Source of the DNA: a virus
Direction: 5' to 3' (one strand)
Length of the DNA stretch: 51,820 nt
Virus record (IMG/VR): IMGVR_UViG_3300046811_000037
Span: 1-51,820 of that record
Position 1 is the first letter of the stretch, and each line of letters opens with the position of its first letter. The position numbers and the translations under genes were made by a program. Shown here one piece after another: positions 1 to 51,820 of the stretch. The notes beneath the pieces are model-generated. The model was not told the DNA's origin and did no database searches. It saw nothing but the letters and a program-made list of their open reading frames with translations.

Positions 1-1
1 T

Positions 2-376
2 ATTCCCATTGTCATTCGCACCAAGGAACAGATGGAAGCTCTCGCATCTTCTCTTGTGGAGATGCAAACTCAACGCGTAATGTTTATGAAAATGGTGGAG
101 GACGCGGAAGGTGGGTATGCAGACCCTATCCTTTCCGGGGAATTTGACAGACTCATGAAGATGATGAAGACTAAGTCCGATATGGAACAGGAAGGATTCT
201 CGCTTACTGTTACTGCCAAGCAGCAAGGTAGTATGTCACGGCTGGACAGACTCTTCGGAGATATGACTACGCAGAATTTTAATGCTCTGCCTGCTGCCGT
301 TTCCTCAGAAGATGCAGCTACTCAATTGGGTATTATTGATGCCGAATTTATTGAACTTCCCTATGATAGAAATTAA
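2..376 (+). CDS. hypothetical protein, probably 5'-truncated by the window edge
   Basis: The frame is open from base 2 with no stop, so the gene probably begins upstream; the first internal ATG is at 32 and would give 114 residues. The protein is acidic and helical, with a Met-rich stretch near residues 12-25 and no recognised domain. It overlaps the next gene by 14 bases, so the three + genes here form one operon ending at the terminator near 820. Function unknown. Confidence 0.65.
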   Translation: MPIVIRTKEQMEALASSLVEMQTQRVMFMKMVEDAEGGYADPILSGEFDRLMKMMKTKSDMEQEGFSLTVTAKQQGSMSRLDRLFGDMTTQNFNALPAAVSSEDAATQLGIIDAEFIELPYDRN

Positions 377-575
377 GGATATGAAGGATTACCTGAGCGA
401 CAGTAGTAACTACTACAGAGACTATTTGATAGAACTAGGTCTCGAAGATACTGAATTGGGTGATGAGCTTAATTTTAAGTCCTGTCATTCGTGCTTTGGA
501 ACTGGCATGGATAAGTATGAGGATGCTGACTGTCTGACTTGTTGGGGAGATGGAGTAGTAGATGGAAGTTTTTGA
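363..575 (+). CDS. small zinc-ribbon-like protein
   Basis: This is a 70-residue protein starting at an ATG that overlaps the end of the previous gene. Two CxxC knuckles, CHSCFGTG and CLTCWGDG, resemble half of a DnaJ-type zinc-binding domain, so it probably binds one zinc ion. A longer reading from 282 is possible but overlaps the upstream gene heavily, so the 363 start is preferred. It overlaps the next gene by 14 bases, implying coupled translation. Role unknown. Confidence 0.7.
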   Translation: MIEIKDMKDYLSDSSNYYRDYLIELGLEDTELGDELNFKSCHSCFGTGMDKYEDADCLTCWGDGVVDGSF

Positions 576-807
576 TGAGATGGTGGATGATCTTCGTAAT
601 GGGGAGACTATTATCGCTCAATATGATTCCGGATTAGAGCTCCTTATTAACTACGAATCCCTCACGCTTAGGGATGACGACATGGAACTGGTAATTACCG
701 AACACGCTCCATTGGAAATGCTGAGAGCATTCCTTGAGATTTATATAACTGCTAGGGAAAATCCTCTAAAAATTAATTATGATGATTTGCTGAGTGGAAA
801 TTCTTAA
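562..807 (+). CDS. hypothetical protein, 81 aa
   Basis: The protein is acidic, with no cysteine cluster or membrane segment. It starts inside the end of the preceding zinc-ribbon gene and is the last gene before a strong terminator. No family is recognised. Confidence 0.65.
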   Translation: MEVFDEMVDDLRNGETIIAQYDSGLELLINYESLTLRDDDMELVITEHAPLEMLRAFLEIYITARENPLKINYDDLLSGNS

Positions 808-820
808 ATAATTAACACAA

Positions 821-871
821 AAAGGCTAGTAGAAATCTGATAGAAATTATCAGAATCTACTAGCCTTTTTA
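821..871. terminator. bidirectional intrinsic terminator
   Basis: A long hairpin with arms around AAAGGCTAGTAG and CTACTAGCCTTT has an A tract on one side and a T tract on the other. It separates the + operon ending at 807 from the convergent - gene ending at 873 and should stop transcription from both sides. Confidence 0.85.
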
Positions 872-872
872 C

Positions 873-1082
873 TTAGTCGTTCCAACCCCAATAAACTTCA
901 TTTACAGTTCCAAAAGGATCTCGCTGTGTGAACTCTCGGATTATCTCCGCCTCTATCAATATATCCTTGATCTCTTCATAATCCTCAACTGTCCAGAGGA
1001 GTACGAAAGACCTATAGGGAATCTTGTCCCGGAAGTGCTCCGCCACTGTCAGCGTTGCTGCGAATTTCTGAATATCGTACAT
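873..1082 (-). CDS. hypothetical protein, 69 aa
   Basis: A small acidic protein with a Trp-rich C-terminus (YWGWND). The ATG has GGAGAAA about ten bases upstream. A good - strand promoter lies 155 bases upstream at 1237-1265, leaving a long 5' leader. No family is recognised. Confidence 0.65.
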   Translation of the reverse strand: MYDIQKFAATLTVAEHFRDKIPYRSFVLLWTVEDYEEIKDILIEAEIIREFTQRDPFGTVNEVYWGWND

Positions 1083-1447
1083 TTCCGTTATTTCTCCTAT
1101 TTCCTATAAATCGGACATAACGCCCATACCCTAATATTTCGTGACAACTATTTTTGGGCAGGGTTGGTACGATGCTAGGTTGCTCCGGAAGTAAAGCCGC
1201 CGGGCCGGTAACATGTCGCTAAGTTCCAACGTGCTGACTCTATCAAGCCGTGCCGGTGGAGTCAACATTTAGTCTTGAGGATCTCTCTGCCTCTCTCGAC
1301 AGCTCCACTGTACCGCATGTGAGCACGTGTCCCCTAGAGGGGCTGTACGGGGGCTCTCAGAGCGTTGCAGCCCGTAAGTGAGGCAGACACCCACACCCTA
1401 CAGCACAAGCCGTTCTAGGGCCCGTAGAGGGCTTTTGGGGTCAGGGC
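1083..1447. other. intergenic region, no convincing gene
   Basis: About 365 bases hold the promoter above and several GC-rich short palindromes such as CCCCTAGAGGGG near 1332. Base composition rises here relative to 1-1080, so a block boundary may lie in this stretch. Overlapping - strand frames around 1415-1690 cross a promoter and a better-supported + gene and were not called. Confidence 0.4.
1237..1265 (-). promoter_or_regulatory. sigma70-like promoter with dyad
   Basis: On the - strand TTGACT is followed after 17 bases by TAGAGT. The outer bases form an inverted repeat (TGACTC and GAGTCA) covering both elements, suggesting an operator. It points toward the gene at 873-1082. Confidence 0.6.
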
Positions 1448-1476
1448 TTGACAGCTTCCTAGGGCCTCTGTAGTGT
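1448..1476 (+). promoter_or_regulatory. sigma70-like promoter
   Basis: TTGACA, a 17-base spacer and TAGTGT lie 49 bases before the small zinc-ribbon gene at 1525. The same TAGTGT -10 recurs at two - strand promoters near 9099 and 15175. Confidence 0.7.
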
Positions 1477-1524
1477 CTGTCCTATCGCCGCTACAGGGGC
1501 GGTGAACAACCGAATAGGAGTCAC

Positions 1525-1650
1525 ATGGAGCACTGCGACGTGTGTGAGAACAAGTCTGAGGGCTATCGTTGTCCCGCCTGTGGTTTGACGGGTCCTGAAA
1601 TTTGGGAGCGAAAGCGGCAGGCTGAGACAGGGCAATATCCTCTGTTCTAG
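1525..1650 (+). CDS. 41-aa zinc-ribbon microprotein
   Basis: An ATG preceded by AATAGGAG opens a 41-codon frame. It contains two CxxC pairs, CDVC near residues 4-7 and CPAC near residues 16-19, as expected for a single zinc ribbon, followed by a charged helix. The promoter at 1448 and strong ribosome binding site support it as a real gene despite its size. Possibly a small host-interaction protein; function unknown. Confidence 0.7.
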   Translation: MEHCDVCENKSEGYRCPACGLTGPEIWERKRQAETGQYPLF

Positions 1651-1704
1651 TAGGTAGCATGGCTCAGAGCCCGAAAGGGATGAACGCAAGGGGAAGAAAT
1701 ACGT

Positions 1705-2004
1705 ATGGATTACATCATGGACGTTGTGGCATACAACAAGGTTCCATTCCGTGTAGTGTACGGTGTGCGTAATGGTCTAAGTGGTGAGCCTCTGACGGAT
1801 TACCCTGTGGTGTCGTTCTACGATCGACGCTATGATTTCACTGAGCACGGACAGTTCGTCTCGGATTATCACCCCACAACTCTTATTGATCGGGACATCT
1901 CGTATGGCCTGAATCTCTATGGTAGGGTGGAGAACTGGTCAGTGGATCGCGGTACGATGGTAACCGTTCTCGATTGGTTGGAAACTCTGTTGGAACGAGT
2001 TTAG
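1705..2004 (+). CDS. hypothetical protein, 99 aa
   Basis: The ATG has a strong AAGGGGAAG ribosome binding site. The sequence is rich in Tyr and Val and looks like a compact beta-rich soluble domain; no membrane segment is seen. It probably shares the 1448 promoter with the upstream microprotein. A hairpin follows at 2022-2041. No family is recognised. Confidence 0.7.
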   Translation: MDYIMDVVAYNKVPFRVVYGVRNGLSGEPLTDYPVVSFYDRRYDFTEHGQFVSDYHPTTLIDRDISYGLNLYGRVENWSVDRGTMVTVLDWLETLLERV

Positions 2005-2021
2005 TGAATTGGCATTCCATT

Positions 2022-2041
2022 AGGCTTAACCTCCTAATGGT
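2022..2041 (+). terminator. short hairpin terminator
   Basis: Perfect arms CCATTAGG and CCTAATGG are followed by TTTG. The T tract is weak, so termination may be partial. Confidence 0.5.
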
Positions 2042-2082
2042 TTGCGAGTTTCCTAAATCAGGGAAATAGATTGTGAGGCATC

Positions 2083-2481
2083 ATGGGTATTTCTGAGACT
2101 TCCGTGCACCTTCCGGACCATTCGCTCAACAACCTTGACGCAATCATTCGTCAGGAAGGCGGGCATTTCTTTTCTCCCTCCTCCATGAAGTTTTTCCACT
2201 CCAGGGTTTCCTACCGTGTGTATCCCACATACGGTCACCAGGGTACCTACTTCGTGACAAGTGAGAGGCAGGAATTCCTTCCGGAATATCCCCGCCTTTA
2301 CACTGTTCGTAGGGCCTATTGGGTCTACAAGAACGGGCGTAAGAAGCTGGTAACAGAGACCATCGGAGAATTCCAGCAGTACGGAACCGCAGAAACTGCA
2401 CACAAGTACGCCAAGCAATTTGCTGCGAAGTACAAGCATCCCATGATAGAGTTGCTTCGTACTGCCGGTGAGGATGACTGA
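2083..2481 (+). CDS. conserved phage hypothetical protein, 132 aa
   Basis: The N-terminal half contains FFHSRVSYRV and YFVTSE segments followed by a PRLYTVR-like strand. This is a pattern I associate with a small uncharacterised protein family common in actinobacteriophages. The C-terminal half is a Lys- and Ala-rich helix. The start has GTGAGG upstream. Function unknown. Confidence 0.75.
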   Translation: MGISETSVHLPDHSLNNLDAIIRQEGGHFFSPSSMKFFHSRVSYRVYPTYGHQGTYFVTSERQEFLPEYPRLYTVRRAYWVYKNGRKKLVTETIGEFQQYGTAETAHKYAKQFAAKYKHPMIELLRTAGEDD

Positions 2482-2501
2482 TCAGAGCGCTTATATCATC
2501 T

Positions 2502-2517
2502 CCCCGAGAAATCGGGG
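2502..2517. repeat. GAAA tetraloop hairpin
   Basis: CCCCGA and TCGGGG arms close a GAAA loop just after the 2083-2481 gene. There is no T tract, so it may act in RNA stability or processing rather than as a terminator. Confidence 0.45.
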
Positions 2518-2567
2518 CGGTGGTATTGGCTAGCTGATTGGCTAGTTACACAGTTGAAAGGTTATAT

Positions 2568-2786
2568 ATGAAGGTCACTTATCCCAATGAGGTTCCCTCT
2601 GGTATTCGTTACGGCGATGAGGTAACCTATCAGGGTACTACCTTTATCGCGCATTCCGATGCTGAACTTGATCAGTTCGGGGATTGGAATATCCGCACGG
2701 ATAAGGGATGGAAGTCCTTTTCCCCGAATGAGCGTGTTACTATCTCCTACGTAGAGGATTGCGACTACAGGGATACCTATGCCTAG
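2568..2786 (+). CDS. hypothetical protein, 72 aa
   Basis: The ATG at 2568 (GAAAGG upstream) is preferred over an in-frame TTG at 2538. The short beta-rich sequence, with GDEVTYQGTTF early on, is compatible with an SH3-like barrel. It overlaps the next membrane-protein gene by eight bases, implying coupling. No family is recognised. Confidence 0.7.
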   Translation: MKVTYPNEVPSGIRYGDEVTYQGTTFIAHSDAELDQFGDWNIRTDKGWKSFSPNERVTISYVEDCDYRDTYA

Positions 2787-2988
2787 AGAATCCGACGCGT
2801 CTGCAACGATTTTTGCCATTCTAGCTGTTCTGGGCGTACCTATAGGTCTTATGCTTCTTTTGGCGATTCCGCTACAGATGTCAGAGGACAATTTTACGAA
2901 CAAGTGCGTCAAGCTCGGAGGTTCGCCCTACCAGGACTATACGGTATGCTTGAGTGACAAGGATTTTAGCGTTATATCTATCCACTAA
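2779..2988 (+). CDS. small single-pass membrane protein
   Basis: A 69-residue protein with one hydrophobic segment near residues 10-32, followed by a polar tail with two cysteines spaced around GG (KCVKLGG ... VCL). The - strand protein at 3618-3821 has the same plan: one membrane helix, then C..GG..C. The tails could form a disulphide outside the membrane. Possibly an envelope-directed early protein. Confidence 0.7.
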   Translation: MPRESDASATIFAILAVLGVPIGLMLLLAIPLQMSEDNFTNKCVKLGGSPYQDYTVCLSDKDFSVISIH

Positions 2989-2993
2989 TAGCG

Positions 2994-3025
2994 AAAGCCC
3001 CCATTACCTTTGTGGTGGGGGCTTT
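2994..3025. terminator. bidirectional terminator
   Basis: AAAGCCCCC and GGGGGCTTT form a perfect hairpin. It ends the + gene at 2988 and also lies at the end of the candidate - strand small RNA. Confidence 0.8.
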
Positions 3026-3082
3026 GTGCTGCGTTGTCGGTTGACATGTTCGTGCTACAGAAAAGCTCTGTACGGCTCTCTA
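2994..3082 (-). ncRNA. candidate small RNA
   Basis: A - strand promoter at 3089-3116, with the conserved GATCTTGTTAG start region seen before two protein genes near 13440 and 13860, is followed by no convincing ORF. Instead there is a TACAGA/TCTGTA hairpin and then the intrinsic terminator. The transcript would be about 90 nt. A 20-codon frame exists but runs through the terminator. Needs expression evidence. Confidence 0.35.
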
Positions 3083-3088
3083 ACAAGA

Positions 3089-3116
3089 TCCATAGCGAGC
3101 CTGGTCTATCAGTCCA
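3089..3116 (-). promoter_or_regulatory. TGGAC-class promoter
   Basis: TGGACT, a 16-base spacer and TATGGA, then GATCTTGTTAG. It shares this layout with promoters near 13447 and 13866. Confidence 0.45.
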
Positions 3117-3157
3117 CCCGGGGTACGGGAGGCTGCTAGAGGGGCACCACAGAGTCT

Positions 3158-3313
3158 CTAAGACCCATGCTTGGTGCCTTGGCCGAACTCATGAACCGCG
3201 ATGGCACGACGTTGAGCCTCTGCCATCTCTTTGGACTGGGGATGCTTGCTGAAAGCCTTGTCCCCGTGCTTTACTTTGTATCCGCCTTCAACTTTGGCGA
3301 TCTTGTATGGCAT
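3158..3313 (-). CDS. small conserved phage protein, 51 aa
   Basis: The protein begins MPYKIAKVEGGYKV and contains FSKHPQSKEMAEAQRRAI, a layout typical of short phage proteins in which a beta hairpin precedes a Lys/Ala helix. It starts three bases after the stop of the membrane gene at 3317, so it is probably translated by coupling, as its own ribosome binding site is weak. Function unknown. Confidence 0.65.
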   Translation of the reverse strand: MPYKIAKVEGGYKVKHGDKAFSKHPQSKEMAEAQRRAIAVHEFGQGTKHGS

Positions 3314-3316
3314 GAC

Positions 3317-3532
3317 TTACTCGCTTTCGTGAGAGGATGCCCCGGTAAGAGGCAGAGAAGGGGCTCTGGAAGCCGTTACAACCGGAAGGGATGGTGCGGG
3401 CTCACCAAGGGTCGTAGGGGTCGCTAGAGCCCCGTTTATGGCCAGTGAGACGAGAGCTGTCGTCCCGATGGTCAGTAGAGACTGTGTCCATAAATGGGGG
3501 TCTCTCAGGTGGTGTCGTAGGGAAGGTGTCAC
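3317..3532 (-). CDS. small membrane protein with Pro/Ser-rich tail
   Basis: A 71-residue protein with a positively charged N-terminus, one hydrophobic helix near residues 17-37 and a Pro-, Ser- and Thr-rich C-terminus. The tail would be extracytoplasmic if the N-terminus stays inside. A start GTG or ATG slightly downstream is possible. It is followed by the 51-aa gene three bases on. Confidence 0.55.
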   Translation of the reverse strand: MTPSLRHHLRDPHLWTQSLLTIGTTALVSLAINGALATPTTLGEPAPSLPVVTASRAPSLPLTGASSHESE

Positions 3533-3555
3533 TGTGGTTTCTCCAATGCAAAAAG

Positions 3556-3600
3556 AAAAGACCTACTAATCCTGAATTCTACCGGATTAGTAGGTCTTTT
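3556..3600. terminator. bidirectional intrinsic terminator
   Basis: A 17-bp perfect stem (AAAAGACCTACTAATCC and its complement) with A and T tracts on either side separates the 3618-3821 gene from the 3317-3532 gene. Confidence 0.85.
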
Positions 3601-3617
3601 CGTAATTCGCTATATGC

Positions 3618-3821
3618 TTAGCGCTGACTCTCGTCGGTGTAAAGGAGATGATCCCCCTTGTAACACTTATTGGTATCAGCTATTGCTGCCGTGCCTCCCG
3701 CTATATTGCATTGTCTGACAAAAGTTTCATCTTCATTGTGACTGTACCAGGTCCCCAAGCTAACGAGACCCAGGAATGTTGCCAAGAATAGCGCCATGAT
3801 AAAGGCCGTCGTTCTCTCCAC
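3618..3821 (-). CDS. small single-pass membrane protein
   Basis: A 67-residue protein with one membrane helix near residues 6-27 and a polar tail containing CNIAGG and a second Cys. It resembles the + strand protein at 2779-2988 in order and spacing, suggesting divergent paralogues. Terminated by the hairpin at 3556. Confidence 0.7.
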   Translation of the reverse strand: MERTTAFIMALFLATFLGLVSLGTWYSHNEDETFVRQCNIAGGTAAIADTNKCYKGDHLLYTDESQR

Positions 3822-3885
3822 TATTCTACCTTCCTAGTAAACCATAGAGACTTCCCGAGTTTCCCCGGGAAATCCCTAAAGCTTA

Positions 3886-4665
3886 CTAGAACGGAGCGAC
3901 CAGACCGGTCTCAGGGTCAATCTCCCGAGGCTTGTCCTCAACCTTGGTAGTCTCCGCCACCTTGACTTCCTCCTCCTTGTACGCCTTGTGCTGCTCGATG
4001 CACTTGGCGTACCAGTGCTTGCGAGCCGGGAGGGTGCTAGCAGTGTAGGCAAGTTCCCAGAAATTCGGGTTGACACCCTTCGGGGGCTCGGGGATACTCC
4101 CCGGCTCAGGCAGAACCATGTGACCCGTGACGTTGTCCTTGTCGTACGGGACAAAGTGAGTCTCGGGGGTTGTATTCTCCCACCCACCGGTACGGATAAC
4201 GGTCGTCTCCATGTTCTCTCCCTCGTTGTCCTGCGTCAGGTTCTGCATGCTGTCCTCAGAGAGTACACGCTCACCCTGTGAGGCGTCAAGCTCTCGACGC
4301 TCCGTGCTTCCCTCCGAGACAGGAACAGTGACGTTCTTACCATCCTTGCCTTGTACAGGCTTCACAGCCTTGCGCACAGTCTTACCAGTCGCCTTAGCGT
4401 ACACATCCGGGGCGGTGGTAGGAGTCACACCCTCTACCGTGATCCACGCGTGGAAGATACCCCCAATGGACTCGTACTGAGTGATCTTAAGATCTTCCAG
4501 CGAATCCAGCAGCGTCACAACCTCATGATTAGGGATATCCAGCTCTGCCGCAATGTTGTCGATGCTGAGTGGGGAATCCTCGCTAGCGTTGTACTCTGCC
4601 AGCGTTACCAGCGCGTCAAGCGCGGTGGTGGGGTCGGTGTCAACGCTCATGTTGCGTGCAGCCAT
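3886..4665 (-). CDS. winged-helix-like DNA-binding protein, 259 aa
   Basis: Residues about 10-85 fit a winged helix: ALDALVTLAEY, SIDNIAAELDI and NHEVVTLLDSLEDLKI match helix, turn helix and recognition helix, then a short wing. The middle is low-complexity and the C-terminus is rich in Lys and Glu. It is larger than its neighbours and has its own promoter upstream. It may be a phage regulator of host or early genes; target unknown. Confidence 0.65.
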   Translation of the reverse strand: MAARNMSVDTDPTTALDALVTLAEYNASEDSPLSIDNIAAELDIPNHEVVTLLDSLEDLKITQYESIGGIFHAWITVEGVTPTTAPDVYAKATGKTVRKAVKPVQGKDGKNVTVPVSEGSTERRELDASQGERVLSEDSMQNLTQDNEGENMETTVIRTGGWENTTPETHFVPYDKDNVTGHMVLPEPGSIPEPPKGVNPNFWELAYTASTLPARKHWYAKCIEQHKAYKEEEVKVAETTKVEDKPREIDPETGLVAPF

Positions 4666-4714
4666 TGTACTGCCTTTCGTTTCGGATTCCTAGTCTAGGA
4701 ACCTCACACCCACT

Positions 4715-4742
4715 AGGTTACCTAGAACCTAGAGGATGTCAA
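4715..4742 (-). promoter_or_regulatory. sigma70-like promoter
   Basis: TTGACA, a 16-base spacer and TAACCT on the - strand lie just beyond the stop of the 4747-4938 gene and drive the winged-helix gene. Confidence 0.55.
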
Positions 4743-4746
4743 GTCA

Positions 4747-4938
4747 CTAGCGCTTCTTAGTGTCCTTTATAAAGGACGCAACAATCAGGAAGATTGGCCA
4801 GAGTGCTCCAATCGGAATGGAAATCAGAAAAGCGGAACCCTGAGAGAATCCGTCCTTTTGGAGAAGTCCCTTGACGTATTTTCCGGTCATGAGGGCCGTG
4901 GTGGTGTACATACCGGCAATGAAGTGTAGGTCCAACAT
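4747..4938 (-). CDS. small membrane protein, 63 aa
   Basis: Two hydrophobic stretches, near residues 3-20 and 36-57, are separated by a short polar turn and followed by a KKR end, suggesting a hairpin membrane protein with both ends inside. It is the distal gene of a pair with 4950-5159. No family is recognised. Confidence 0.65.
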   Translation of the reverse strand: MLDLHFIAGMYTTTALMTGKYVKGLLQKDGFSQGSAFLISIPIGALWPIFLIVASFIKDTKKR

Positions 4939-4949
4939 TATTAGCCTTT

Positions 4950-5159
4950 CTAGCGTGTCAGAAGATCGAGAAGTCGGGTGAGGAATTCGGGAATCCTACG
5001 ATCGTCGTAGAAACAATCCCAAAGAGTTCCGTCAAGCTTTCGGGTCTCATCAGTGTAGAAGTAGTAAGCCGTATTGACAATGGCTTGCCCCTTTCTCTGA
5101 CCCTCCCGCATTCGGGACTCAACCAACTTCCAAAAATCGTAGGAGAACAGATCTTCCAT
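4950..5159 (-). CDS. hypothetical protein, 69 aa
   Basis: A soluble mixed-charge protein with aromatic residues at both ends and no cysteine or membrane helix. It follows the promoter at 5200-5228 and precedes the 63-aa membrane gene by 11 bases. Confidence 0.65.
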   Translation of the reverse strand: MEDLFSYDFWKLVESRMREGQRKGQAIVNTAYYFYTDETRKLDGTLWDCFYDDRRIPEFLTRLLDLLTR

Positions 5160-5199
5160 GATTCGTCCTGTCGATTAGGTGTCCAACGACCTATAGAGA

Positions 5200-5228
5200 A
5201 CCCTAGTACTCTACGGGCCGTAAGTCAA
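5200..5228 (-). promoter_or_regulatory. sigma70-like promoter
   Basis: TTGACT, 17 bases, TAGGGT. The -35 begins directly after the TAG stop of the upstream gene at 5229. Confidence 0.65.
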
Positions 5229-5474
5229 CTACTCGCGAATCTCACTGTCCTGCTCATCCTGCCACTCGTTGAGCCACATGGTACGCTCGATGCGCTTGAA
5301 CCTACGCTTTTCAACCTTGTTGTAGGGGTCACAACACGTACAACCCTTACGCACTCCCGCGAGCGTTCCGAGCATTCCGCTAACCCTGCCAGCACCACGC
5401 TTCTGAAAACCGCAGTGCTTGAACGACAGAGCGCGCTTCTTACGGGCGTCGTACTTCCGGTCGATACTGAACAC
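5229..5474 (-). CDS. basic Cys-containing protein, 81 aa
   Basis: The N-terminal half is Lys/Arg-rich and a CTCC motif sits near residue 45, with an acidic C-terminus. Nucleic-acid binding is possible from the charge pattern. It has its own palindromic promoter at 5515-5543. Confidence 0.65.
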   Translation of the reverse strand: MFSIDRKYDARKKRALSFKHCGFQKRGAGRVSGMLGTLAGVRKGCTCCDPYNKVEKRRFKRIERTMWLNEWQDEQDSEIRE

Positions 5475-5514
5475 TTGTGATCCTTTCTAGGTGTCCACCC
5501 TCCCTCACAGGTCC

Positions 5515-5543
5515 ATCTAAGCACTGTGAGGGAGAGAAGTCAA
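5515..5543 (-). promoter_or_regulatory. promoter with 11-bp palindrome over the -10
   Basis: TTGACT, 17 bases, TTAGAT. Perfect inverted arms CTCCCTCACAG (5500-5510) and CTGTGAGGGAG (5524-5534) flank the -10, leaving it in the 13-base centre. Confidence 0.7.
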
Positions 5544-5744
5544 CTAGAGAATACCACTCCAGAATAGAACTCCGACTACTGCCCCCACGAATATCAGCGG
5601 AAATAGTACGAAGATCAGGCAACAGCCCCGGGTGAGGAAGATAGCCAACGGCCCCTCATTTCCGAAACCATTTTCGAATGCCGAACCCATGCGGTAAAGC
5701 AAGGGTGCGTCCATCGTATTTTTACCACGCGCCCATTTAGGCAT
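5544..5744 (-). CDS. small membrane protein, 66 aa
   Basis: The ATG at 5744 (AGAGGGGAT upstream) is preferred over a start 39 bases earlier. After a polar 35-residue N-terminus there is one strongly hydrophobic C-terminal helix, near residues 38-64, preceded by CC. The C-terminus ends in the membrane, as in tail-anchored proteins. Confidence 0.65.
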   Translation of the reverse strand: MPKWARGKNTMDAPLLYRMGSAFENGFGNEGPLAIFLTRGCCLIFVLFPLIFVGAVVGVLFWSGIL

Positions 5745-5777
5745 CGTAAAATCCCCTCTAGGTGTCCCGCACCATCT

Positions 5778-5806
5778 ATCCAAGCATGGTGCAGGACAGA
5801 AGTCAA
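5778..5806 (-). promoter_or_regulatory. promoter with 13-bp palindrome over the -10
   Basis: TTGACT, 17 bases, TTGGAT. Inverted arms at 5763-5775 and 5786-5798 pair with one mismatch and place the -10 in the centre. Confidence 0.7.
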
Positions 5807-6046
5807 CTAGCTGGACATGTCCTCAAGTGCAACAGTCTCGGCAACGTTGGCGTAGTCGCGCAGAGCACGGGCCACCGCGAGATTGATACCAACACCCTCG
5901 TTGTACACCTCACCCGGCATCCTCTTGGCGCTACCCGATCCCAGCACGCCACCAATAAGAGGACTGACAACGTGTGCCACAGTGGCGTTTCGGTCACTCA
6001 TGACACGCACGACCAACTCAACGTCAACCATACCCGAATCCATCAT
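5807..6046 (-). CDS. DUF1876-like protein, 79 aa
   Basis: The start at 6046 has a clear GAAGGAGAAAG. The strand pattern VDVELVVRV, a GSGSAKRMPG turn and INLAVARALRDYA near the C-terminus match the DUF1876 pattern from memory (strand, G.G.ARR.P, then ELAVARALSDLA). DUF1876 proteins are small and largely restricted to actinobacteria, which supports an actinobacterial host. Whether the phage copy mimics or inhibits the host one is unknown. Confidence 0.6.
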   Translation of the reverse strand: MMDSGMVDVELVVRVMSDRNATVAHVVSPLIGGVLGSGSAKRMPGEVYNEGVGINLAVARALRDYANVAETVALEDMSS

Positions 6047-6092
6047 ATTTCTTTCTCCTTCAACTAGGGGACCACTCCCCCACACAGAGCAA

Positions 6093-6120
6093 CCTATACC
6101 CTGTGTGGGGTGGAAGTCAA
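6093..6120 (-). promoter_or_regulatory. promoter with 10-bp palindrome over the -10
   Basis: TTGACT, then TATAGG after 16 bases. Arms CCCCACACAG (6078-6087) and CTGTGTGGGG (6101-6110) enclose the -10. Confidence 0.7.
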
Positions 6121-6381
6121 CTAGCCCCGAAGGGCAGTCTTCATCATGATGGCACGGGGCTTAGTGTGCGCTCCCTGCGCCTTGTAAAGCGGCTGCACGG
6201 CCTTTGCAAGCTGTCCAGCAGCACGCTTGGTGAGCGGGATGCTGTAGCCGTACGCCACGCGCTCAGAGGGGCCGTTCTGTCCCTTGTACGGCACGACAAC
6301 CACGTAGTCAGTGGTAGCCGGAAGGAGAGAGATAGCGGCAAGACGGGTAACGCGCATCATCTCGGGAGTGTACTTGTCCAT
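6121..6381 (-). CDS. hypothetical protein, 86 aa
   Basis: The ATG at 6381 follows AGAAAGGC. The sequence is basic with one beta-rich stretch (DYVVVVPYKG) and a Lys-rich C-terminus. It follows the 157-aa gene by 13 bases and is probably co-transcribed with it. Confidence 0.65.
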   Translation of the reverse strand: MDKYTPEMMRVTRLAAISLLPATTDYVVVVPYKGQNGPSERVAYGYSIPLTKRAAGQLAKAVQPLYKAQGAHTKPRAIMMKTALRG

Positions 6382-6394
6382 GTCAGGTGCCTTT

Positions 6395-6868
6395 CTAGTT
6401 CTGAGTGCTGCGAAGAAGATCACCAGTGGTAACACCGGTCACGTACGCGTCGGTGTCGTACGCATCGGCAGGATTACTAGCCATGTCAGAAGAACCCGAG
6501 CTTACAGGGTAAGCACGTCCCGAAACGTGCTCGGGACGACTCTCGACATAAGCCCCTGCGTAGATGCTGCTTACGGGACTCAGACGGCCGGTGTACCCAA
6601 CCTTACCGTACTTCCGCTCGTGTTCCATCCATGCCTGTGAACGGGTAGCGGGATCAATGATTCCCTCGGGCCGGTGACCCTTGATGGTTCGGATGATCCG
6701 GGTATCCGGGTTGATGGAGCGTCGACGCGCGTCCATCATCTTACGCGCCTTACGGGACAGAATCTCGAATGTGCGCCGGTCGTCATCGTCCATGTGGTCC
6801 ATGAAATCCGGGCCGTACAGCTTGAGCATGCGGGCTGCGTAGTTCTTCAGTGCGGTTCGGGCGTCCAT
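6395..6868 (-). CDS. hypothetical protein, 157 aa
   Basis: The N-terminal 55 residues are helical and charged (LKNYAARMLKLYG, then RRTFEILSRKARKMMDARR). The C-terminus is Ser-, Tyr- and Asp-rich and probably disordered. It is followed closely by the 86-aa gene. No family is recognised. Confidence 0.65.
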   Translation of the reverse strand: MDARTALKNYAARMLKLYGPDFMDHMDDDDRRTFEILSRKARKMMDARRRSINPDTRIIRTIKGHRPEGIIDPATRSQAWMEHERKYGKVGYTGRLSPVSSIYAGAYVESRPEHVSGRAYPVSSGSSDMASNPADAYDTDAYVTGVTTGDLLRSTQN

Positions 6869-6894
6869 GTTGTTCCCTTTCGTTTGGTAGCCCT

Positions 6895-6924
6895 AGCTAA
6901 CTATAGACACTCAGGGACCGTCAA
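6895..6924 (-). promoter_or_regulatory. weak sigma70-like promoter
   Basis: TTGACG and TTAGCT separated by 18 bases lie upstream of the 6395-6868 gene. The match is poorer than at neighbouring promoters. Confidence 0.35.
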
Positions 6925-6946
6925 GCCCCTGTGTGCCTAAAGCTGT

Positions 6947-7339
6947 CTAGAGAGTCTCGTACTCAGCCTCAATCACGTCCGCAATCTGCTGAAAGGTGAG
7001 AGACGATACGTCATTCAGGAATACAAGGGAGAGCTGCTCGCCGCCACGATCTCCGTCAGCGCTACTCATACCCGCCCAATCTACAACAGCGTCCGGAATA
7101 ATACCAGTACGCATGTCATCCTCTGTACCGTACGCGACGTTACCGTACTTGTCAATCTTTCGAGAGATCACACCAGCCCCTACTGCCAGATCACAGAGGA
7201 CACCGAGACAGCAAAATCCGGCGTGAAAACCGTGGTCATCAGCCGCCCTGTCTGCGGTAATCTCCAACGCTCCCTTAGTCTGCTGGTACTTCCCACTACG
7301 GAGAGCCTCAATCCACATATCCGCAATTTCCTTGTTCAC
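6947..7339 (-). CDS. CCLGVLC-family phage protein, copy 1
   Basis: A GTG start at 7339 after AGGAGG gives 130 residues and aligns with the starts of two neighbours (VNKEIADMW, MNRQIAMDW, MDQEIATQW). Shared features are a Trp helix, a short SGKY turn, CCLGVLCDLA near residues 40-50, an acidic VDWAGM segment, LNDVSSLTFQQIADVI and a charged end. This is a small phage family of unknown function. The three tandem copies suggest local duplication. Confidence 0.75.
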   Translation of the reverse strand: MNKEIADMWIEALRSGKYQQTKGALEITADRAADDHGFHAGFCCLGVLCDLAVGAGVISRKIDKYGNVAYGTEDDMRTGIIPDAVVDWAGMSSADGDRGGEQLSLVFLNDVSSLTFQQIADVIEAEYETL

Positions 7340-7373
7340 GGTTCCTCCTACGCTGGTCTGACTGACTGGTGTT

Positions 7374-7402
7374 AGCCAATCATACCGGCCGCTCTGAGTC
7401 AA
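7374..7402 (-). promoter_or_regulatory. sigma70-like promoter
   Basis: TTGACT, 17 bases, TTGGCT, 35 bases before the GTG-started gene at 7339. Confidence 0.55.
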
Positions 7403-7433
7403 GCCCAGAGAGACCAGTAAAACTGTCCAACTT

Positions 7434-7793
7434 TTACATCTCTGACCAGTGCTTACGGATGACATTCGCAATGTATGCGAAGGACTCATCCCCATGGTCA
7501 TTCAGTCCCATAATGGACTTTCCGGTACTGGGAACCTGAATGTCGGTACCATGCTGAAGTTCGGCCCACTCCATCACCTTGGGGCTAGGAGCAAACTTTT
7601 CCCCGTCGTAGCTAAAACCGGTGTGGTAACGGGTCTCGTACGCCTCACGCTCAATGATGCCAGCTTCCCATGCCAGATGAGCCAGGACACCGATAGCACA
7701 GAACTCATCGTCGCTGTGCAGAGCCCACATTCCCTGAGGATACTTACCGCTCTCCAGAGCGTCGGCCCAATCCATGGCAATCTGCCTGTTCAT
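7434..7793 (-). CDS. CCLGVLC-family phage protein, copy 2
   Basis: 119 residues starting at the ATG after AAGGGGAAC. It keeps the family plan, with CAIGVLAHLAWEAG in place of CCLGVLC, so the Cys pair is partly lost. A WAELQH and LNDHGDESFAYIANVI tail matches the other copies. Its upstream region shares a conserved CGGAATATC-type element with copy 3. Confidence 0.7.
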   Translation of the reverse strand: MNRQIAMDWADALESGKYPQGMWALHSDDEFCAIGVLAHLAWEAGIIEREAYETRYHTGFSYDGEKFAPSPKVMEWAELQHGTDIQVPSTGKSIMGLNDHGDESFAYIANVIRKHWSEM

Positions 7794-7887
7794 GATGTTC
7801 CCCTTTGTGATTGATAGAGCCAAAGCAACCTCCGGAATATCTTCCCGTTAGGGAAGCTTGACCGGCTGTCACTCAAGTACCACCAAC

Positions 7888-8238
7888 CTACAGGTCCTTA
7901 ACGTTCTTGTCAATGACATCTGCAAGATTGGCGAACGTCATTCCACCATCGTTCAGGGCAGACAACTCAAAGCCGTCGACCCATCCATTAGTGCTCTGCA
8001 TACCGGCCCAATTCATAACGCTTCGGGGAAGAACGGAGATGCTGCTATCATCCTCATGACCATAGGCGTAGACGCCACGGTGCTCTGCCCCGGGAATCAC
8101 CCCAGCACGTACAGCCATCTCACAGAGAACGCCCAGGCAGCAATACTCTCCATCCGCATTACGGAGATATCCCGTCCCCTGTATAAACTCCTCCGAGCGG
8201 AGAATGTTGGTCCACTGCGTAGCAATTTCCTGGTCCAT
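7888..8238 (-). CDS. CCLGVLC-family phage protein, copy 3
   Basis: 116 residues with the intact CCLGVLCEMAVRAG motif near residues 32-45, then WAGM and LNDGGMTFANLADVI. It is the most distal of the three homologues from the 6947 copy. Function unknown. Confidence 0.75.
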   Translation of the reverse strand: MDQEIATQWTNILRSEEFIQGTGYLRNADGEYCCLGVLCEMAVRAGVIPGAEHRGVYAYGHEDDSSISVLPRSVMNWAGMQSTNGWVDGFELSALNDGGMTFANLADVIDKNVKDL

Positions 8239-8342
8239 TTGGTCTCCCTCATCGGGTGAATTACCTTCTGTAATTCAGCCAAAGCGACATTCGGAATATC
8301 TCACACACAATGAGAGCCTTACCGACTATCACTCAAGCGGAA

Positions 8343-8552
8343 TTAAAGACACTGACAGATACTGCAATACTCATCTGTCTTAGTGCAGTTCTTTACGTGC
8401 CGCTCGATATCCTTCTGTTCGGCATTAAGAGCTTGCTCACAATCGCCGTCACAGAAGAAATCAGCGCAGTGCCAGCACTCCAGACCGAATGCATTGCGCT
8501 TGCCGATGGAAGTTCCGTACAGTGCTGTGCGTATTTCCTTGGCGCTAGCCAT
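8343..8552 (-). CDS. Cys-rich protein, 69 aa
   Basis: The ATG at 8552 after CTAAGGAATA is preferred over one at 8600 that would overlap the next gene. Seven cysteines and a His, grouped as CWHC..FFC..C and later C..YCSICQC, suggest zinc binding. Downstream gene of the 8563-8991 pair. Confidence 0.65.
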   Translation of the reverse strand: MASAKEIRTALYGTSIGKRNAFGLECWHCADFFCDGDCEQALNAEQKDIERHVKNCTKTDEYCSICQCL

Positions 8553-8562
8553 TGCGTATTCC

Positions 8563-8991
8563 TTAGAAAGTGATCTGGATACTATTACCAGATTCCTCAA
8601 GGCCGATTTCTCCGTAAGGCTTACAATCTGCGGTCATAGCGACCATGATAATGTGCTCATGGTTCAAGCCCCAAAATCCAGCGCCGTGCCCATTGGCTGT
8701 GAGGATGAAATTGTGGCCGAATTCCTCAGCGTCCATTTCCATCCACTGAATTGCAACCCAATAGTCAGTGACCATGGAATGCAGAGCCTCATGAAGAGAC
8801 GCGGAATGAGAGACATGGTCCGTATTCCATCCGTGACTGTCAAACGACTTGTCACAGCCGGAGTAGGGTGCCGAGTTGCGCATATAGCAATCGTGGTGTG
8901 CGCCACAACCGCCGATCTCACTCCAAAGCAGAGTTTCCTCTGCCTTGTAGTAGGCATCCTGTACGAATCGGTCAATCTCAGGATTCGACAC
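8563..8991 (-). CDS. phage protein with NGHGAGFW motif, 142 aa
   Basis: The C-terminal part reads EEFGHNFILTANGHGAGFW. This matches a motif I know from many uncharacterised phage proteins (DFWLTRNGHGAGFWDRG). The N-terminal half adds a Cys/His-rich segment with two potential zinc ligand groups. Promoters lie at 9099-9127 and possibly near 9031. Function unknown; the His and Gly cluster suggests an active or metal site. Confidence 0.7.
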   Translation of the reverse strand: MSNPEIDRFVQDAYYKAEETLLWSEIGGCGAHHDCYMRNSAPYSGCDKSFDSHGWNTDHVSHSASLHEALHSMVTDYWVAIQWMEMDAEEFGHNFILTANGHGAGFWGLNHEHIIMVAMTADCKPYGEIGLEESGNSIQITF

Positions 8992-9098
8992 GAATTTATC
9001 CGATCTATTAGGTTTTCAAGGGGCTGTGCTTGTCAAGCGTCCGTTGCGTTGTCCCTCAGTCGGGTGGCTAACCGCTCTGCGTTGGCCTGACAAGAAGA

Positions 9099-9127
9099 AC
9101 ACTAGCTGGTCTGTGGTGCGGAGTCAA
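9099..9127 (-). promoter_or_regulatory. sigma70-like promoter
   Basis: TTGACT, 17 bases, TAGTGT. The -35 directly follows the TAG stop of the 9128-9508 gene. No clear palindrome is seen here. Confidence 0.65.
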
Positions 9128-9508
9128 CTAGTCGGGAAGATTATCCCTCAAGATCTTCTCAAGACGTCGTTCGCTCTCAAGATCCATGTCACTGCCTGAT
9201 TCGGTCAGCACCATGGTCACACCACCGTACAGAGTCCACAGATCGTCCTCTGAGAGCCCCGTAAGGCTGTAGTGACCATCTTCCCCACGGACCACCTGTA
9301 CGCCCGTTGTAGGGGCCGTTACAGGCTCTGTGATACAGGTGCATGACATACCGCGACAGCTCGCACAGAGACGTGACGGGTAGTCCCAAGGATGTACGTC
9401 CGAAGTCTTTACGGGCTTCCGGCCACAGACGCCACATACATGCGGTGAGAGATCGGCGTCTGACAGGGCATAGCATGCCCAGCACTCGGAGTAAGTCCTA
9501 GCAGCCAT
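9128..9508 (-). CDS. double zinc-ribbon protein, 126 aa
   Basis: The ATG at 9508 follows GGAGGAG. CWAC, CGVCG, CASC and CTC groups in the N-terminal 70 residues fit two zinc ribbons. The C-terminal part is an acidic helix. It follows 9511-9855 with two bases between. Role unknown. Confidence 0.7.
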   Translation of the reverse strand: MAARTYSECWACYALSDADLSPHVCGVCGRKPVKTSDVHPWDYPSRLCASCRGMSCTCITEPVTAPTTGVQVVRGEDGHYSLTGLSEDDLWTLYGGVTMVLTESGSDMDLESERRLEKILRDNLPD

Positions 9509-9510
9509 GG

Positions 9511-9855
9511 TCAGTTCTCCTCCTGGGATTCGTCGCAGATACAAAATCCGGGTACCTCAGCACAGTGACCACGCGGAGTCTCCCGAGCCCTAGAGGCACG
9601 GTCCAACAGCCTGCCTTGTGCACGTAGGTACAGACCCTGCCATGCCGGGTACATATCCTGATCAGGGAATTGCGGATTGGCAGTAGCGCACATGGCCATG
9701 ATCATTCGTAGATCCTCATCCGTGAACTCGGCAGGACCATAGGCGGGACACGCGGGAACGTTCCGACACGCTATCAGCTTGACTACACGCTCCCCCATGC
9801 AACGACACTGACTCAGCACGTAGCCGTGCTGGCACTGAATACGCTCATGTGACAT
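9511..9855 (-). CDS. Cys-rich hypothetical protein, 114 aa
   Basis: N-terminal CQHGYVLSQCRC and C-terminal CAEVPGFCIC flank a helical centre, suggesting a zinc site formed from both ends. Tight spacing puts it in the four-gene operon running from 10411 to 9128. Confidence 0.65.
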   Translation of the reverse strand: MSHERIQCQHGYVLSQCRCMGERVVKLIACRNVPACPAYGPAEFTDEDLRMIMAMCATANPQFPDQDMYPAWQGLYLRAQGRLLDRASRARETPRGHCAEVPGFCICDESQEEN

Positions 9856-9857
9856 GA

Positions 9858-10181
9858 TCAGTTCTCCCTTACATACTTGATAACGTCATTGTCGGTACTG
9901 ACGATTTCCCGACCTGTGGGATTTTCCTTAGACCAATTCCGGGCGAAACTCTTATCCACCATCAGAAGATCACCCACGATACCTGCCAGACGGTTTCTGA
10001 TAATACCTTCCCAATCCGCATTGTCCAGCGCGTCAGGGAAACCCTCCTCCCGCAAACCACGGCCCGTGTAGTAGAGCGCTTCCTCACCGAACAGCTTCAA
10101 CACGGTAACCTGATGACCCTTGTACGTGGTGGCATCCACCACCTGTACCGCGTCACTGGGCAACTCGAAACTAATACGCAT
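9858..10181 (-). CDS. hypothetical protein, 107 aa
   Basis: A soluble protein starting with strands (MRISFELPSDAVQVV) and ending in a helix. Its ATG overlaps the stop of the preceding gene by one base, showing coupling. No family is recognised. Confidence 0.65.
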   Translation of the reverse strand: MRISFELPSDAVQVVDATTYKGHQVTVLKLFGEEALYYTGRGLREEGFPDALDNADWEGIIRNRLAGIVGDLLMVDKSFARNWSKENPTGREIVSTDNDVIKYVREN

Positions 10182-10411
10182 TACAATTCCTCAATGGACT
10201 TGATATCACTCGGGTGAGCGATGATTGTCAGGATGTAGACCCGAGAGTCAGGGTCAGGACTGTGGCGCCTCAAATCGTAGCAGGCTTCCGCGTACTCCCT
10301 CTCAGAGCATTTACCCTTGACGACCCTACCATCTGCCAGGGTGACGACAACCCTGACAGGGGAATCGTTATTGTCGGAATCGGGCAAGGGCTTTCTTCGG
10401 GATATTCTCAC
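10181..10411 (-). CDS. hypothetical protein, 76 aa
   Basis: A short protein with an Arg-rich start and a VTLADGRVVKG hairpin. It is the first gene of the operon driven by the palindromic promoter at 10458-10486. Confidence 0.65.
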   Translation of the reverse strand: MRISRRKPLPDSDNNDSPVRVVVTLADGRVVKGKCSEREYAEACYDLRRHSPDPDSRVYILTIIAHPSDIKSIEEL

Positions 10412-10443
10412 GTAATCCTCCTACGGGAATTGGCTGAGAATAC

Positions 10444-10486
10444 CGGATATAAATATCACCTATTTATATCCGATATACAGAGTCAA
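10444..10486 (-). promoter_or_regulatory. promoter with perfect 12-bp AT-rich palindrome
   Basis: TTGACT at 10481-10486 overlaps the TGA stop of the upstream microprotein gene; the -10 would be ATAGGT at 10458-10463. Perfect arms CGGATATAAATA (10444-10455) and TATTTATATCCG (10461-10472) straddle it. This is the cleanest operator-like site in the block. Confidence 0.7.
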
Positions 10487-10566
10487 TTCTTGTCATTCTT
10501 TCTTGGCCAGAATGCTACCAGCATCATGGCCGCGACTGCGATAATCCACAGAATATGCCCAAGCAT
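10483..10566 (-). CDS. 27-aa single-helix membrane microprotein
   Basis: The frame encodes one hydrophobic helix (HILWIIAVAAMMLVAFW) and a basic tail RKNDK. The ATG overlaps the TGA of the preceding microprotein gene, so it is translationally coupled. The stop overlaps the -35 of the next promoter. Confidence 0.55.
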   Translation of the reverse strand: MLGHILWIIAVAAMMLVAFWPRKNDKN

Positions 10567-10640
10567 CACACATCACCCTTTCCGATGCGAAAACCCAGGT
10601 AGAACACGACTGCGCCCACAATAACGAGAACAATTCCCAT
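10566..10640 (-). CDS. 24-aa single-helix membrane microprotein
   Basis: MGIVLVIVGAVVFYLGFR forms one membrane helix, then a short charged tail. AGGAACTGAT lies upstream of the ATG. It is the middle gene of three such microproteins. Confidence 0.55.
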   Translation of the reverse strand: MGIVLVIVGAVVFYLGFRIGKGDV

Positions 10641-10649
10641 ATCAGTTCC

Positions 10650-10730
10650 TCACTTAGTCTTGCTACTCTTGAGAATGTAGAGCACAATCAGTGTTGCTGC
10701 CACGATCATGCAAATCTTAGCGATAACCAT
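10650..10730 (-). CDS. 26-aa single-helix membrane microprotein
   Basis: MVIAKICMIVAATLIVLYIL is a membrane helix followed by a KSSKTK tail. AGGAGTAAAAG precedes the ATG. It is the first of three tandem microproteins with the same helix-plus-basic-tail plan. Confidence 0.55.
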   Translation of the reverse strand: MVIAKICMIVAATLIVLYILKSSKTK

Positions 10731-10745
10731 TTCTTTTACTCCTCT

Positions 10746-11033
10746 CTATGTCCTACTTATGCGCAGTCCACCACGCGGCCCGTATTCGATAATTCTGGCA
10801 TATTCTATATTGAATGGGCATCCCTCATGCTCGAATTCCCGAGCATCTGCCCAATCCTCCGGTGTAAAGGGGTAGAGGCAGGCGTAAGCACTCTCACAGA
10901 CATCTACAGCCCGTGCGTAGCGCTCAAGGGAATGCTTAGCCCACTCCAAGGATTCGTGACAAGTGAGCCGTCCTGTCAGCTCACCCGGGAATCCCTGATA
11001 GCTGTACATGATCCAGCGATTGCGCGTCTTCAC
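10746..11033 (-). CDS. hypothetical protein, 95 aa
   Basis: A GTG start at 11033 after AGGAGAGAC is preferred over an ATG further up. The protein is soluble and aromatic-rich, with SLEWAKHSLERYARA as a likely helix. No family is recognised. Confidence 0.6.
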   Translation of the reverse strand: MKTRNRWIMYSYQGFPGELTGRLTCHESLEWAKHSLERYARAVDVCESAYACLYPFTPEDWADAREFEHEGCPFNIEYARIIEYGPRGGLRISRT

Positions 11034-11104
11034 TGTCTCTCCTACTGGGCTCTGTGCGCCCCTGTGAGCGCTTTTGATCATGTCCCTAGACTGACTGCCT
11101 AGGG

Positions 11105-11135
11105 TAGGGGCTCTCAAGCTCTCTGAGAGCCCCTA
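11105..11135 (-). terminator. GC-rich hairpin
   Basis: Eleven-bp perfect arms (TAGGGGCTCTC and GAGAGCCCCTA) lie just after the stop of the 469-aa gene. There is no T tract, so it is either a Rho-aided or an RNA-stabilising hairpin. Confidence 0.55.
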
Positions 11136-11145
11136 TCGGGCTTCC

Positions 11146-12555
11146 CTAGTCCTGCTGCGTAGCCTTGCGCACCCGAGTAATAGCGGTGGTCTTATGTCCC
11201 TGCCATTCCTTGTGAGCCTTGACCGTGGCGGTGAAGCTCCACACGGTTCCTGTGTCCTCACCCAAGGTGTCACGGCTAGCGAACCACTCAAAGAGGTTCC
11301 CCGCTGCATCACGGAGCTTATACAGGGTCGTAACCCCGTAATCCCCGTCAATGTAGCGAATGCTTTCAATGGTAGCCGTGATCTCAATAGCAGACTTGAT
11401 TTCACCCTGCCATTCCGAAACCGGCTTGTCCTCAACCTTACGGATAAGCGTCTTTTCCTGCCAGCGTGCCCAAGCCTGCGGGGCGGAGCACAGGAGACCG
11501 TAATTCCGGCTGGAAACCTTGTCGGCTCCAATGATGGACTTCAGGTTCAGCACGTATTCCGAGTCACCATTGAAATCATCCGACACGACCCATTGAGCAA
11601 TCTCAATGGCCTTTGCGGGCATGGTCTCAGCATAGGCCCGAATGGTAGCGAGATCAGCCAAGTACTGGTAATCGGGATTACGGCCCGTCTTGGGCGGGTT
11701 AAGCACGTCACGCACCCGCTGAACGGTCGGGGTGTTGTCATAATCTCCGCTACGGACGAATCCCCACTTCTGAACACAGGCCCATGCGATAGAGAGCACA
11801 GTCTTGGTGGTGTAGTCGTACCCACCCGACCCATAGTGCTCCGCCATTTCCTCAACTTCACTGGTGAGCCTGTCAAGGCTCACGGGGAGCGCAGTCCAGC
11901 CCGTGAAATCCTTGATACAAGATGAACCAACCTGGATTTGCTCACGAGTGTCCAGGTTGAACATCACGTAAGTCTGCTTGCGGTATCGCGTAGTCTTGCA
12001 GTGGTCGCACCAACCCTCACGGATATCGGTACGGTCAATCGAGTGGATACCCGGATAGGTGCGCACGATGATTCCGGCATAGGGGTCGGAATCAATGGTG
12101 GCAATGAACTGCCATCCGGAAAGCTGAGGGGCAATACCGGAAATCTTCGTGGGGTAAACCACGTATTCCAGTTCAAGGCCAATGTCATTGGTACGGGTAC
12201 GGGTTTCCTCGCGGTATTCAACGGTAAGACCACCCGGAATACCACGCTTGGCACAGCGGTTGTTAAGCTTCTCGATCTTCTCAAGCGTCGCGCTCAACTC
12301 CGTAGCCGTAAGGACGTACTCCCACGTCTCGTAAGGCTGAGGGGTGGTGCTGTTGACCGGTTCCGGCAGAGCGTAGACCTTACGCTCTGGCTTCACAGGA
12401 ACGTAACCTGTGAGGCGGACACACGACTTGCAAAGACGAGAGTCAGACTCACCCACGGTCAACACGCGACCACACGCACTGATCAGCATACCGAAAGCGT
12501 TCGTGGTCTTGCTCACGTGCTGAACGGCGCCACCGTAGACCATACCGAGCTGCAT
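11146..12555 (-). CDS. zinc-ribbon and OB-fold-like protein, 469 aa
   Basis: This is the largest gene of the block. A Cys pair lies near residue 43; a clear zinc ribbon near residues 180-215 reads CDHCKTTRYRKQTYVM then GSSCIKDFTGW. The last 90 residues (ITATIESIRYIDGDYG, YKLRDAAGNLFEWFAS) look like an OB-fold of the kind seen in nucleic-acid-binding proteins. Homologues occur in actinobacterial phages and plasmids to my recollection, unnamed. It may bind DNA or RNA. Confidence 0.65.
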   Translation of the reverse strand: MQLGMVYGGAVQHVSKTTNAFGMLISACGRVLTVGESDSRLCKSCVRLTGYVPVKPERKVYALPEPVNSTTPQPYETWEYVLTATELSATLEKIEKLNNRCAKRGIPGGLTVEYREETRTRTNDIGLELEYVVYPTKISGIAPQLSGWQFIATIDSDPYAGIIVRTYPGIHSIDRTDIREGWCDHCKTTRYRKQTYVMFNLDTREQIQVGSSCIKDFTGWTALPVSLDRLTSEVEEMAEHYGSGGYDYTTKTVLSIAWACVQKWGFVRSGDYDNTPTVQRVRDVLNPPKTGRNPDYQYLADLATIRAYAETMPAKAIEIAQWVVSDDFNGDSEYVLNLKSIIGADKVSSRNYGLLCSAPQAWARWQEKTLIRKVEDKPVSEWQGEIKSAIEITATIESIRYIDGDYGVTTLYKLRDAAGNLFEWFASRDTLGEDTGTVWSFTATVKAHKEWQGHKTTAITRVRKATQQD

Positions 12556-12587
12556 CTGACTCCCTCTCCGTCGTGCTTACAGAGAGA

Positions 12588-12616
12588 ACATTACGGGTTC
12601 CTGCTCTCCCTGTCCA
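12588..12616 (-). promoter_or_regulatory. promoter with flanking dyad
   Basis: TGGACA, 17 bases, TAATGT. ACAG-GAGAG and CTCTC-TGT arms flank the -10 with one extra base in one arm. Confidence 0.6.
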
Positions 12617-12636
12617 TAGCCTCTGACCTGCGATTA

Positions 12637-12936
12637 TCAGGTCAGGATGCGCTCGCAGAGGCTGACAGGGGCAGGCTTGGGCTCTCCCAACTGTCGCCAC
12701 GGGCGTAGCCACAGAGTCGGGCCGTCCACAGTGATCACTTCCCACTCACCAGACCAGGCCGTAACGCGAACCTTCTGCTTAGGGGCATAGGTGTGCTTTG
12801 CGGGATGGTTCATAACCGGGCGAACTCCATAGGTGAGGTAGATAGCCACAGCGAGACTCTCCGCTTCGTTCTCCGTGGCCACGACAGCCGAGACATTCAG
12901 ACCGTTGTGGGAGTACTTCAAACCGATCATGGCCAT
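12637..12936 (-). CDS. hypothetical protein, 99 aa
   Basis: The ATG at 12936 follows AGAAAGGC. Residues 1-40 look alpha/beta (NGLNVSAVVATENEAESLAVAIYL) and residues 50-80 look like an SH3-type barrel (QKVRVTAWSGEWEVITVDGPTLWLRP). No family is recognised. Confidence 0.65.
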   Translation of the reverse strand: MAMIGLKYSHNGLNVSAVVATENEAESLAVAIYLTYGVRPVMNHPAKHTYAPKQKVRVTAWSGEWEVITVDGPTLWLRPWRQLGEPKPAPVSLCERILT

Positions 12937-12971
12937 ATGCCTTTCTAAGAAGATCGTTTGGGGTGGGTGGC

Positions 12972-13016
12972 ACAAGGGGGCTAGCCCATGCTGTTAGGCC
13001 GTTCTAGCCCCCTTGT
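12972..13016. terminator. 13-bp hairpin between genes
   Basis: ACAAGGGGGCTAG and CTAGCCCCCTTGT are perfect complements around a 19-base loop. It lies after the 13025-13426 gene on the - strand and likely ends its transcript. Confidence 0.6.
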
Positions 13017-13024
13017 AGGGCTTC

Positions 13025-13426
13025 CTAGCCGTAGGTCACGATACCGAATGCAGCCACTTGCATAACCTCGTCAGCCATACCAGCGTCGAAATCACATTCG
13101 TTCGGACCCTTGAAGATCCACGTCCGGCATTCCTGTATTACACTCTTGGAGAGGTAGAGAGTATTGCTGTAAGGCTCTCCCTCCTTAATACCAACCTTCA
13201 CATTGGCAATCTTACGAATAGCCCGGATCACAGCCTCATGGTTGAGCACCACATGCGCGTCAAAGTCCTCCGGATATCCGGCAATACCTGTGTAGGACCA
13301 AGAGATCAGCGTTGCACCCTTCCATGCGCGGCCTAGGTGCATACGGTCCCACCACCCCCACGTGTCGAATCCCGACCCCATGAAATGTGTGTCAGTGTCC
13401 TGCGGAGTAGCTTTGGGAAAAGACAT
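13025..13426 (-). CDS. hypothetical protein, 133 aa
   Basis: A soluble protein with a Trp-rich N-terminal part (FDTWGWWDRMHLGRAW) and an alpha/beta remainder. It has a TGGAC-class promoter and the conserved GATCTTGTTAG leader. No family is recognised. Confidence 0.65.
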   Translation of the reverse strand: MSFPKATPQDTDTHFMGSGFDTWGWWDRMHLGRAWKGATLISWSYTGIAGYPEDFDAHVVLNHEAVIRAIRKIANVKVGIKEGEPYSNTLYLSKSVIQECRTWIFKGPNECDFDAGMADEVMQVAAFGIVTYG

Positions 13427-13446
13427 AACAGCCCCTCTAACAAGAT

Positions 13447-13474
13447 CAAATGGTTGGTCTGGACTGTCTGTCCA
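13447..13474 (-). promoter_or_regulatory. TGGAC-class promoter with operator-like palindrome
   Basis: TGGACAGACAGTCCA is a TGGAC-N5-GTCCA palindrome whose left part serves as the -35. GATCTTGTTAG follows near the start site, as at 3080 and 13860. Confidence 0.45.
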
Positions 13475-13533
13475 ACGGGTGGCCTAGAGTCGCTTATAGG
13501 CGCATCTAGACCCCCGCAAGGCATCAGTACAGA

Positions 13534-13845
13534 TCAGAGCGTAGCAGCGATACGCTCATTGATAGCGTCAATCCAAGCAACTTCCAGAAGTGCGTATTCC
13601 TCACCCTCCGAATCCGCGTACAAGTCCTCATTGTTGAGATTGAAGCCGTAGAGATGCGCCTCATTGAGCGGGATTCCCAATACAACCATTCCCGTCGCGT
13701 AATCCCCGAAATACTGACCGACGATACAGCGATTCCCAAGGGACATATCCAGAATCTCAGAGTTGATGATCTCGAACCAACGCGGGTTGACCCTCTCATC
13801 CATGCGAGCCATACCCTTTGACACCATCGGCGTGTAGGCGTTCAT
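13534..13845 (-). CDS. hypothetical protein, 103 aa
   Basis: A soluble acidic protein with a strand-rich centre (CIVGQYFGDYATGMVVLG) and a C-terminal helix. Promoter and leader match those of the 13025-13426 gene, so the two are probably co-regulated. Confidence 0.65.
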   Translation of the reverse strand: MNAYTPMVSKGMARMDERVNPRWFEIINSEILDMSLGNRCIVGQYFGDYATGMVVLGIPLNEAHLYGFNLNNEDLYADSEGEEYALLEVAWIDAINERIAATL

Positions 13846-13865
13846 AATGCCACTCCTAACAAGAT

Positions 13866-13893
13866 CGAATAGCTAGGTTGGACTAGATGTCCA
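13866..13893 (-). promoter_or_regulatory. TGGAC-class promoter with operator-like palindrome
   Basis: TGGACATCTAGTCCA has the same palindrome with a different centre; TATTCG is the likely -10 after 16 bases, followed by GATCTTGTTAG. Confidence 0.5.
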
Positions 13894-13897
13894 CCAC

Positions 13898-13932
13898 GGG
13901 TCTAGAAACCTCTCAGAGGGGCGCCTAGACCC
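13898..13932 (-). terminator. hairpin after the 13953 gene
   Basis: GGGTCTAG and CTAGACCC form the outer stem, with an inner CCTCT/AGAGG stem. It sits just beyond the stop of the 197-aa gene. Confidence 0.5.
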
Positions 13933-13952
13933 ATAGAAGCGCCTAGTACAGA

Positions 13953-14546
13953 TCACTCACACGTGTAGTAGCCGTCGTAACAGTCGTAGCAGACGTGCTC
14001 GTACTTCTCTGCGACTGCGTTTGTGAGGGCCTGCCTACTAAGGAAATCGTCCTCCGCATCGTCAAGGGCGTAGCGCATGGATTCCTCAGAACTGACAGTC
14101 GTAACGTCCTTGAGACCCTCAGCCTTCGCACAAGAGACAAACTTCTTTACGAATCCAGGCTTGTCACCGATGACGCGAGCGTATTCGAATCGCTCACCAG
14201 TAGGCTTGCTGGCCATGATCTTGACGTAAGACTCTTGGGTACCGTTGCCAGACCGGGTGTTCATCTCCAACGCTTCCGTGTGGTCGTTCTCCAGTTCCGC
14301 AGCCTGCCAAGCATAGACCACACGCTGAATGGCATCCCAGACGCTCTCACCCTCACGCACGGTGTCCTCAAGCATGACCGGGCACCCGATGTGAACATAC
14401 AGGGTGTTGGTCTCGCGGTAGTGCGAGGCACTGATGCTGTGTAGGTGACCCTGATACGGAACGGCCCATTGGTTGGGGGTGAGGCCCCTGTGTCCGGGCA
14501 CGTTCGGGGTGAGGAAACTCGGGGCGTTGAGCTGATACACGGTCAT
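13953..14546 (-). CDS. hypothetical protein, 197 aa
   Basis: The ATG at 14546, preceded by GAAAGGCAG, is preferred over one six bases earlier. The centre is mixed alpha/beta and the last 15 residues hold two close cysteines (CYDCYDGYYTC), possibly a zinc knuckle. A CTGACT promoter-like element with nested dyads lies near 14597-14625. No family is recognised. Confidence 0.65.
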   Translation of the reverse strand: MTVYQLNAPSFLTPNVPGHRGLTPNQWAVPYQGHLHSISASHYRETNTLYVHIGCPVMLEDTVREGESVWDAIQRVVYAWQAAELENDHTEALEMNTRSGNGTQESYVKIMASKPTGERFEYARVIGDKPGFVKKFVSCAKAEGLKDVTTVSSEESMRYALDDAEDDFLSRQALTNAVAEKYEHVCYDCYDGYYTCE

Positions 14547-14626
14547 GATCACTGCCTTTCGTTGACTCGCACTGCCATCCGGAACCTAGCACAGAGTCTA
14601 GGGTCCGAAAAGCGGTACGAGTCAGA

Positions 14627-14860
14627 CTAGTTGGCCCACAGTCCGAACTCACCCCAGATGTTCCACTGGCTAAATCCGAGCGCGGACAGCGTCTTGGCGC
14701 ACTGTTGCTGGTACGCGCCCATGTTCTCCCAGGTGAGAGCGCCCAAGTTGAACAGCGGGAACTTGACGGCTGCACCGAGAGCATTGACCGCGTAGCACTC
14801 GTACGCGTTCTCAGAGCCACGCATGTAGACGTCGGCGATGGTGCCGTAGGTGATGCTCAT
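14627..14860 (-). CDS. hypothetical protein, 77 aa
   Basis: The start at 14860 follows GGAGAGGG. The protein is soluble, with several Trp residues in the C-terminal third (TWENM, QWNIWGEFGLW). No family is recognised. Confidence 0.65.
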   Translation of the reverse strand: MSITYGTIADVYMRGSENAYECYAVNALGAAVKFPLFNLGALTWENMGAYQQQCAKTLSALGFSQWNIWGEFGLWAN

Positions 14861-14940
14861 GATGATCAATTCCCTCTCCGTTGATCCAACGAGACACATC
14901 AAAGCACACCCTGATGTATCCCGCAAGTCCAAGGGCTAGG

Positions 14941-15132
14941 TTAGTCTGCGCAGTCAACAGTCATGGCATAGACCGCATTCTCCAGGTCCACGTACTCCGC
15001 AGTCAACCAAGCGTTGGAGTCCTTGGCCATCATGGCATTCATCACTCCGTGAGCCACCTTGACCATAGCGGCTCGCTGCATGGGGGTGAACTCGACAATG
15101 ACGGTTTGGGGCAGCGTAGCGGTGGCGAGCAT
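14941..15132 (-). CDS. hypothetical protein, 63 aa
   Basis: A small helical Met/Ala-rich protein, possibly a helical hairpin. It is the first gene of the - strand block and follows the promoter at 15175-15202. Confidence 0.65.
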   Translation of the reverse strand: MLATATLPQTVIVEFTPMQRAAMVKVAHGVMNAMMAKDSNAWLTAEYVDLENAVYAMTVDCAD

Positions 15133-15174
15133 GGTTACTCCCTGGATCGTGCTTGCTTCCTGCTGACAGTGAGA

Positions 15175-15202
15175 ACACTACTTCTTCCGCCAGAGCTGTC
15201 AA
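15175..15202 (-). promoter_or_regulatory. sigma70-like promoter
   Basis: TTGACA, 16 bases, TAGTGT, 42 bases before the gene at 15132. Confidence 0.65.
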
Positions 15203-16411
15203 GCCCTCTAGGTCAACTCCCCTAGCCCAGAGCTGTTAGCCCAGAGGGCTCTATACGTATAGGGCATTACATAATTAGGGATATCAATAGTTCTTTATTC
15301 TTTTACTTCTCTTTAAAGACTCTATAGCGCGTACTTACGCCTATATATGCGTAATCGGGCGCGCGCACGCGATACCATACGACACAGTCAACTGTCAACT
15401 CTGCTTCGTAGGCTGTCAGAAGCCCTACAGGGGCCCTAGAACGCTCTCCCAGACGTACCCCTAGGCAACCACCCCACCGCACCCCTGATAGGGCCGTAGA
15501 GACGATTGTTACTCTCCGTTGAGGACTAGACCACTAGACCAATCCCATCACCATACGTCTAGACCACTAGTGGTATGCCTTCTGACCTGCGATGGTTGCC
15601 CTACGGGGAATTTTGGGCCGCCGGAGGCAGGGAGAAATGTCCGTATTAAGTAGAAACCATTAGATATAGGACTACACATACAGAGAGATACAAGACCAAG
15701 ACTCTTGACACCAGCAGGCTCCTATGGATCAGAATACAGAGGGAATACAATTACTTGGCTATATAACGAAAGAGCTGTAGGCCCTCTCTACTGGCCTATG
15801 TCTGTCCCATGAGGCTAGGACTCATCCACTGGCTCAGAGAGCTCTACAGGTGCCCTGTAGCCCCCAGAGGGGGCATGACTGTGGGTACGTCACCGTGCCC
15901 TACACCAGCGTAGCCAGAGAGCACCAACTAGGTTGAATTCATATATCATCAAATACCGGGGCATGAATCCCCTCATTCACCTATTCCATTACTGTAGTAT
16001 CCCATTCAAAGCCCATTTAGGGGCCTATAACAGTAAATCTTATTGTCCAGTGCTATACCTGTATAGGAGTCAGAGGGTATCAAACAGTAAGATTTACTGT
16101 TTGAGCTCTGAATGCACTCCCATATGGTCCTGAATGCCCCTATTCAGCCCTAATTCGCACATTCAAAGGCTATCATGCCTATACGCCTTGCATTCTAATG
16201 TGCCCGACTTAGCTTGAGTGCCTTGTATTCAAAGGTGAATGGGGTGAATAGCCTTTGAATGGGCATTTAATAGGCTGTACAATTGCACCCCTACCTTTAA
16301 AAGTTCGTGAGGAGAGGATGGGTGTCCTAGTAATTTTCGTATGATTACAGGCTCTAGGCTATACAGTATCTGGTCAAAGGATACAGTGTCCTAGTTTATA
16401 CGTAAAATAAA
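15203..16411. other. long non-coding region with repeats and dyads
   Basis: No convincing gene is seen in about 1.2 kb. It contains an AT-rich patch (15260-15350), then a GC-rich stretch, then 15940-16280 with recurrent ATTCAAAGG (16004, 16163, 16229 and inverted near 16252) and many GAATG motifs. A perfect 11-bp palindrome lies at 16080-16104, and its half site recurs inverted at 16031-16042. Such clustered repeats fit an origin, a replication or packaging control region, or the edge of a terminal repeat. None is proven. Confidence 0.45.
16080..16104. repeat. 11-bp palindrome
   Basis: TCAAACAGTAA, three bases, TTACTGTTTGA. CAGTAAATCTTA at 16031-16042 is the reverse complement of its centre-right part, so two hairpin pairings are possible. 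Confidence 0.6.
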
Positions 16412-16412
16412 G

Positions 16413-16444
16413 AAGACCCTTACCTGGTTAGAGGTAAGGGTCTT
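16413..16444 (-). terminator. intrinsic terminator of the early - operon
   Basis: AAGACCCTTACC and GGTAAGGGTCTT form a 12-bp stem with T-rich flanks on both sides, right after the last gene of the operon at 16455. Confidence 0.8.
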
Positions 16445-16454
16445 TCTTAGTCTT

Positions 16455-16784
16455 CTATAGTCTTGGATAAGTCCAGTTAATTTTATGTACTCCCGCTAAT
16501 TCTCCCTCGGTTTCATACCATACAGTGAGATCCTGGAACTGCTGAAGTTCTTCTATAAGATCTTCTATGTAACAATAGTTCCATCCTATCCATACCATTG
16601 ATCCACTTGGAAATTTTCCTCCGCCAAATAGGCTTCCTTCGTTTCCGTAGGTTGATTCCAGTACTGGAAACCGCTCTCCTTCTTCGTAATAATCCCCATG
16701 GTGACGCTTGGTAAGAAACTCATTGACTTCATCCGGGAATCTACTACATGGGCTGATAATAATAACTGTTGTTACGTGGCTCAT
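16455..16784 (-). CDS. hypothetical protein, 109 aa
   Basis: The ATG at 16784 just after AAAGGAAG is preferred. It overlaps the upstream gene by 41 bases. The protein starts with a hydrophobic strand (TTVIIIS) and continues alpha/beta with LIEELQQFQDLTVWYET near the end, reminiscent of small ferredoxin-like phage proteins. No family is recognised. Confidence 0.6.
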   Translation of the reverse strand: MSHVTTVIIISPCSRFPDEVNEFLTKRHHGDYYEEGERFPVLESTYGNEGSLFGGGKFPSGSMVWIGWNYCYIEDLIEELQQFQDLTVWYETEGELAGVHKINWTYPRL

Positions 16785-16974
16785 TTCTTCCTTTGCAGTA
16801 GTGAGGATCATATGCCCCGCCCGGTTTCCCACAATTTGAGCATTCTTCAAAGAAATTATTCCTGGTCTTTAATACTATGATCACTTCTCTACTGTTCTTA
16901 TAAGTAATCGTATATTCAATGATCTCCTTTAGGTCGATAGAGTCTATATGATTATGAAGATTTTTTACGGTCAT
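16744..16974 (-). CDS. zinc-knuckle hypothetical protein, 76 aa
   Basis: N-terminal strands and a helix are followed by CSNCGKPGGAYDPHYC, a plausible CxxC..HxxC zinc site, and a polar tail. Its ATG overlaps the stop of the HIT gene (TAATG). Confidence 0.6.
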   Translation of the reverse strand: MTVKNLHNHIDSIDLKEIIEYTITYKNSREVIIVLKTRNNFFEECSNCGKPGGAYDPHYCKGRNEPRNNSYYYQPM

Positions 16975-17381
16975 TAGTGTCCTCCTAGAAGCTGCGCTGA
17001 TGTGTAACCGCTACCTTGGATTGGCACCTTTCTCTTCTTTCCGGAATACCAAGGAAGAGCTAGTCCATCGTTCTCTTCTCTTGGTACTATATGTAGGTGT
17101 AGATGGAATACTGATTGGGTTGCCGCTTTTCCCTTTGAGGTGATGATATTATAATCCTTTTCCGGATTTGTCAGTTGTATATGTAGAGCAGCATCGCCCA
17201 TGGTCTGCCCGGATATCTCCCAGTCTTCCGCGAAATCTTCTACATGTTCCTTGGATATTACCAGTAGGTGTCCTTCTACTACCGGATCTAGTGGAACGAT
17301 TACTAGTGATGTTCCGTAGTCCGCGACTATCGTTGCCTGGGCATTACCCTTTATAATTTCGCAGAATATACAATCGCTCAT
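16974..17381 (-). CDS. HIT-family nucleotide hydrolase or transferase
   Basis: 135 residues, the usual HIT length. It begins with the CIFCEIIKG zinc-associated start of Fhit/HinT proteins and carries HLHLHIVPR near residues 92-100, the catalytic HxHxHxx motif. HIT enzymes hydrolyse nucleoside phosphoramidates or dinucleoside polyphosphates. The ATG at 17381 overlaps the upstream gene by four bases (ATGA). A phage role in nucleotide or aminoacyl-adenylate clean-up is plausible but inferred. Confidence 0.88.
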   Translation of the reverse strand: MSDCIFCEIIKGNAQATIVADYGTSLVIVPLDPVVEGHLLVISKEHVEDFAEDWEISGQTMGDAALHIQLTNPEKDYNIITSKGKAATQSVFHLHLHIVPREENDGLALPWYSGKKRKVPIQGSGYTSAQLLGGH

Positions 17382-17638
17382 TTCAGATGATCCGCCTTGT
17401 CTAATTCTCGAAGAACTGTAGATACCATGGCGTCGAAGAATAGTCCATATATACAGGTAGTGGCGCAGCCGCAGGTTCTGCAACAGTAGTGGGTTTCACT
17501 GTGTCTGGGATGGCCCAATAATTCTGCCCATTCGTATATATCTTTTCCGAAGATTTCCAGTTCGTCATCGTTCGGCCATATCTTCATTTTTGTCAGTGGA
17601 AGATTGTCGTAGATATCGTCTCGGTATTCTTCTTCCAT
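17378..17638 (-). CDS. hypothetical protein, 86 aa
   Basis: An acidic protein with a CCRTCGCATTC cysteine cluster near residues 52-62, suggesting zinc binding, and a C-terminal helix. Coupled to the HIT gene by a four-base overlap. Confidence 0.65.
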   Translation of the reverse strand: MEEEYRDDIYDNLPLTKMKIWPNDDELEIFGKDIYEWAELLGHPRHSETHYCCRTCGCATTCIYGLFFDAMVSTVLRELDKADHLK

Positions 17639-17641
17639 TAA

Positions 17642-17827
17642 TTATTCCTCTTCTCCTAGAAATCTCCAGTACTGCTCTTCCTTGGATATACGGATAACCA
17701 GATCTCCGTTTTCTTCTATTGTTAGGTTAAAATCGCTAAGGTTGTTATATCCATGGAGTGCTTCGATAATATCGTCTAGTCTAATACTTACTTCGTTTTC
17801 ACAATTAGTTTTTACGGTAGGTTTCAT
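17642..17827 (-). CDS. hypothetical protein, 61 aa
   Basis: A short acidic protein with a beta hairpin (FNLTIEENGDLVIRI). It overlaps the upstream gene by four bases and ends three bases before the next start. Confidence 0.65.
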   Translation of the reverse strand: MKPTVKTNCENEVSIRLDDIIEALHGYNNLSDFNLTIEENGDLVIRISKEEQYWRFLGEEE

Positions 17828-18276
17828 TTATAGTAGTCCTCTAATTCTTCTGGTAGTAGTTCATTCTTATATCTTTCTATCCAACGCTTGGCTGTTCTAT
17901 GCCCGAAGTATTGGAATTCCTGTGGAATCTTTCCGTCTACTGGTGGATATTTAACCGGATTCCCCCATTGTTCCAATGGTGTTAAGCCTTCGTAGCAGCA
18001 ACAGTAGTTTCCTCCCCCGGAATATCCGTCTTCTCTCTCACTCATACACCCGCTACAGCAATAACCTTCGTGGTAGGCATCCATATCTCCTGTATAAGCA
18101 TTCTTATGAATTCTCAGAGATTTGGTCTCCTCTTTCCATAGATAGGATGCTAGAGCGTTTCTCTGCTTTTCCTCGGCTATTCTCTTATCTTCTGGCTTGG
18201 TTTGAAGTTCTCCCCAGTCTCTATTCTTTAACTTTGATATACCATCGAAAAACTCTAGATTACTATTCTCTTCCAT
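17824..18276 (-). CDS. Cys-rich hypothetical protein, 150 aa
   Basis: The N-terminal half is a charged helix. Residues about 70-95 contain CCSGCM and YCCCYEG, a dense cysteine cluster. The end is a basic helix (HRTAKRWIERYKNEL). Starts directly after the stop of the 44-aa gene. Confidence 0.65.
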   Translation of the reverse strand: MEENSNLEFFDGISKLKNRDWGELQTKPEDKRIAEEKQRNALASYLWKEETKSLRIHKNAYTGDMDAYHEGYCCSGCMSEREDGYSGGGNYCCCYEGLTPLEQWGNPVKYPPVDGKIPQEFQYFGHRTAKRWIERYKNELLPEELEDYYK

Positions 18277-18411
18277 TTAGTTCTCTCTTCCATCCAGTCG
18301 TACTTCTCGGCATACTTCATTCTGGCAGGAACATTCGATTCCGCCTTCCAATCTTTCGTTACACCATAGATGGATTCCCCTCTTACAGGGTTCGCAGATT
18401 TTATAGGCCAT
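18277..18411 (-). CDS. 44-aa zinc-ribbon microprotein
   Basis: CEPC, C, then CSC..VC give six cysteines in 44 residues. It starts on the base after the TAG of the preceding gene and its TAA abuts the next ATG, so it is embedded in the operon without gaps. Confidence 0.65.
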   Translation of the reverse strand: MAYKICEPCKRGIHLWCNERLEGGIECSCQNEVCREVRLDGREN

Positions 18412-18561
18412 CTAGGTCAGCCTCATAATCCAGCGGAATCTTCTACGGACTCCCTTACACTTTTTGTCAGCGCATGTACATTTCACAGGATTTCTGGCAA
18501 TTTCCACACAATGTATATGTCCGCCCGCTGCGCAGTATTCGCATAATTCCTTATTTCCCAT
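18412..18561 (-). CDS. 49-aa zinc-ribbon microprotein
   Basis: AAAGGAGATC precedes the ATG. CEYC, H.HC and CTCADKKC resemble the 44-aa neighbour in layout (CxxC, H/C, CxC), so the two are likely paralogues; the tail is Arg-rich. Confidence 0.65.
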   Translation of the reverse strand: MGNKELCEYCAAGGHIHCVEIARNPVKCTCADKKCKGVRRRFRWIMRLT

Positions 18562-18579
18562 AAGATCTCCTTTAATAAG

Positions 18580-18608
18580 TAAAACCCCCGCCTCTTGCGA
18601 GACGGAGG
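18580..18608 (-). terminator. hairpin with GCAA tetraloop
   Basis: On the - strand CCGTCTC and GAGGCGG pair around GCAA, followed by GGGTTTTACTT. It separates the 18613 gene from the zinc-ribbon operon and may be a partial terminator. Confidence 0.6.
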
Positions 18609-18612
18609 GATT

Positions 18613-18792
18613 TCAGCTCTTATTGGCCCAGCTGGTGATAAAACTCTCATCGCGGTGGGACTTCTGGATTACTCCTTCGGAATCCAGTGCCAACCACTGA
18701 CCATCTCGGTTGGTTACCGTATACTTACCGACCTTGTAACTCTTCTTGGGAAAGTCAGGGTTGCCGTTCAGATAGTTTGCGCGACTGCTCAT
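18613..18792 (-). CDS. hypothetical protein, 59 aa
   Basis: AAGGAGAAT precedes the ATG. The sequence is a beta-rich small domain (YKVGKYTVTNRDGQWLALDSEG) ending in a short helix. No family is recognised. Confidence 0.65.
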   Translation of the reverse strand: MSSRANYLNGNPDFPKKSYKVGKYTVTNRDGQWLALDSEGVIQKSHRDESFITSWANKS

Positions 18793-18820
18793 ATTATTCT
18801 CCTTCTTGATATTAACCTTA

Positions 18821-18979
18821 TTAGCGAAAGTCTATCGTATGACCTTGTAGTGCACAGTAGCAAATCTTATTCTTGGTACCGATGAGTTTATTTTGGCACC
18901 TGTCGTGACGATTGTCCATACATGGGGAGCAGGAAACCTTCTGGTAGCCTCCTACAATCTTGGATCTTCCCTTTACCAT
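18821..18979 (-). CDS. 52-aa zinc-ribbon microprotein
   Basis: CSPCMDNRHDRC and CYC cysteine groups resemble the 44- and 49-aa proteins downstream. It starts five bases after the stop of the exoribonuclease gene. Confidence 0.65.
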   Translation of the reverse strand: MVKGRSKIVGGYQKVSCSPCMDNRHDRCQNKLIGTKNKICYCALQGHTIDFR

Positions 18980-18983
18980 AGCC

Positions 18984-19562
18984 TTACCACCCTACACTCC
19001 GCTTCACAGGTCCGTCAAGAGCCGATAGATACTCCCCAAGGATCTTGTTCCACTTGGAGTCTTCCAGGGCGTTATGGTTTCCGCCAGTCTGAACAGGATA
19101 CCTAGGATTACCGAGTCTATGCAATTCCTGGCGTAGATCATTGGTCCACATAGGCATTCCTTCTGGAAGATCCAGCATCCTGCCGAAAATCTGGCTCAGC
19201 GCAACATGATCATACGCCGCATACCATGCCCAAAATTCTGGAGTACCCTTTTCAAGGCAGAATTTCTTTAGCTCCTTGGCAATGACTTCTCTTGGCTTTA
19301 CCGCGTCGATATCCGGATGATTCATATTCCAGTTAATCGGCCAGATAGTATCGTCGGAGGAATACTCTACAGGTAGGGAATTCATTACATTCTTACGGAG
19401 CCAGTAGTCTCCCCCAGAGACGGTAAACCAGGCTTCGTGCATCAGATTCAAATCTTGTACAACAGCGTAGTAAGTCTTGCCATCTTCTCGGATCATACCA
19501 ATGGAGAGTAGCTCGATCTCCTTACCGGTATCAATAAACTCGGTATCGTACCAAATCTTCAT
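18984..19562 (-). CDS. RNase AS-like 3'-5' exoribonuclease (DEDDh)
   Basis: 192 residues. YDTEFID at the N-terminus gives the first D and E; WYAAYDHVALSQIFG near residues 113-127 supplies the second D region; HNALEDSKWNKIL near residues 163-175 is the final H..D. This is the DEDDh pattern and matches mycobacterial Rv2179c (polyadenylate-specific RNase AS) in order and spacing. It would trim RNA 3' ends in the cytoplasm. It overlaps the HAD gene by four bases. Confidence 0.82.
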   Translation of the reverse strand: MKIWYDTEFIDTGKEIELLSIGMIREDGKTYYAVVQDLNLMHEAWFTVSGGDYWLRKNVMNSLPVEYSSDDTIWPINWNMNHPDIDAVKPREVIAKELKKFCLEKGTPEFWAWYAAYDHVALSQIFGRMLDLPEGMPMWTNDLRQELHRLGNPRYPVQTGGNHNALEDSKWNKILGEYLSALDGPVKRSVGW

Positions 19563-20077
19563 TTATTCCCCACCCATTTCTTGATATTGTCGAAATCTAC
19601 GTCTACCAAACCAATTTTTGGACTGATTTTCATAATTTTAGCGTCAACATCGCAATTTCTTGCCAGAAATTCGGCATCTCGTCCGGTTGGCTCGTCATCA
19701 ATCCAAATAAAATCGCAATTCGGACGGTTTTCCTTCATCCAAGAGACGATTCTCTTGGTTTTAGGATGCAATCCTTCCCAATTCCCAGTATCCCAATCAA
19801 TCCAATCGATAAAACTGAGTTCAGGAAGTCCCAGATGAGGGCCAATCCACTCGTTGGCTTCGTTCTCCCACATGGTGCACCAGATCAGCTCTACCCCTAG
19901 AGCCGTCAATGCCGGGCCGTGAAGGGGGTTTAGCCAGACTTTCAGAGGCTTGGTGGCCACCCAGCCCCTCGGGGTCATTCTGAGCGTCTCATAGCCCTCT
20001 GGGCGCTTCGTAGGTTTTGCAGCAAAAGGATTCAATGGACCATCAACATCCAAAAGAATTACCTTAGATCGATCCAT
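19559..20077 (-). CDS. HAD-superfamily phosphatase
   Basis: 172 residues from the ATG after GAGGAGAATA. LLDVDGPLNPF holds the nucleophile Asp (motif I), WCTMW the motif II Thr, a Lys in the HPKTKR segment motif III, and FIWIDDEPT motif IV. The small cap fits nucleotidase-like or polynucleotide phosphatase-like HAD enzymes. With RNA ligase and exoribonuclease genes nearby, an RNA-end or nucleotide phosphatase role is possible. Confidence 0.82.
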   Translation of the reverse strand: MDRSKVILLDVDGPLNPFAAKPTKRPEGYETLRMTPRGWVATKPLKVWLNPLHGPALTALGVELIWCTMWENEANEWIGPHLGLPELSFIDWIDWDTGNWEGLHPKTKRIVSWMKENRPNCDFIWIDDEPTGRDAEFLARNCDVDAKIMKISPKIGLVDVDFDNIKKWVGNK

Positions 20078-20468
20078 ATTTGATATTCTCCTCATTACAC
20101 CAGGTATGGACGGCTATTATTCTTCCATTTCTTATCATTTGTGTGACAAGATTATGCTTCTTATGCCATTTGACTATTTCCAGAGAGCAATAAGTACAAT
20201 AATATCCTTCAGGGATAATCATTGCCCGCTTTAGTTGCTCTTGCCAGTCCTTCGGATAAAGTGTGTCTCCCTTTCTGTTATTACAAGTCTTATGTGTCAA
20301 TTGAATATTGTCTCTACCGTTACCTCCACCAGCCGCCCGGGGAATAATGTGATCTCTTGAGGCATCCTTGAGTTCAACATATCCACCGCAGAGAGCACAT
20401 ATCCCATGGAAGTCTCTGTGTATCCGTTCCAATGGTTTAGAGTAGTAGGAGCTTTGATTCCTGCCCAT
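20064..20468 (-). CDS. HNH endonuclease
   Basis: 134 residues. CALCGG, then DHIIPRAAGGGNGRDNIQL and HKTCNNRKG form a standard HNH with structural CxxC zinc ligands. A second CTYC...H segment lies in the C-terminal half. It could be a homing-type or packaging-associated nuclease; it lies far from the terminase, so the homing or general nuclease role is more likely. It overlaps the HAD gene. Confidence 0.88.
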   Translation of the reverse strand: MGRNQSSYYSKPLERIHRDFHGICALCGGYVELKDASRDHIIPRAAGGGNGRDNIQLTHKTCNNRKGDTLYPKDWQEQLKRAMIIPEGYYCTYCSLEIVKWHKKHNLVTQMIRNGRIIAVHTWCNEENIKYGSI

Positions 20469-20567
20469 GATTCTCCAGTTTTCTTCTCGGTATTCTAATC
20501 TTCTCCTTCTCTCATAGAGGATACTCTACCATAGGGGTACCACAGCTGTCCACTCGCTTTCTCTCAC

Positions 20568-20596
20568 TTGACAACCTGTACTACGTGGTGTACACT
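20568..20596 (+). promoter_or_regulatory. strong sigma70-like promoter
   Basis: TTGACA, 17 bases, TACACT, with a TGTAC..GTACA dyad in spacer and -10. It drives the ribbon-helix-helix operon at 20656, whose product may bind here. Confidence 0.7.
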
Positions 20597-20655
20597 AGTC
20601 TTTATAATCTTTAAGAAAAGAACTAATAAAAGATCTAATTAATAAGGAAAATTAT

Positions 20656-20832
20656 ATGATTAACTCTGATACTAAGACTGCTATGTTATCCAGAAGTGTT
20701 AGATTGAAGAAGGATACTTTAGATATTCTTAAGACTCAATCTGAAGAACTAGGTATTGGTATTACTGTATTGATCAGAGAGATCTTGGAGAAGCATGTAG
20801 AGACTTCTTCTGTTTGGAATTCTAATGGATGA
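20656..20832 (+). CDS. ribbon-helix-helix DNA-binding protein
   Basis: 58 residues. SRSVRLKKDTLDILKTQ gives the ribbon strand and first helix, and GIGITVLIREILEKHV the turn and second helix, as in CopG/Arc proteins. AAGGAAAAT precedes the ATG. It is the first gene after the strand switch and sits under a dyad promoter, so autoregulation or control of the early/tRNA regions is likely. Confidence 0.75.
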   Translation: MINSDTKTAMLSRSVRLKKDTLDILKTQSEELGIGITVLIREILEKHVETSSVWNSNG

Positions 20833-21010
20833 TACATTTGGAGAGATCATGGAAAGATTTCCAGATATTTCAAATATGACTCTCAGAGGTGAGAGAGATA
20901 CACAGGATTTCCGGGAGAGAGATTTCGATCGTAGACTGGAAATCTACAAGGTGAGAGTTCTGGCTACCATCGCCATCCATTTGGAGAATCTGAATGTTTC
21001 TAACACATGA
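20825..21010 (+). CDS. hypothetical protein, 61 aa
   Basis: A charged helical protein whose ATG lies inside the last codons of the ribbon-helix-helix gene (eight-base overlap) and whose end overlaps the next gene. No family is recognised. Confidence 0.65.
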   Translation: MDDTFGEIMERFPDISNMTLRGERDTQDFRERDFDRRLEIYKVRVLATIAIHLENLNVSNT

Positions 21011-21215
21011 GCAGACTCTTGCCAGATTACTGATTGTGGCTATCCATAAGTTGGGTGGTAGTCTGGAAGTCACTCCAGAAGTTCTGGAACACATGGAGAA
21101 ATACAACATTGTCTGGAATCATAGGGAAGATCTCGCCTACATCACAGTAACCACAACTTCCAACGAGATCTTGATAGCTACGGTTGACAACGAGACAGTA
21201 GAGGTGGTACTGTAA
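20994..21215 (+). CDS. hypothetical protein, 73 aa
   Basis: An N-terminal helix (EQTLARLLIVAIHKLGG) is followed by strands. The overall pattern, with a helix and paired beta segments, is compatible with a small ferredoxin-like or winged fold. Third gene of an overlapping trio. Confidence 0.65.
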   Translation: MFLTHEQTLARLLIVAIHKLGGSLEVTPEVLEHMEKYNIVWNHREDLAYITVTTTSNEILIATVDNETVEVVL

Positions 21216-21357
21216 TAGTTATTACACCGGAGAAGTGCTGGTTCAAGTCTTGCAGAGAGCCTTCAAGGACTACGATAATCTATCGTCGTAACTCTATTAA
21301 GGTATGTAATCTGCATGAACGTCAATTTGGCTCTTCCTATGAACGCGATAACCCTAC

Positions 21358-21386
21358 TGGATTTTCGAAGTAGGCCATGCTATACT
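21358..21386 (+). promoter_or_regulatory. extended -10 promoter before the tRNA array
   Basis: TGC-TATACT is an extended -10; the -35 (TGGATT) is weak. It lies 49 bases before the first tRNA. Confidence 0.5.
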
Positions 21387-21434
21387 GGCATAGCCTCCTT
21401 TCAAAGACTGTAGTACTCCTTTTCTACAGTCCCT

Positions 21435-21506
21435 CGGGTATTGGTGTAACGGTTGCATCCCTGTTTTGGGAACAGGTGGCAGTAGGTTCGACTCCTACAT
21501 ACCCGA
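21435..21506 (+). tRNA. tRNA-Pro (anticodon TGG)
   Basis: Cloverleaf with CGGGTAT/ATACCCG acceptor; loop TTTGGGA in an ACAGG-closed stem. No encoded CCA. Confidence 0.9.
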
Positions 21507-21584
21507 CTTTTTGAGAATGACAAATATGAATACACCATCAAATAATATAACTGGGTGCTCATCATATGAATTAAACTCAATTCT

Positions 21585-21657
21585 GCCCACTAAGCTCATA
21601 CGGACGAGCGTCGGTCTGAAGAACCGAAGGTACCAGGTTCGATTCCTGGAGTGGGCA
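21585..21657 (+). tRNA. tRNA-Phe (anticodon GAA)
   Basis: GCCCACT/AGTGGGC acceptor, D-stem GCTC/GAGC, loop CTGAAGA. No encoded CCA. Confidence 0.92.
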
Positions 21658-21680
21658 CACTTATAACATAGGAGAGTAAA

Positions 21681-21851
21681 ATGTCTAAGAATGCAGATCT
21701 TCCAAAGGATCATCCAATCCTTATTCCACCAACAGGTAAGCGAGTAACCCTTGCGGAGCTTGCCGAAAATCCTTATATTAAGGATGTAGTGGACAAGGTA
21801 GTTGATCAGATGGATGGCACAAAGGTTTCTGCTTTCAACTCTTCCATATAA
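21681..21851 (+). CDS. hypothetical protein, 56 aa
   Basis: AGGAGAG precedes the ATG. A soluble protein with an ILIPPTGKRVTLAEL segment, then a helix. It lies between tRNA-Phe and tRNA-Met. No family is recognised. Confidence 0.65.
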   Translation: MSKNADLPKDHPILIPPTGKRVTLAELAENPYIKDVVDKVVDQMDGTKVSAFNSSI

Positions 21852-21858
21852 GTTTTAT

Positions 21859-21929
21859 GGCTATATAGTTCAATGGTAGAACGTTGGTTTCATACGCCGA
21901 TAATGTCAGTTCAATTCTGACTATAGCTA
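21859..21929 (+). tRNA. tRNA-Met (anticodon CAT), elongator-like
   Basis: GGCTATA/TATAGCT acceptor with G1:U72, loop TTCATAC. A modified CAT reading Ile AUA cannot be excluded, but a separate Ile(TAT) exists at 30990. Confidence 0.85.
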
Positions 21930-22015
21930 CAGAGGCGATTACCGGGAGCCTTATTCCAACACCGGGGAGGCTAACTAGAGAGCCTGTTCCAAGTCCTTAC
22001 CGGGACAAACTAGGG

Positions 22016-22088
22016 GATTATATCCTGGATTTAGGCCAGGCTAACAGACGGTAATCTGTTGAGAGAGGTTCGATTCCTCATATAATCG
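22016..22088 (+). tRNA. atypical tRNA, identity uncertain (Tyr or Thr)
   Basis: GATTATA/TATAATC acceptor, CCTGG/CCAGG D-arm and TTCGATT T-loop are intact. The anticodon arm reads ACAGA-CGGTAA-TCTGT, a six-base loop without U33. Read as GTA it would be Tyr, as GGT it would be Thr. Possibly non-functional or specialised. Confidence 0.55.
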
Positions 22089-22089
22089 C

Positions 22090-22166
22090 TGCGCGGATAG
22101 AGAAACGGTGTCTCACCAGGCTCATAATCTGGTTAGTAGTGGGTTCAACTCCCACCTGCGCCACCA
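22090..22166 (+). tRNA. initiator-like tRNA-fMet (anticodon CAT) with encoded CCA
   Basis: TGCGCGG/CTGCGCC acceptor leaves positions 1 and 72 unpaired (U1, C72), as in bacterial initiators. Anticodon arm CCAGG-CTCATAA-TCTGG; the 3' end continues ACCA in the DNA. Confidence 0.85.
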
Positions 22167-22298
22167 CTTATCCTTAGGGATTAGTAAATATCTAGAAATA
22201 GAGAAGGTCACTGTACACCCTTATACGAGTACAGTACTCTGGGGACTAAGCGGACTAGTATCCGGCTGACTAGGAGTATAAACTAGGAGGCCCACCAA

Positions 22299-22371
22299 GC
22301 CGTATTGATGTTTAATGGCAGCATGTCACTCTTCCAAAGTGAACGAAGGAGTTCGAGTCTCCTATACGGTA
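22299..22371 (+). tRNA. tRNA-Gly (anticodon TCC)
   Basis: GCCGTAT/ATACGGT acceptor, loop CTTCCAA, T-loop TTCGAGT. Confidence 0.9.
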
Positions 22372-22391
22372 CTTGCTGGTTTCCCGCCAGT

Positions 22392-22441
22392 GTTAGGGGT
22401 ATCTCCGAGAGGGTTTGAACTGCGAGAGATACGCGACTAAC
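22392..22441 (+). repeat. tRNA spacer closed by a long stem
   Basis: GTTAG/CTAAC and GTATCTC/GAGATAC pair across the spacer between tRNA-Gly and tRNA-Gln, ending four bases before the next tRNA. Confidence 0.55.
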
Positions 22442-22445
22442 TTAT

Positions 22446-22516
22446 TCCCCGTTGGTGTAACGGCAACACTCCGGTCTCTGAATCCGGCATTCCTAGTTCG
22501 AATCTAGGGTGGGGAG
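22446..22516 (+). tRNA. tRNA-Gln (anticodon CTG)
   Basis: TCCCCGT/GTGGGGA acceptor; loop CTCTGAA. A U:U pair closes the anticodon loop. Confidence 0.87.
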
Positions 22517-22806
22517 CTTTATAGGTACAATCCACCCTGTTCCGGCACGTTCACAGCTTTCGTCGTCGGGTAGACAGATTGGCGTGGTAATCCCTTCTTA
22601 GCGGTCGGGAAGTTCTCAAGGATATAATAGCTGAGAGAGAACGCCTATAATTTAATATTCCTATATGGGTAGCCGTGACTGGTGAGAGGTGTAGGATAAA
22701 GAGGGAGTAACATTACTACGGATCTTTGCCCTCTGCTTCAGTTTTTGTATTAATGGTTTAGTCGGCTATGCAATTGCATACAATTCTGAAGTATTGGTCT
22801 GACCAA

Positions 22807-22877
22807 TCCCCCATGGTGTAATGGCAGCACAACTGACTTTGAATCAGTTAGACTCGGTTCGAATCCCAGTGGGGGAG
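22807..22877 (+). tRNA. tRNA-Gln (anticodon TTG)
   Basis: TCCCCCA/TGGGGGA acceptor; ACTGA-CTTTGAA-TCAGT anticodon arm. The preceding 290-base spacer (22517-22806) has no gene and is partly closed by TTATAGG/CCTATAA. Confidence 0.9.
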
Positions 22878-22891
22878 CTTGTAGTATCTTT

Positions 22892-22964
22892 GGTCCCGTG
22901 GTGTATGGGAGTAGCATTAATCCCTGTCAAGGATTAGGGGCGGGTTCGAATCCCGTCGGGACCG
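22892..22964 (+). tRNA. tRNA-Asp (anticodon GTC)
   Basis: GGTCCCG/CGGGACC acceptor; AATCC-CTGTCAA-GGATT anticodon arm. Confidence 0.92.
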
Positions 22965-23242
22965 CGTTATCCACCAGTTAGTATTTGGATTCTATGTGAC
23001 AATCTGGAGAATTGCATAGCGGCATAGAAGTGGCGCAGACAAGGGAAGAGGCCACCAGTGAGGAGAACTTACCTAACGGTAGGGCACGAGGGATGAGACT
23101 CACACATAAATTTCATAAACTTATAAGTACCTAATTAACTCCAAGGGAATTAGGGTGCCTACTTGGGCGGGATTAGGACCCAAGGCTATCCGGACGGTGA
23201 GACAAGGTAAGCCAGAGTTGCCGTGGAACTTCTCTGGTGTAT

Positions 23243-23315
23243 GCTCTAGTAGAGTAACGGTGATCTCGCTACCCTCTCAAGGTAGAGATTGCGGGTTCGA
23301 ATCCCGTCTAGAGTA
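23243..23315 (+). tRNA. tRNA-Glu (anticodon CTC)
   Basis: GCTCTAG/CTAGAGT acceptor; CTACC-CTCTCAA-GGTAG anticodon arm. The 278-base spacer before it (22965-23242) holds hairpins but no gene. Confidence 0.88.
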
Positions 23316-23368
23316 CTTTCTACAGGTTCTTACGTCGCCAAAGGTAGAATAGGCCGCCTGTGGTTTAT

Positions 23369-23440
23369 GTCCCCATCGTATATCGGTTAGTATCTGAGAC
23401 TTTCAATCTCAAGGAGAGGGTTCGACTCCCTCTGGGGGTA
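23369..23440 (+). tRNA. tRNA-Glu (anticodon TTC)
   Basis: GTCCCCA/TGGGGGT acceptor; TGAGA-CTTTCAA-TCTCA anticodon arm. Confidence 0.9.
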
Positions 23441-23521
23441 CTTCACAATTGAATAAGCTTTTCCTTTATAATGGGAAGTATGCTATAGCGAGCATCAAAC
23501 CCCTTTCGAAAGGTAAAGCAC

Positions 23522-23821
23522 ATGGCTTTCACTTATACTGTAGTTCGCGTAACTGCTCTTGCAGTTAATGACCAGGTAGCCGGATTCGTTTCCGCCGCTG
23601 GTGGTCCTGCTTTTGTTTTCACGGAGCCAACAGGTACAGGTAATACTTACCCCACAACTGTTAAGTCTATTTTCACTGCTCCACTTCCACCTGGCGATGT
23701 AACTGCTGGTGATTCCCTGACAACTGTTTACCTTAACGGTAATCCGTTCAGTCTTCCAATTGACTTCACCCTCAATGGTCACTCCGACTGGGTGATCAAG
23801 GCTACAGGATCTGCTGCTTAA
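23522..23821 (+). CDS. hypothetical Gly/Thr-rich protein, 99 aa
   Basis: AAAGGTAAAG precedes the ATG. The sequence is Thr-, Val- and Pro-rich and predicted all-beta (FTYTVVRVTAL, then repeated turns with GG and PPG). It resembles in composition the decoration-like proteins at 39415-40631, though no clear motif is shared. Sited alone among tRNAs under its own upstream TATAAT-like element. Confidence 0.7.
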   Translation: MAFTYTVVRVTALAVNDQVAGFVSAAGGPAFVFTEPTGTGNTYPTTVKSIFTAPLPPGDVTAGDSLTTVYLNGNPFSLPIDFTLNGHSDWVIKATGSAA

Positions 23822-23825
23822 GATC

Positions 23826-23870
23826 TTGACACAGACCGAGGCCCGTAGTATCCTCCTTCCTACGGGCCTC
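23826..23870 (+). promoter_or_regulatory. promoter with perfect 11-bp palindrome over the -10
   Basis: TTGACA (23826-23831), 17 bases, TATCCT (23849-23854). Arms GAGGCCCGTAG (23838-23848) and CTACGGGCCTC (23860-23870) enclose the -10. It follows a stop codon by four bases and points to tRNA-Thr. The hairpin could alternatively be a terminator, but no T tract follows. Confidence 0.65.
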
Positions 23871-23934
23871 ACCTATGCCCCTTAACCGGTTGCTCTGCTT
23901 GACTAGGGCAGAGTTTAATGAGATACTAGTCAAT

Positions 23935-24006
23935 GCCCCTATAGCTCAGTGGTAGAGCAGCCGCCTTGTAAGCGGCAGGTCGTGCGTTCAAATCGTACTG
24001 GGGGCT
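23935..24006 (+). tRNA. tRNA-Thr (anticodon TGT)
   Basis: GCCCCTA/TGGGGGC acceptor; GCCGC-CTTGTAA-GCGGC anticodon arm. Confidence 0.93.
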
Positions 24007-24011
24007 CTTTA

Positions 24012-24052
24012 TCCCAACCATTGGAAACTCCAGTGCACAAGGCCCGTTGGGA
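24012..24052 (+). repeat. hairpin in tRNA spacer
   Basis: TCCCAAC and GTTGGGA pair across the spacer after tRNA-Thr, followed by a GCAGAA/TTCTGC hairpin. Confidence 0.5.
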
Positions 24053-24205
24053 GCAGAAAGACTAGGTTCTGCACAGTAACACCTGGCACGGTGGTCTTGA
24101 CACCAAAGATACTTCCGGGGTATCGTTGAAGGGTCAAGAGATAATCCGACTAAACGCTAAAGACCTGTGTATTGGGGCCGGTTGGTGAACCGTAACCCCT
24201 ATTAT

Positions 24206-24279
24206 GCTCCGATATCCCAGCGGCCAGAGGACGCAAGCTCAAACCTTGTGTGTCGTGGGTTCAAATCCCACTCGGAGTA
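24206..24279 (+). tRNA. tRNA-Leu (anticodon CAA), short variable loop
   Basis: GCTCCGA/TCGGAGT acceptor; GCAAG-CTCAAAC-CTTGT arm. Unlike bacterial Leu tRNAs it lacks a long variable arm. Confidence 0.85.
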
Positions 24280-24288
24280 CGGGGTCCA

Positions 24289-24344
24289 TAACAGAGGGGC
24301 CTTACGCTTGACTTAGTCAACCTGGACGCGTAAAATCTCTGTTA
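24289..24344 (+). repeat. tRNA spacer closed by nested stems
   Basis: TAACAGAG/CTCTGTTA, TTACGC/GCGTAA and TTGAC/GTCAA are nested between two Leu tRNAs. Confidence 0.55.
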
Positions 24345-24350
24345 CTTAAT

Positions 24351-24424
24351 GGCCGCATATCCCAATTGGCAGAGGAATTCGACTTAAAATCGAAGTGTTG
24401 TCGGTTCGAATCCGACTGTGGCTA
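24351..24424 (+). tRNA. tRNA-Leu (anticodon TAA), short variable loop
   Basis: GGCCGCA/TGTGGCT acceptor; TTCGA-CTTAAAA-TCGAA arm. Confidence 0.88.
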
Positions 24425-24454
24425 CGTTATATTGCTAGAGAAAAGATACATCAG

Positions 24455-24634
24455 ATGAGTAAGTTTACAGTTGGTGAGAAAGTACGTTTAAAGGAACTTG
24501 ATCGAGAAGGCATTATTACTAGAGTATTTGAAAACTATAAGGGATTTATTCCTGAGCATGACGGCTATATAGTGGACTTTGGTTCCATTGGTCCTAGTGC
24601 AGTTCTTAAAGAAAGTGAATTAATTAAGTACTAA
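24455..24634 (+). CDS. KOW/SH3-like small protein, 59 aa
   Basis: MSKFTVGEKVRLKELDREG and later GYIVDFG fit a small SH3-like barrel, as in ribosomal or NusG-type KOW proteins. It resembles in plan the 60-aa protein at 30132-30314, also among tRNAs. The ribosome binding site is weak. RNA or protein binding is a guess. Confidence 0.65.
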   Translation: MSKFTVGEKVRLKELDREGIITRVFENYKGFIPEHDGYIVDFGSIGPSAVLKESELIKY

Positions 24635-24644
24635 ATCTTACTAT

Positions 24645-24719
24645 GCCTGTGTAGCCCAATTTGGTAGAGGCACTAGTCTTAGAAACTAGGTGTTGCTGGT
24701 TCGAATCCAGTCATAGGTA
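24645..24719 (+). tRNA. tRNA-Leu (anticodon TAG), short variable loop
   Basis: GCCTGTG/CATAGGT acceptor; CTAGT-CTTAGAA-ACTAG arm. Confidence 0.88.
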
Positions 24720-24748
24720 CGTTTTATAATCCAATAGAAGGAGGATCT

Positions 24749-24955
24749 ATGGATATTATGGGAACTCTTGGCCCTTGGGCTTTGATTATCATCGTTGGTT
24801 TGTGGATTCTATTTATGACTCAGAAGCGTGGTTGGAAGTGGCCGCAGATCATTGCGGGAGTTCTTCTAGTTTGTGCGTTGTACAGTCAGTTTCCTACCCT
24901 TCCACAGAGTATTAACTCTGGTATGACTAATATCTACAATTCTATAGCTAAGTAA
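24749..24955 (+). CDS. small membrane protein, possible holin
   Basis: AAGGAGGATC precedes the ATG. Two hydrophobic helices, near residues 7-24 and 31-47, are joined by a basic KRGWKW turn. The short polar tail and position one tRNA upstream of the endolysin make a class II-like holin possible, unproven. Confidence 0.65.
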   Translation: MDIMGTLGPWALIIIVGLWILFMTQKRGWKWPQIIAGVLLVCALYSQFPTLPQSINSGMTNIYNSIAK

Positions 24956-24969
24956 AGCCTTCGGGCTAT

Positions 24970-25040
24970 AGGGTGTTAGTGTAGCGGCAACACAACAGTC
25001 TCCAAAACTGTTATCAGGGGTTCGAATCCTCTACACCCTG
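24970..25040 (+). tRNA. tRNA-Trp (anticodon CCA)
   Basis: AGGGTGT/ACACCCT acceptor; ACAGT-CTCCAAA-ACTGT arm, discriminator G. Confidence 0.92.
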
Positions 25041-25086
25041 CTTTTATAGTAGACTGGTATAAACTAATCTACTATAGGGAGTATAA

Positions 25087-25860
25087 ATGGCTAAGATGCC
25101 AGGAGTAACCTTTATAGGCCCAACACCTAACGAATACGTAGGTGGAATGGTTGCCCATAAGGGATTAGTACTACATATTGAACAAAGCAACAATAATGAT
25201 GCGGTCAACCATTGGTTCATGGATTCTAGTGCCCAAGCGTCTGCTCACTTCACAAATCCAAAGTCAGGCCCTCTGAGTCAAATTGCGGACACAGAAGATG
25301 CCGCTTGGACAGAGAAGGCGGGTAATCGTTATTGGGTATCTGTAGAGCATGAAGGTTATGGTGGTGATTCTCTAACTGCTAATCAGATTGAGAATGACGC
25401 ACAGATCCTAGCTTGGCTTCACAAGACTTATAATGTGCCACTAGAGTCCACTGATAACCCCGATGGGGCAGGACTCGGCTGGCATGGCATGGGTGGGGAT
25501 GCTTGGGGTGGTCACTTTGACTGTCCAGGAGACCCAATAAAGGCCCAGAGAGGCGCTATCATCGCTCGTGCCAAGGAGATTGTAGGGGAGTCTGTTCCAA
25601 CCCCTCAGCCGCCCGTACAGAGCTTCCCAGCTTGGCCTGGTGAATACCTGCGCTTGACAAGTTCTATGCTTCATGACCATAATGTATCTGTCTGGCAGCA
25701 GAAGATGCACGATCGTGGCTGGAATATCAGTGTAGACGGATGGTACGGTCCTGCTTCTGCTAGTATCTGTCGTCAATTCCAGGCAGAGAAGGGCTTGACT
25801 CCGGATGGTATTGTTGGACCAAAGACTTGGGATGCCGCTTGGACTTCCCCAGTTACGTAA
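25087..25860 (+). CDS. endolysin: N-acetylmuramoyl-L-alanine amidase with peptidoglycan-binding domain
   Basis: 257 residues. The N-terminal ~165 residues match Amidase_2: the zinc His in GLVLHIEQ (residue 30), VSVEHEG, and GWHGMGG followed by GGHFDCPGD. The last ~65 residues (VSVWQQKMHDRGW, DGWYGPAS, CRQFQAEKGL, DGIVGPKTW) are a peptidoglycan-binding type 1 repeat. There is no signal peptide, so release probably needs a holin. A tRNA-Trp precedes it and a promoter follows at 25864. Confidence 0.93.
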   Translation: MAKMPGVTFIGPTPNEYVGGMVAHKGLVLHIEQSNNNDAVNHWFMDSSAQASAHFTNPKSGPLSQIADTEDAAWTEKAGNRYWVSVEHEGYGGDSLTANQIENDAQILAWLHKTYNVPLESTDNPDGAGLGWHGMGGDAWGGHFDCPGDPIKAQRGAIIARAKEIVGESVPTPQPPVQSFPAWPGEYLRLTSSMLHDHNVSVWQQKMHDRGWNISVDGWYGPASASICRQFQAEKGLTPDGIVGPKTWDAAWTSPVT

Positions 25861-25863
25861 GAC

Positions 25864-25893
25864 TTGACTTCACTCCCGCAAACATGCTACAGT
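25864..25893 (+). promoter_or_regulatory. sigma70-like promoter
   Basis: TTGACT, 18 bases, TGC-TACAGT (extended -10), directly after the endolysin stop. It would drive tRNA-Asn and the Y RNA region. Confidence 0.6.
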
Positions 25894-25953
25894 AGTGTAA
25901 TCAGCTGAACGGAAGTATAAACAAAGGTTTAGAACACTCCTAGTAGGCTTTAT

Positions 25954-26025
25954 TCCCCTGAAGCCGAATGGTCAGGCAACGCACTGTTAATGCGTGTTAA
26001 GTAGGATCGATACCTACCAGGGGAG
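25954..26025 (+). tRNA. tRNA-Asn (anticodon GTT)
   Basis: TCCCCTG/CAGGGGA acceptor; ACGCA-CTGTTAA-TGCGT arm. Confidence 0.9.
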
Positions 26026-26042
26026 CTTGACAACAATGCGAA

Positions 26043-26160
26043 GATAAGAGATACTTCAAGGGAACCGCGAGTCGTAGGTTCGAATCCTACCCGGCCGAAC
26101 ACTTCGGTTGGTAGCTCAGTGGTAGAGCAGCGGTCAGTAAACTTCTTTTATCACTTTTTT
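26043..26160 (+). ncRNA. candidate Y RNA (YrlA-like) with circularly permuted tRNA mimic, Y1
   Basis: The order is that of a tRNA cut in the anticodon loop and joined through the acceptor: anticodon-stem 3' strand ACCGC (26064), T-arm GTAGG-TTCGAAT-CCTAC, acceptor 3' strand CCGGCCGA, 5-base loop, acceptor 5' strand TCGGTTGG, D-arm GCTC..GGT..GAGC, anticodon-stem 5' strand GCGGT. Outside this, GATAAGAG (26043) pairs with CTTTTATC (26145), with TACT/AGTA between, closing the ends as in a Ro-binding stem. A T6 tract ends it. Bacterial YrlA RNAs have this permuted mimic and lie near rsr genes; a Ro gene lies 300 bases downstream. Confidence 0.75.
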
Positions 26161-26305
26161 CTAGTTGTCTATAACTTAATCTTTCTACCCAATGCGCAGC
26201 TCACGGTTACTTCCTCGCAAATGAAATCATACCGTCAGCGACTTTTTCTAGGGTGGATCATATATTTAGTTCCGATGCGAAAGCAACCTGGTTACTTCCC
26301 CTTTG

Positions 26306-26386
26306 AAATGAGAAACTGACGGTTCGATTCCGTCGTAGGCGTGGCCGCCATACACCAGAAGCTACTATTTCTAGGAACTTATTTTT
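26306..26386 (+). ncRNA. candidate second Y RNA-like transcript, Y2
   Basis: AAATGAG (26306) pairs with CTTATTT (26378), which merges into a T5 tract. Inside, a perfect T-arm GACGG-TTCGATT-CCGTC is followed by a closed acceptor-like hairpin GTAGGCG/CGCC-A-TAC with a TGGC loop, then a weak AGAA/TTCT arm in the D-arm position. The order mirrors Y1 but the D-arm is degenerate. Confidence 0.55.
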
Positions 26387-26392
26387 GAATCC

Positions 26393-26430
26393 TCCCAGCT
26401 ATCCCTGTGATTGGCTGGGATTATTTTTAC
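26393..26430 (+). terminator. terminator before the Ro gene
   Basis: TCCCAGC/GCTGGGA hairpin followed by ATTATTTTTA. It separates the ncRNA region from the TROVE coding sequence. Confidence 0.7.
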
Positions 26431-26462
26431 CTACTAACGTACCACATCACAAGGAGGATGAA

Positions 26463-28055
26463 ATGGCTAAGTTTAATACTGCCGTGAAGATTGGTGTACA
26501 GTCTCCAATCAAGACTACGGGTAAGACTATTAAGAACGCGGATGGTAAGTCTGCCTTCGAGAGGGATACCAAGTCCGAGCTGTTCCTATTGGCAGTATCC
26601 AACTTTGTCGGACAGGATACCTTCTATGAGTCTGCTAAGAATCGCGATGATCGATTCTCTATTCTTTGCCAGAAGGTTGCAGTCGCTGACCCTGCTTGGT
26701 TCCGCAAGTTCGTGGGTTGGCTCCGTAATGGTGCTCAGATGCGCTCTGCGTCCATCGTAGCGGCTGCTGAGGGTGCCAAGGCACTTCTTGACGCTGGAGC
26801 TATGAACGGCTCTCCACGAGCCCTTGTAGCGGCTTCTATGGCACGTGCTGATGAGCCTGGTGAGTTCCTGGCGTACTGGACTTCCAAGTACGGTAAGAAC
26901 CTTCCTCAGGCCATTAAGAAGGGTGTTGCGGACGCGGCCAACCGTCTCTACAATGAGTATTCTCTTCTTAAGTATGATACTGAGACCAAGGGTTTCCGTT
27001 TTGCTGATGTTATTCAGCTTAGCCATGCTAAGGCAAAGGACGCAAAGCAGAACGATCTCTTCGGTTACGCTCTGAACCGTCGCTATGGGAACGTGGGTGA
27101 AATTCCTGCTTCTCTTGAAATGATTGCCAACCGTGATGCTCTTACGGCCCTTAAGGGTGACTTTTCTCCTAAGCGTCTTCTTGCCAATACTGAGTATGCT
27201 CAGATTGTCTTGAAGAAGGCGGGAATGACTTGGGAGTCTCTTGCTGGTTGGCTTCAGGGTCCTATGGACAAGAAGGCTTGGGAGGCTATTATTCCTTCTA
27301 TGGGTTACATGGCTTTGCTTCGTAACCTTCGTAACTTCCAGGAAGCTGGTATTAGTTCCACAGTACTCGATACTGTTCTAATTAAGCTGGCTGATTCTGA
27401 GGAAGTTGCAAAGTCTCGTCAGTTCCCATTCCGATTCCTGTCTGCGTACCAGGCTAACCAGGATAACCTTGAGATTGCGGCTGTACTTGAGAAGGCTCTT
27501 CGTGCTTCTCTGAGTAATGTTCCGGCTCTCTCTGGACGTACGTTGATCCTGGTAGACCGTTCTGGTAGTATGTTTGGAACTCCTGATAAGTCCACTGGAC
27601 TGTCTTGGGCCGATTCTGCTGCTGTCTTCGGTACTGCGCTTGCGCTTCGTGCGGAGGATGCGGATCTGGTACAGTTCGGTAGTGCTTACCGATACAAGGG
27701 TTATGAGCCTGTAACCTTCAAGCGGGGTAACTCTGTTCTTTCCATCCTGAAGAAGTTTAAGGATATGGGTGGAACCGATACAGCTGCGGCTATTCGTGGT
27801 AGCTTTAAGGACCACGATCGTGTTATTATTCTTACTGACGAGCAGTACAACGGTTGGGGTGGAGATCCTACCTCCAGTATTCCTTCCAAGATTCCGGTCT
27901 ACACATGGAATCTTGCTGGATACCGTGCAGCACAGAGTGAGTCTGGTAAGCTGAAGCGTCACACCTTTGGTGGACTGACTGATAAGGCTTGGCAGATGAT
28001 TCCTATGCTGGAAAGTGGGATGACTGGTGTCTGGCCTTGGGATCTGGTAAACTAA
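26463..28055 (+). CDS. Ro60/Rsr-like TROVE-domain RNA-binding protein
   Basis: The ATG after AAGGAGGATG gives 530 residues, the usual length of bacterial Ro (Rsr). The N-terminal ~340 residues are helical-repeat-like (SELFLLAVSNFVGQDTFYE, WFRKFVGWLRNGAQMRSASI) as in TROVE. The C-terminal part is a von Willebrand A domain with the MIDAS motif DRSGS at residues 365-369, later GGTDTAAAI and LTDEQ. Ro proteins are rings that bind Y RNAs and misfolded RNA 3' ends and, in Deinococcus, direct PNPase. Two Y RNA candidates lie just upstream. Confidence 0.9.
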   Translation: MAKFNTAVKIGVQSPIKTTGKTIKNADGKSAFERDTKSELFLLAVSNFVGQDTFYESAKNRDDRFSILCQKVAVADPAWFRKFVGWLRNGAQMRSASIVAAAEGAKALLDAGAMNGSPRALVAASMARADEPGEFLAYWTSKYGKNLPQAIKKGVADAANRLYNEYSLLKYDTETKGFRFADVIQLSHAKAKDAKQNDLFGYALNRRYGNVGEIPASLEMIANRDALTALKGDFSPKRLLANTEYAQIVLKKAGMTWESLAGWLQGPMDKKAWEAIIPSMGYMALLRNLRNFQEAGISSTVLDTVLIKLADSEEVAKSRQFPFRFLSAYQANQDNLEIAAVLEKALRASLSNVPALSGRTLILVDRSGSMFGTPDKSTGLSWADSAAVFGTALALRAEDADLVQFGSAYRYKGYEPVTFKRGNSVLSILKKFKDMGGTDTAAAIRGSFKDHDRVIILTDEQYNGWGGDPTSSIPSKIPVYTWNLAGYRAAQSESGKLKRHTFGGLTDKAWQMIPMLESGMTGVWPWDLVN

Positions 28056-28101
28056 ATCTACACAGTGTCCGAGCGGATCGGACGTAAAGAAAATCCGCAA
28101 T

Positions 28102-28171
28102 GGGGATGCAGCAAGGTGCTAGACAACTTTTGCAAGGTTGTTCGCGGAGAGTTCGATTCTCTTCATCTCCA
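28102..28171 (+). tRNA. tRNA-Ala (anticodon TGC)
   Basis: GGGGATG/CATCTCC acceptor with the G3:U70 alanine identity pair; CAACT-TTTGCAA-GGTTG arm. Confidence 0.88.
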
Positions 28172-28201
28172 CGTCAAGTACATCTATCATAGGAGGAAAT
28201 G

Positions 28202-28417
28202 ATGGGAATTCGCGAGTTCTTTGGTGGTACTAGTCACCCGACGTTCAATGGTACGCCGATTGGTGATCCGATTAACCGTACGCAGGAAGAGATCAATGCT
28301 CGAATGGCTGATGGCATCAATGGCCGGTGTGAGTATGTGAGTCCGCGAGGCAAGCAGTGTAAGGACCCTCGTGAATCCGGTAATTCTCGTTGTACTAAGC
28401 ACATTCGTTACCCGTGA
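28202..28417 (+). CDS. zinc-binding hypothetical protein, 71 aa
   Basis: AGGAGGAAATG precedes the ATG at 28202; an ATG three bases earlier is too close to the Shine-Dalgarno. The C-terminal half CEYVSPRGKQCKDPRESGNSRC then H is a plausible CCCH zinc site of the kind seen in small phage proteins. Function unknown. Confidence 0.7.
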   Translation: MGIREFFGGTSHPTFNGTPIGDPINRTQEEINARMADGINGRCEYVSPRGKQCKDPRESGNSRCTKHIRYP

Positions 28418-28442
28418 TAAACTAGGCGCGAAAGCGCCACCC

Positions 28443-28513
28443 GCCCCTATAACTTAACGGTAAAGTAACAGACTCTTAATCTGTGAATCGGAGTTCAACT
28501 CTCCGTGGGGGTA
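28443..28513 (+). tRNA. tRNA-Lys (anticodon CTT)
   Basis: GCCCCTA/TGGGGGT acceptor; ACAGA-CTCTTAA-TCTGT arm. Confidence 0.9.
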
Positions 28514-28514
28514 C

Positions 28515-28616
28515 GTTAGTAATTGGTTAGCACCTACCTGTGGATACCGGTCATACTAGAATCAATCCGGATGCAGGGCTCTGTAGATAGCTACTACAGC
28601 TGTAAAGGTTACTAAC
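28515..28616 (+). repeat. tRNA spacer closed by a perfect stem
   Basis: GTTAGTAA starts two bases after tRNA-Lys and TTACTAAC ends four bases before the next tRNA; inner CCGG and CTGTAG/CTACAG hairpins are nested. Confidence 0.6.
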
Positions 28617-28620
28617 ACCC

Positions 28621-28692
28621 GCCCCTTAGTGTCCATGGCGGACAATGGGTCTTTTAAACCTAGTGCAGTGGGTTCGATTCCCACAGGGGGTA
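28621..28692 (+). tRNA. tRNA-Lys (anticodon TTT)
   Basis: GCCCCTT/AGGGGGT acceptor; loop CTTTTAA. The next gene's ATG begins two bases after its discriminator. Confidence 0.9.
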
Positions 28693-28693
28693 C

Positions 28694-28831
28694 ATGGATG
28701 AAATATATGAATTTGGTAGTAAGGTAGCTTTTAAGTGTTCCGGATGCGGAAAGACTGAAGGCGGCTTTATGGATAGAGTAGCGGCTCAGGTGGCTCTACA
28801 ATTACATAAGATCGGGTGTAAGAAGAGTTGA
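28694..28831 (+). CDS. 45-aa zinc-finger-like protein, near-leaderless
   Basis: The ATG is at the second base after the end of tRNA-Lys, with no room for a ribosome binding site outside the tRNA. Residues include CSGCGKTEGG and a terminal KIGC, suggesting a zinc ribbon. It ends inside the start of the next gene. If the tRNA is matured by 3' cleavage, the mRNA would start C-AUG. Confidence 0.6.
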   Translation: MDEIYEFGSKVAFKCSGCGKTEGGFMDRVAAQVALQLHKIGCKKS

Positions 28832-29319
28832 TACTACAACCAGGGGACTTCGCAGTAGTCCGAATGAGCGGTGTAGCTGGAAGACTTATACGTTTCGGTC
28901 AGTGGATCAATGGTGATGGATTCAAGGACTATGAGCATGCCTTCGTTTATCTGGGTAATGCGCATATTATTGAGGCTGAACCGGGCGGAGCCAGAGTTGC
29001 TGACGTAACCGAGTACGGCCCCTCTAACGTCCTCTGGTCGTCAGGTAAGGTCATCCTGTCAGATGCGCAGAGATCGGCCGTTGTAGAGGCTGCCAAGAGC
29101 TTTGTAGGGGTACCCTACAGTTTCCTTGACTACCTACTGATTGCTCTCAAGCGTTTTCACATCACAGTACCGATCTTGAACCGTCGTGTGATAGGATCTA
29201 AGCATATGATCTGTTCACAGCTGGTGGCGGAGGTTTACAAGTCTGCTGGAGTTGACTTACTATCAATACCAACATATGAAGTTACACCAGCCGATTTGGC
29301 TAACTTTATAAAAGAATAA
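28828..29319 (+). CDS. permuted NlpC/P60 (YiiX-like) cysteine peptidase family protein
   Basis: A TTG start at 28828 overlaps the previous stop. PGDFAVVR, HAFVYLGN with a central His, IIEAEPGG, VPYSFLDY and MICSQLVAEVY with a Cys fit the YiiX/YebB-like permuted papain fold (C and H catalytic). Such proteins cleave peptide bonds or acyl links, often in cell walls, and could aid lysis or entry. 163 residues, usual length. Confidence 0.75.
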   Translation: MILQPGDFAVVRMSGVAGRLIRFGQWINGDGFKDYEHAFVYLGNAHIIEAEPGGARVADVTEYGPSNVLWSSGKVILSDAQRSAVVEAAKSFVGVPYSFLDYLLIALKRFHITVPILNRRVIGSKHMICSQLVAEVYKSAGVDLLSIPTYEVTPADLANFIKE

Positions 29320-29325
29320 AGAATT

Positions 29326-29398
29326 GCCTCTTTAGCTCAGGGGATAGAGCGTCTGACTACGAATCAGAAGGCCGGGAGTTCGAATCTCTCAAGGGGCA
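29326..29398 (+). tRNA. tRNA-Arg (anticodon ACG)
   Basis: GCCTCTT/AAGGGGC acceptor; TCTGA-CTACGAA-TCAGA arm. The A34 would need editing to inosine by TadA. Confidence 0.92.
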
Positions 29399-29417
29399 CA
29401 GGGATACCTAATCTATG

Positions 29418-29446
29418 TTGACACGCACCCTATAAAGCCTTAATAC
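29418..29446 (+). promoter_or_regulatory. strong sigma70-like promoter
   Basis: TTGACA, 17 bases, TAATAC, 60 bases before the 29507 gene. The same pair recurs at 31627. Confidence 0.7.
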
Positions 29447-29506
29447 ATAGCGCTTCCGCCGGAGAGCGAAACCATCCGGCATTTAGCTTCTAGCACGGAG
29501 GTTACC

Positions 29507-29968
29507 TTGTCTCGTACTCGTAAGGATCGTCCATACTGGGTTCGTGCTAATGATCCAAAGGAACGTAAGACTTACCACCACAATCACATTGTTATTCACC
29601 GTGAGAAGGTGGGGGAACGTAAATATACTTACACACCTGAGACGGTTGAGCGTGACGAGTTTGGTCGTGTAACATGGAGAAGTCCCGAGCGTTCTTGGAT
29701 GATTGCCGTATATAATCGCTGGGCTGAGTATGTAGGATGTAGTATCCATGAGCCTATGACAAAGGGCAGTAATTGGGGTCGAGAAGGATGTTATACTCGT
29801 ACCCTGGAACTGGGGTATGGTTGGCCTAGACATTATGCCAAAAAGGCAGTCAGTCAAGCGAGACGACACAACGTAACGCAGCAGCTACATTTGGCGGTTA
29901 CTAACAAGGACTGGGATGTTGACATTCTGGAGAATCCCTTGTACGCTAAGAACTGTTGGTGGGACTAA
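29507..29968 (+). CDS. basic hypothetical protein, 153 aa
   Basis: A TTG start after CGGAGGTTACC. The protein is strongly basic and aromatic (RKDRPYWVRAND, HHNHIVIHREK, GWPRHYAKKAVSQARRHN). RNA binding is plausible in this tRNA context. No family is recognised. Confidence 0.7.
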   Translation: MSRTRKDRPYWVRANDPKERKTYHHNHIVIHREKVGERKYTYTPETVERDEFGRVTWRSPERSWMIAVYNRWAEYVGCSIHEPMTKGSNWGREGCYTRTLELGYGWPRHYAKKAVSQARRHNVTQQLHLAVTNKDWDVDILENPLYAKNCWWD

Positions 29969-29982
29969 AGATCTATCCCTTC

Positions 29983-30026
29983 ACGCAGAGAGACCGTAAG
30001 GTTTGGGTGAAAGAACGTCTCTGCGT
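29983..30026 (+). repeat. stem closing the space before tRNA-Arg
   Basis: ACGCAGAGA and TCTCTGCGT pair; the right arm ends one base before the tRNA. Confidence 0.55.
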
Positions 30027-30027
30027 T

Positions 30028-30100
30028 GCCTCTGTAGCTCAGTGGATAGAGCAGCAGCCTTCTAAGCTGACGGTCGTAGGTTCGATTCCTACCAGGGGTA
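30028..30100 (+). tRNA. tRNA-Arg (anticodon TCT)
   Basis: GCCTCTG/CAGGGGT acceptor; loop CTTCTAA. Confidence 0.9.
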
Positions 30101-30131
30101 CGCCAATATGGTATATTAGAGGGAGAATAAG

Positions 30132-30314
30132 ATGGCTAATTATAGTGTAGGTGACCGAGTTGTCAATGTTAATATTAGGCATACAGACTTCGATGAGCGA
30201 GCCACTGTTACCGGTAATATTAAGAGTCACTTCCATGGTGATGGTGTTAACGTAAAGAAGGACTTCGGTGGAAGCGCTCAGTGGCTTGAATCTGATATCA
30301 AGTCTACTGTTTAA
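30132..30314 (+). CDS. KOW/SH3-like small protein, 60 aa
   Basis: GAGGGAGAATA precedes the ATG. YSVGDRVVNVNIRH and a later GDGVNVKKDFGG fit a small barrel, like the 59-aa protein at 24455. Confidence 0.65.
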   Translation: MANYSVGDRVVNVNIRHTDFDERATVTGNIKSHFHGDGVNVKKDFGGSAQWLESDIKSTV

Positions 30315-30340
30315 GTACTACCGGCTCTTCGGAGCCACCT

Positions 30341-30413
30341 GCCCGTATAGCTCAGTTGGAAGAGCGCCACTCCTACAAAGTGGATGTCGGGGGTTCAAGT
30401 CCCTCTGCGGGTA
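30341..30413 (+). tRNA. tRNA-Val (anticodon TAC)
   Basis: GCCCGTA/TGCGGGT acceptor; CCACT-CCTACAA-AGTGG arm. Confidence 0.92.
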
Positions 30414-30417
30414 CTTT

Positions 30418-30496
30418 GGGAATAAGATGGATTCGACTAACCGAAAAGCCGCATGCGGAGAGGTTAGGAGCGTGGGTTCGATTCCCACTATTTCCA
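30418..30496 (+). ncRNA. minimal tmRNA-like RNA (tRNA-like domain only)
   Basis: GGGAATA and TATTTCC form a 7-bp acceptor with G3:U70 and A73, the alanine identity set. GGATTCGAC (30429-30437) matches the conserved D-loop of tmRNA 5' ends. CTAACC/GGTTAG stands where tmRNA helix P2 begins, and T-arm GTGGG-TTCGATT-CCCAC completes the tRNA-like domain. The interior is only 19 bases (a CCGC/GCGG minihairpin) instead of about 250-300, so there is no tag frame or pseudoknots. It does not fit a normal anticodon arm. Confidence 0.6.
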
Positions 30497-30541
30497 CGGG
30501 TTTGGTACACCGGTTCGCTATAGGCGATGAAAGTACTACCT

Positions 30542-30618
30542 GCTGCTAGACCTAAATCACAAGGCGTGGTGACACTCTGCAAAAGTGTTGGTTCGGATTT
30601 CGATTATCCCTAGTAGCT
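30542..30618 (+). tRNA. tRNA-Cys (anticodon GCA), unusual D region
   Basis: GCTGCTA/TAGTAGC acceptor; ACACT-CTGCAAA-AGTGT arm; T-loop TTCGATT with one stem mismatch. The D region is longer than usual. Confidence 0.7.
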
Positions 30619-30622
30619 CTTC

Positions 30623-30707
30623 GGAAAAGTGCCAGAGAGGCTTATCGGGCAGTCCTGCTAAGACTGAGGGTGTAAAAGCTCCGTGGGTTCGAATCCCATC
30701 TTTTCCT
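30623..30707 (+). tRNA. tRNA-Ser (anticodon GCT)
   Basis: GGAAAAG/CTTTTCC acceptor; CAGTC-CTGCTAA-GACTG arm; long variable arm. Confidence 0.9.
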
Positions 30708-30721
30708 CTTGTAGTATCAAT

Positions 30722-30804
30722 GGATTGTGCCGCCGGTTGGTCGGCAAGCGGCCTTGAAAGCCGTGGTAGGGTTACACCTAGGGGTTCGACTCCTCCACTC
30801 TCCT
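30722..30804 (+). tRNA. tRNA-Ser (anticodon TGA), mismatched acceptor
   Basis: GCGGC-CTTGAAA-GCCGT arm and long variable arm are clear. The acceptor (GGATTGT/ACTCTCC) has two mismatches at positions 4 and 5. Confidence 0.75.
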
Positions 30805-30810
30805 CTTTAC

Positions 30811-30896
30811 GAATAGGGTCGTACTATGGCCAAGTACAGGGATGCGGTAAGCATCTTGTCCGACGGGACATGAAGGTTCGAATCCTTCTCTATTCA
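30811..30896 (+). tRNA. tRNA-Tyr-like (anticodon GTA), no U33
   Basis: GAATAGG/TCTATTC acceptor, GTAC/GTAC D-stem, long variable arm TGTCC/GGACA. The loop CGGTAAG has G instead of U33, and C32:G38 could pair. Identity is tentative. Confidence 0.6.
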
Positions 30897-30989
30897 CTTT
30901 GGATTTGCTATGAGGCTGCGATGCGCAAAAGCCGCAATTACTACCTGTTAACCGTGAAAATCGGGTGTAGGTCAGGTCAAGTCCAATAT

Positions 30990-31065
30990 GCTCCAGTAGC
31001 CAAGTATGGTGAAGGCCCCATTCTTATAAAATGGTGATGCGTCAGTTCAAATCTGACCTGGAGTA
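30990..31065 (+). tRNA. tRNA-Ile (anticodon TAT)
   Basis: GCTCCAG/CTGGAGT acceptor; CCATT-CTTATAA-AATGG arm. Confidence 0.88.
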
Positions 31066-31115
31066 CGTTGGGTTTTATGCACGGTTCCTAGCACAATAAC
31101 AAAAACCGGCACAAT

Positions 31116-31188
31116 GGGGATGTAGTATAACGGTGCATTACCATCGGCTGATAACCGATAGAAGAAGGTTCAACTCCTTCCATCCCTA
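31116..31188 (+). tRNA. tRNA-Ile (anticodon GAT)
   Basis: GGGGATG/CATCCCT acceptor; ATCGG-CTGATAA-CCGAT arm. Confidence 0.92.
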
Positions 31189-31233
31189 CGTTTCTTTGAT
31201 TAGAAATATAAATGCTAGATTAATCTAGTCATA

Positions 31234-31305
31234 CTTGCTTTGATGTAATAGGTAGCATAACAGATTGTGACTCTGTCAGTGCGGATTCAAGTTCCGTAAG
31301 CAAGA
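31234..31305 (+). tRNA. tRNA-His (anticodon GTG)
   Basis: CTTGCTT/AAGCAAG acceptor; ACAGA-TTGTGAC-TCTGT arm. A G-1 is not encoded. Confidence 0.85.
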
Positions 31306-31422
31306 CTTGAGAAGATAGGCGAGTTCCTAGGAAAACTCACTGATATAAATACTGGACAACTGGCGTGGCGGATGATTAGTAAGCCCAGACATATTCCGCG
31401 ATATATCTTATTCTTCTCTTAT

Positions 31423-31503
31423 GGGAGTATTGAGCAACTGGTTGGCTCGGCGGCCTGTAAAGCCGTTTCTTCGGACTTGGGGGTTCGAATCCCTCTGCTC
31501 CTA
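31423..31503 (+). tRNA. tRNA-Tyr (anticodon GTA)
   Basis: GGGAGTA/TGCTCCT acceptor; GCGGC-CTGTAAA-GCCGT arm with U33; long variable region. Next gene's ATG begins two bases after the discriminator. Confidence 0.88.
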
Positions 31504-31504
31504 C

Positions 31505-31630
31505 ATGGGATATAACTGGAAAGTAGTACAAGATCTTCTAGATTGGGATGACGAATCTATGGAGAAGCTCAAAAAGCAATATGAGATTGAGAAAGAAGCC
31601 CTTGTTAGTGGTGAAGAAAACACCTCTTGA
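31505..31630 (+). CDS. 41-aa acidic protein, near-leaderless
   Basis: MGYNWKVVQDLLDWDD then a Glu/Lys helix. The ATG follows the tRNA-Tyr end by one base, the same arrangement as at 28694, so ribosome recruitment by a conventional leader is unlikely. Its TGA overlaps the -35 of the promoter at 31627. Confidence 0.55.
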   Translation: MGYNWKVVQDLLDWDDESMEKLKKQYEIEKEALVSGEENTS

Positions 31631-31655
31631 CAGGGGTTTTATTTTAGCCTAATAC
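31627..31655 (+). promoter_or_regulatory. strong sigma70-like promoter
   Basis: TTGACA, 17 bases, TAATAC. It begins inside the stop codon of the upstream gene, and an ACACCTC..AGGGGTTTT hairpin-like stretch overlaps it. Confidence 0.7.
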
Positions 31656-31674
31656 GTACCACGAAGGAGAAGTA

Positions 31675-31809
31675 ATGGCGTCAATTACTAGGCCCTGTCC
31701 GTTTGGTGGGGTCTGTGTGTATAAAAAATTTCAGACAAGAGATCCCTTCAGCGGGGAAGTTATTAACGAATTCCGCTGTCAATCATGTGGTCACCTAGCA
31801 GAGGATTAG
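31675..31809 (+). CDS. 44-aa zinc-ribbon protein
   Basis: GAAGGAGAAG precedes the ATG. CPFGGVC and CQSCGH supply four cysteines and a His for one zinc site. First gene of the RNA ligase operon. Confidence 0.65.
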   Translation: MASITRPCPFGGVCVYKKFQTRDPFSGEVINEFRCQSCGHLAED

Positions 31810-31819
31810 GAATATACTG

Positions 31820-31990
31820 ATGAACATGGATAAGTTTTTGGGTAACGAAGTAACTCGTTGGAATAGTTCCAATGTGCCGCTTGAGTTACACCAGCACTTG
31901 CGAATGAGCTGGGAAGAATGTAAGATTTGGTCCAAGACGGGAGAGCTTCCCAGGAATATGGCGGCTCGCTGGGGATTTAAGGAGGAGTAA
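31820..31990 (+). CDS. hypothetical protein, 56 aa
   Basis: A basic, Trp-rich helical protein (MSWEECKIWSKTGELP). Its TAA overlaps the ligase ATG by one base, so the two are coupled. Confidence 0.65.
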   Translation: MNMDKFLGNEVTRWNSSNVPLELHQHLRMSWEECKIWSKTGELPRNMAARWGFKEE

Positions 31991-33027
31991 TGAAGCTATG
32001 GGATCTTTTCGATAAGAAGCTTTTTCACAGAATGATAGAGGACGGTTATATTCGTATTCGAGAGAATGAGTGTGGTTCTCTTCGTATCTTAGGGTATACC
32101 GAGAAGGCCCAATTTGACAGTGAATGGAACGAGGTTACTAAGCAGTGCCGTGGAATTGTCGTAGACCGACAGGATAATGTAATAGCGCGTCCCTTTGATA
32201 AGTTCATGAATTATGGGCAGAACCAAGCAGACTTGCTTCTTATGGATTACGCGGTTGAGGTAACCGATAAGATGGATGGTTCCCTTGGAATCTTGTTCTT
32301 CCACAAGATCTGGGATACAGCTACTCGTGGCTCTTTTGCATCCGAACAAGCATATGAGATGCAGAAGATCCTGAGCGACAAGTATACGGGTATTGAGTTG
32401 AATCCCGCGTGGACTTACCTTTTCGAGATTATCTACCCGGGTAATCGTATTGTCCTTGATTATGGTGATACTAGAGATCTGTATCTATTGGGAGCACGCC
32501 ATATCGAGACAGGCTCTATACGGGCCGCTAAGGACGTGGAGGAGTGGTATGGTCCTAAGACCCCCACTTACCCCTTTGCAACGCTCTCAGAGGCCCTTGC
32601 AGCCCCTCCTAGAGCCAACGCTGAGGGTTACGTAGTCTACTTCCCGGATCTGGACTATCGAGTAAAGATCAAACAGGAAGATTATGTGCTCTTACATCGT
32701 ATCGTTACAGGTTTGACTGCTCGCAGGATTTGGGAGAATATGAAGGAAGGTAAGAACCTATTCGACCTTCTAGAGATCGTTCCAGACGAATGGCACGAGT
32801 GGCTTGTCGGTAACTATGACAGTATCGGCGATATTTGGAGCGCCACCATGGATCTGATTGAAGCGGACTACGATAAGATTATTGAAATACTTCCTAAGGA
32901 CTTCACGCGCAAGCAATTTGCAGAAGTGGCCAAGACTTCGGACTATACGGGTTTTATGTTCATGCTATTAGATAATAAAGATATTAGTGACAAGGTTTGG
33001 GATTTAGTTCGCCCTTCTGCTGAGTAA
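31990..33027 (+). CDS. T4 Rnl1-like RNA ligase
   Basis: 345 residues. KMDGSLG holds the motif I nucleophile Lys94 that is adenylylated. CRGIVVD (residues 53-59) precedes it, YLFEIIYPGNRIV fits motif IIIa/III, and EGYVV.. then VKIKQEDYVLLH fit motifs IV and V. It would seal 5'-phosphate and 3'-hydroxyl RNA ends, classically repairing tRNAs cut by host anticodon nucleases. The adjoining 32-gene tRNA array fits that role. Confidence 0.9.
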   Translation: MKLWDLFDKKLFHRMIEDGYIRIRENECGSLRILGYTEKAQFDSEWNEVTKQCRGIVVDRQDNVIARPFDKFMNYGQNQADLLLMDYAVEVTDKMDGSLGILFFHKIWDTATRGSFASEQAYEMQKILSDKYTGIELNPAWTYLFEIIYPGNRIVLDYGDTRDLYLLGARHIETGSIRAAKDVEEWYGPKTPTYPFATLSEALAAPPRANAEGYVVYFPDLDYRVKIKQEDYVLLHRIVTGLTARRIWENMKEGKNLFDLLEIVPDEWHEWLVGNYDSIGDIWSATMDLIEADYDKIIEILPKDFTRKQFAEVAKTSDYTGFMFMLLDNKDISDKVWDLVRPSAE

Positions 33028-33194
33028 TTACTGTATGTAACTAACACTCCTGGCGGCCGAGCTGCTAAACTCTAAACAAGAAATAGCGCTAGGCCACCAA
33101 TTTAGACAGCTTGGGATATAAACTAGGAGAATATTGGGTATTGGGGTTAGAGGCTATTTTGCCAGTTATTAAAACTACCCCAAGTGAGTCGCAG

Positions 33195-33539
33195 ATGACA
33201 ACACAGCCTGATCCACAATGGTCATGGGCTGTCCAGAGCGAATTGGATAGCCTCAAAAGAGGTACCGAGCAGCGTCTATCCGAACTATCGTCCAGAATTG
33301 ATAAGACAGTATCAGGTGTCGAGTACACCGCTGACAAGAGATTCCAGGACTTACAGCTTGCAACAATAACTGATAAATTAGATGATCTAGAAACTGCAAT
33401 ACAAAATGAAACAATAACAAGAGTAAGTGAGCAAAAGGACGATATGCGGTCGAGACAGACTCAATTCCGATGGATGATATCTGCCGTATTGGTTCCCATA
33501 GTTCTTGCTGTTATGGACCTGATGCTGAACAAGAAGTAG
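33195..33539 (+). CDS. XhlA/holin-like protein: coiled coil and C-terminal membrane helix
   Basis: The ATG at 33195 is preferred; the frame is open to 33111. A ~75-residue coiled coil (VQSELDSLKRGTEQRLSELS and a later LDDLETAIQ) is followed by one membrane helix near the C-terminus (WMISAVLVPIVLAVMDLML) and KK. This is the plan of XhlA-type lysis proteins. It lies away from the endolysin, so holin function is a hypothesis. Confidence 0.6.
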   Translation: MTTQPDPQWSWAVQSELDSLKRGTEQRLSELSSRIDKTVSGVEYTADKRFQDLQLATITDKLDDLETAIQNETITRVSEQKDDMRSRQTQFRWMISAVLVPIVLAVMDLMLNKK

Positions 33540-33544
33540 ACAAC

Positions 33545-33587
33545 TGATCCCCTGTGGTGTAGGATATACCTGTACTACAGGGGATCA
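33545..33587 (+). repeat. near-perfect 19-bp hairpin
   Basis: TGATCCCCTGT and ACAGGGGATCA end a longer stem with a few wobble pairs. There is no T tract. It could be an RNase III site or a partial terminator before the metallophosphoesterase gene. Confidence 0.6.
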
Positions 33588-33604
33588 TCTATGTGGAGGA
33601 TTAA

Positions 33605-34621
33605 ATGAAGATAAACACCTTGATGGAACTCAAGGCTTTGGCATACGCTAATGAAGATATTTACGATACTGTCACAGATCCTGCTATGGGACGCAGGCGC
33701 GTTGCAGATAGTCTATACAATGAGTTTAATGTTGAGGTGTCTGAGAAGCTTATTCGAACTCTTCGTGAGACTATCTCAGATAATATACATAGTAATCAGA
33801 TTAAGCAGGCAGTATCCAGTAAGTCTGTAACAAATAAGGAATCTACCAAGGCTAAGCGTGTTATTGCTTTTGGTGATTTCCAGATTAATAAGCATGATCC
33901 AGAGTTTCTGGCTAAGGCCGTACAGTTTGTCAAGGATCAACAGCCTGATATGATCTGCCTGACTGGTGATGAAAGTGACAACAGTGCTGTTGGTCGTTGG
34001 GCAAAGGGCATGAAGGAAGAATTTGAGTCCAACCTTCAGGATCAGATTGATGAGACTATCATGTGGCTTCATGCTATTCGTGATGCTGCGCCTAACGCTA
34101 AGATCCATATGGCAGATTCCAATCACATGTATTGGATTATCCGCGCGGTAGAGACTCGCCTTCCTGGTCTTGCTACACTTCGGTATTTGACCCCCGAGGT
34201 TATGTATGAGCTTAATGACCTGGAAATTACTTATCATCGTAAGCTCTATGAGTTTCTTCCGGATTACCTTCTGGGTCACGGGCACCAATGGGAGCTTACT
34301 TCCAAGACTCACATGATCAAGGGTTCCGAGCATGTGACCCGTACCGGTAAGTCTATTCTTGCTGGACACGTTCACCAGGCTGCACTGCGTCCGGTTTTCA
34401 TTGGCTATGAAGGTAAGGGAACTCAGCAGGTTTACGTGAATGCTGGTTGTATGATGGACTTTGAGAAGGCTATGGCGTCCAATGGTGGTTACATCAAGGG
34501 AACTTCCCCTGACTGGGCCAAGGGTATTGTGGTGATTACCCGAGAGCTTGGTCAGAATTACACCGAGCTTATTCTTGGTCAGAACAACGGTACATTCCGT
34601 TATGAAGGGAAGATCTACTAA
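33605..34621 (+). CDS. metallophosphoesterase
   Basis: 338 residues. IAFGDFQINKHD gives GD.Q in place of GD.H (motif I), LTGDESDN motif II, ADSNHMYW motif III, and HGHQW plus AGHVHQAA the later His motifs. This is the calcineurin-like fold, two metal ions, of SbcD and phage exonuclease subunits. A helical N-terminal ~60 residues may bind a partner. Substrate unknown. Confidence 0.83.
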   Translation: MKINTLMELKALAYANEDIYDTVTDPAMGRRRVADSLYNEFNVEVSEKLIRTLRETISDNIHSNQIKQAVSSKSVTNKESTKAKRVIAFGDFQINKHDPEFLAKAVQFVKDQQPDMICLTGDESDNSAVGRWAKGMKEEFESNLQDQIDETIMWLHAIRDAAPNAKIHMADSNHMYWIIRAVETRLPGLATLRYLTPEVMYELNDLEITYHRKLYEFLPDYLLGHGHQWELTSKTHMIKGSEHVTRTGKSILAGHVHQAALRPVFIGYEGKGTQQVYVNAGCMMDFEKAMASNGGYIKGTSPDWAKGIVVITRELGQNYTELILGQNNGTFRYEGKIY

Positions 34622-34834
34622 ATGAGCAATAAGAGTACTGAGCCGGATGCTTTAACCTGTATTGGTGGGTGCATAGTAGTACTGGTAATCCTAGCCATGT
34701 GTCTAGCTATCAGCGCTGGTTTTGGTTGGCTTACTATGGCAGTTCTGGCAGCTTTTGGTATTCACCTCAGTTTTTGGATTTGCTGGGGTATTTGGGCGCT
34801 CCTGTCCACACTGTTCAAGGTTGGTAGCAAGTGA
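34622..34834 (+). CDS. small two-helix membrane protein, 70 aa
   Basis: Hydrophobic helices near residues 12-34 and 38-62 are joined by a short turn, with a KVGSK end. It begins on the base after the metallophosphoesterase stop and overlaps the next gene by four bases. Antiholin or envelope factor possible. Confidence 0.7.
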   Translation: MSNKSTEPDALTCIGGCIVVLVILAMCLAISAGFGWLTMAVLAAFGIHLSFWICWGIWALLSTLFKVGSK

Positions 34835-35238
34835 TTTATGAACCTATGAAGAACCTCAAGGAGTTTCACGATACCTTCGCAGATAAGCAACGAAACGATA
34901 GTCTTGATGATAAGTTTCAGCGTCGTGCTTATCTGATTCGTGAAGAGTACGAAGAAGTATCTGATGCTCTACTACATCTGAAGAATACCTATTTCGGTAT
35001 GACGTCTTCCACTATGGCTGAAGCTACTGAGGAGCTTGTCAAGGAACTTGCAGATCTTCTCTATGTCATCTACGGCACAGCAGAGGAACTTGGTTTCGAT
35101 CTCGAAACTTCCTTCAATAGAGTTCACAAGTCCAATATGTCCAAGCTCTGGGAAGATGGCACGGTACACTACAATGAATTTGGGAAGGTACTCAAGCCCC
35201 CAACTTATCGTCCACCGAATCTACGAGATCTTATATGA
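34831..35238 (+). CDS. MazG-like NTP pyrophosphohydrolase
   Basis: A GTG start overlaps the previous gene (an ATG at 34846 is an alternative). IREEYEEVSDAL supplies ExxE and KELADLLYVIYGTAEELGFD the ExxD, the metal-binding motifs of the all-alpha NTP pyrophosphatase fold. Such enzymes clean non-canonical dNTPs or lower (p)ppGpp. 135 residues. Confidence 0.83.
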   Translation: MIYEPMKNLKEFHDTFADKQRNDSLDDKFQRRAYLIREEYEEVSDALLHLKNTYFGMTSSTMAEATEELVKELADLLYVIYGTAEELGFDLETSFNRVHKSNMSKLWEDGTVHYNEFGKVLKPPTYRPPNLRDLI

Positions 35239-35477
35239 GCGATGAAGAAGAGGAAATTCCGGGACATGTTCTTGCTTGGCAAGAAGAATCCTGGACTTTC
35301 CATACAGGTACCAGGCATGAAGATCCCTTACCGATGTTCACTGACTACTGTATATTTCATGACGGTATTCATTACCCGGGTAGAAATTGTCCGCATGACG
35401 AAGAAGGTAACGATGTAGGTTCTGTTCCGTACGAACCTGACGAATCTGATCCAGTCTTCTGGAATAGAGTAGTATGA
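35235..35477 (+). CDS. hypothetical acidic protein, 80 aa
   Basis: Acidic ends flank a CIFHDGIHYPGRNC centre, possibly a zinc site. It overlaps the MazG-like gene by four bases and precedes a terminator. Confidence 0.65.
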   Translation: MSDEEEEIPGHVLAWQEESWTFHTGTRHEDPLPMFTDYCIFHDGIHYPGRNCPHDEEGNDVGSVPYEPDESDPVFWNRVV

Positions 35478-35479
35478 GT

Positions 35480-35518
35480 AATCCGTCCAGTAGAATATAC
35501 TGGACGGATTATTTATTT
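35480..35518 (+). terminator. intrinsic terminator
   Basis: AATCCGTCCAGTA and TACTGGACGGATT form a perfect 13-bp stem followed by ATTTATTTT. Confidence 0.85.
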
Positions 35519-35529
35519 TAGGAGAAGAT

Positions 35530-36009
35530 ATGGCCAGAGAAAAAGCACGTAATAGAGTTCCCCCAGTAACTCGTACCAATAGAACTTCAGCATGGGATAG
35601 AGAATTTCTCGGTCAGAATCGTTATGGGGCCGTGGAAGAAACTCCCACTCGTTCCTTTATTCCCAACAGAGGGTCCTTCGGGGATTCCCGAGCACTGGCA
35701 GAGGACTCAAGACGTAACTCTGATCTGTATATACTGAATGCTATACAGATGGCCCAACAGGGTGCTGATACTACGCTTCTGCCATATCAGCCGACTCCCA
35801 CCATTAATCCGGGCAGACCAAGAACATTGGCAGCCGGATACGATGATAGAACGCAGACTCTCCGAATAAAGTTCAGAGATGGCGATATATATGAATACTT
35901 CCAGGTTCCTCCAAGTGTATGGTGGAAATTCCAAAGAGCACAAAGTCCTGGAAGATTCATTAATATAACGCTTAATAGATATCCATATAAAAGAGGATTA
36001 GACTCATAA
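35530..36009 (+). CDS. KTSC-domain protein
   Basis: A basic ~90-residue N-terminus is followed by AAGYDDRTQTLRIKFRDGDIYEYFQVPPSVWWKFQRA and SPGRFINITLNRYPY. This is the KTSC domain pattern (a small domain named after its position in some lysyl-tRNA synthetases). AGGAGAAGAT precedes the ATG. Function in phages unknown. Confidence 0.75.
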   Translation: MAREKARNRVPPVTRTNRTSAWDREFLGQNRYGAVEETPTRSFIPNRGSFGDSRALAEDSRRNSDLYILNAIQMAQQGADTTLLPYQPTPTINPGRPRTLAAGYDDRTQTLRIKFRDGDIYEYFQVPPSVWWKFQRAQSPGRFINITLNRYPYKRGLDS

Positions 36010-36010
36010 G

Positions 36011-36307
36011 ATGGCGATAACAAACGAAACACATGGATTCTGGAGATTCTTCTTCCACAGTATCTCCCTGAAGAAGAAGTCCCCCCTGGTCCACATGAAC
36101 CAGACCCACGAGATTGATGAGCCGTACCGTTGGTCTAAGAGCCTCATCCTAAGGCTTCCATGGGCCACCAGAGGGCTTGTGCTGGGTTGGTGGCGTAATA
36201 CCACTAGGACAGAGGATGAGGCGATTCTAGCAGGCATGCAGGGCCGTCCCCTTGATATGAGCGTTATACTTAAGGAGGTAAAGAATGTGGAATCTAAGAA
36301 GAACTAA
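36011..36307 (+). CDS. hypothetical basic protein, 98 aa
   Basis: The N-terminal part is basic and aromatic (GFWRFFFHSISLKKK) and the C-terminal part helical. It may be membrane-associated through its central RGLVLGWW segment. Overlaps the next gene by 23 bases. Confidence 0.65.
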   Translation: MAITNETHGFWRFFFHSISLKKKSPLVHMNQTHEIDEPYRWSKSLILRLPWATRGLVLGWWRNTTRTEDEAILAGMQGRPLDMSVILKEVKNVESKKN

Positions 36308-36566
36308 GCTAACGGAAAGCAAGCTTAAGAAGGGTCTTATCCTCAAACTTTCCAAGGTTCCCATTACAGAAAATCTTAGATGGGTGGACAATATCCATAC
36401 CGGTCTGGGAATGAATGTCCAGGAACTAAGAAAGAGCCTGACCCGAGATGATCCGGGCCAAGCTCTTGTGTACATTGAGGACATACGTGTAGGTGCAGTA
36501 TCTCTTTTGGCTTCCATGGAAGTTATGGGTTCCTCCTTGGACCCTAATTGGAAAACTGACCTATAA
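36285..36566 (+). CDS. hypothetical protein, 93 aa
   Basis: A basic, helical protein. The start has GGAGGTAAAG. Its 3' end overlaps the end of the - strand membrane gene by 23 bases. No family is recognised. Confidence 0.65.
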   Translation: MWNLRRTKLTESKLKKGLILKLSKVPITENLRWVDNIHTGLGMNVQELRKSLTRDDPGQALVYIEDIRVGAVSLLASMEVMGSSLDPNWKTDL

Positions 36567-36750
36567 CCAGTATAATATAATATATTACTAGGAAGGCGAT
36601 TACTGATAACAGTATCGCCTTTCCTGCGTTCCAGAACCAAGTTACGACTCTGTTGGTGTTGAACCAGATCCCGAAACGAGTGCGGTCTATCAAGCTTCCC
36701 AGCCAGTATCCTATAAAGGCCGCCAGGAAGCCCTTCTCGAAGTCATTCAT
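36544..36750 (-). CDS. small membrane protein, 68 aa
   Basis: A lone - strand gene between + operons. It has a hydrophobic stretch near residues 7-19 and a strong helix near residues 43-64 (AILLSVIAFLVIYYIILVI). Its own palindromic promoter lies at 36777-36805. Confidence 0.65.
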   Translation of the reverse strand: MNDFEKGFLAAFIGYWLGSLIDRTRFGIWFNTNRVVTWFWNAGKAILLSVIAFLVIYYIILVIGQFSN

Positions 36751-36776
36751 AATACCCTCCTTGGTTGTTTTCTTCT

Positions 36777-36805
36777 ACAGTACCCCTGTTCGGGGTACCT
36801 GTCAA
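36777..36805 (-). promoter_or_regulatory. promoter with palindrome
   Basis: TTGACA, 17 bases, TACTGT on the - strand. GTACCCC/GGGGTAC arms occupy the spacer and the start of the -10. It lies between the - strand gene and the terminase operon. Confidence 0.6.
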
Positions 36806-36850
36806 TTTCATGTAAAATATAACTGACGTGAAATTAATAAGGAGAATAAT

Positions 36851-38440
36851 ATGACCAAGAATCTTGATATGGATGATTTCGATCTAGCGGATCTTACGGA
36901 GTCAGAGAGAGAAGCCTATATCAATTCTCAGGTAACTCTAGATCCTAATTCTCAAGCATGGGTAGACATGCTTGTGGACAGACTACTACTATTTGCTGAT
37001 GAGCTATCTGGGCACCCATTATACGGATATCAAAGACCCTTTGCTGCTCGTATAATAGAATCCATGATTATCAAGGATGGAGCTACAGTTACAGCGCTAT
37101 TCTCTCGTCAGTCAGGAAAGACAGAGACAGTAGCGGCGGTAGTGGCTACTCTTATGATTATGCTACCTCGCTTGGCTAAGATAGCCCCCTTTGATGCGTG
37201 GCTTCACGATTACAAGGAAGGCGTATGGGTAGGTGCCTTTGCTCCGGTAGACGATATGGCCAAGACCTTGTTCTCTCGTATTGTCTCAATGCTTACATCA
37301 GAAAGAGCACAGGCAATCATGTTGGACTCTGATATTGACGAAAGAGTAAAGGGTAGGGGAGCAGAGATAAAGTTAGAGCGTTGCGGCTCCCTGGTAAGAA
37401 GACAGACAGCTCACCCAAGAGCCAATATTGAGGGTAAGACCTATCATATATGCCTTCTCGATGAATCTCAGGTTGCGGAGCAGAAGGTAGTAGACAAGTC
37501 CATTCGTCCTATGCGTGCTTCCACCAAGGGAACTTTCGTAATGACAGGAACTCCTACCTATGAAAAGGGAGTATTCTACCGAGAGATACAGAGTAATAAG
37601 CGTGCAGCTCTAAGACGTGGCGCTCGAATTAATCATTTTGAAGCTGACTACAAAGAAGTCGGAAAGTGGAATGATTACTATAAGGGTTCCGTTGAGCAGG
37701 ATATGCTTAGAATGGGTGAGGATTCCGATGAGTTCAAGCTGTCCTATCGACTGATATGGTTGCTGGAACAGGGAATGTTTACCACCTCTGAGCAGATGAA
37801 CAGGCTCGGAGATAAGAGCATGAAGACTGTAAAGTCCTACTACGAATCCCCAATCATCATTGGTATTGATCCTGCTAGAAAGGTGGATAGTACCATTGTC
37901 ACAGCCCTATTTGTCAATTGGAATAGACCAGATGAATTTGGTTACTATGATTGCCGTGTGTTGAATTGGTTGGACCTACAAGGACTAGGATGGGAAGAGC
38001 AGTATCATAGGATTGTGGAATTCGTATCTAAATACAATGTATGGGCCATCGGAGTAGATTCCGGGGGTATGGGAGATATCTTCATATCCAGACTCAGAGT
38101 ACTACTTCCACACGTAGAAGTTATCGACGTATCTTCTCAGCGTCCGGCACAGTCGGAACGATGGAAGTATCTGAGAGAAATGCTGGACAGAGAGAAACTA
38201 GGTTGGCCAGCACATAAGACTACGACACAGTTGAAAACTTATAGAAACTTCATTCAGCAAATGGGAGATCTTCAGGTTAAATTTGAAGGACCCTACATGC
38301 TGGCAGAGGCTCCCAGAGAAGTAAATGCGCATGACGATTATTGTGACTCACTCGCTATAGCACTAAGCGTCATTCCTGAGAGTACTACTGAATCTATTTC
38401 AGTTTCTAATAATCCCTTCTATGACCGTCGTCGTAGTTAA
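36851..38440 (+). CDS. terminase large subunit
   Basis: 529 residues. SRQSGKTE (85-92, Lys90) is the Walker A variant of phage terminases and HICLLDESQ the Walker B with the catalytic Glu. IGIDPARKVDS in the C-terminal half is the first acidic site of the RNase H-like nuclease, with later HDDYCDSLA the second. It packages DNA into proheads. AAGGAGAAT precedes the ATG. No small subunit is recognisable nearby. Confidence 0.93.
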   Translation: MTKNLDMDDFDLADLTESEREAYINSQVTLDPNSQAWVDMLVDRLLLFADELSGHPLYGYQRPFAARIIESMIIKDGATVTALFSRQSGKTETVAAVVATLMIMLPRLAKIAPFDAWLHDYKEGVWVGAFAPVDDMAKTLFSRIVSMLTSERAQAIMLDSDIDERVKGRGAEIKLERCGSLVRRQTAHPRANIEGKTYHICLLDESQVAEQKVVDKSIRPMRASTKGTFVMTGTPTYEKGVFYREIQSNKRAALRRGARINHFEADYKEVGKWNDYYKGSVEQDMLRMGEDSDEFKLSYRLIWLLEQGMFTTSEQMNRLGDKSMKTVKSYYESPIIIGIDPARKVDSTIVTALFVNWNRPDEFGYYDCRVLNWLDLQGLGWEEQYHRIVEFVSKYNVWAIGVDSGGMGDIFISRLRVLLPHVEVIDVSSQRPAQSERWKYLREMLDREKLGWPAHKTTTQLKTYRNFIQQMGDLQVKFEGPYMLAEAPREVNAHDDYCDSLAIALSVIPESTTESISVSNNPFYDRRRS

Positions 38441-38493
38441 AAATCCTGATATTATAGGTAATAGACTAGTCTATTTAACTTAAGGAAAACATA

Positions 38494-38934
38494 ATGGCTG
38501 AATTTGGATATAAGGAAATGGGTGCTGGAACTAACTTGTCTCCTACACCTAGTTACCCTGAGAGAGACAGAGGGGCTATCAATTACGAAGGTAAGATGGC
38601 ATCCAACGGTTCACGTCGTGGTCCTCTTCGCTTTGAGGAAGGTATTGCCACAGATACAGATGTACCTAGCGATTTCACTACAGGTGTCATGAGTGGTTAT
38701 AGAACTGCTCCAGGTCGTCCTAACCACAATGCAGTGGTTTGGGAGAAGCCAGCAGCTGAGACTATGAAGGCCCGTGCCCACGTAGGCTCTGCCTCTTGGA
38801 TTGACTCCGCTGACATGCTTGGCGACTTCATGCATGGTGTAAATGTCAATGGTAATGCTGCTCAGCGATTTGAGCAGGCCAATCGTTCTGGTGGACGTTA
38901 CGAAAGATTGCACGGAGCTGTGATCAGCGACTAA
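38494..38934 (+). CDS. hypothetical structural-region protein, 146 aa
   Basis: A Gly-, Asn- and Pro-rich, probably partly disordered protein. It overlaps the Acb2-like gene by one base (TAATG) and follows the terminase. Its place suggests a head or packaging accessory role. Confidence 0.65.
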   Translation: MAEFGYKEMGAGTNLSPTPSYPERDRGAINYEGKMASNGSRRGPLRFEEGIATDTDVPSDFTTGVMSGYRTAPGRPNHNAVVWEKPAAETMKARAHVGSASWIDSADMLGDFMHGVNVNGNAAQRFEQANRSGGRYERLHGAVISD

Positions 38935-39149
38935 TGAATACTGACGACTTAACTAATAGATTTACCTTCCATCCCGTAAAGGATGAGGAAATGGGAAAGC
39001 TCTACGGTGAAGTAAGAGCCAGAGCTTTTGAATACGCCAAGTGGCTAGATACTGTGGCTCCGGATAGTCGTGAACTGTCATTAGCTATCACAAAGCTAGA
39101 AGAAGTTGTCTTTTGGACCAACGCCTCTATTGCGAGACAAGGAAATTAA
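38934..39149 (+). CDS. Acb2/Tad1-like cyclic-nucleotide sponge
   Basis: 71 residues: LTNRFTFHPVKDEEMGKLY, then a helix through VRARAFEYAKWLDTVAPDSRE and a second helix LSLAITKLEEVVFWTNASIAR. This matches the Acb2/Tad1 hairpin family as I know it (FTYHPP start, P.SRE.S.A...LE..V.WANAAIAR end). Acb2 proteins bind cyclic di- and trinucleotides made by CBASS and Thoeris-type defences and block signalling. The match is by pattern only; binding residues were not modelled. Confidence 0.72.
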   Translation: MNTDDLTNRFTFHPVKDEEMGKLYGEVRARAFEYAKWLDTVAPDSRELSLAITKLEEVVFWTNASIARQGN

Positions 39150-39150
39150 T

Positions 39151-39387
39151 ATGAGTCTAGTAGCCCTAGAAGAAAAGCTTTCATCCTTGAAGTCCTCTGT
39201 AGAAGGAGACTTCAAGGATCTTGTGTTGAAGATTGAAGCAGCGTTCCAGCACATCAGAGCTTCCCACGTGGAAGATATTGTCAAGGATGCTGTATACGCA
39301 GAACTTCATGATGCAACTATAAAGATCGGCAATATTGCCGCTACGGCCATTACTCAAGCGGTAATTCCGGCCGTCACGAAGAAGTAA
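39151..39387 (+). CDS. helical hypothetical protein, 78 aa
   Basis: The ATG at 39151 after AAGGAAAT is preferred. The sequence is almost fully helical with an amphipathic start (LVALEEKLSSLKSSVEGDFKD), suggesting a coiled coil. No family is recognised. Confidence 0.65.
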   Translation: MSLVALEEKLSSLKSSVEGDFKDLVLKIEAAFQHIRASHVEDIVKDAVYAELHDATIKIGNIAATAITQAVIPAVTKK

Positions 39388-39414
39388 TTAATTATAAAAT
39401 ATTGGAAGTGAATA

Positions 39415-39789
39415 ATGGCCGTACATGCCTTTAATGGAACGCTTACTGCTAGTACAGTATCGTCAACTACCTTAACCTCTTGGCAGCGCTATGTATCTGT
39501 CACTGTAGCTGCCTCTCCTGCGGGAACAGTATGGGTAACAACTGATGGTTCTACACCTACAGTAGCTGGCTCTGACTGTATTCCCGTAGCATCAGGTACA
39601 ACTATTGTTGTTAAGAATATGCTGCCACGTCCGGAGCTGTCTACTACAACAGATACCACAGGTACTTTCCCATCAACAGTACCCGCATTTACAGCTGCAC
39701 AGACAGTTGTAAAGATGATCTCGTCAGTTGCTGCCGTATTTGATGTTGAACTAACTAATAATCCTGGTGACGCAACCGTAAGAGCCTAA
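39415..39789 (+). CDS. decoration-like protein A, 124 aa
   Basis: An all-beta, Thr/Val-rich protein with VWVTTDGSTPTVAGSDC near residues 39-55. The same W..xDG..PT.AG.DC motif occurs in the proteins at 40021 and 40338, so the three are paralogues. Position between terminase and tail fibre suggests a virion surface or decoration role. Confidence 0.75.
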   Translation: MAVHAFNGTLTASTVSSTTLTSWQRYVSVTVAASPAGTVWVTTDGSTPTVAGSDCIPVASGTTIVVKNMLPRPELSTTTDTTGTFPSTVPAFTAAQTVVKMISSVAAVFDVELTNNPGDATVRA

Positions 39790-39800
39790 GGATTAAAGCA

Positions 39801-40013
39801 GTGACTACTTTTAACGACAGACGTGGTACTGCTACTCAGGAGTTATCAACTTTTATTAGTGGCGAAGAGCCTATAGGAGGAGACTCTAAGTTCTTCGCCA
39901 CTAATTCTCAGTTAAGTTCTCGTGAATTAAGCGGTGGTGGATTACCTAGAAGAACTTCTTTAAAAAAGAAAACTTCTGTAAATGAAACCACCTCTACTAC
40001 AGACATGAGATAG
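39801..40013 (+). CDS. Ser/Thr-rich protein, 70 aa
   Basis: A GTG start. The protein is polar and Ser/Thr/Lys-rich, probably disordered, and lies between two decoration-like genes. Confidence 0.65.
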   Translation: MTTFNDRRGTATQELSTFISGEEPIGGDSKFFATNSQLSSRELSGGGLPRRTSLKKKTSVNETTSTTDMR

Positions 40014-40020
40014 GAATACC

Positions 40021-40323
40021 ATGGCAGCATCAAGAGCTACTTCTCCAACACTTACTGCTAATGCTCCATTAGCCGTAAAGTTTCCACAGTACTTCTCAAC
40101 TATTACAGTAGTGAATAGACACGCCACTGGCGTAGTGTGGCTTAGAACTGACGGCGCTACTCCAACAGTCGCTGGGGACGATTGTTATCCAGTACTTCCT
40201 ATGGATGCACAGACTTTCCCCAATGGCGTACTACTTCAAGAACCTATAACTCGTGTAATATCTGGAACACAAATCAATATTATTTCAGACACTGCCTGTC
40301 CCATTACGGTATACGGCACATAG
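40021..40323 (+). CDS. decoration-like protein B, 100 aa
   Basis: Contains VVWLRTDGATPTVAGDDC near residues 38-55, shared with its neighbours; the rest is all-beta. Follows the 70-aa gene by seven bases. Confidence 0.75.
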   Translation: MAASRATSPTLTANAPLAVKFPQYFSTITVVNRHATGVVWLRTDGATPTVAGDDCYPVLPMDAQTFPNGVLLQEPITRVISGTQINIISDTACPITVYGT

Positions 40324-40337
40324 TTTATGGGGTCCTT

Positions 40338-40631
40338 ATGGCTCAGCAGATACAAAGTGGCACCGTAGTGGCTAATACCGTTACTACAGTTACTTTCGCC
40401 ACTTGGTACAACGGTATTGAAATCGTAAATCGCGGCACTGTGGATATGTGGGCACGTGTTGACGGTGTTGACCCCACTATTGCTGGGGATGATTGTTTAT
40501 TTGTAGCACCACAGGGCTTCCTTGATGTGTCAAATAAGAAGGCCCCCCCAAGACCGGGAGTTTCTTCTAACACAGAAATTCGCATGCTTGCGGCCTCTAA
40601 CTGCAATTACACAGTAAGTGGTGGTATTTAA
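40338..40631 (+). CDS. decoration-like protein C, 97 aa
   Basis: The ATG at 40338 gives 97 residues. MWARVDGVDPTIAGDDC is the third copy of the shared motif. It overlaps the tail-fibre gene by one base. Confidence 0.75.
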   Translation: MAQQIQSGTVVANTVTTVTFATWYNGIEIVNRGTVDMWARVDGVDPTIAGDDCLFVAPQGFLDVSNKKAPPRPGVSSNTEIRMLAASNCNYTVSGGI

Positions 40632-42433
40632 TGTCTACTCGTGGAAATTTTGCAGCCGGACCACAGGGGCCTGCTGGGTTATCAACAGGTCCTGCTGGAG
40701 GAGATTTGGGGGGAACGTATCCAGATCCTACTTTGGTGGACACAGCTAATGTTGACACTGTCGTAAGAAGTCATACTTTAGATTCAATGGCGGCACCTAC
40801 TGCTAATGTCAATATGAATTCTCATAAGTTGACTAATCTAGCAGTCGGATCAGTTTCTACAGATAGTGCAACCTTTGGTCAGATTCCCACTGCACTACCT
40901 CCTAGTGGATCTGCCACAGGAGATCTGACGGGAACTTATCCGGCCCCCACCCTAGCCAACACAGCTAACGTACAAAGTGTTGTGCGTAGTAATCGTTTAG
41001 AACAAATGGCCGCCCCACTGGCGTCAGTCAGCCTGAATAATCAGAAGATTACTAATCTTGCGGGTGGAACCGCCGCATCTGATGGAGCAGCATTTGGTCA
41101 GATCCCCAGCACGCTTCCCCCTTCCGGAGCAGCATCAGGAGATCTTGCAGGAACATATCCCTCACCCACTCTCGGTAACACGGCTAACGTGCAGAGCGTA
41201 GTGAGAACTAATCGCCTAGACCAGATGGCTACTCCCACAGCTCCAGTGGCTATGGGGAGCCAAAAGATTACCGGACTGGCTAACGGAACAGTATCCACTG
41301 ATGCTGCTGCTTTTGGTCAGATTCCCACAACGCTGCCACCAAATGGCACAGCAGGTGGAGATCTAAGCGGTACGTATCCTAATCCAACAGTTGCTAAACT
41401 TGGCGGTGTCTCAATTACTGGTACTCCAGTATTGGGACAGGCTCCTTATGCTACTTCAAGTGGTGCGGCAGCTTGGTCATTCAACCCATTTACATTTGCT
41501 AATACGGGCACAGTTACTGGCGGAATTATTTCTTTCCATGCGGGACAACCCACACAGTTTGATATCAGTGCTGGATCGGGTATTATCGCCGACTACACAA
41601 CAAATCCCGCCAGTCCTACACTTACTAAGGTAACTATTGCCGCACAGACAATTGACCTAACTACCTTTGTTGCCTCCCCAGCCCCCACTACCCGAACTAC
41701 TAACTGGTGGCTAGTTAACTCATCGGGAACTGTAATAGTTCAAGGAACTACACCTACAAATACCCAAAGACGTACATTAATAGTTTTGGGCGTAACTGGT
41801 TCTGTGTTAAGTACTGGAGTACTATTCAATGTACAACCAGTTCCTGTGGTACTTCCACAGCCGTTAGGTCAGCTTTATGATTTAATGTATGCGCTGGGAC
41901 CTTTTAATATTTCCGGTAATGTCATATCTGCCAATGGGGCTAACCTGAGTTTTAATAAGTCTGCAGGAACCACATTAGACGCATCATTTAATGCCGAAAG
42001 TACTCCTAGAGATCCGCACGTCACTATAAATCCTGTAGAAACCCCAGTCTCTTTCCGTAATTCTACTCAGTTATCAGGTTCACAAGGTTCATTGGTAACA
42101 ACTTTGGACGTTACCCACTACGATGTGGGTGGCACTGTAACGCTTATTCCGGGAGCTAATGGTACTGCCAGTATTCAAAGAGTATGGCTATTCGGTACTG
42201 AAACTGCCGGAGCACAAGTAGCTCTTCAGTACAGTCAAACTTTCTATAATAACTTGGCTACGGCAACGTCTGCACTAGCTGCGGGAAGTAGTGGTACTAG
42301 TTTTATAACTAACCCAGATTACAATGGTATTGCTACACTTATTGGTTGGATCGTAGTAACCAAACAATGTACCAGTCTATTGGATACTACTAACTCATCA
42401 ATTATTTTGGCACCTAAATTCGCTATGCCGTAA
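40631..42433 (+). CDS. tail fibre-like protein with tandem repeats
   Basis: 600 residues. After a PQGPAG stretch there are about 3.5 copies of a ~62-residue repeat, each with GDL-GTYP-PTL, ANVQSVVR, QMA-P and AFGQIP-LPP, between residues ~20 and ~245. The C-terminal part is all-beta and Gly/Thr-rich. Repeat shafts plus a beta C-terminus are typical of receptor-binding fibres. Confidence 0.8.
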   Translation: MSTRGNFAAGPQGPAGLSTGPAGGDLGGTYPDPTLVDTANVDTVVRSHTLDSMAAPTANVNMNSHKLTNLAVGSVSTDSATFGQIPTALPPSGSATGDLTGTYPAPTLANTANVQSVVRSNRLEQMAAPLASVSLNNQKITNLAGGTAASDGAAFGQIPSTLPPSGAASGDLAGTYPSPTLGNTANVQSVVRTNRLDQMATPTAPVAMGSQKITGLANGTVSTDAAAFGQIPTTLPPNGTAGGDLSGTYPNPTVAKLGGVSITGTPVLGQAPYATSSGAAAWSFNPFTFANTGTVTGGIISFHAGQPTQFDISAGSGIIADYTTNPASPTLTKVTIAAQTIDLTTFVASPAPTTRTTNWWLVNSSGTVIVQGTTPTNTQRRTLIVLGVTGSVLSTGVLFNVQPVPVVLPQPLGQLYDLMYALGPFNISGNVISANGANLSFNKSAGTTLDASFNAESTPRDPHVTINPVETPVSFRNSTQLSGSQGSLVTTLDVTHYDVGGTVTLIPGANGTASIQRVWLFGTETAGAQVALQYSQTFYNNLATATSALAAGSSGTSFITNPDYNGIATLIGWIVVTKQCTSLLDTTNSSIILAPKFAMP

Positions 42434-42448
42434 GGATAAGAGAACACT

Positions 42449-42784
42449 ATGGCTGATTTTACAATGTATCTAGAGGATATTTCCAGTAATTTAACCAATT
42501 TTCCTATTGTTGTACGTGCAAGTCTTACCTCAGATTCCAGCGGACATTGGTCCTTGGATATTAGTAATGTAGGTTTAACACATGTTCACACAGTTTCTGC
42601 TCAGGCTATGTCCCCTGATAACACACCCGCTAACGCCGTTAAGGCTTCTGTAAGTACTTTTAGTACTTCTACAGTAGCTGGTGGGGTGCACAAGGCAGCT
42701 AATGTAAATATACTTGGTGGATCTCCTGTACAAAGTGCTGGAGCCGTAACAGTTTATGTAACTGTTATTGGTGATCAGAACTAA
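42449..42784 (+). CDS. small all-beta protein, 111 aa
   Basis: A beta-rich, Thr/Val-rich protein placed between tail fibre and portal, possibly part of the fibre or another decoration-like protein. No shared W..DG..PT motif. Confidence 0.65.
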   Translation: MADFTMYLEDISSNLTNFPIVVRASLTSDSSGHWSLDISNVGLTHVHTVSAQAMSPDNTPANAVKASVSTFSTSTVAGGVHKAANVNILGGSPVQSAGAVTVYVTVIGDQN

Positions 42785-42843
42785 GTTTTGTGGTAATCTT
42801 TTACAAAGAGATATTAATTCGGCGAATGTAAGGAAACTCATCT

Positions 42844-44568
42844 ATGTCAGCTATGACGTTCTACTCTCCGTCAATGAGAGCAGCTGCCTCAGACCTAGCG
42901 ATTGCGATTTCGCCGCTAGGTCTAGTTGAGTTGTCCGACGAAGAGTTTGAGATGCATGGACCTAGACTCAATAGGTATGCAGAGTACTGGGCCTGGTATC
43001 TAGGTCATCACTGGGGAACTCGTAGAGAGTTCGGAGATCCACAGTTGACCTTTAACTACATTAAGGCATTCTCTGATTATATTAATAACTTCTGTTTCTC
43101 CAGAGGTATTGCGTTCGATACTGTCAAGGAATTTGACCACATTATTCCCGCTCTGCTAAAGCGCATCTGGCAGATGGATAACAACATGAAGGCCGTTACT
43201 TGGGAGATGGGTCAGCAAGGCGGCGTATCCGGCGATAGTTTTATCAAGGTGGCCTACGAACCAGCCTGGCAAGATGAAGCCGGAAATATGCACGCTGGAC
43301 GTGTAAGAATTCTTCCTCTTAATTCAGCCTTCTGTTTCCCGACATGGCATCCACATGACCGTGACAGACTTCTAGAATTCAAATTGAAGTATCGTTTCTG
43401 GGGCACGAACACAGAGGGTACCAGAAGCGTATATACTTATACTGAGTTGATCCGTTCAGATGTTATTCGAGAATTTGTTAATGATGAACTGATCGATGAG
43501 CGTCCTAATGTATTAGGTGAAATACCTATAGTACATATTGCTAATCATCCTGCTTCAGGTTCTCCTTGGGGAATGTCTGACGTTCAGGATCTAATTGGTA
43601 TAAATAGGCAGTATAATGAAACTGCAACAGATATTGCAGATATTGTTAATTATCACGCGGCTCCTATTACAGTAGTTATCGGAGCCAAGCCTTCTCAACT
43701 TGAGAAGGGTACAAACCGTGTATGGTCTATCGGTAATAAGGATGTGACAGTATCCAACCTTGAGAACGGTGTAGATCTCCAGTGGCCATTGGAAGTTCTT
43801 AATACTCTCAAGCTCAGCATGCACGAGATGACTGGTGTTCCAGAATCTGCGCTTGGTCAATCACAGCCAATCTCTAATACATCGGGTGTGGCGCTCTCTA
43901 TACAATTTATGCCATTGATGCAGAAATTCGATCTCAAGAAGATTCAGTATGGTAAGGGATTGCAGAAAATAAATGAATTCGCTCTGAAGACTTTATTTTA
44001 TTTCGAACCTGAGGCTACTCTTTATAATCCTGATACTGAGGGAATCATTCAGCCGGGACAACCTCTAGCTATTGATCCAAGAGATCCACTAGTTTACTTC
44101 AGTGATATCGACTGGCCTTCTCCACTACCGGTGGACAGGCTGATTAAGCTGAATGAGATCTCAGCCATGATGAGCATGGATCTCGAAAGCCGTAGAGGTG
44201 CTCTTAAGCAACTTGGTGAGCAGTTCCCTGATGAGAAGCTACAAGAGATCTATGATGAGCTTCACGAGGATGCGGTTCGTGATGGTGCTCTACGTATGAC
44301 CAGAACACAGATCGACTCGGTTATCTACAAGCTAACTGGAATGGTTCCGCTCCCTGACGGAACATCCGAGCCAGATCCTAACGCAATACCGGAAACAGAT
44401 TCGGAAGGAAACCCTAAGCCTACTAAGTTGGGTCCAGGTCCGATGAGCGCCGGAGACTTCAATGCACAAAATATTGATGGAGCAGGGTCCATGCAAATGA
44501 TGCAAGACGCGGTAGTCCAGGCATACGGTACAAGGCTTGGCTCTCGACAGCTTCCAACGGATGATTAA
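42844..44568 (+). CDS. portal protein
   Basis: 574 residues, typical for portals. The order terminase, portal, scaffold, capsid and the sequence (NYIKAFSDYINNFCFSRGI, then IGINRQYNETATDIADIVNYHAAPITVV) fit the SPP1-like portal family that forms the dodecameric head vertex channel. A Pro-rich, probably flexible C-terminus follows. Confidence 0.85.
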   Translation: MSAMTFYSPSMRAAASDLAIAISPLGLVELSDEEFEMHGPRLNRYAEYWAWYLGHHWGTRREFGDPQLTFNYIKAFSDYINNFCFSRGIAFDTVKEFDHIIPALLKRIWQMDNNMKAVTWEMGQQGGVSGDSFIKVAYEPAWQDEAGNMHAGRVRILPLNSAFCFPTWHPHDRDRLLEFKLKYRFWGTNTEGTRSVYTYTELIRSDVIREFVNDELIDERPNVLGEIPIVHIANHPASGSPWGMSDVQDLIGINRQYNETATDIADIVNYHAAPITVVIGAKPSQLEKGTNRVWSIGNKDVTVSNLENGVDLQWPLEVLNTLKLSMHEMTGVPESALGQSQPISNTSGVALSIQFMPLMQKFDLKKIQYGKGLQKINEFALKTLFYFEPEATLYNPDTEGIIQPGQPLAIDPRDPLVYFSDIDWPSPLPVDRLIKLNEISAMMSMDLESRRGALKQLGEQFPDEKLQEIYDELHEDAVRDGALRMTRTQIDSVIYKLTGMVPLPDGTSEPDPNAIPETDSEGNPKPTKLGPGPMSAGDFNAQNIDGAGSMQMMQDAVVQAYGTRLGSRQLPTDD

Positions 44569-44639
44569 AGTATATAAGTAAGTAAATCGTAATCGGGACA
44601 TATTCGGAAAACAACGAGATTAAACATAGGAGATAACCC

Positions 44640-45416
44640 ATGTCAGTTCCAGCTCAACCAGGATTAGATACATTTATTAGTTCGTCAACTACTAATCCGA
44701 CAGAGCGCATGTACTCTCAGGCCGAATTGGCTGAGTTACTTGCGAAGGCTCGTAAGGAAGAGAAGGATAAGCTTTATCCTGATATTGCTTCTTTGAAGGA
44801 GCAGTTCTCTCAGGTTCAGAAGACCACTTCTGAGCTACAGAAGGAGAGGGATGAGGCTAAGGCAGAAGCCATCCGTATCCAGCAGGAAAAGGAAGCAGTC
44901 CTCAAGACGCAGCAGCAGGAAGAACTATCTGCCAAGCAGTTACTAGAGGCTAAGTTGACAGAGACCAACGATTCTTGGGAGAAGAGATTCAATATTCTTC
45001 AGGAAGAGCGTGCCCAGGAGAAGGCTCTTGCAGATAAAGAAAGAAAGTATAATGAACTAGTGGACTACAGAAATAGTCGCCTAGTTGAATTGGCAGATGA
45101 TATTGCTCCCCAATTCCATAGCTTCATTGTGGGAGACTCTACCGAGCAGATCGACTCCGCCATTGAGAGTGCAAAGTCAGCCACGCAGTCCATTTGGACT
45201 GAGGTTCAGCAAGCTACTCAGCAGACTACACAGCCTCCTAGAGGAGTAGCGCCTACCGGCTACACAGGTTTTGGTCCGTTGGACAATGCTTCTGGTACTA
45301 AGACATTTACCGCTGAAGACATCAATAAGATGAGTATGGCGGAATACACTGAGTTCCGTAACAAGCAAGGAATGGCATCTAGAGATGCTGCCCGTAGTCG
45401 CGGACTATTTAACTAA
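44640..45416 (+). CDS. capsid scaffolding protein
   Basis: 258 residues, with a long coiled coil between residues ~25 and ~150 rich in Glu, Lys and Gln (LAELLAKARKEEKDKLY and QVQKTTSELQKERDEAKAEA), then a polar linker. Position directly before the major capsid gene and composition are those of a scaffold. Confidence 0.82.
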   Translation: MSVPAQPGLDTFISSSTTNPTERMYSQAELAELLAKARKEEKDKLYPDIASLKEQFSQVQKTTSELQKERDEAKAEAIRIQQEKEAVLKTQQQEELSAKQLLEAKLTETNDSWEKRFNILQEERAQEKALADKERKYNELVDYRNSRLVELADDIAPQFHSFIVGDSTEQIDSAIESAKSATQSIWTEVQQATQQTTQPPRGVAPTGYTGFGPLDNASGTKTFTAEDINKMSMAEYTEFRNKQGMASRDAARSRGLFN

Positions 45417-45480
45417 TATATTTTTAGGTTGGGCTTTTCGGTAAGTATCCAGGCCCCAAAATACTACATAAGGAATAATT

Positions 45481-46518
45481 ATGGCAGGTTCAGCTATAAC
45501 GGGTACACCGAATATTACCGGTTCCCCAACTAACTATCCGGGTGGAAGTACTGCTCTTTCTCCTGCAATCCAGACTATTTGGTCTAAGGAAATTCTTTTC
45601 CAGGCAATGCCGATCTTGAGATTCGAGCAATTCGCTGTAAAGAAGACAGAACTAGGTGTTACTCCTGGTTTGACAATTAACTTTATGCGTTACAACAACC
45701 TGGGTCGCGCAACTCAGCTTGTTGAAGGTATCCGTATCCAGACCAATCCCCTAACAGCTTCTCAGTTCTCTATCACTGTAGCTGAGCAGGGCTTTGCGGT
45801 AGCCGTATCTGAGCTTCTACTTAACGCTTCCTTCGATGATGTAATGGCCTCTGCTTCTCGTCTACTGGGACGTAATATGGCCACATACTTGGACGAGAGC
45901 GCACGTAATACTCTTCTACAGGCTTCTTCTCAGATTTTCGGTTACCAGAAGGATACTGGTCCTCTTAACAACCAGGTTTACTACAACATTGGTACAGCCG
46001 GTACAAGCAACGCTTCTATGACTGGAGATTTCAATCTTACAAGTCAGACTGTCTACGATGCAGTTGAAAGTCTTGCGACCAAGAATGTACCTCGTTTAGG
46101 TGAGACCTATGTATGTTTCGTACACCCACACCAGTCAAGATGGCTGAGAAATGATCCTCAGTTTATCGAGATGACTAAGTATGCTTCGCCTGGTAACTTT
46201 ATGATGGGCGAAATTGGTAGATTAAACGATGTAGTATTTATAGAAACTACTCAGGTAAGAAATGTTGTTGGTGGAGCTGGAGCCGGTTGGACAACCGACA
46301 CAACAACCAATGGTGTAACAACTGGTAATGGTGCTGCTAACCGTTATGACTCTATCTTTATTGGAGATAATGCATTCGGTCATGCTATTTCTCTTCCAGT
46401 AGAACTTCGTGATGGTGGTATTCTGGACTTTGGTAGAGAGCACGCATTAGCGTGGTACGCTATCTGGGGATTTGGTCTAATTACTGATATCTCCGTGGTT
46501 ATTGCCTCCACAAATTAA
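45481..46518 (+). CDS. major capsid protein
   Basis: 345 residues, HK97-fold size. Elements such as GLTINFMRYNNLGRATQLVEG and HPHQSRWLRNDPQFIEM are typical of this phage capsid group, and it lies after the scaffold and before the connector genes. A strong terminator follows. Confidence 0.85.
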   Translation: MAGSAITGTPNITGSPTNYPGGSTALSPAIQTIWSKEILFQAMPILRFEQFAVKKTELGVTPGLTINFMRYNNLGRATQLVEGIRIQTNPLTASQFSITVAEQGFAVAVSELLLNASFDDVMASASRLLGRNMATYLDESARNTLLQASSQIFGYQKDTGPLNNQVYYNIGTAGTSNASMTGDFNLTSQTVYDAVESLATKNVPRLGETYVCFVHPHQSRWLRNDPQFIEMTKYASPGNFMMGEIGRLNDVVFIETTQVRNVVGGAGAGWTTDTTTNGVTTGNGAANRYDSIFIGDNAFGHAISLPVELRDGGILDFGREHALAWYAIWGFGLITDISVVIASTN

Positions 46519-46539
46519 GACCCACTAATAGATTTAAAC

Positions 46540-46578
46540 AGAAAACCCTGTTCCTCATTCACGGGGACAGGGTTTTCT
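46540..46578 (+). terminator. intrinsic terminator after capsid gene
   Basis: AGAAAACCCTGT/ACAGGGTTTTCT forms a 12-bp stem; a partial terminator here would give high capsid and lower connector expression. Confidence 0.8.
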
Positions 46579-46624
46579 CGCTGTATAATGTAATCAATAA
46601 AGAGACACAAACTAGGAGAATATA

Positions 46625-46996
46625 ATGCCCCCACGTAAGCGTGTTGGAGATTTAACAGGTCTTGAGAATGAGAGACTTCAGAAGGAGAATATGGAGGAGC
46701 TTAAGAAGAGAGCTGCTGAAATTTCCCTTATGGCTGAAATCGTTGCTGAGGAGAATGCCGAGCCTGTTGACTATTCCGATGGCCCGTTGACTTCTGTGGT
46801 GAGTGATCTGGAACTCGGTGAGGTAACGCTTGACGTACCTACGCGTACGATCATTCCTTTAATTGATATAGAACAGATGACTTTCGGTGCTGGAAATTAT
46901 TATGATTTTGAGGCTGGTAGAAAGTATGTAGTAACCAGCGAACTAGCCAATCATCTAAAGGCCAAGGGGCTTATTAGTGAGAGTAACTACCGATAA
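46625..46996 (+). CDS. head completion-like protein, 123 aa
   Basis: A charged helical N-terminus and a C-terminal ~50 residues that fit the small domain seen after capsids (TRTIIPLIDIEQMTFGAG, KYVVTSELANHLKAKG). CTAGGAGAAT precedes the ATG. Likely a head-tail or neck component. Confidence 0.7.
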   Translation: MPPRKRVGDLTGLENERLQKENMEELKKRAAEISLMAEIVAEENAEPVDYSDGPLTSVVSDLELGEVTLDVPTRTIIPLIDIEQMTFGAGNYYDFEAGRKYVVTSELANHLKAKGLISESNYR

Positions 46997-47006
46997 GGGA
47001 TAATTA

Positions 47007-47462
47007 ATGTCAGGCAATTTTACGGATACAACTGATCGAGCTTTTTTGAACTGGATTACCGGGACTTCTCTAGGCGGATTTACTCCACCCGTTACTACTT
47101 ACGTAATGTTGCTTACTGCAGATCCAGCTCTTACCGCAACTATACCTTCTGATCCTACATTGGCAGAGCTTACTGAATTGAGCGCCACCGGCTATTCCCG
47201 TAAGACGGCCACGTGGTCTTCCTCTACTTCTCCGGGAACTGGAGGATTGAGTCAGATCACAAACAATAATCTGATCACCTTTGGACCATTTACGGGAGCT
47301 TCCGGATCCGGAACTTCCACAACGTTCGGAGCCTTGGTCAACGTGGTTTCAGGAACTTCTGGTGAGGTATTCGCAATATGGCAATGGGACAATCCAGTTA
47401 TTGCGCCACAGAATCAAGCGATTACTATTCCTATTGGTAAGCTTGTATTAACACAGCAGTAG
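47007..47462 (+). CDS. virion structural protein, 151 aa
   Basis: Starts with FTDTTDRAFLNWITG and contains YVMLLTADP and SATGYSRKTATW, a pattern of small beta-sandwich virion proteins in actinophages. Gly/Ser-rich, all-beta. Confidence 0.65.
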   Translation: MSGNFTDTTDRAFLNWITGTSLGGFTPPVTTYVMLLTADPALTATIPSDPTLAELTELSATGYSRKTATWSSSTSPGTGGLSQITNNNLITFGPFTGASGSGTSTTFGALVNVVSGTSGEVFAIWQWDNPVIAPQNQAITIPIGKLVLTQQ

Positions 47463-47468
47463 GCAGCT

Positions 47469-48293
47469 ATGACACTTAATATGCAGGATGTAATAGCCCG
47501 AGTCAGAATAGAACTGGGAGATACTGGAGCTCCATTCTCTGACTCATTTCTAGGTACCGGTTTGGTATCGCAATTCGATCTGACCGAATTCAACGTGTGG
47601 AATGTCAACGCGACATGGATTCAGAATCAGGCTCCAGTATTACTCGTTGCCAATACTGATTATGTTCTCAATACCCAAGAGGGAAGAATCTTTCTTATCG
47701 GCCCGTCGGCTCCTCTTCCACAAGGTGACAATCTGATTGTCTCCGGTTTTGCGGGAGGAATGTTCTCCGATGACGAACTTCAGGTATTCATCAACGATGC
47801 TGTTCTTCAGCATACTTTAGGCCGAACAGTAAAGACCAGATTTAGGGACTCCAGCGGCTTTATACGGTACGTAAATAATCCGATGGACCTTTCTAACCTT
47901 CCCGATGTGGAAGGCGTTCTAATAGCCCTTAGAGCCTCTGTAGAAGCCCTTTGGGCTCTGGCCACAGATGCTGCTACAGATATTGATATCTCTAGTGCTG
48001 ACGGAACTACTGTTCCCAGAAGTCAGCGATACCGTCAGTTGCGAGAACAGATTGACGGAATGACCGATAGATACAATCAGCTTTGCAACATGCTTAATGT
48101 TGGTCTTAACCGTATCGAAATGTCCAAGATTCGCAGAGTATCCAAGACTACTAATCGTCTTGTACCTATCTTTGCTGATCGTGAATACGATGACTATGAG
48201 CTACCCACACGTCAGCTCCCTCCAATCGATATTCAGAATCCGGACGATTCCAATATTCCTTCTCCCATTTTCGGGGGTATGTGGGGATTATAA
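47469..48293 (+). CDS. head-tail adaptor-like protein, 274 aa
   Basis: An alpha/beta protein after the capsid block, with DVIARVRIELGDTGAPFSDS at the start. That opening is common in phage connector or adaptor proteins. C-terminus is basic and Pro-rich. Confidence 0.7.
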   Translation: MTLNMQDVIARVRIELGDTGAPFSDSFLGTGLVSQFDLTEFNVWNVNATWIQNQAPVLLVANTDYVLNTQEGRIFLIGPSAPLPQGDNLIVSGFAGGMFSDDELQVFINDAVLQHTLGRTVKTRFRDSSGFIRYVNNPMDLSNLPDVEGVLIALRASVEALWALATDAATDIDISSADGTTVPRSQRYRQLREQIDGMTDRYNQLCNMLNVGLNRIEMSKIRRVSKTTNRLVPIFADREYDDYELPTRQLPPIDIQNPDDSNIPSPIFGGMWGL

Positions 48294-48320
48294 GTTATCT
48301 ACAGTTAGAGGTAAACCACA

Positions 48321-49061
48321 GTGGGTAGAGTTGGCTGGAAAGGTGGACGCTTTAACGTAGATTACGAGACCTCTGAAATATACAAGGGTCTCAGGGATTG
48401 GCAGCGTTGGACTGGTGACAAGGTAAATTACTTCAGATTTTACTATGACCAGTCCAGCGTTGATCCTGTGTACGGAGAAGCCAGTTCTCCTTTAGGTAAG
48501 ATATTCTTCGGACCTAATCTGGTCCCTGCTCTTCACGTCATTCACGTAGAGGGCGACAACCAAAATACTGACAAGGGTTTCTACTACAATGATGAACTTC
48601 ATGTCACTATCTCATTCGACCAAGTCAATCGTCTTGGTATACGACCGGATAGTTTAACCACTAATACGCAGTCCTATCTAAAGGACAGAGTGGAATACCG
48701 TGGAAAGATTTATCGTGTAAGTAATATTCAGATCCTTGGTCAGATTCAAAGAAAGCCTATTATCGTTACCATTGACTGTACTCAGCTACAGCCGGACGAG
48801 ATGGTGAACGACGTGCAGTTTGCACAATATGTAGGAAACATCAACAATATCAAGTCTCCTACAAACTATAGTCCGACAACAATAGATTCAATGAGTCTGC
48901 ACAAAGAGTTGCAGCAGATTCTTCCTACACTCAGAGATCCAAATCCTACTTCTGGATATGGTTCTCATGGTTACGGAGATGACGATTATGGCGAGCCTCT
49001 TACTCCACTACATGGTTACGGGGAAGACGGCTATGGTGATCACGGGTACGGTGGAGTATGA
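48321..49061 (+). CDS. head closure-like protein with Gly/Tyr-rich tail
   Basis: A GTG start. The first ~190 residues are beta-rich (RVEYRGKIYRVSNIQILG) as in stopper or closure proteins. The last ~40 residues are a low-complexity run of YG and GYG repeats with Asp and His, probably disordered. Confidence 0.7.
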   Translation: MGRVGWKGGRFNVDYETSEIYKGLRDWQRWTGDKVNYFRFYYDQSSVDPVYGEASSPLGKIFFGPNLVPALHVIHVEGDNQNTDKGFYYNDELHVTISFDQVNRLGIRPDSLTTNTQSYLKDRVEYRGKIYRVSNIQILGQIQRKPIIVTIDCTQLQPDEMVNDVQFAQYVGNINNIKSPTNYSPTTIDSMSLHKELQQILPTLRDPNPTSGYGSHGYGDDDYGEPLTPLHGYGEDGYGDHGYGGV

Positions 49062-50383
49062 CAATAACATTGCCCACGCATGGGGAGCTGAATTGGGATA
49101 CCACTCTCAATACTGCTCTTACTAGACTGGATTTTCAATCAACAAATCCTGACATATTTAATGTCAAGGATTACGGCGCCGTGGGCAATGGAACCACAGA
49201 TGACACCCCGGCTATCCGCAGTGCTATAAGTGCTGCGGTGGCTTGGGCCATCTCCAGTGGAACCTTTGATGCCACTGTGTTCTTCCCCTCGGCTGTCTAT
49301 CTTCTTTCTTCGGCTCCTGTCAAGGCAGGGTCTACTAAGGGAAATAGTCAGCTACCTCTTCCTCTTATCGCTACCACTGCCAATAAGGTAACTCTGCGAT
49401 TCCATGGGCATGGGGACATATCTCTCCCTCACTGGCAGCAGACTTCTCCCCAGAAGAATGGCGTAATCCTGAAGAGTACATATCAGGAAGCTATGGATAA
49501 CACTAATGGGGAGTGTTCCGTCCTTGGTGGTCCTACTCCCCAACAGGGTTATGCTCAGGGACTTACCACCCTATTCAACAATATGTGTGTAGTAATTGAC
49601 GGAATTCAAATTCTTACCAAGGATGACCACACCAATGGCTACATTTGTGGATTTGATTTCCGTGGAATGGCAGAAGCTCATGTCATTGCAGGTAGCGTGT
49701 TTACTGATCAGGGTCCTCCAACTATTACACATCCTGGCGGTTCTGGCTATGAGTTTGGATTGGCTATGCCTTTCCCTGCCAATAATGCGTACTGTAAGAT
49801 TGATGCTTTTGCAGTGGAAGGATTTACTTACGGAGCTTGGCTTACCGAGCATTGTATTGTTACGCAGATTACTGCTGTTTATTGTTTCGATGGGTTAGTA
49901 GCTATTGGTAGTTACCAGGGGTCTGGTTCTCCCCAGCACAATATGCTTGTTCTCTACGCATGTATTGAGGCTTGTACTAATGCGATTCTTCTCCAGACAA
50001 CTACTCGTGTAACGGTACTTCAGCTTGATGTGGAGAATATTACTGGTCTTCATGTACGCGATGTAGATGGAACTCCTTCTGGTTATATCGGTCTTACTGG
50101 AATCATTAGCAGTCTTGCGGTAGATCCGACCAACGTAGAAGTCATCTATATTGACTCCCATCCGGGAGCTACCTCAGCTCCTTCTATTCCTTCCAGTACT
50201 GTAGCTTTCCGTAATCCTAAATTCCGTAAGGCTGCCATTTATCTTACTGGTGGAACTGTTTCCGCTGTGGCTATTGATGGTGCAACCACTGGACAAACTT
50301 CTGGACTCTTTATTCTTCCTTCTGGAAAGAACATCACACTCACCTATTCCGTAGCACCTACTTGGACCTGGACACTTCTATAA
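49058..50383 (+). CDS. tail spike with pectate lyase-like beta-helix
   Basis: 441 residues. NVKDYGAVGNGTTDDTPAI near residues 35-55 is the start signature of phage tail-spike pectate lyase-3 beta-helices, followed by repeated short strands. It overlaps the previous gene by four bases. Such spikes degrade capsule or teichoic-type polysaccharides at the cell surface. Confidence 0.88.
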   Translation: MTITLPTHGELNWDTTLNTALTRLDFQSTNPDIFNVKDYGAVGNGTTDDTPAIRSAISAAVAWAISSGTFDATVFFPSAVYLLSSAPVKAGSTKGNSQLPLPLIATTANKVTLRFHGHGDISLPHWQQTSPQKNGVILKSTYQEAMDNTNGECSVLGGPTPQQGYAQGLTTLFNNMCVVIDGIQILTKDDHTNGYICGFDFRGMAEAHVIAGSVFTDQGPPTITHPGGSGYEFGLAMPFPANNAYCKIDAFAVEGFTYGAWLTEHCIVTQITAVYCFDGLVAIGSYQGSGSPQHNMLVLYACIEACTNAILLQTTTRVTVLQLDVENITGLHVRDVDGTPSGYIGLTGIISSLAVDPTNVEVIYIDSHPGATSAPSIPSSTVAFRNPKFRKAAIYLTGGTVSAVAIDGATTGQTSGLFILPSGKNITLTYSVAPTWTWTLL

Positions 50384-50398
50384 ACTGAGAGCGACACT

Positions 50399-51820
50399 AT
50401 GCCGATTACTGTACCTACTCGTGGGCAAGGCGACTGGGATGTTCCCCTTAATGCGGCCCTTAATACCTTACAAACAGAAATAGACACTGGAGATTTTAAC
50501 TCCAGTGTCTATACAGATACGCAGATCGTTGCAGAAATTAATCGTGCTAATACTGCTTACCTTGCCAAGTTAAATAATCTCAGTGATATCAGCAACGCTC
50601 CAGCAGCAAGAACCAACCTAGGTTTGGGAAATTCCGCTACCAAGAATGTGGGAACTACCGCAGGAACTGTAGCAGCTGGGGATGACTCTAGACTTACTCA
50701 CGCAGTTACCTCTGTAGCGGGCAGAATAGGGGATGTAACGCTCGTAGAGGCAGACATAGCAGGATTACCTGCCGACCTTGCTAGTAGGGCGTTAGACGCC
50801 AATGTCGTCCATTTGGCAGGAACAGAAACAATTACTGGAGCTAAGACATTCTCTATTGCTCCCACCGTTCCTTCCAACTCTTTTCCGGAAACAGCAGTGA
50901 CGAATCTTGTTTCCGATCTAGCATCCAAGGCTGTGGATTCTACAGTAATTCATCTATCTGGAGCAGAGACCGTTCTTGGTCAGAAGACATTCAGCCAGCC
51001 TCCCATAGTTCCCACTGATGCTTTTCCTGAGACAGCTGTGGCTGGTCTAGTAAGCGACTTGGCCACTAAGGCTGTGGATACGACTGTTGTGCATCTTGCG
51101 GGTACTGAGACTATTACAGGTGCCAAGACTTTTAGCACTGCCCCTATAGTACCTAATAATTCTTTCTCCGAGGCTGCTATCTCAGGTCTTACCGCTGATC
51201 TGGCCGCGCGTCCTTTGGATACTGTAGTAGTTCATAATACTGGTGCTGAAAATATTGATGGGGTAAAGACCTTTACCTCTTCACCTGTTGTACCTAGTAA
51301 CTCATTCCCCGAATCTGCAATTACCAATCTTACTTCTGATCTGGCTGCCAAGGTTCCCAACTCTCGTCAGGTTATTTCCGGAACCGGTCTAGCTGGTGGT
51401 GGGGATCTTACTGGGGACAGAACACTGTCTGTTCTCTACGGAACTACTTCGGGTACTGCTGCACAGGGAAATGATTCCAGAATTGTCAATGCTATTCAAC
51501 CAGGAACTTTATTCCTTAATGTAAAGGATTATGGGGCCACCGGTAATGGAACGACTGTTGATAGTACAGCCTTCCAGAATGCTATTAATGCTGCCTCCAC
51601 AGCGGGTGGGGGAACTGTATATGTTCCACAGGGGACCTACGTAATCAATGCTGTGTATCTGGCATCCAATGTAACCCTTGCTGGTGCTGGTATGGGCGCG
51701 ACAGTTCTTCTGTTGAATCCTGCTGCTACTCCCGGTACTGATGCCATTGTTATTCGTGTAGCTAACGGAAGTGCAACAGCAGCTTCTTATGTAACAGTAA
51801 GAGACATGACTATTGACGGC
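50399..51820 (+). CDS. tail fibre/spike, partial at window end
   Basis: Starts at an ATG 16 bases after the previous stop and runs open through the last base (474 codons seen). It contains about four copies of a ~46-residue repeat (VVHLAGTETITGAKTFS, then FPETAV..LVSDLA), then DYGATGNGTT, the start of a second pectate lyase-like beta-helix. The repeats probably form a trimeric shaft. Confidence 0.88.
   Translation, partial: MPITVPTRGQGDWDVPLNAALNTLQTEIDTGDFNSSVYTDTQIVAEINRANTAYLAKLNNLSDISNAPAARTNLGLGNSATKNVGTTAGTVAAGDDSRLTHAVTSVAGRIGDVTLVEADIAGLPADLASRALDANVVHLAGTETITGAKTFSIAPTVPSNSFPETAVTNLVSDLASKAVDSTVIHLSGAETVLGQKTFSQPPIVPTDAFPETAVAGLVSDLATKAVDTTVVHLAGTETITGAKTFSTAPIVPNNSFSEAAISGLTADLAARPLDTVVVHNTGAENIDGVKTFTSSPVVPSNSFPESAITNLTSDLAAKVPNSRQVISGTGLAGGGDLTGDRTLSVLYGTTSGTAAQGNDSRIVNAIQPGTLFLNVKDYGATGNGTTVDSTAFQNAINAASTAGGGTVYVPQGTYVINAVYLASNVTLAGAGMGATVLLLNPAATPGTDAIVIRVANGSATAASYVTVRDMTIDG

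What the first reader, a model, noticed from the sequence alone, without database searches (positions are those of the whole stretch)
26043..28055. Ro/TROVE gene with an adjacent YrlA-type Y RNA containing a circularly permuted tRNA
A tRNA-like element is permuted: T-arm and acceptor 3' strand precede acceptor 5' strand and D-arm, all arms pair, and an outer stem with a T tract closes the ends. This is the architecture of bacterial YrlA RNAs, which bind Ro. A Ro-like gene with vWA MIDAS lies 300 bases downstream. Together they form a complete phage-encoded Ro ribonucleoprotein beside a large tRNA array, which could steer host exonucleases or protect phage tRNAs. Phage Rsr genes have, to my recollection, been noticed before, but this locus in this context may not be characterised.
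Basis: partly seen in the sequence, partly recalled or inferred. Interest (0 to 1): 0.9.

Follow-up and report, generated by a model that had tools for sequence, protein, structure and literature searches.

The report
Phage Ro gene with Y RNA array
This virus of soil bacteria carries its own Ro protein together with three small Y RNAs in a row, one of them a rearranged tRNA look-alike; the same package sits in many related phages and in bacterial chromosomes, so it is a real RNA-protein machine of a known kind, larger than first noticed, whose job during infection is still untested.

Summary
The gene at 26463-28055 is a Ro/TROVE protein with an intact vWA MIDAS; its model matches Thermus phage phiLo Ro60 (Z 26.9), vertebrate Ro60 (about 24) and Deinococcus Rsr (21). 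Upstream, same strand, lies not one Y RNA but three: Y1 26029-26169 (YrlA-type, full permuted tRNA module), Y2 26184-26257 (minimal hairpin) and Y3 26268-26379 (T-arm and acceptor-like hairpin, no D-arm). All share a core: closing stem S1, conserved TGCG loop, stem S2, conserved TACTTC, U-rich return strand. The 'T tract' is an internal-loop motif, not a terminator. Forty-sequence covariation is decisive (0.572 against 0.170 shuffled). All 88 related viral-collection loci and all 80 actinobacterial chromosomal loci carry at least one such element upstream of Ro; covariance-model hits lie almost only beside Ro. Known kind: bacterial and phage Ro-Y RNP. Most likely mechanism, inferred: a Ro particle tethered by Y RNAs to nucleases or tRNA-handling enzymes, alongside phage RNA-repair genes. 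Side finding: phage DUF2828 'Ro-like' genes carry a different (CAGCAA) hairpin array resembling Dictyostelium Class I RNAs.

The parts
26029..26169 (+). Y1: YrlA-type Y RNA. S1 26029-26034/26164-26169; loop motif AATGCGAA 26035-26042; S2 26043-26050/26145-26152; TACTTC 26052-26057; anticodon-stem-like 26064-26068/26130-26134; T-arm 26074-26090; acceptor-like hairpin 26091-26111; D-arm 26114-26128; U-rich return loop 26153-26163
   Evidence: Rfam YrlA 43.5 bits; own model R1 115 bits (training member); covariation over 40 sequences; structure descriptor
26184..26257 (+). Y2: minimal Y RNA without tRNA module. S1 26184-26190/26251-26257; TGCG motif; S2 26203-26207/26231-26235; TACTTC 26208-26213; CTTTTTCTA return loop
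   Evidence: Model R2 68.8 bits (training member) and model R1, in which it was not used, 41.4 bits, E=7e-10; orthologues in relatives with covarying stems
26268..26379 (+). Y3: Y RNA with partial tRNA mimic. S1 26268-26273/26374-26379; GATGCG; S2 26288-26292/26354-26358; TACTTC 26293-26298; T-arm 26318-26334; GC hairpin about 26337-26350; no D-arm
   Evidence: Hit by both models though used to build neither: R2 38.9 bits E=3e-9, R1 33.2 bits E=2e-7; orthologues in 10 relatives, several with a D-arm
26463..28055 (+). Ro60/Rsr protein, 530 aa: HEAT-repeat TROVE domain plus vWA domain (MIDAS D365-x-S367-x-S369, T438, D459)
   Evidence: Pfam, PHROGs; MIDAS residues conserved in alignments; AlphaFold2 pLDDT 87, pTM 0.84; VIA Z 26.9 to phage phiLo Ro60, 23.8 to Ro60, 21.3 to D. 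radiodurans Rsr
26027..26055 (+). Promoter-like TTGACA-N17-GATACT lying inside the 5' strand of Y1
   Evidence: same spacing in 15 of 15 Y1 orthologues of the close phage family
25954..26026 (+). tRNA-Asn immediately upstream of Y1, in an array of 28 tRNA genes (21435-31504)
   Evidence: ARAGORN, Rfam
31990..33027 (+). T4 Rnl1-like RNA ligase, candidate functional partner
   Evidence: PF09511 E=2.6e-12, PHROG 562 E=1.8e-71; PF09511 found in 10 of 20 Ro phage records, 9 of them in the close family of 11
19559..20095 (-). HAD_SAK_2 protein (HAD domain of RNA repair proteins), candidate end-healing phosphatase
   Evidence: Pfam PF18143 E=5e-9
18984..19562 (-). Rv2179c-like 3'-5' exoribonuclease, candidate nuclease partner
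   Evidence: Pfam PF16473 E=5e-12

Best explanation
The locus encodes a phage Ro ribonucleoprotein: one Ro protein and three different Y RNAs on the same strand just upstream of it. Shown computationally: the Ro fold, the three RNAs, their common core (S1, TGCG loop, S2, TACTTC, U-rich return strand), its covariation, and close linkage to Ro genes. Inferred from the Ro-Y family: Ro grips the S1-S2 core of each Y RNA on its outer surface, so that the Y RNA gates access of other RNAs to the ring, while the variable apical part acts as a handle. In Y1 the handle is a closed permuted tRNA with an intact elbow (T-loop TTCGAAT, D-loop GG) but no anticodon loop and no CCA end, suited to recruiting PNPase, as shown for Salmonella Rsr/YrlA and Deinococcus Rsr/Y RNA, or tRNA-binding enzymes. 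During infection the particle would hand structured or cleaved RNAs, probably including broken tRNAs, to decay or repair together with the phage's own RNA ligase, HAD phosphatase and exonuclease. Three Y RNAs with different handles would give one Ro several interchangeable partners.
For: Ro fold and domains. Covariation in every variable helix of the YrlA class and in S1 across the array (90% paired versus 53% with partners shuffled). At least one Y element upstream of Ro in 88 of 88 viral-collection loci and 80 of 80 chromosomal loci. R2 hits: 135 of 135 on the Ro strand and upstream of Ro in 587 kb, and beside Ro in the 18 of 20 whole phage records that had hits. PNPase tethering by Rsr and YrlA is published (PMC9879122, PMC7790460). 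RNA ligase, HAD_SAK_2 and 3'-5' exoribonuclease genes lie in the same record.
Against: No expression, binding or processing data. The tether/repair role rests on bacterial homologues and gene neighbourhood. RNA ligase is absent from many Ro phages outside the close family. Y1's 5' strand also reads as a sigma-70 promoter, so a shorter transcript is possible. Structure models cannot show RNA binding.
Confidence: 0.6

Rival explanations
1. Decoy: the tRNA-like Y RNAs occupy host tRNA-targeting enzymes (anticodon nucleases, modification enzymes), sparing tRNAs; Ro merely stabilises them.
For: The tRNA-like domain of Salmonella YrlA has been proposed as a competitive inhibitor of an anticodon nuclease (PMC7790460). 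The window has 28 tRNAs, an Rnl1-like ligase and a HAD_SAK_2 protein. T- and D-loop residues are invariant.
Against: Y1 has no anticodon loop; Y2 has no tRNA module and Y3 only part. Most Ro-Y loci lie outside tRNA arrays.
Confidence: 0.2
2. Leader regulation: the array is a structured 5' leader that titrates Ro and autoregulates its mRNA; stable free Y RNAs are secondary.
For: The array is directly upstream of Ro on the same strand in nearly all loci, with no clear terminator between.
Against: Salmonella has rsr before yrlBA (PMC7790460). In phage Gilson the Y RNAs lie about 0.7-2 kb upstream, separated from Ro by other genes. tRNA-like modules are not needed for a leader.
Confidence: 0.12
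3. The 5' half of Y1 is mainly a promoter (TTGACA-N17-GATACT) and the RNA starts after TACTTC, so Y1 would lack its Ro-binding stem.
For: Perfect -35, 17-nt spacer and GATACT in 15 of 15 close orthologues.
Against: The partner strand downstream covaries (GACAAC/GTTGTC versus GACAGC/GCTGTC) and S2 covaries in all 8 pairs; Y2, Y3 and host Y RNAs keep the same motifs without TTGACA. Both roles could coexist.
Confidence: 0.08
4. Degenerate tandem tRNA genes that mimic a permuted tRNA by chance.
For: It lies in a tRNA array; ARAGORN calls tRNAs inside 25 Y elements in relatives.
Against: Acceptor-like helix with double changes in 9 of 9 pairs, sliding controls fail; conserved core and Ro linkage; present in loci with no tRNAs.
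Confidence: 0.01

Closest known systems
YrlA RNAs and the rsr-yrlB-yrlA-rtcBA operon of Salmonella (Chen et al. 2014, cited in PMC7790460 and PMC12282133; PMC9879122)
   Same: Ro gene beside tandem Y RNAs, one with a permuted tRNA-like domain; RNA-repair genes nearby; Y RNAs already reported from bacteria and mycobacteriophages
   Different: Here the array precedes Ro, has three members including one without D-arm, and the ligase is T4 Rnl1-like rather than RtcB; score below Rfam's YrlA cut-off
Chromosomal Ro-Y loci of Streptomyces, Kitasatospora, Rhodococcus and others (loci L118-L197)
   Same: About 51-55% Ro identity to the phage profile's query, same TGCG/TACTTC core, YrlA-type plus minimal Y RNAs upstream of Ro
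   Different: 1-3 elements rather than mostly 3-5 in the window's phage family; return loop usually TTGATCT instead of TTTTTCTA; separate clade in the Ro tree
Ro-Y loci of Streptomyces phages BRock, GiJojo, pSt2308, Alone3
   Same: Same gene order, tRNA array, 62-64% Ro identity, orthologous Y RNAs
   Different: They carry one or two more Y RNAs; the Y RNAs are unannotated or, in part, annotated as tRNAs in GenBank
Ro60 of Thermus phage phiLo (PDB 9kop, 9l5y)
   Same: Phage-encoded Ro, same fold (Z 26.9)
   Different: 27% identity; no Y RNA found in that record with model R1 or R2
Deinococcus radiodurans Rsr, Y RNA and PNPase (PDB 2nvo; summarised in PMC6340977 and PMC7790460)
   Same: Ro fold, Y RNA beside Ro, proposed tether mechanism
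   Different: No biochemical data for the phage

Membership tests
Ro60/Rsr (TROVE) proteins | TROVE HEAT-repeat domain followed by a vWA domain | tested here: met
   Pfam TROVE over cut-off; vWA weak by sequence (24.2 bits against cut-off 27) but clear by fold, Z 21-27 to Ro structures over 430-476 residues
Ro60/Rsr (TROVE) proteins | MIDAS motif DxSxS...T...D | tested here: met
   D365, S367, S369, T438, D459 invariant in 34 sequences
Ro60/Rsr (TROVE) proteins | Binds Y RNA on the outer surface and misfolded 3' ends in the ring | not testable with these tools
   Needs biochemistry
Bacterial Y RNA | 5' and 3' ends paired, conserved Ro stem with internal loop, encoded beside Ro | tested here: met
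   S1/S2 core in Y1-Y3, covariation, linkage
Bacterial Y RNA | Stable small RNA bound by Ro in cells | not testable with these tools
   No RNA-seq or pull-down available
YrlA subclass (Y1) | Circularly permuted tRNA: T-arm, acceptor strands joined by a loop, D-arm | tested here: met
Rfam RF02553 YrlA (Y1) | Rfam gathering score of 69 bits | tested here: not met
   43.5 bits, E=2e-8; host actinobacterial Y RNAs also score only 32-44. Filed as a YrlA-type Y RNA by architecture, not as an RF02553 member by Rfam's own rule
YrlA subclass (Y3) | Complete permuted tRNA including D-arm | tested here: not met
   D-arm missing in window, L020, L021 and L023, degenerate in L016

The most novel reading that the evidence does not exclude
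Ro-superfamily proteins and arrays of short hairpin RNAs with a paired end-stem and an adjacent invariant motif form one widespread system with at least two branches: TROVE Ro with TGCG/TACTTC Y RNAs (this window), and DUF2828/DUF7788 'Ro-like' proteins with CAGCAA RNAs in hundreds of phages. The second branch resembles the unexplained Class I RNAs of Dictyostelium. In both branches several RNAs with different apical handles, some of them tRNA mimics, would adapt one protein ring to different partners during infection.
Probability: 0.35. Interest if true: 0.85.

Novelty: new member of a known kind. Interest (0 to 1): 0.5.

Why it matters
Phage Ro proteins have been annotated for years, but no Y RNA is annotated in the phage records read here, and some are mis-called as tRNAs. 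A structural model that finds Y RNAs almost only beside Ro makes the phage Ro particle directly testable in culturable Streptomyces phages such as BRock and GiJojo: delete single Y RNAs and see which partner or phenotype is lost. It also bears on why one Ro needs several Y RNAs and why some of them imitate tRNA.

Tried and rejected
Megablast of the locus against phage records found nothing; protein and structure-based searches were needed. Free-energy folding alone is weak (z -1.5 to -2.1 for the three RNAs, and the opposite strand of Y3 folds even better), so it was not used as proof. The structure descriptor without sequence motifs is not specific (55% of control anchors pass at score 22); specificity comes from TACTTC density (2.9 against 0.25 per kb), the TGCG motif (210 of 250 against 8 of 221 control hits) and the covariance models. 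The idea that the T tract is a terminator was rejected. The idea that the module serves tRNA arrays was rejected as a general rule. Recent capture from a Streptomyces host was not supported: the window's Ro sits in a 12-row phage clade (100/100) outside the Streptomycetaceae chromosomal clade (99/96), though deeper forks are weak. I expected the very abundant ncRNA of Listeria phage CKA15 (PMC12282133) to be its Y-like array; coordinates show it is not. Some IMG/VR loci from L024 on may be bacterial chromosome rather than virus, so phage-only claims rest on L002-L010, L015-L023, L051, L095, L096 and L098. The key papers by Chen et al. (2014) and by Sim and colleagues (2018, 2020) are not held; what I say of them comes from citing papers and memory.

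Full report
WHAT IS THERE. The window is a 51.8-kb virus fragment with terminase, portal and major head protein genes and 28 ARAGORN tRNA genes at 21435-31504. The ORF 26463-28055 encodes a 530-residue Ro protein: Pfam TROVE 66.4 bits, PHROG 850, 62-64% identical to annotated 'Ro-like RNA binding protein' genes of Streptomyces phages GiJojo, BRock, pSt2308, Alone3 and LuckySocke. Its AlphaFold2 model (pLDDT 87, pTM 0.84) best matches Thermus phage phiLo Ro60 (9kop Z 26.9, rmsd 4.2, 440 aligned; 9l5y), then vertebrate Ro60 (Z about 24) and Deinococcus Rsr (2nvo Z 21.3), far above the next group, single vWA domains at Z 13.

Y1. Rfam's YrlA model aligns across it (43.5 bits, E=2e-8) although below the family's gathering score. 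A further 6-bp stem, GACAAC 26029-26034 with GTTGTC 26164-26169, closes the RNA. Between the two stems lie a conserved 5' motif (A/G)ATGCG and a conserved 3' U-rich motif that contains the T tract. The T tract is therefore part of an internal loop next to the Ro stem.

Y2 AND Y3. The same signature, S1 - xATGCGxAG - S2 - TACTTC ... S2' - (C)TTTTTCTA - S1', occurs twice more before Ro: 26184-26257, a minimal hairpin without tRNA parts, and 26268-26379, with a T-arm and a GC-rich acceptor-like hairpin but no D-arm. Y3 is hit by both covariance models although used to build neither (R2 38.9 bits, E=3e-9; R1 33.2 bits, E=2e-7), and Y2 by R1, in which it was not used (41.4 bits, E=7e-10). No further Y RNA was found in the record at these thresholds. 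In orthologues of Y3 a D-arm is present in some phages (L003; L002, L005, L017 and L018 with a variant form) and missing in the window, L020, L021 and L023, so it is a tRNA mimic that appears to have lost one arm in this lineage.

MORE THAN CHANCE. On a MAFFT alignment of 40 YrlA-type elements (A2) the structure taken from the window gives 87.4% paired cells and a covariation score of 0.572, against 0.170 (sd 0.010) with 3' letters shuffled and at most 0.191 with partners slid by 1-3 columns. All 9 acceptor-like pairs and all 8 S2 pairs show changes on both sides; T-arm and D-arm pair in every sequence. This disposes of the rival that two decayed tandem tRNAs happen to lie side by side. S1 across 31 distinct elements pairs in 90% of cells against 53% when partners are shuffled, maximum 66%. 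TACTTC is about 12 times denser in the 1 kb before Ro than elsewhere (2.9 against 0.25 per kb), and the TGCG motif, not used in the descriptor, is present in 210 of 250 elements against 8 of 221 control structures, some of which look like true Y RNAs.

LINKAGE TO RO. At least one element lies upstream of Ro in 88 of 88 related viral-collection loci (81 of 88 with the TGCG motif; one to seven per locus). With model R2, 135 of 135 hits in 587 kb are on the Ro strand and upstream of Ro. Over 20 whole phage records, 18 have hits and every hit lies beside Ro. Model R1 finds Y RNAs outside its training set beside Ro in Arthrobacter phage Atuin, Xanthomonas phage 10KY502B (three YrlA-type; a minimal one by R2), Streptomyces phage Gilson and mycobacteriophage Ewok. 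The same module is found in all 80 chromosomal actinobacterial Ro loci fetched, with one to three elements. In a 60-row tree the window's Ro belongs to a 12-row phage clade (100/100), apart from the Streptomycetaceae chromosomal clade (99/96), so it looks like an old viral lineage rather than a recent capture.

CONTEXT. tRNA arrays are not required: 52 of 92 loci have no tRNA within about 4 kb. The record also encodes a T4 Rnl1-like RNA ligase (31990-33027), a HAD_SAK_2 RNA-repair phosphatase (19559-20095, minus) and an Rv2179c-like 3'-5' exoribonuclease (18984-19562, minus). The ligase recurs in most of the close family. An overview of jumbo phages had already placed TROVE proteins among RNA-repair systems (PMC7824862).

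MECHANISM. Published facts: in Deinococcus, Y RNA tethers Rsr to PNPase; Salmonella Rsr and YrlA bind PNPase; YrlA was suggested as a decoy for an anticodon nuclease (PMC7790460, PMC9879122, PMC6340977). From the sequence: Y1 keeps the tRNA elbow (T-loop TTCGAAT, D-loop GG) but has no anticodon loop and no free acceptor end, so it can present an elbow but cannot be charged or cut at an anticodon. I infer that the phage makes a Ro particle whose S1-S2 core holds the protein and whose handles recruit different partners, PNPase-type nucleases or tRNA enzymes being the most likely, to deal with structured or broken RNA in infection. Expression, binding and phenotype are not shown. One ambiguity deserves a direct test: in all 15 close orthologues the 5' strand of Y1 also reads TTGACA-N17-GATACT, a promoter geometry.

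KNOWN OR NEW. Ro genes in phages, Y RNAs in bacteria and mycobacteriophages, and tandem YrlB/YrlA in Salmonella are known; a phage Ro60 structure was released in 2025. This is a new member of that kind, with a larger and more varied Y set than the finding suggested. New as far as I could tell, but not proven so because key papers were not readable: the shared TGCG/TACTTC core as a marker of Ro loci, and the repeated mis-calling of Y RNAs as tRNAs (25 ARAGORN calls; GenBank tRNA features in L002, L005, L008, L009 and L095).

SIDE FINDING. Phage proteins of the DUF2828/DUF7788 family, called 'Ro-like' in mycobacteriophages and present in 671 phage records, lie beside their own tandem hairpins with the motif S1-(N)ACAGCAA...S1' in 10 of 11 phages examined, up to seven in Aeromonas phage LAh_6, some with the permuted tRNA module. 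All seven LAh_6 elements, and others in Klebsiella, Listeria and Staphylococcus phages, align end to end with Rfam's Dictyostelium Class I RNA (19-30 bits, each below the gathering score). Class I RNAs have the same plan, a short end stem and an adjacent 11-nt motif, ending in CUGU (PMC7919456). Whether this is homology or convergence is open.

Noticed in passing
L111 4219-4902, L112 1934-2367, L113 3972-4228, L114 2762-2972, L115 2328-2475, L110 6165-6431 (minus), L097 2826-3374, L199 991-1958: Tandem CAGCAA hairpin RNAs beside DUF2828/DUF7788 'Ro-like' genes in E. coli, Enterococcus, Mycobacterium, Staphylococcus, Campylobacter, Listeria, Klebsiella and Aeromonas phages; some carry a permuted tRNA module. 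Minimal ones align with Rfam Dictyostelium Class I RNA.
   Followed up: partly
L110 7073-7624 (minus), Listeria phage P100 124072-124623: Rfam ROOL RNA, 86 bits (gathering 99), E=5e-16. By offset this is CKA15 about 26197-26748, i.e. the 26,236-26,727 region whose extremely abundant unexplained ncRNA was tentatively called Y RNA in PMC12282133; it is more likely ROOL.
   Followed up: partly
L002 3769-3843, L005 3774-3847, L008 3745-3835, L009 3704-3775, L095 3439-3506: Features annotated as tRNA (Arg, Ser, Pro, Arg, Thr) in GenBank phage records overlap Y RNAs; 25 ARAGORN calls do so across the loci.
   Followed up: yes
window 30418-30499: 82-nt element matching the two ends of the tmRNA model (47.4 bits, gathering 47): GGATTCGAC near the 5' end and a T-arm near the 3' end, but no room for a tag reading frame or pseudoknots; a tmRNA-like tRNA domain without the mRNA part.
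   Followed up: no
window 26027-26055: Sigma-70 promoter geometry TTGACA-N17-GATACT embedded in the Y1 stem, conserved in 15 of 15 close orthologues but not seen in the host Y RNAs read.
   Followed up: partly
L003 6079-6242, L005 5967-6199: manA RNA motif (RF01745, 48-50 bits, below gathering 55.2) between tRNA-Lys genes of the phage tRNA array.
   Followed up: no
PMC12282133, protein CKA15_055: The DUF2828 Ro-like protein of Listeria phage CKA15 was detected in purified virions (20 peptides, 57% coverage), so a Ro-like protein may enter the cell with the particle.
   Followed up: no

What the first reader, a model, noticed from the sequence alone, without database searches (positions are those of the whole stretch)
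26306..26386. A second Y RNA-like element in tandem, just before the Ro gene
A T-arm with TTCGATT loop, a closed acceptor-like hairpin and a 5'/3' end stem merging into a T tract repeat the plan of the first element 150 bases away. The D-arm is poor, so it is a diverged or degenerate copy. Two tandem Y RNAs of different sequence could load different cargo.
Basis: seen in the sequence. Interest (0 to 1): 0.7.

Follow-up and report, generated by a model that had tools for sequence, protein, structure and literature searches.

The report
Tandem phage Y RNA lacking D-arm
A Streptomyces-type phage carries three different small Y RNA genes in a row, just before the gene for the Ro protein expected to bind them; the one reported here is a maintained Y RNA that keeps only part of the usual tRNA disguise, which makes it a new variant of a known RNA family.

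Summary
The reported element is real, but its borders and its outer stem are wrong. The RNA spans about 26268-26379 and is the third, not the second, Y RNA-like unit between tRNA-Asn and the Ro gene. All three share a Ro-side stem: a variable end helix, then 5' CRATGCGNA... facing 3' ...TTTCTA, then a covarying upper helix. A covariance model built from eight relatives without the window finds all three (E 5e-23, 2.5e-7, 5e-7). The helices show compensatory changes. The D-arm is absent rather than decayed: other phages keep the same T-arm plus single hairpin with covariation. A 51-nt block of it is 89% identical in a phage whose Ro is only about 21% identical, so the business end appears to be an exchangeable cassette. 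Y RNAs beside Ro genes in phages are known, so this is a new variant, not a new kind. Expression, Ro binding and the partner of the T-arm end are inferred, not shown.

The parts
26029..26169 (+). Y RNA unit 1: lower stem GACAAC/GTTGTC, Ro-site signature, full tRNA-like module (T-arm, acceptor-like hairpin, D-arm)
   Evidence: R1 model E=4.8e-7; Rfam YrlA 43.5 bits, E=1.6e-8, below the gathering score of 69; orthologues in 10 loci
26184..26257 (+).
   Evidence: R1 model E=2.5e-7; 12 orthologues with compensatory changes
26268..26379 (+). Y RNA unit 3, the element of the finding with corrected borders
   Evidence: Model built without the window: 96.5 bits, E=5.4e-23; covariation
26268..26273 (+). 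Unit 3 lower stem 5' arm AGTTCC (pairs with 26374-26379 GGAACT)
   Evidence: Covaries: UA to AU and GC to AU; permutation test over units 5.75 vs 2.28 pairs
26274..26281 (+). Unit 3 conserved internal loop, 5' side GATGCGAA (putative Ro contact)
   Evidence: GATGCG invariant in nine aligned unit 3 orthologues and shared by the other units
26282..26292 (+). Unit 3 upper helix 5' side AGC..CTGGT (pairs with ACCAG 26354-26358 and GCT 26361-26363)
   Evidence: 100% of cells paired in 9 sequences, with two-sided changes
26293..26317 (+). Unit 3 linker TACTTCCCCTTTGAAATGAGAAACT with conserved ATGA(A/G)A motif
   Evidence: ATGARA in 10 of 81 units (expected 1.7, maximum 7 of 500 shuffles), in every D-arm-less T-arm unit of this group; block shared with LilMartin at 89%
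26318..26334 (+). Unit 3 T-arm GACGG-TTCGATT-CCGTC
   Evidence: Inner 4 pairs 100% paired with two-sided changes; outermost pair in 5 of 9
26335..26353 (+). Unit 3 acceptor-like hairpin GTAGGCG-TGGC-CGCC-A-TAC
   Evidence: Hairpin at the same place in D-arm-less relatives, window register shifted by one; covarying 4-bp hairpin in Samistivirus
26364..26373 (+). Unit 3 conserved internal loop, 3' side ACTATTTCTA
   Evidence: TTTCTA invariant in nine orthologues
26374..26379 (+). Unit 3 lower stem 3' arm GGAACT
26387..26430 (+). Terminator-like hairpin and T-rich tail after the array, before the Ro ribosome-binding site
   Evidence: -15.5 kcal/mol, z=-3.83; similar hairpins at this place in L002, L003, L004, L008, L009, read by eye
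26463..28055 (+). Ro-like protein (TROVE domain plus vWA-like region), 530 aa
   Evidence: Pfam TROVE E=3.6e-18; solved TROVE proteins E=5.9e-29; relatives 61-71% identical

Best explanation
26268-26379 encodes a Y RNA, the third of three tandem Y RNAs serving the Ro protein encoded directly downstream. Its two ends pair into a bipartite stem (end helix, conserved internal loop CGATGCGNA / TTTCTA, upper helix) that most likely docks on the phage Ro ring. Its far end displays a T-arm stacked on one short hairpin plus a conserved AATGAGAA-type linker, and no D-arm. Most likely mechanism: the stem is the Ro anchor and the far end is an adaptor that brings Ro to a tRNA-recognising partner, by analogy with the Rsr-Y RNA-PNPase tether, or covers the Ro hole. 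The three units carry three kinds of far end (full tRNA mimic, none, T-arm only), so one Ro can form three different RNPs in a genome that also encodes many tRNAs and a T4 Rnl1-type RNA ligase. Shown by sequence: the three units, their helices, conservation and linkage to Ro. Inferred: transcription, Ro binding, partner identity and the RNA quality-control or repair role.
For: Model R1, built from eight relatives without the window, finds exactly three units in this stretch at 5.4e-23, 2.5e-7 and 4.8e-7 with matching ends. Covariation: 35 two-sided cells vs 13 shuffled, 0/500; slid partners fall to 38-46% paired. RNAalifold finds the same structure unaided, 9 pairs with two-sided changes. Across 36 distinct unit arms the lower stem averages 5.75 pairs vs 2.28 +/- 0.25 when arms are permuted. 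Most signature loci with convincing units also encode Ro, usually within 1 kb downstream; many of the rest end close to the array. The same signature encloses Rfam YrlA matches in bacterial contigs L132 and L234. Literature: Y RNA tethers Rsr to PNPase; YrlA mimics D, T and acceptor arms (PMC8394870, PMC7790460).
Against: No RNA data. Unit 3 has no Rfam YrlA or Y_RNA match even at E up to 10. Folding energy is not exceptional. The Ro-binding role of the internal loop is inferred from conservation and linkage only. PNPase or any other partner is not identified. The hairpin is only loosely conserved and may descend from acceptor or D-arm sequence.
Confidence: 0.82

Rival explanations
1. It is a degenerate Y RNA, once with a full tRNA-like module, that has lost its D-arm by decay and has no function of its own.
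For: Syntenic units in BRock, GiJojo, LuckySocke and L088 have longer, D-arm-bearing modules; intermediate lengths exist in L008, L040, L084, L089.
Against: D-arm-less units recur in L009, L042/L046, L093 and L108 with compensatory changes in stems and T-arm, and a related form is kept in 48 Samistivirus records. The linker motif is conserved.
Confidence: 0.08
2. It is a decayed or split tRNA of the large tRNA cluster.
For: It lies in a cluster of 28 tRNAs and has a genuine T-arm; some database tRNA calls fall on syntenic units.
Against: No ARAGORN or Rfam tRNA match; permuted order T-arm then closed hairpin; enclosing covarying stem; conserved Ro linkage.
Confidence: 0.03
3. The array is a cis-acting 5' leader or regulator of the Ro gene (for example Ro autoregulation) rather than independent Y RNAs.
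For: It is always upstream of Ro and followed by a terminator-like hairpin before the Ro start.
Against: A terminator between array and gene argues for separate transcripts; Samistivirus has two genes between the element and Ro; unit number varies from 3 to 6. Not exclusive with the Y RNA role.
Confidence: 0.07
4. The tRNA-like units are decoys that titrate host anticodon nucleases or tRNA-cleaving defence enzymes.
For: Such a competitive-inhibitor role was proposed for YrlA (PMC7790460); the phage has many tRNAs and an RNA ligase.
Against: Unit 3 has no anticodon arm and no D-arm, and unit 2 has no tRNA-like part at all, yet both are conserved.
Confidence: 0.05

Closest known systems
YrlA-type bacterial Y RNA (Rfam RF02553; Chen et al. 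2014 RNA; Wang et al. 2018 structure)
   Same: Ends paired in a stem; permuted T-arm then closed hairpin; encoded beside a Ro/Rsr gene; unit 1 matches the Rfam model, and the same Ro-side signature encloses YrlA matches in bacteria.
   Different: Unit 3 lacks the D-arm and gives no Rfam match; it sits in an array of three different Y RNAs.
Y RNAs without tRNA-like module (animal Y RNAs; D. radiodurans and YrlB-like RNAs, from general knowledge)
   Same: Bipartite stem with conserved internal loop; unit 2 has only a loop at the far end.
   Different: No Rfam Y_RNA (RF00019) match at E up to 10; unit 3 has a T-arm.
Phage Ro plus putative Y RNAs: mycobacteriophages (Chen 2014, cited in PMC12282133) and Listeria phage CKA15 (PMC12282133)
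   Same: Phage Ro homologue with putative Y RNAs close by.
   Different: Here three to six units of different module type are delimited with covariation, with a D-arm-less subclass.
Salmonella rsr-yrlBA-rtcBA RNA repair operon (PMC7790460)
   Same: Ro homologue, more than one Y RNA and an RNA ligase in one genome.
   Different: The phage ligase is T4 Rnl1-like (PF09511) and lies about 4 kb away in a tRNA cluster; no RtcB was looked for.

Membership tests
Bacterial Y RNA (Ro/Rsr-associated) | Encoded near a Ro/TROVE gene | tested here: met
   Ro gene starts 84 bases downstream of unit 3; linkage repeated across loci
Bacterial Y RNA (Ro/Rsr-associated) | 5' and 3' ends form a long stem with a conserved interruption | tested here: met
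   Covarying lower and upper helices with invariant GATGCG and TTTCTA loop strands
Bacterial Y RNA (Ro/Rsr-associated) | Binds Ro/Rsr protein | not testable with these tools
   Needs co-purification or gel shift
YrlA (Rfam RF02553) | Match at or above the curated score | tested here: not met
   Unit 3: no match at E up to 10; unit 1: 43.5 bits against a cutoff of 69
YrlA (Rfam RF02553) | T-arm with T-loop sequence | tested here: met
   GACGG-TTCGATT-CCGTC with two-sided changes
YrlA (Rfam RF02553) | D-arm in the tRNA-like module | tested here: not met
   Only a hairpin of 19 nt lies between the T-arm and the upper stem; likewise about 20 nt in four relatives
YrlA (Rfam RF02553) | Closed acceptor-like hairpin after the T-arm | tested here: inconclusive
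   A hairpin is present, but in relatives only 3-4 pairs hold and the window register is shifted by one
tRNA | Cloverleaf recognised by tRNA models | tested here: not met
   No ARAGORN or Rfam tRNA match at 26268-26379
Animal Y RNA (Rfam RF00019) | Model match | tested here: not met
   No match at E up to 10

The most novel reading that the evidence does not exclude
Phages keep a toolbox of Y RNAs in which a Ro-specific stem is combined with interchangeable far ends. The D-arm-less T-arm plus AATGARAA linker is a distinct far-end class recognised by a host factor other than Ro, and it moves between phages with very divergent Ro proteins, so one Ro ring is programmed for several partners.
Probability: 0.35. 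Interest if true: 0.65.

Novelty: new variant of a known kind. Interest (0 to 1): 0.5.

Why it matters
Why many Ro systems carry more than one Y RNA is not settled. Here the units share a Ro-side stem but carry different far ends beside one Ro gene in a phage, so gate, tether and tRNA-mimic roles could be separated by deleting single units. The signature also gives a simple way to find Y RNAs that Rfam misses and to correct false tRNA annotations in phage genomes.

Tried and rejected
Folding energy: not decisive. Short motif scans within the window: no better than chance on their own. Rfam at gathering score: tRNAs and one tmRNA hit only. My first stem script used a wrong anchor base (corrected). 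An automatic D-arm classifier failed, calling no D-arm even in unit 1, so D-arm statements rest on the alignments. Two Ro queries were out of frame. A fourth model hit at 30835-30949 (E=0.016) overlaps tRNA-Tyr and was not accepted. The primary Y RNA papers (Chen 2014, Sim and Wolin 2018, Wang 2018) are not in the library; statements about them rest on later open papers and general knowledge. No structure prediction of Ro was run.

Full report
Setting. The window is a 51,820-base viral record, a fragment of unnamed origin. It carries 28 ARAGORN tRNAs, a TROVE/Ro gene at 26463-28055 and a T4 Rnl1-type RNA ligase at 31990-33027. Its closest annotated relatives are Streptomyces phages BRock, GiJojo and LuckySocke, whose Ro proteins are 62-64% identical and which have the same order tRNA-Trp, tRNA-Asn, intergenic array, Ro, tRNA-Ala, tRNA-Lys.

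Checking the observation. The T-arm GACGG-TTCGATT-CCGTC and the hairpin GTAGGCG-TGGC-CGCCATAC are present as described. Reading the same intergenic stretch in relatives showed a repeated framework...C-GATGCGNAG-...-GGTTACTTC on the 5' side and ...TTTCTA-G... on the 3' side, with the bases just outside complementary to each other. A script found this framework in 84 distinct stretches, a few of which look like chance hits on contigs without Ro. In a test that did not require pairing, 36 distinct arm pairs averaged 5.75 consecutive pairs in the lower stem against 2.28 +/- 0.25 after permuting partners, maximum 3.1 in 2000. In the window the framework gives three units: 26029-26169, 26184-26257 and 26268-26379. 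The finding is the third; the second was missed.

Independent test. A covariance model was built from eight relatives of the third unit, without the window. Searched over the whole window it returned 26268-26379 at 96.5 bits (E 5.4e-23), then units 2 and 1 at 2.5e-7 and 4.8e-7, with ends at the lower stems. The next hit (E 0.016) overlaps tRNA-Tyr. E-values from this short calibration are rough.

Structure. On nine sequences 82.5% of cells pair (67.6% shuffled), with 35 two-sided cells (13 shuffled, 0/500) and a covariation score of 0.437 (0.168 shuffled). The shortfall comes from the poorly aligned hairpin; the other four helices pair at 91-100%. Examples: AGC/GCT in the window is GAT/ATC in L093, AAT/ATT in L108 and GGT/ACC in L009; CTGGT/ACCAG becomes GGGGT/ACCTC; AGTTCC/GGAACT becomes AATACC/GGTATT. 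RNAalifold finds the same fold unaided. AAATGAG itself is part of a conserved linker, which may be why it caught the eye.

The missing D-arm. Between the T-arm and the upper stem the window has 19 nt, only enough for one hairpin. L009, L042/L046, L093 and L108 have about 20 nt there. L008, L040, L084 and L089 have longer segments, and BRock, GiJojo, LuckySocke and L088 have modules of full YrlA-like length. Ten Samistivirus phages also have T-arm plus one short hairpin inside a covarying stem (98.1% of cells paired, 14 two-sided cells, 0/500); 48 records carry the element. This makes simple decay unlikely. Whether the hairpin descends from the acceptor or the D-arm is unclear: the aligner matches GGC-ATGG-CGCC of the short forms to the D-arm side of the long forms.

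Module exchange. LilMartin's element shares a 51-nt block with unit 3 at 89% identity, yet LilMartin Ro is only about 21% identical to the window Ro, and its Ro-side loop differs (GTCGAAA... instead of GATGCG...). The far end thus looks like a cassette moved between Ro systems while the Ro-side stem stays with its own Ro. This is inference from one block. The linker motif ATGA(A/G)A occurs in 10 of 81 units (expected 1.7; maximum 7 in 500 mononucleotide shuffles), including every D-arm-less T-arm unit of this group; the motif was chosen after seeing the sequences, so the test is only indicative.

Relation to known Y RNAs. Unit 1 matches Rfam YrlA (E 1.6e-8, below the curated cutoff). The same Ro-side signature encloses YrlA matches in Lachnospiraceae and Roseburia contigs (L132, L234), so it appears to belong to bacterial Y RNAs in general. 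Reviews describe bacterial Y RNA as a paired stem that binds Rsr and a tRNA-like domain that binds PNPase, with DusA and TruB modifying the D- and T-loops of YrlA (PMC8394870). Y RNAs in mycobacteriophages were reported by Chen et al. 2014 (cited in PMC12282133). Unit 3 fits the general Y RNA plan but fails the YrlA definition (no D-arm, no Rfam match).

Mechanism. Most likely the stem docks on Ro and the far end recruits or gates. With three far ends beside one Ro gene, the phage could assemble three RNPs acting on its tRNAs or on damaged RNA together with its RNA ligase. A terminator-like hairpin after the array (z -3.8), with similar hairpins in relatives, suggests that the Y RNAs end as part of the tRNA transcript and Ro is expressed separately or by read-through. 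All of this paragraph is inference.

Verdict. Real, conserved, corrected in borders and structure; a new variant of a known kind.

Noticed in passing
L003:2769-2843, L004:2774-2847, L131:302-373: Database tRNA calls (GiJojo tRNA-Arg(cct), LuckySocke tRNA-Ser(gct), Mildred21 tRNA-Ser(tga)) lie inside Y RNA units and are probably false tRNA annotations.
   Followed up: partly
window 30418-30499: 82-nt stretch matching Rfam tmRNA over the full model (47.4 bits, cutoff 47) although the model has 374 positions: it reads like a tmRNA with the mRNA-like part missing. Not recognised by ARAGORN.
   Followed up: no
window 30835-30949: Weak hit of the Y RNA model (E=0.016) overlapping tRNA-Tyr, with a GATGCGCA...ATTACTACC string near 30919; probably chance.
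   Followed up: partly
L069:775-1585: At least six tandem Y RNA-like units at the edge of the fetched piece of an IMG/VR contig; the flank was not read, so an adjacent Ro gene is untested.
   Followed up: partly
L132, L149, L208, L234, L244: The same Y RNA signature in bacterial contigs (Lachnospiraceae, Frankiaceae, Acidimicrobiaceae, Roseburia, Hungatella). L149 has a Ro gene 46% identical to the phage one amid a tRNA cluster and may be a prophage; L208 is also a dense tRNA cluster.
   Followed up: partly
L001:3986-4103: A Samistivirus Y RNA-like element sits about 0.8 kb before a Ro gene very different from the window's, with a different internal loop (GTCGAAA), as if Ro and its stem co-diverged.
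   Followed up: partly
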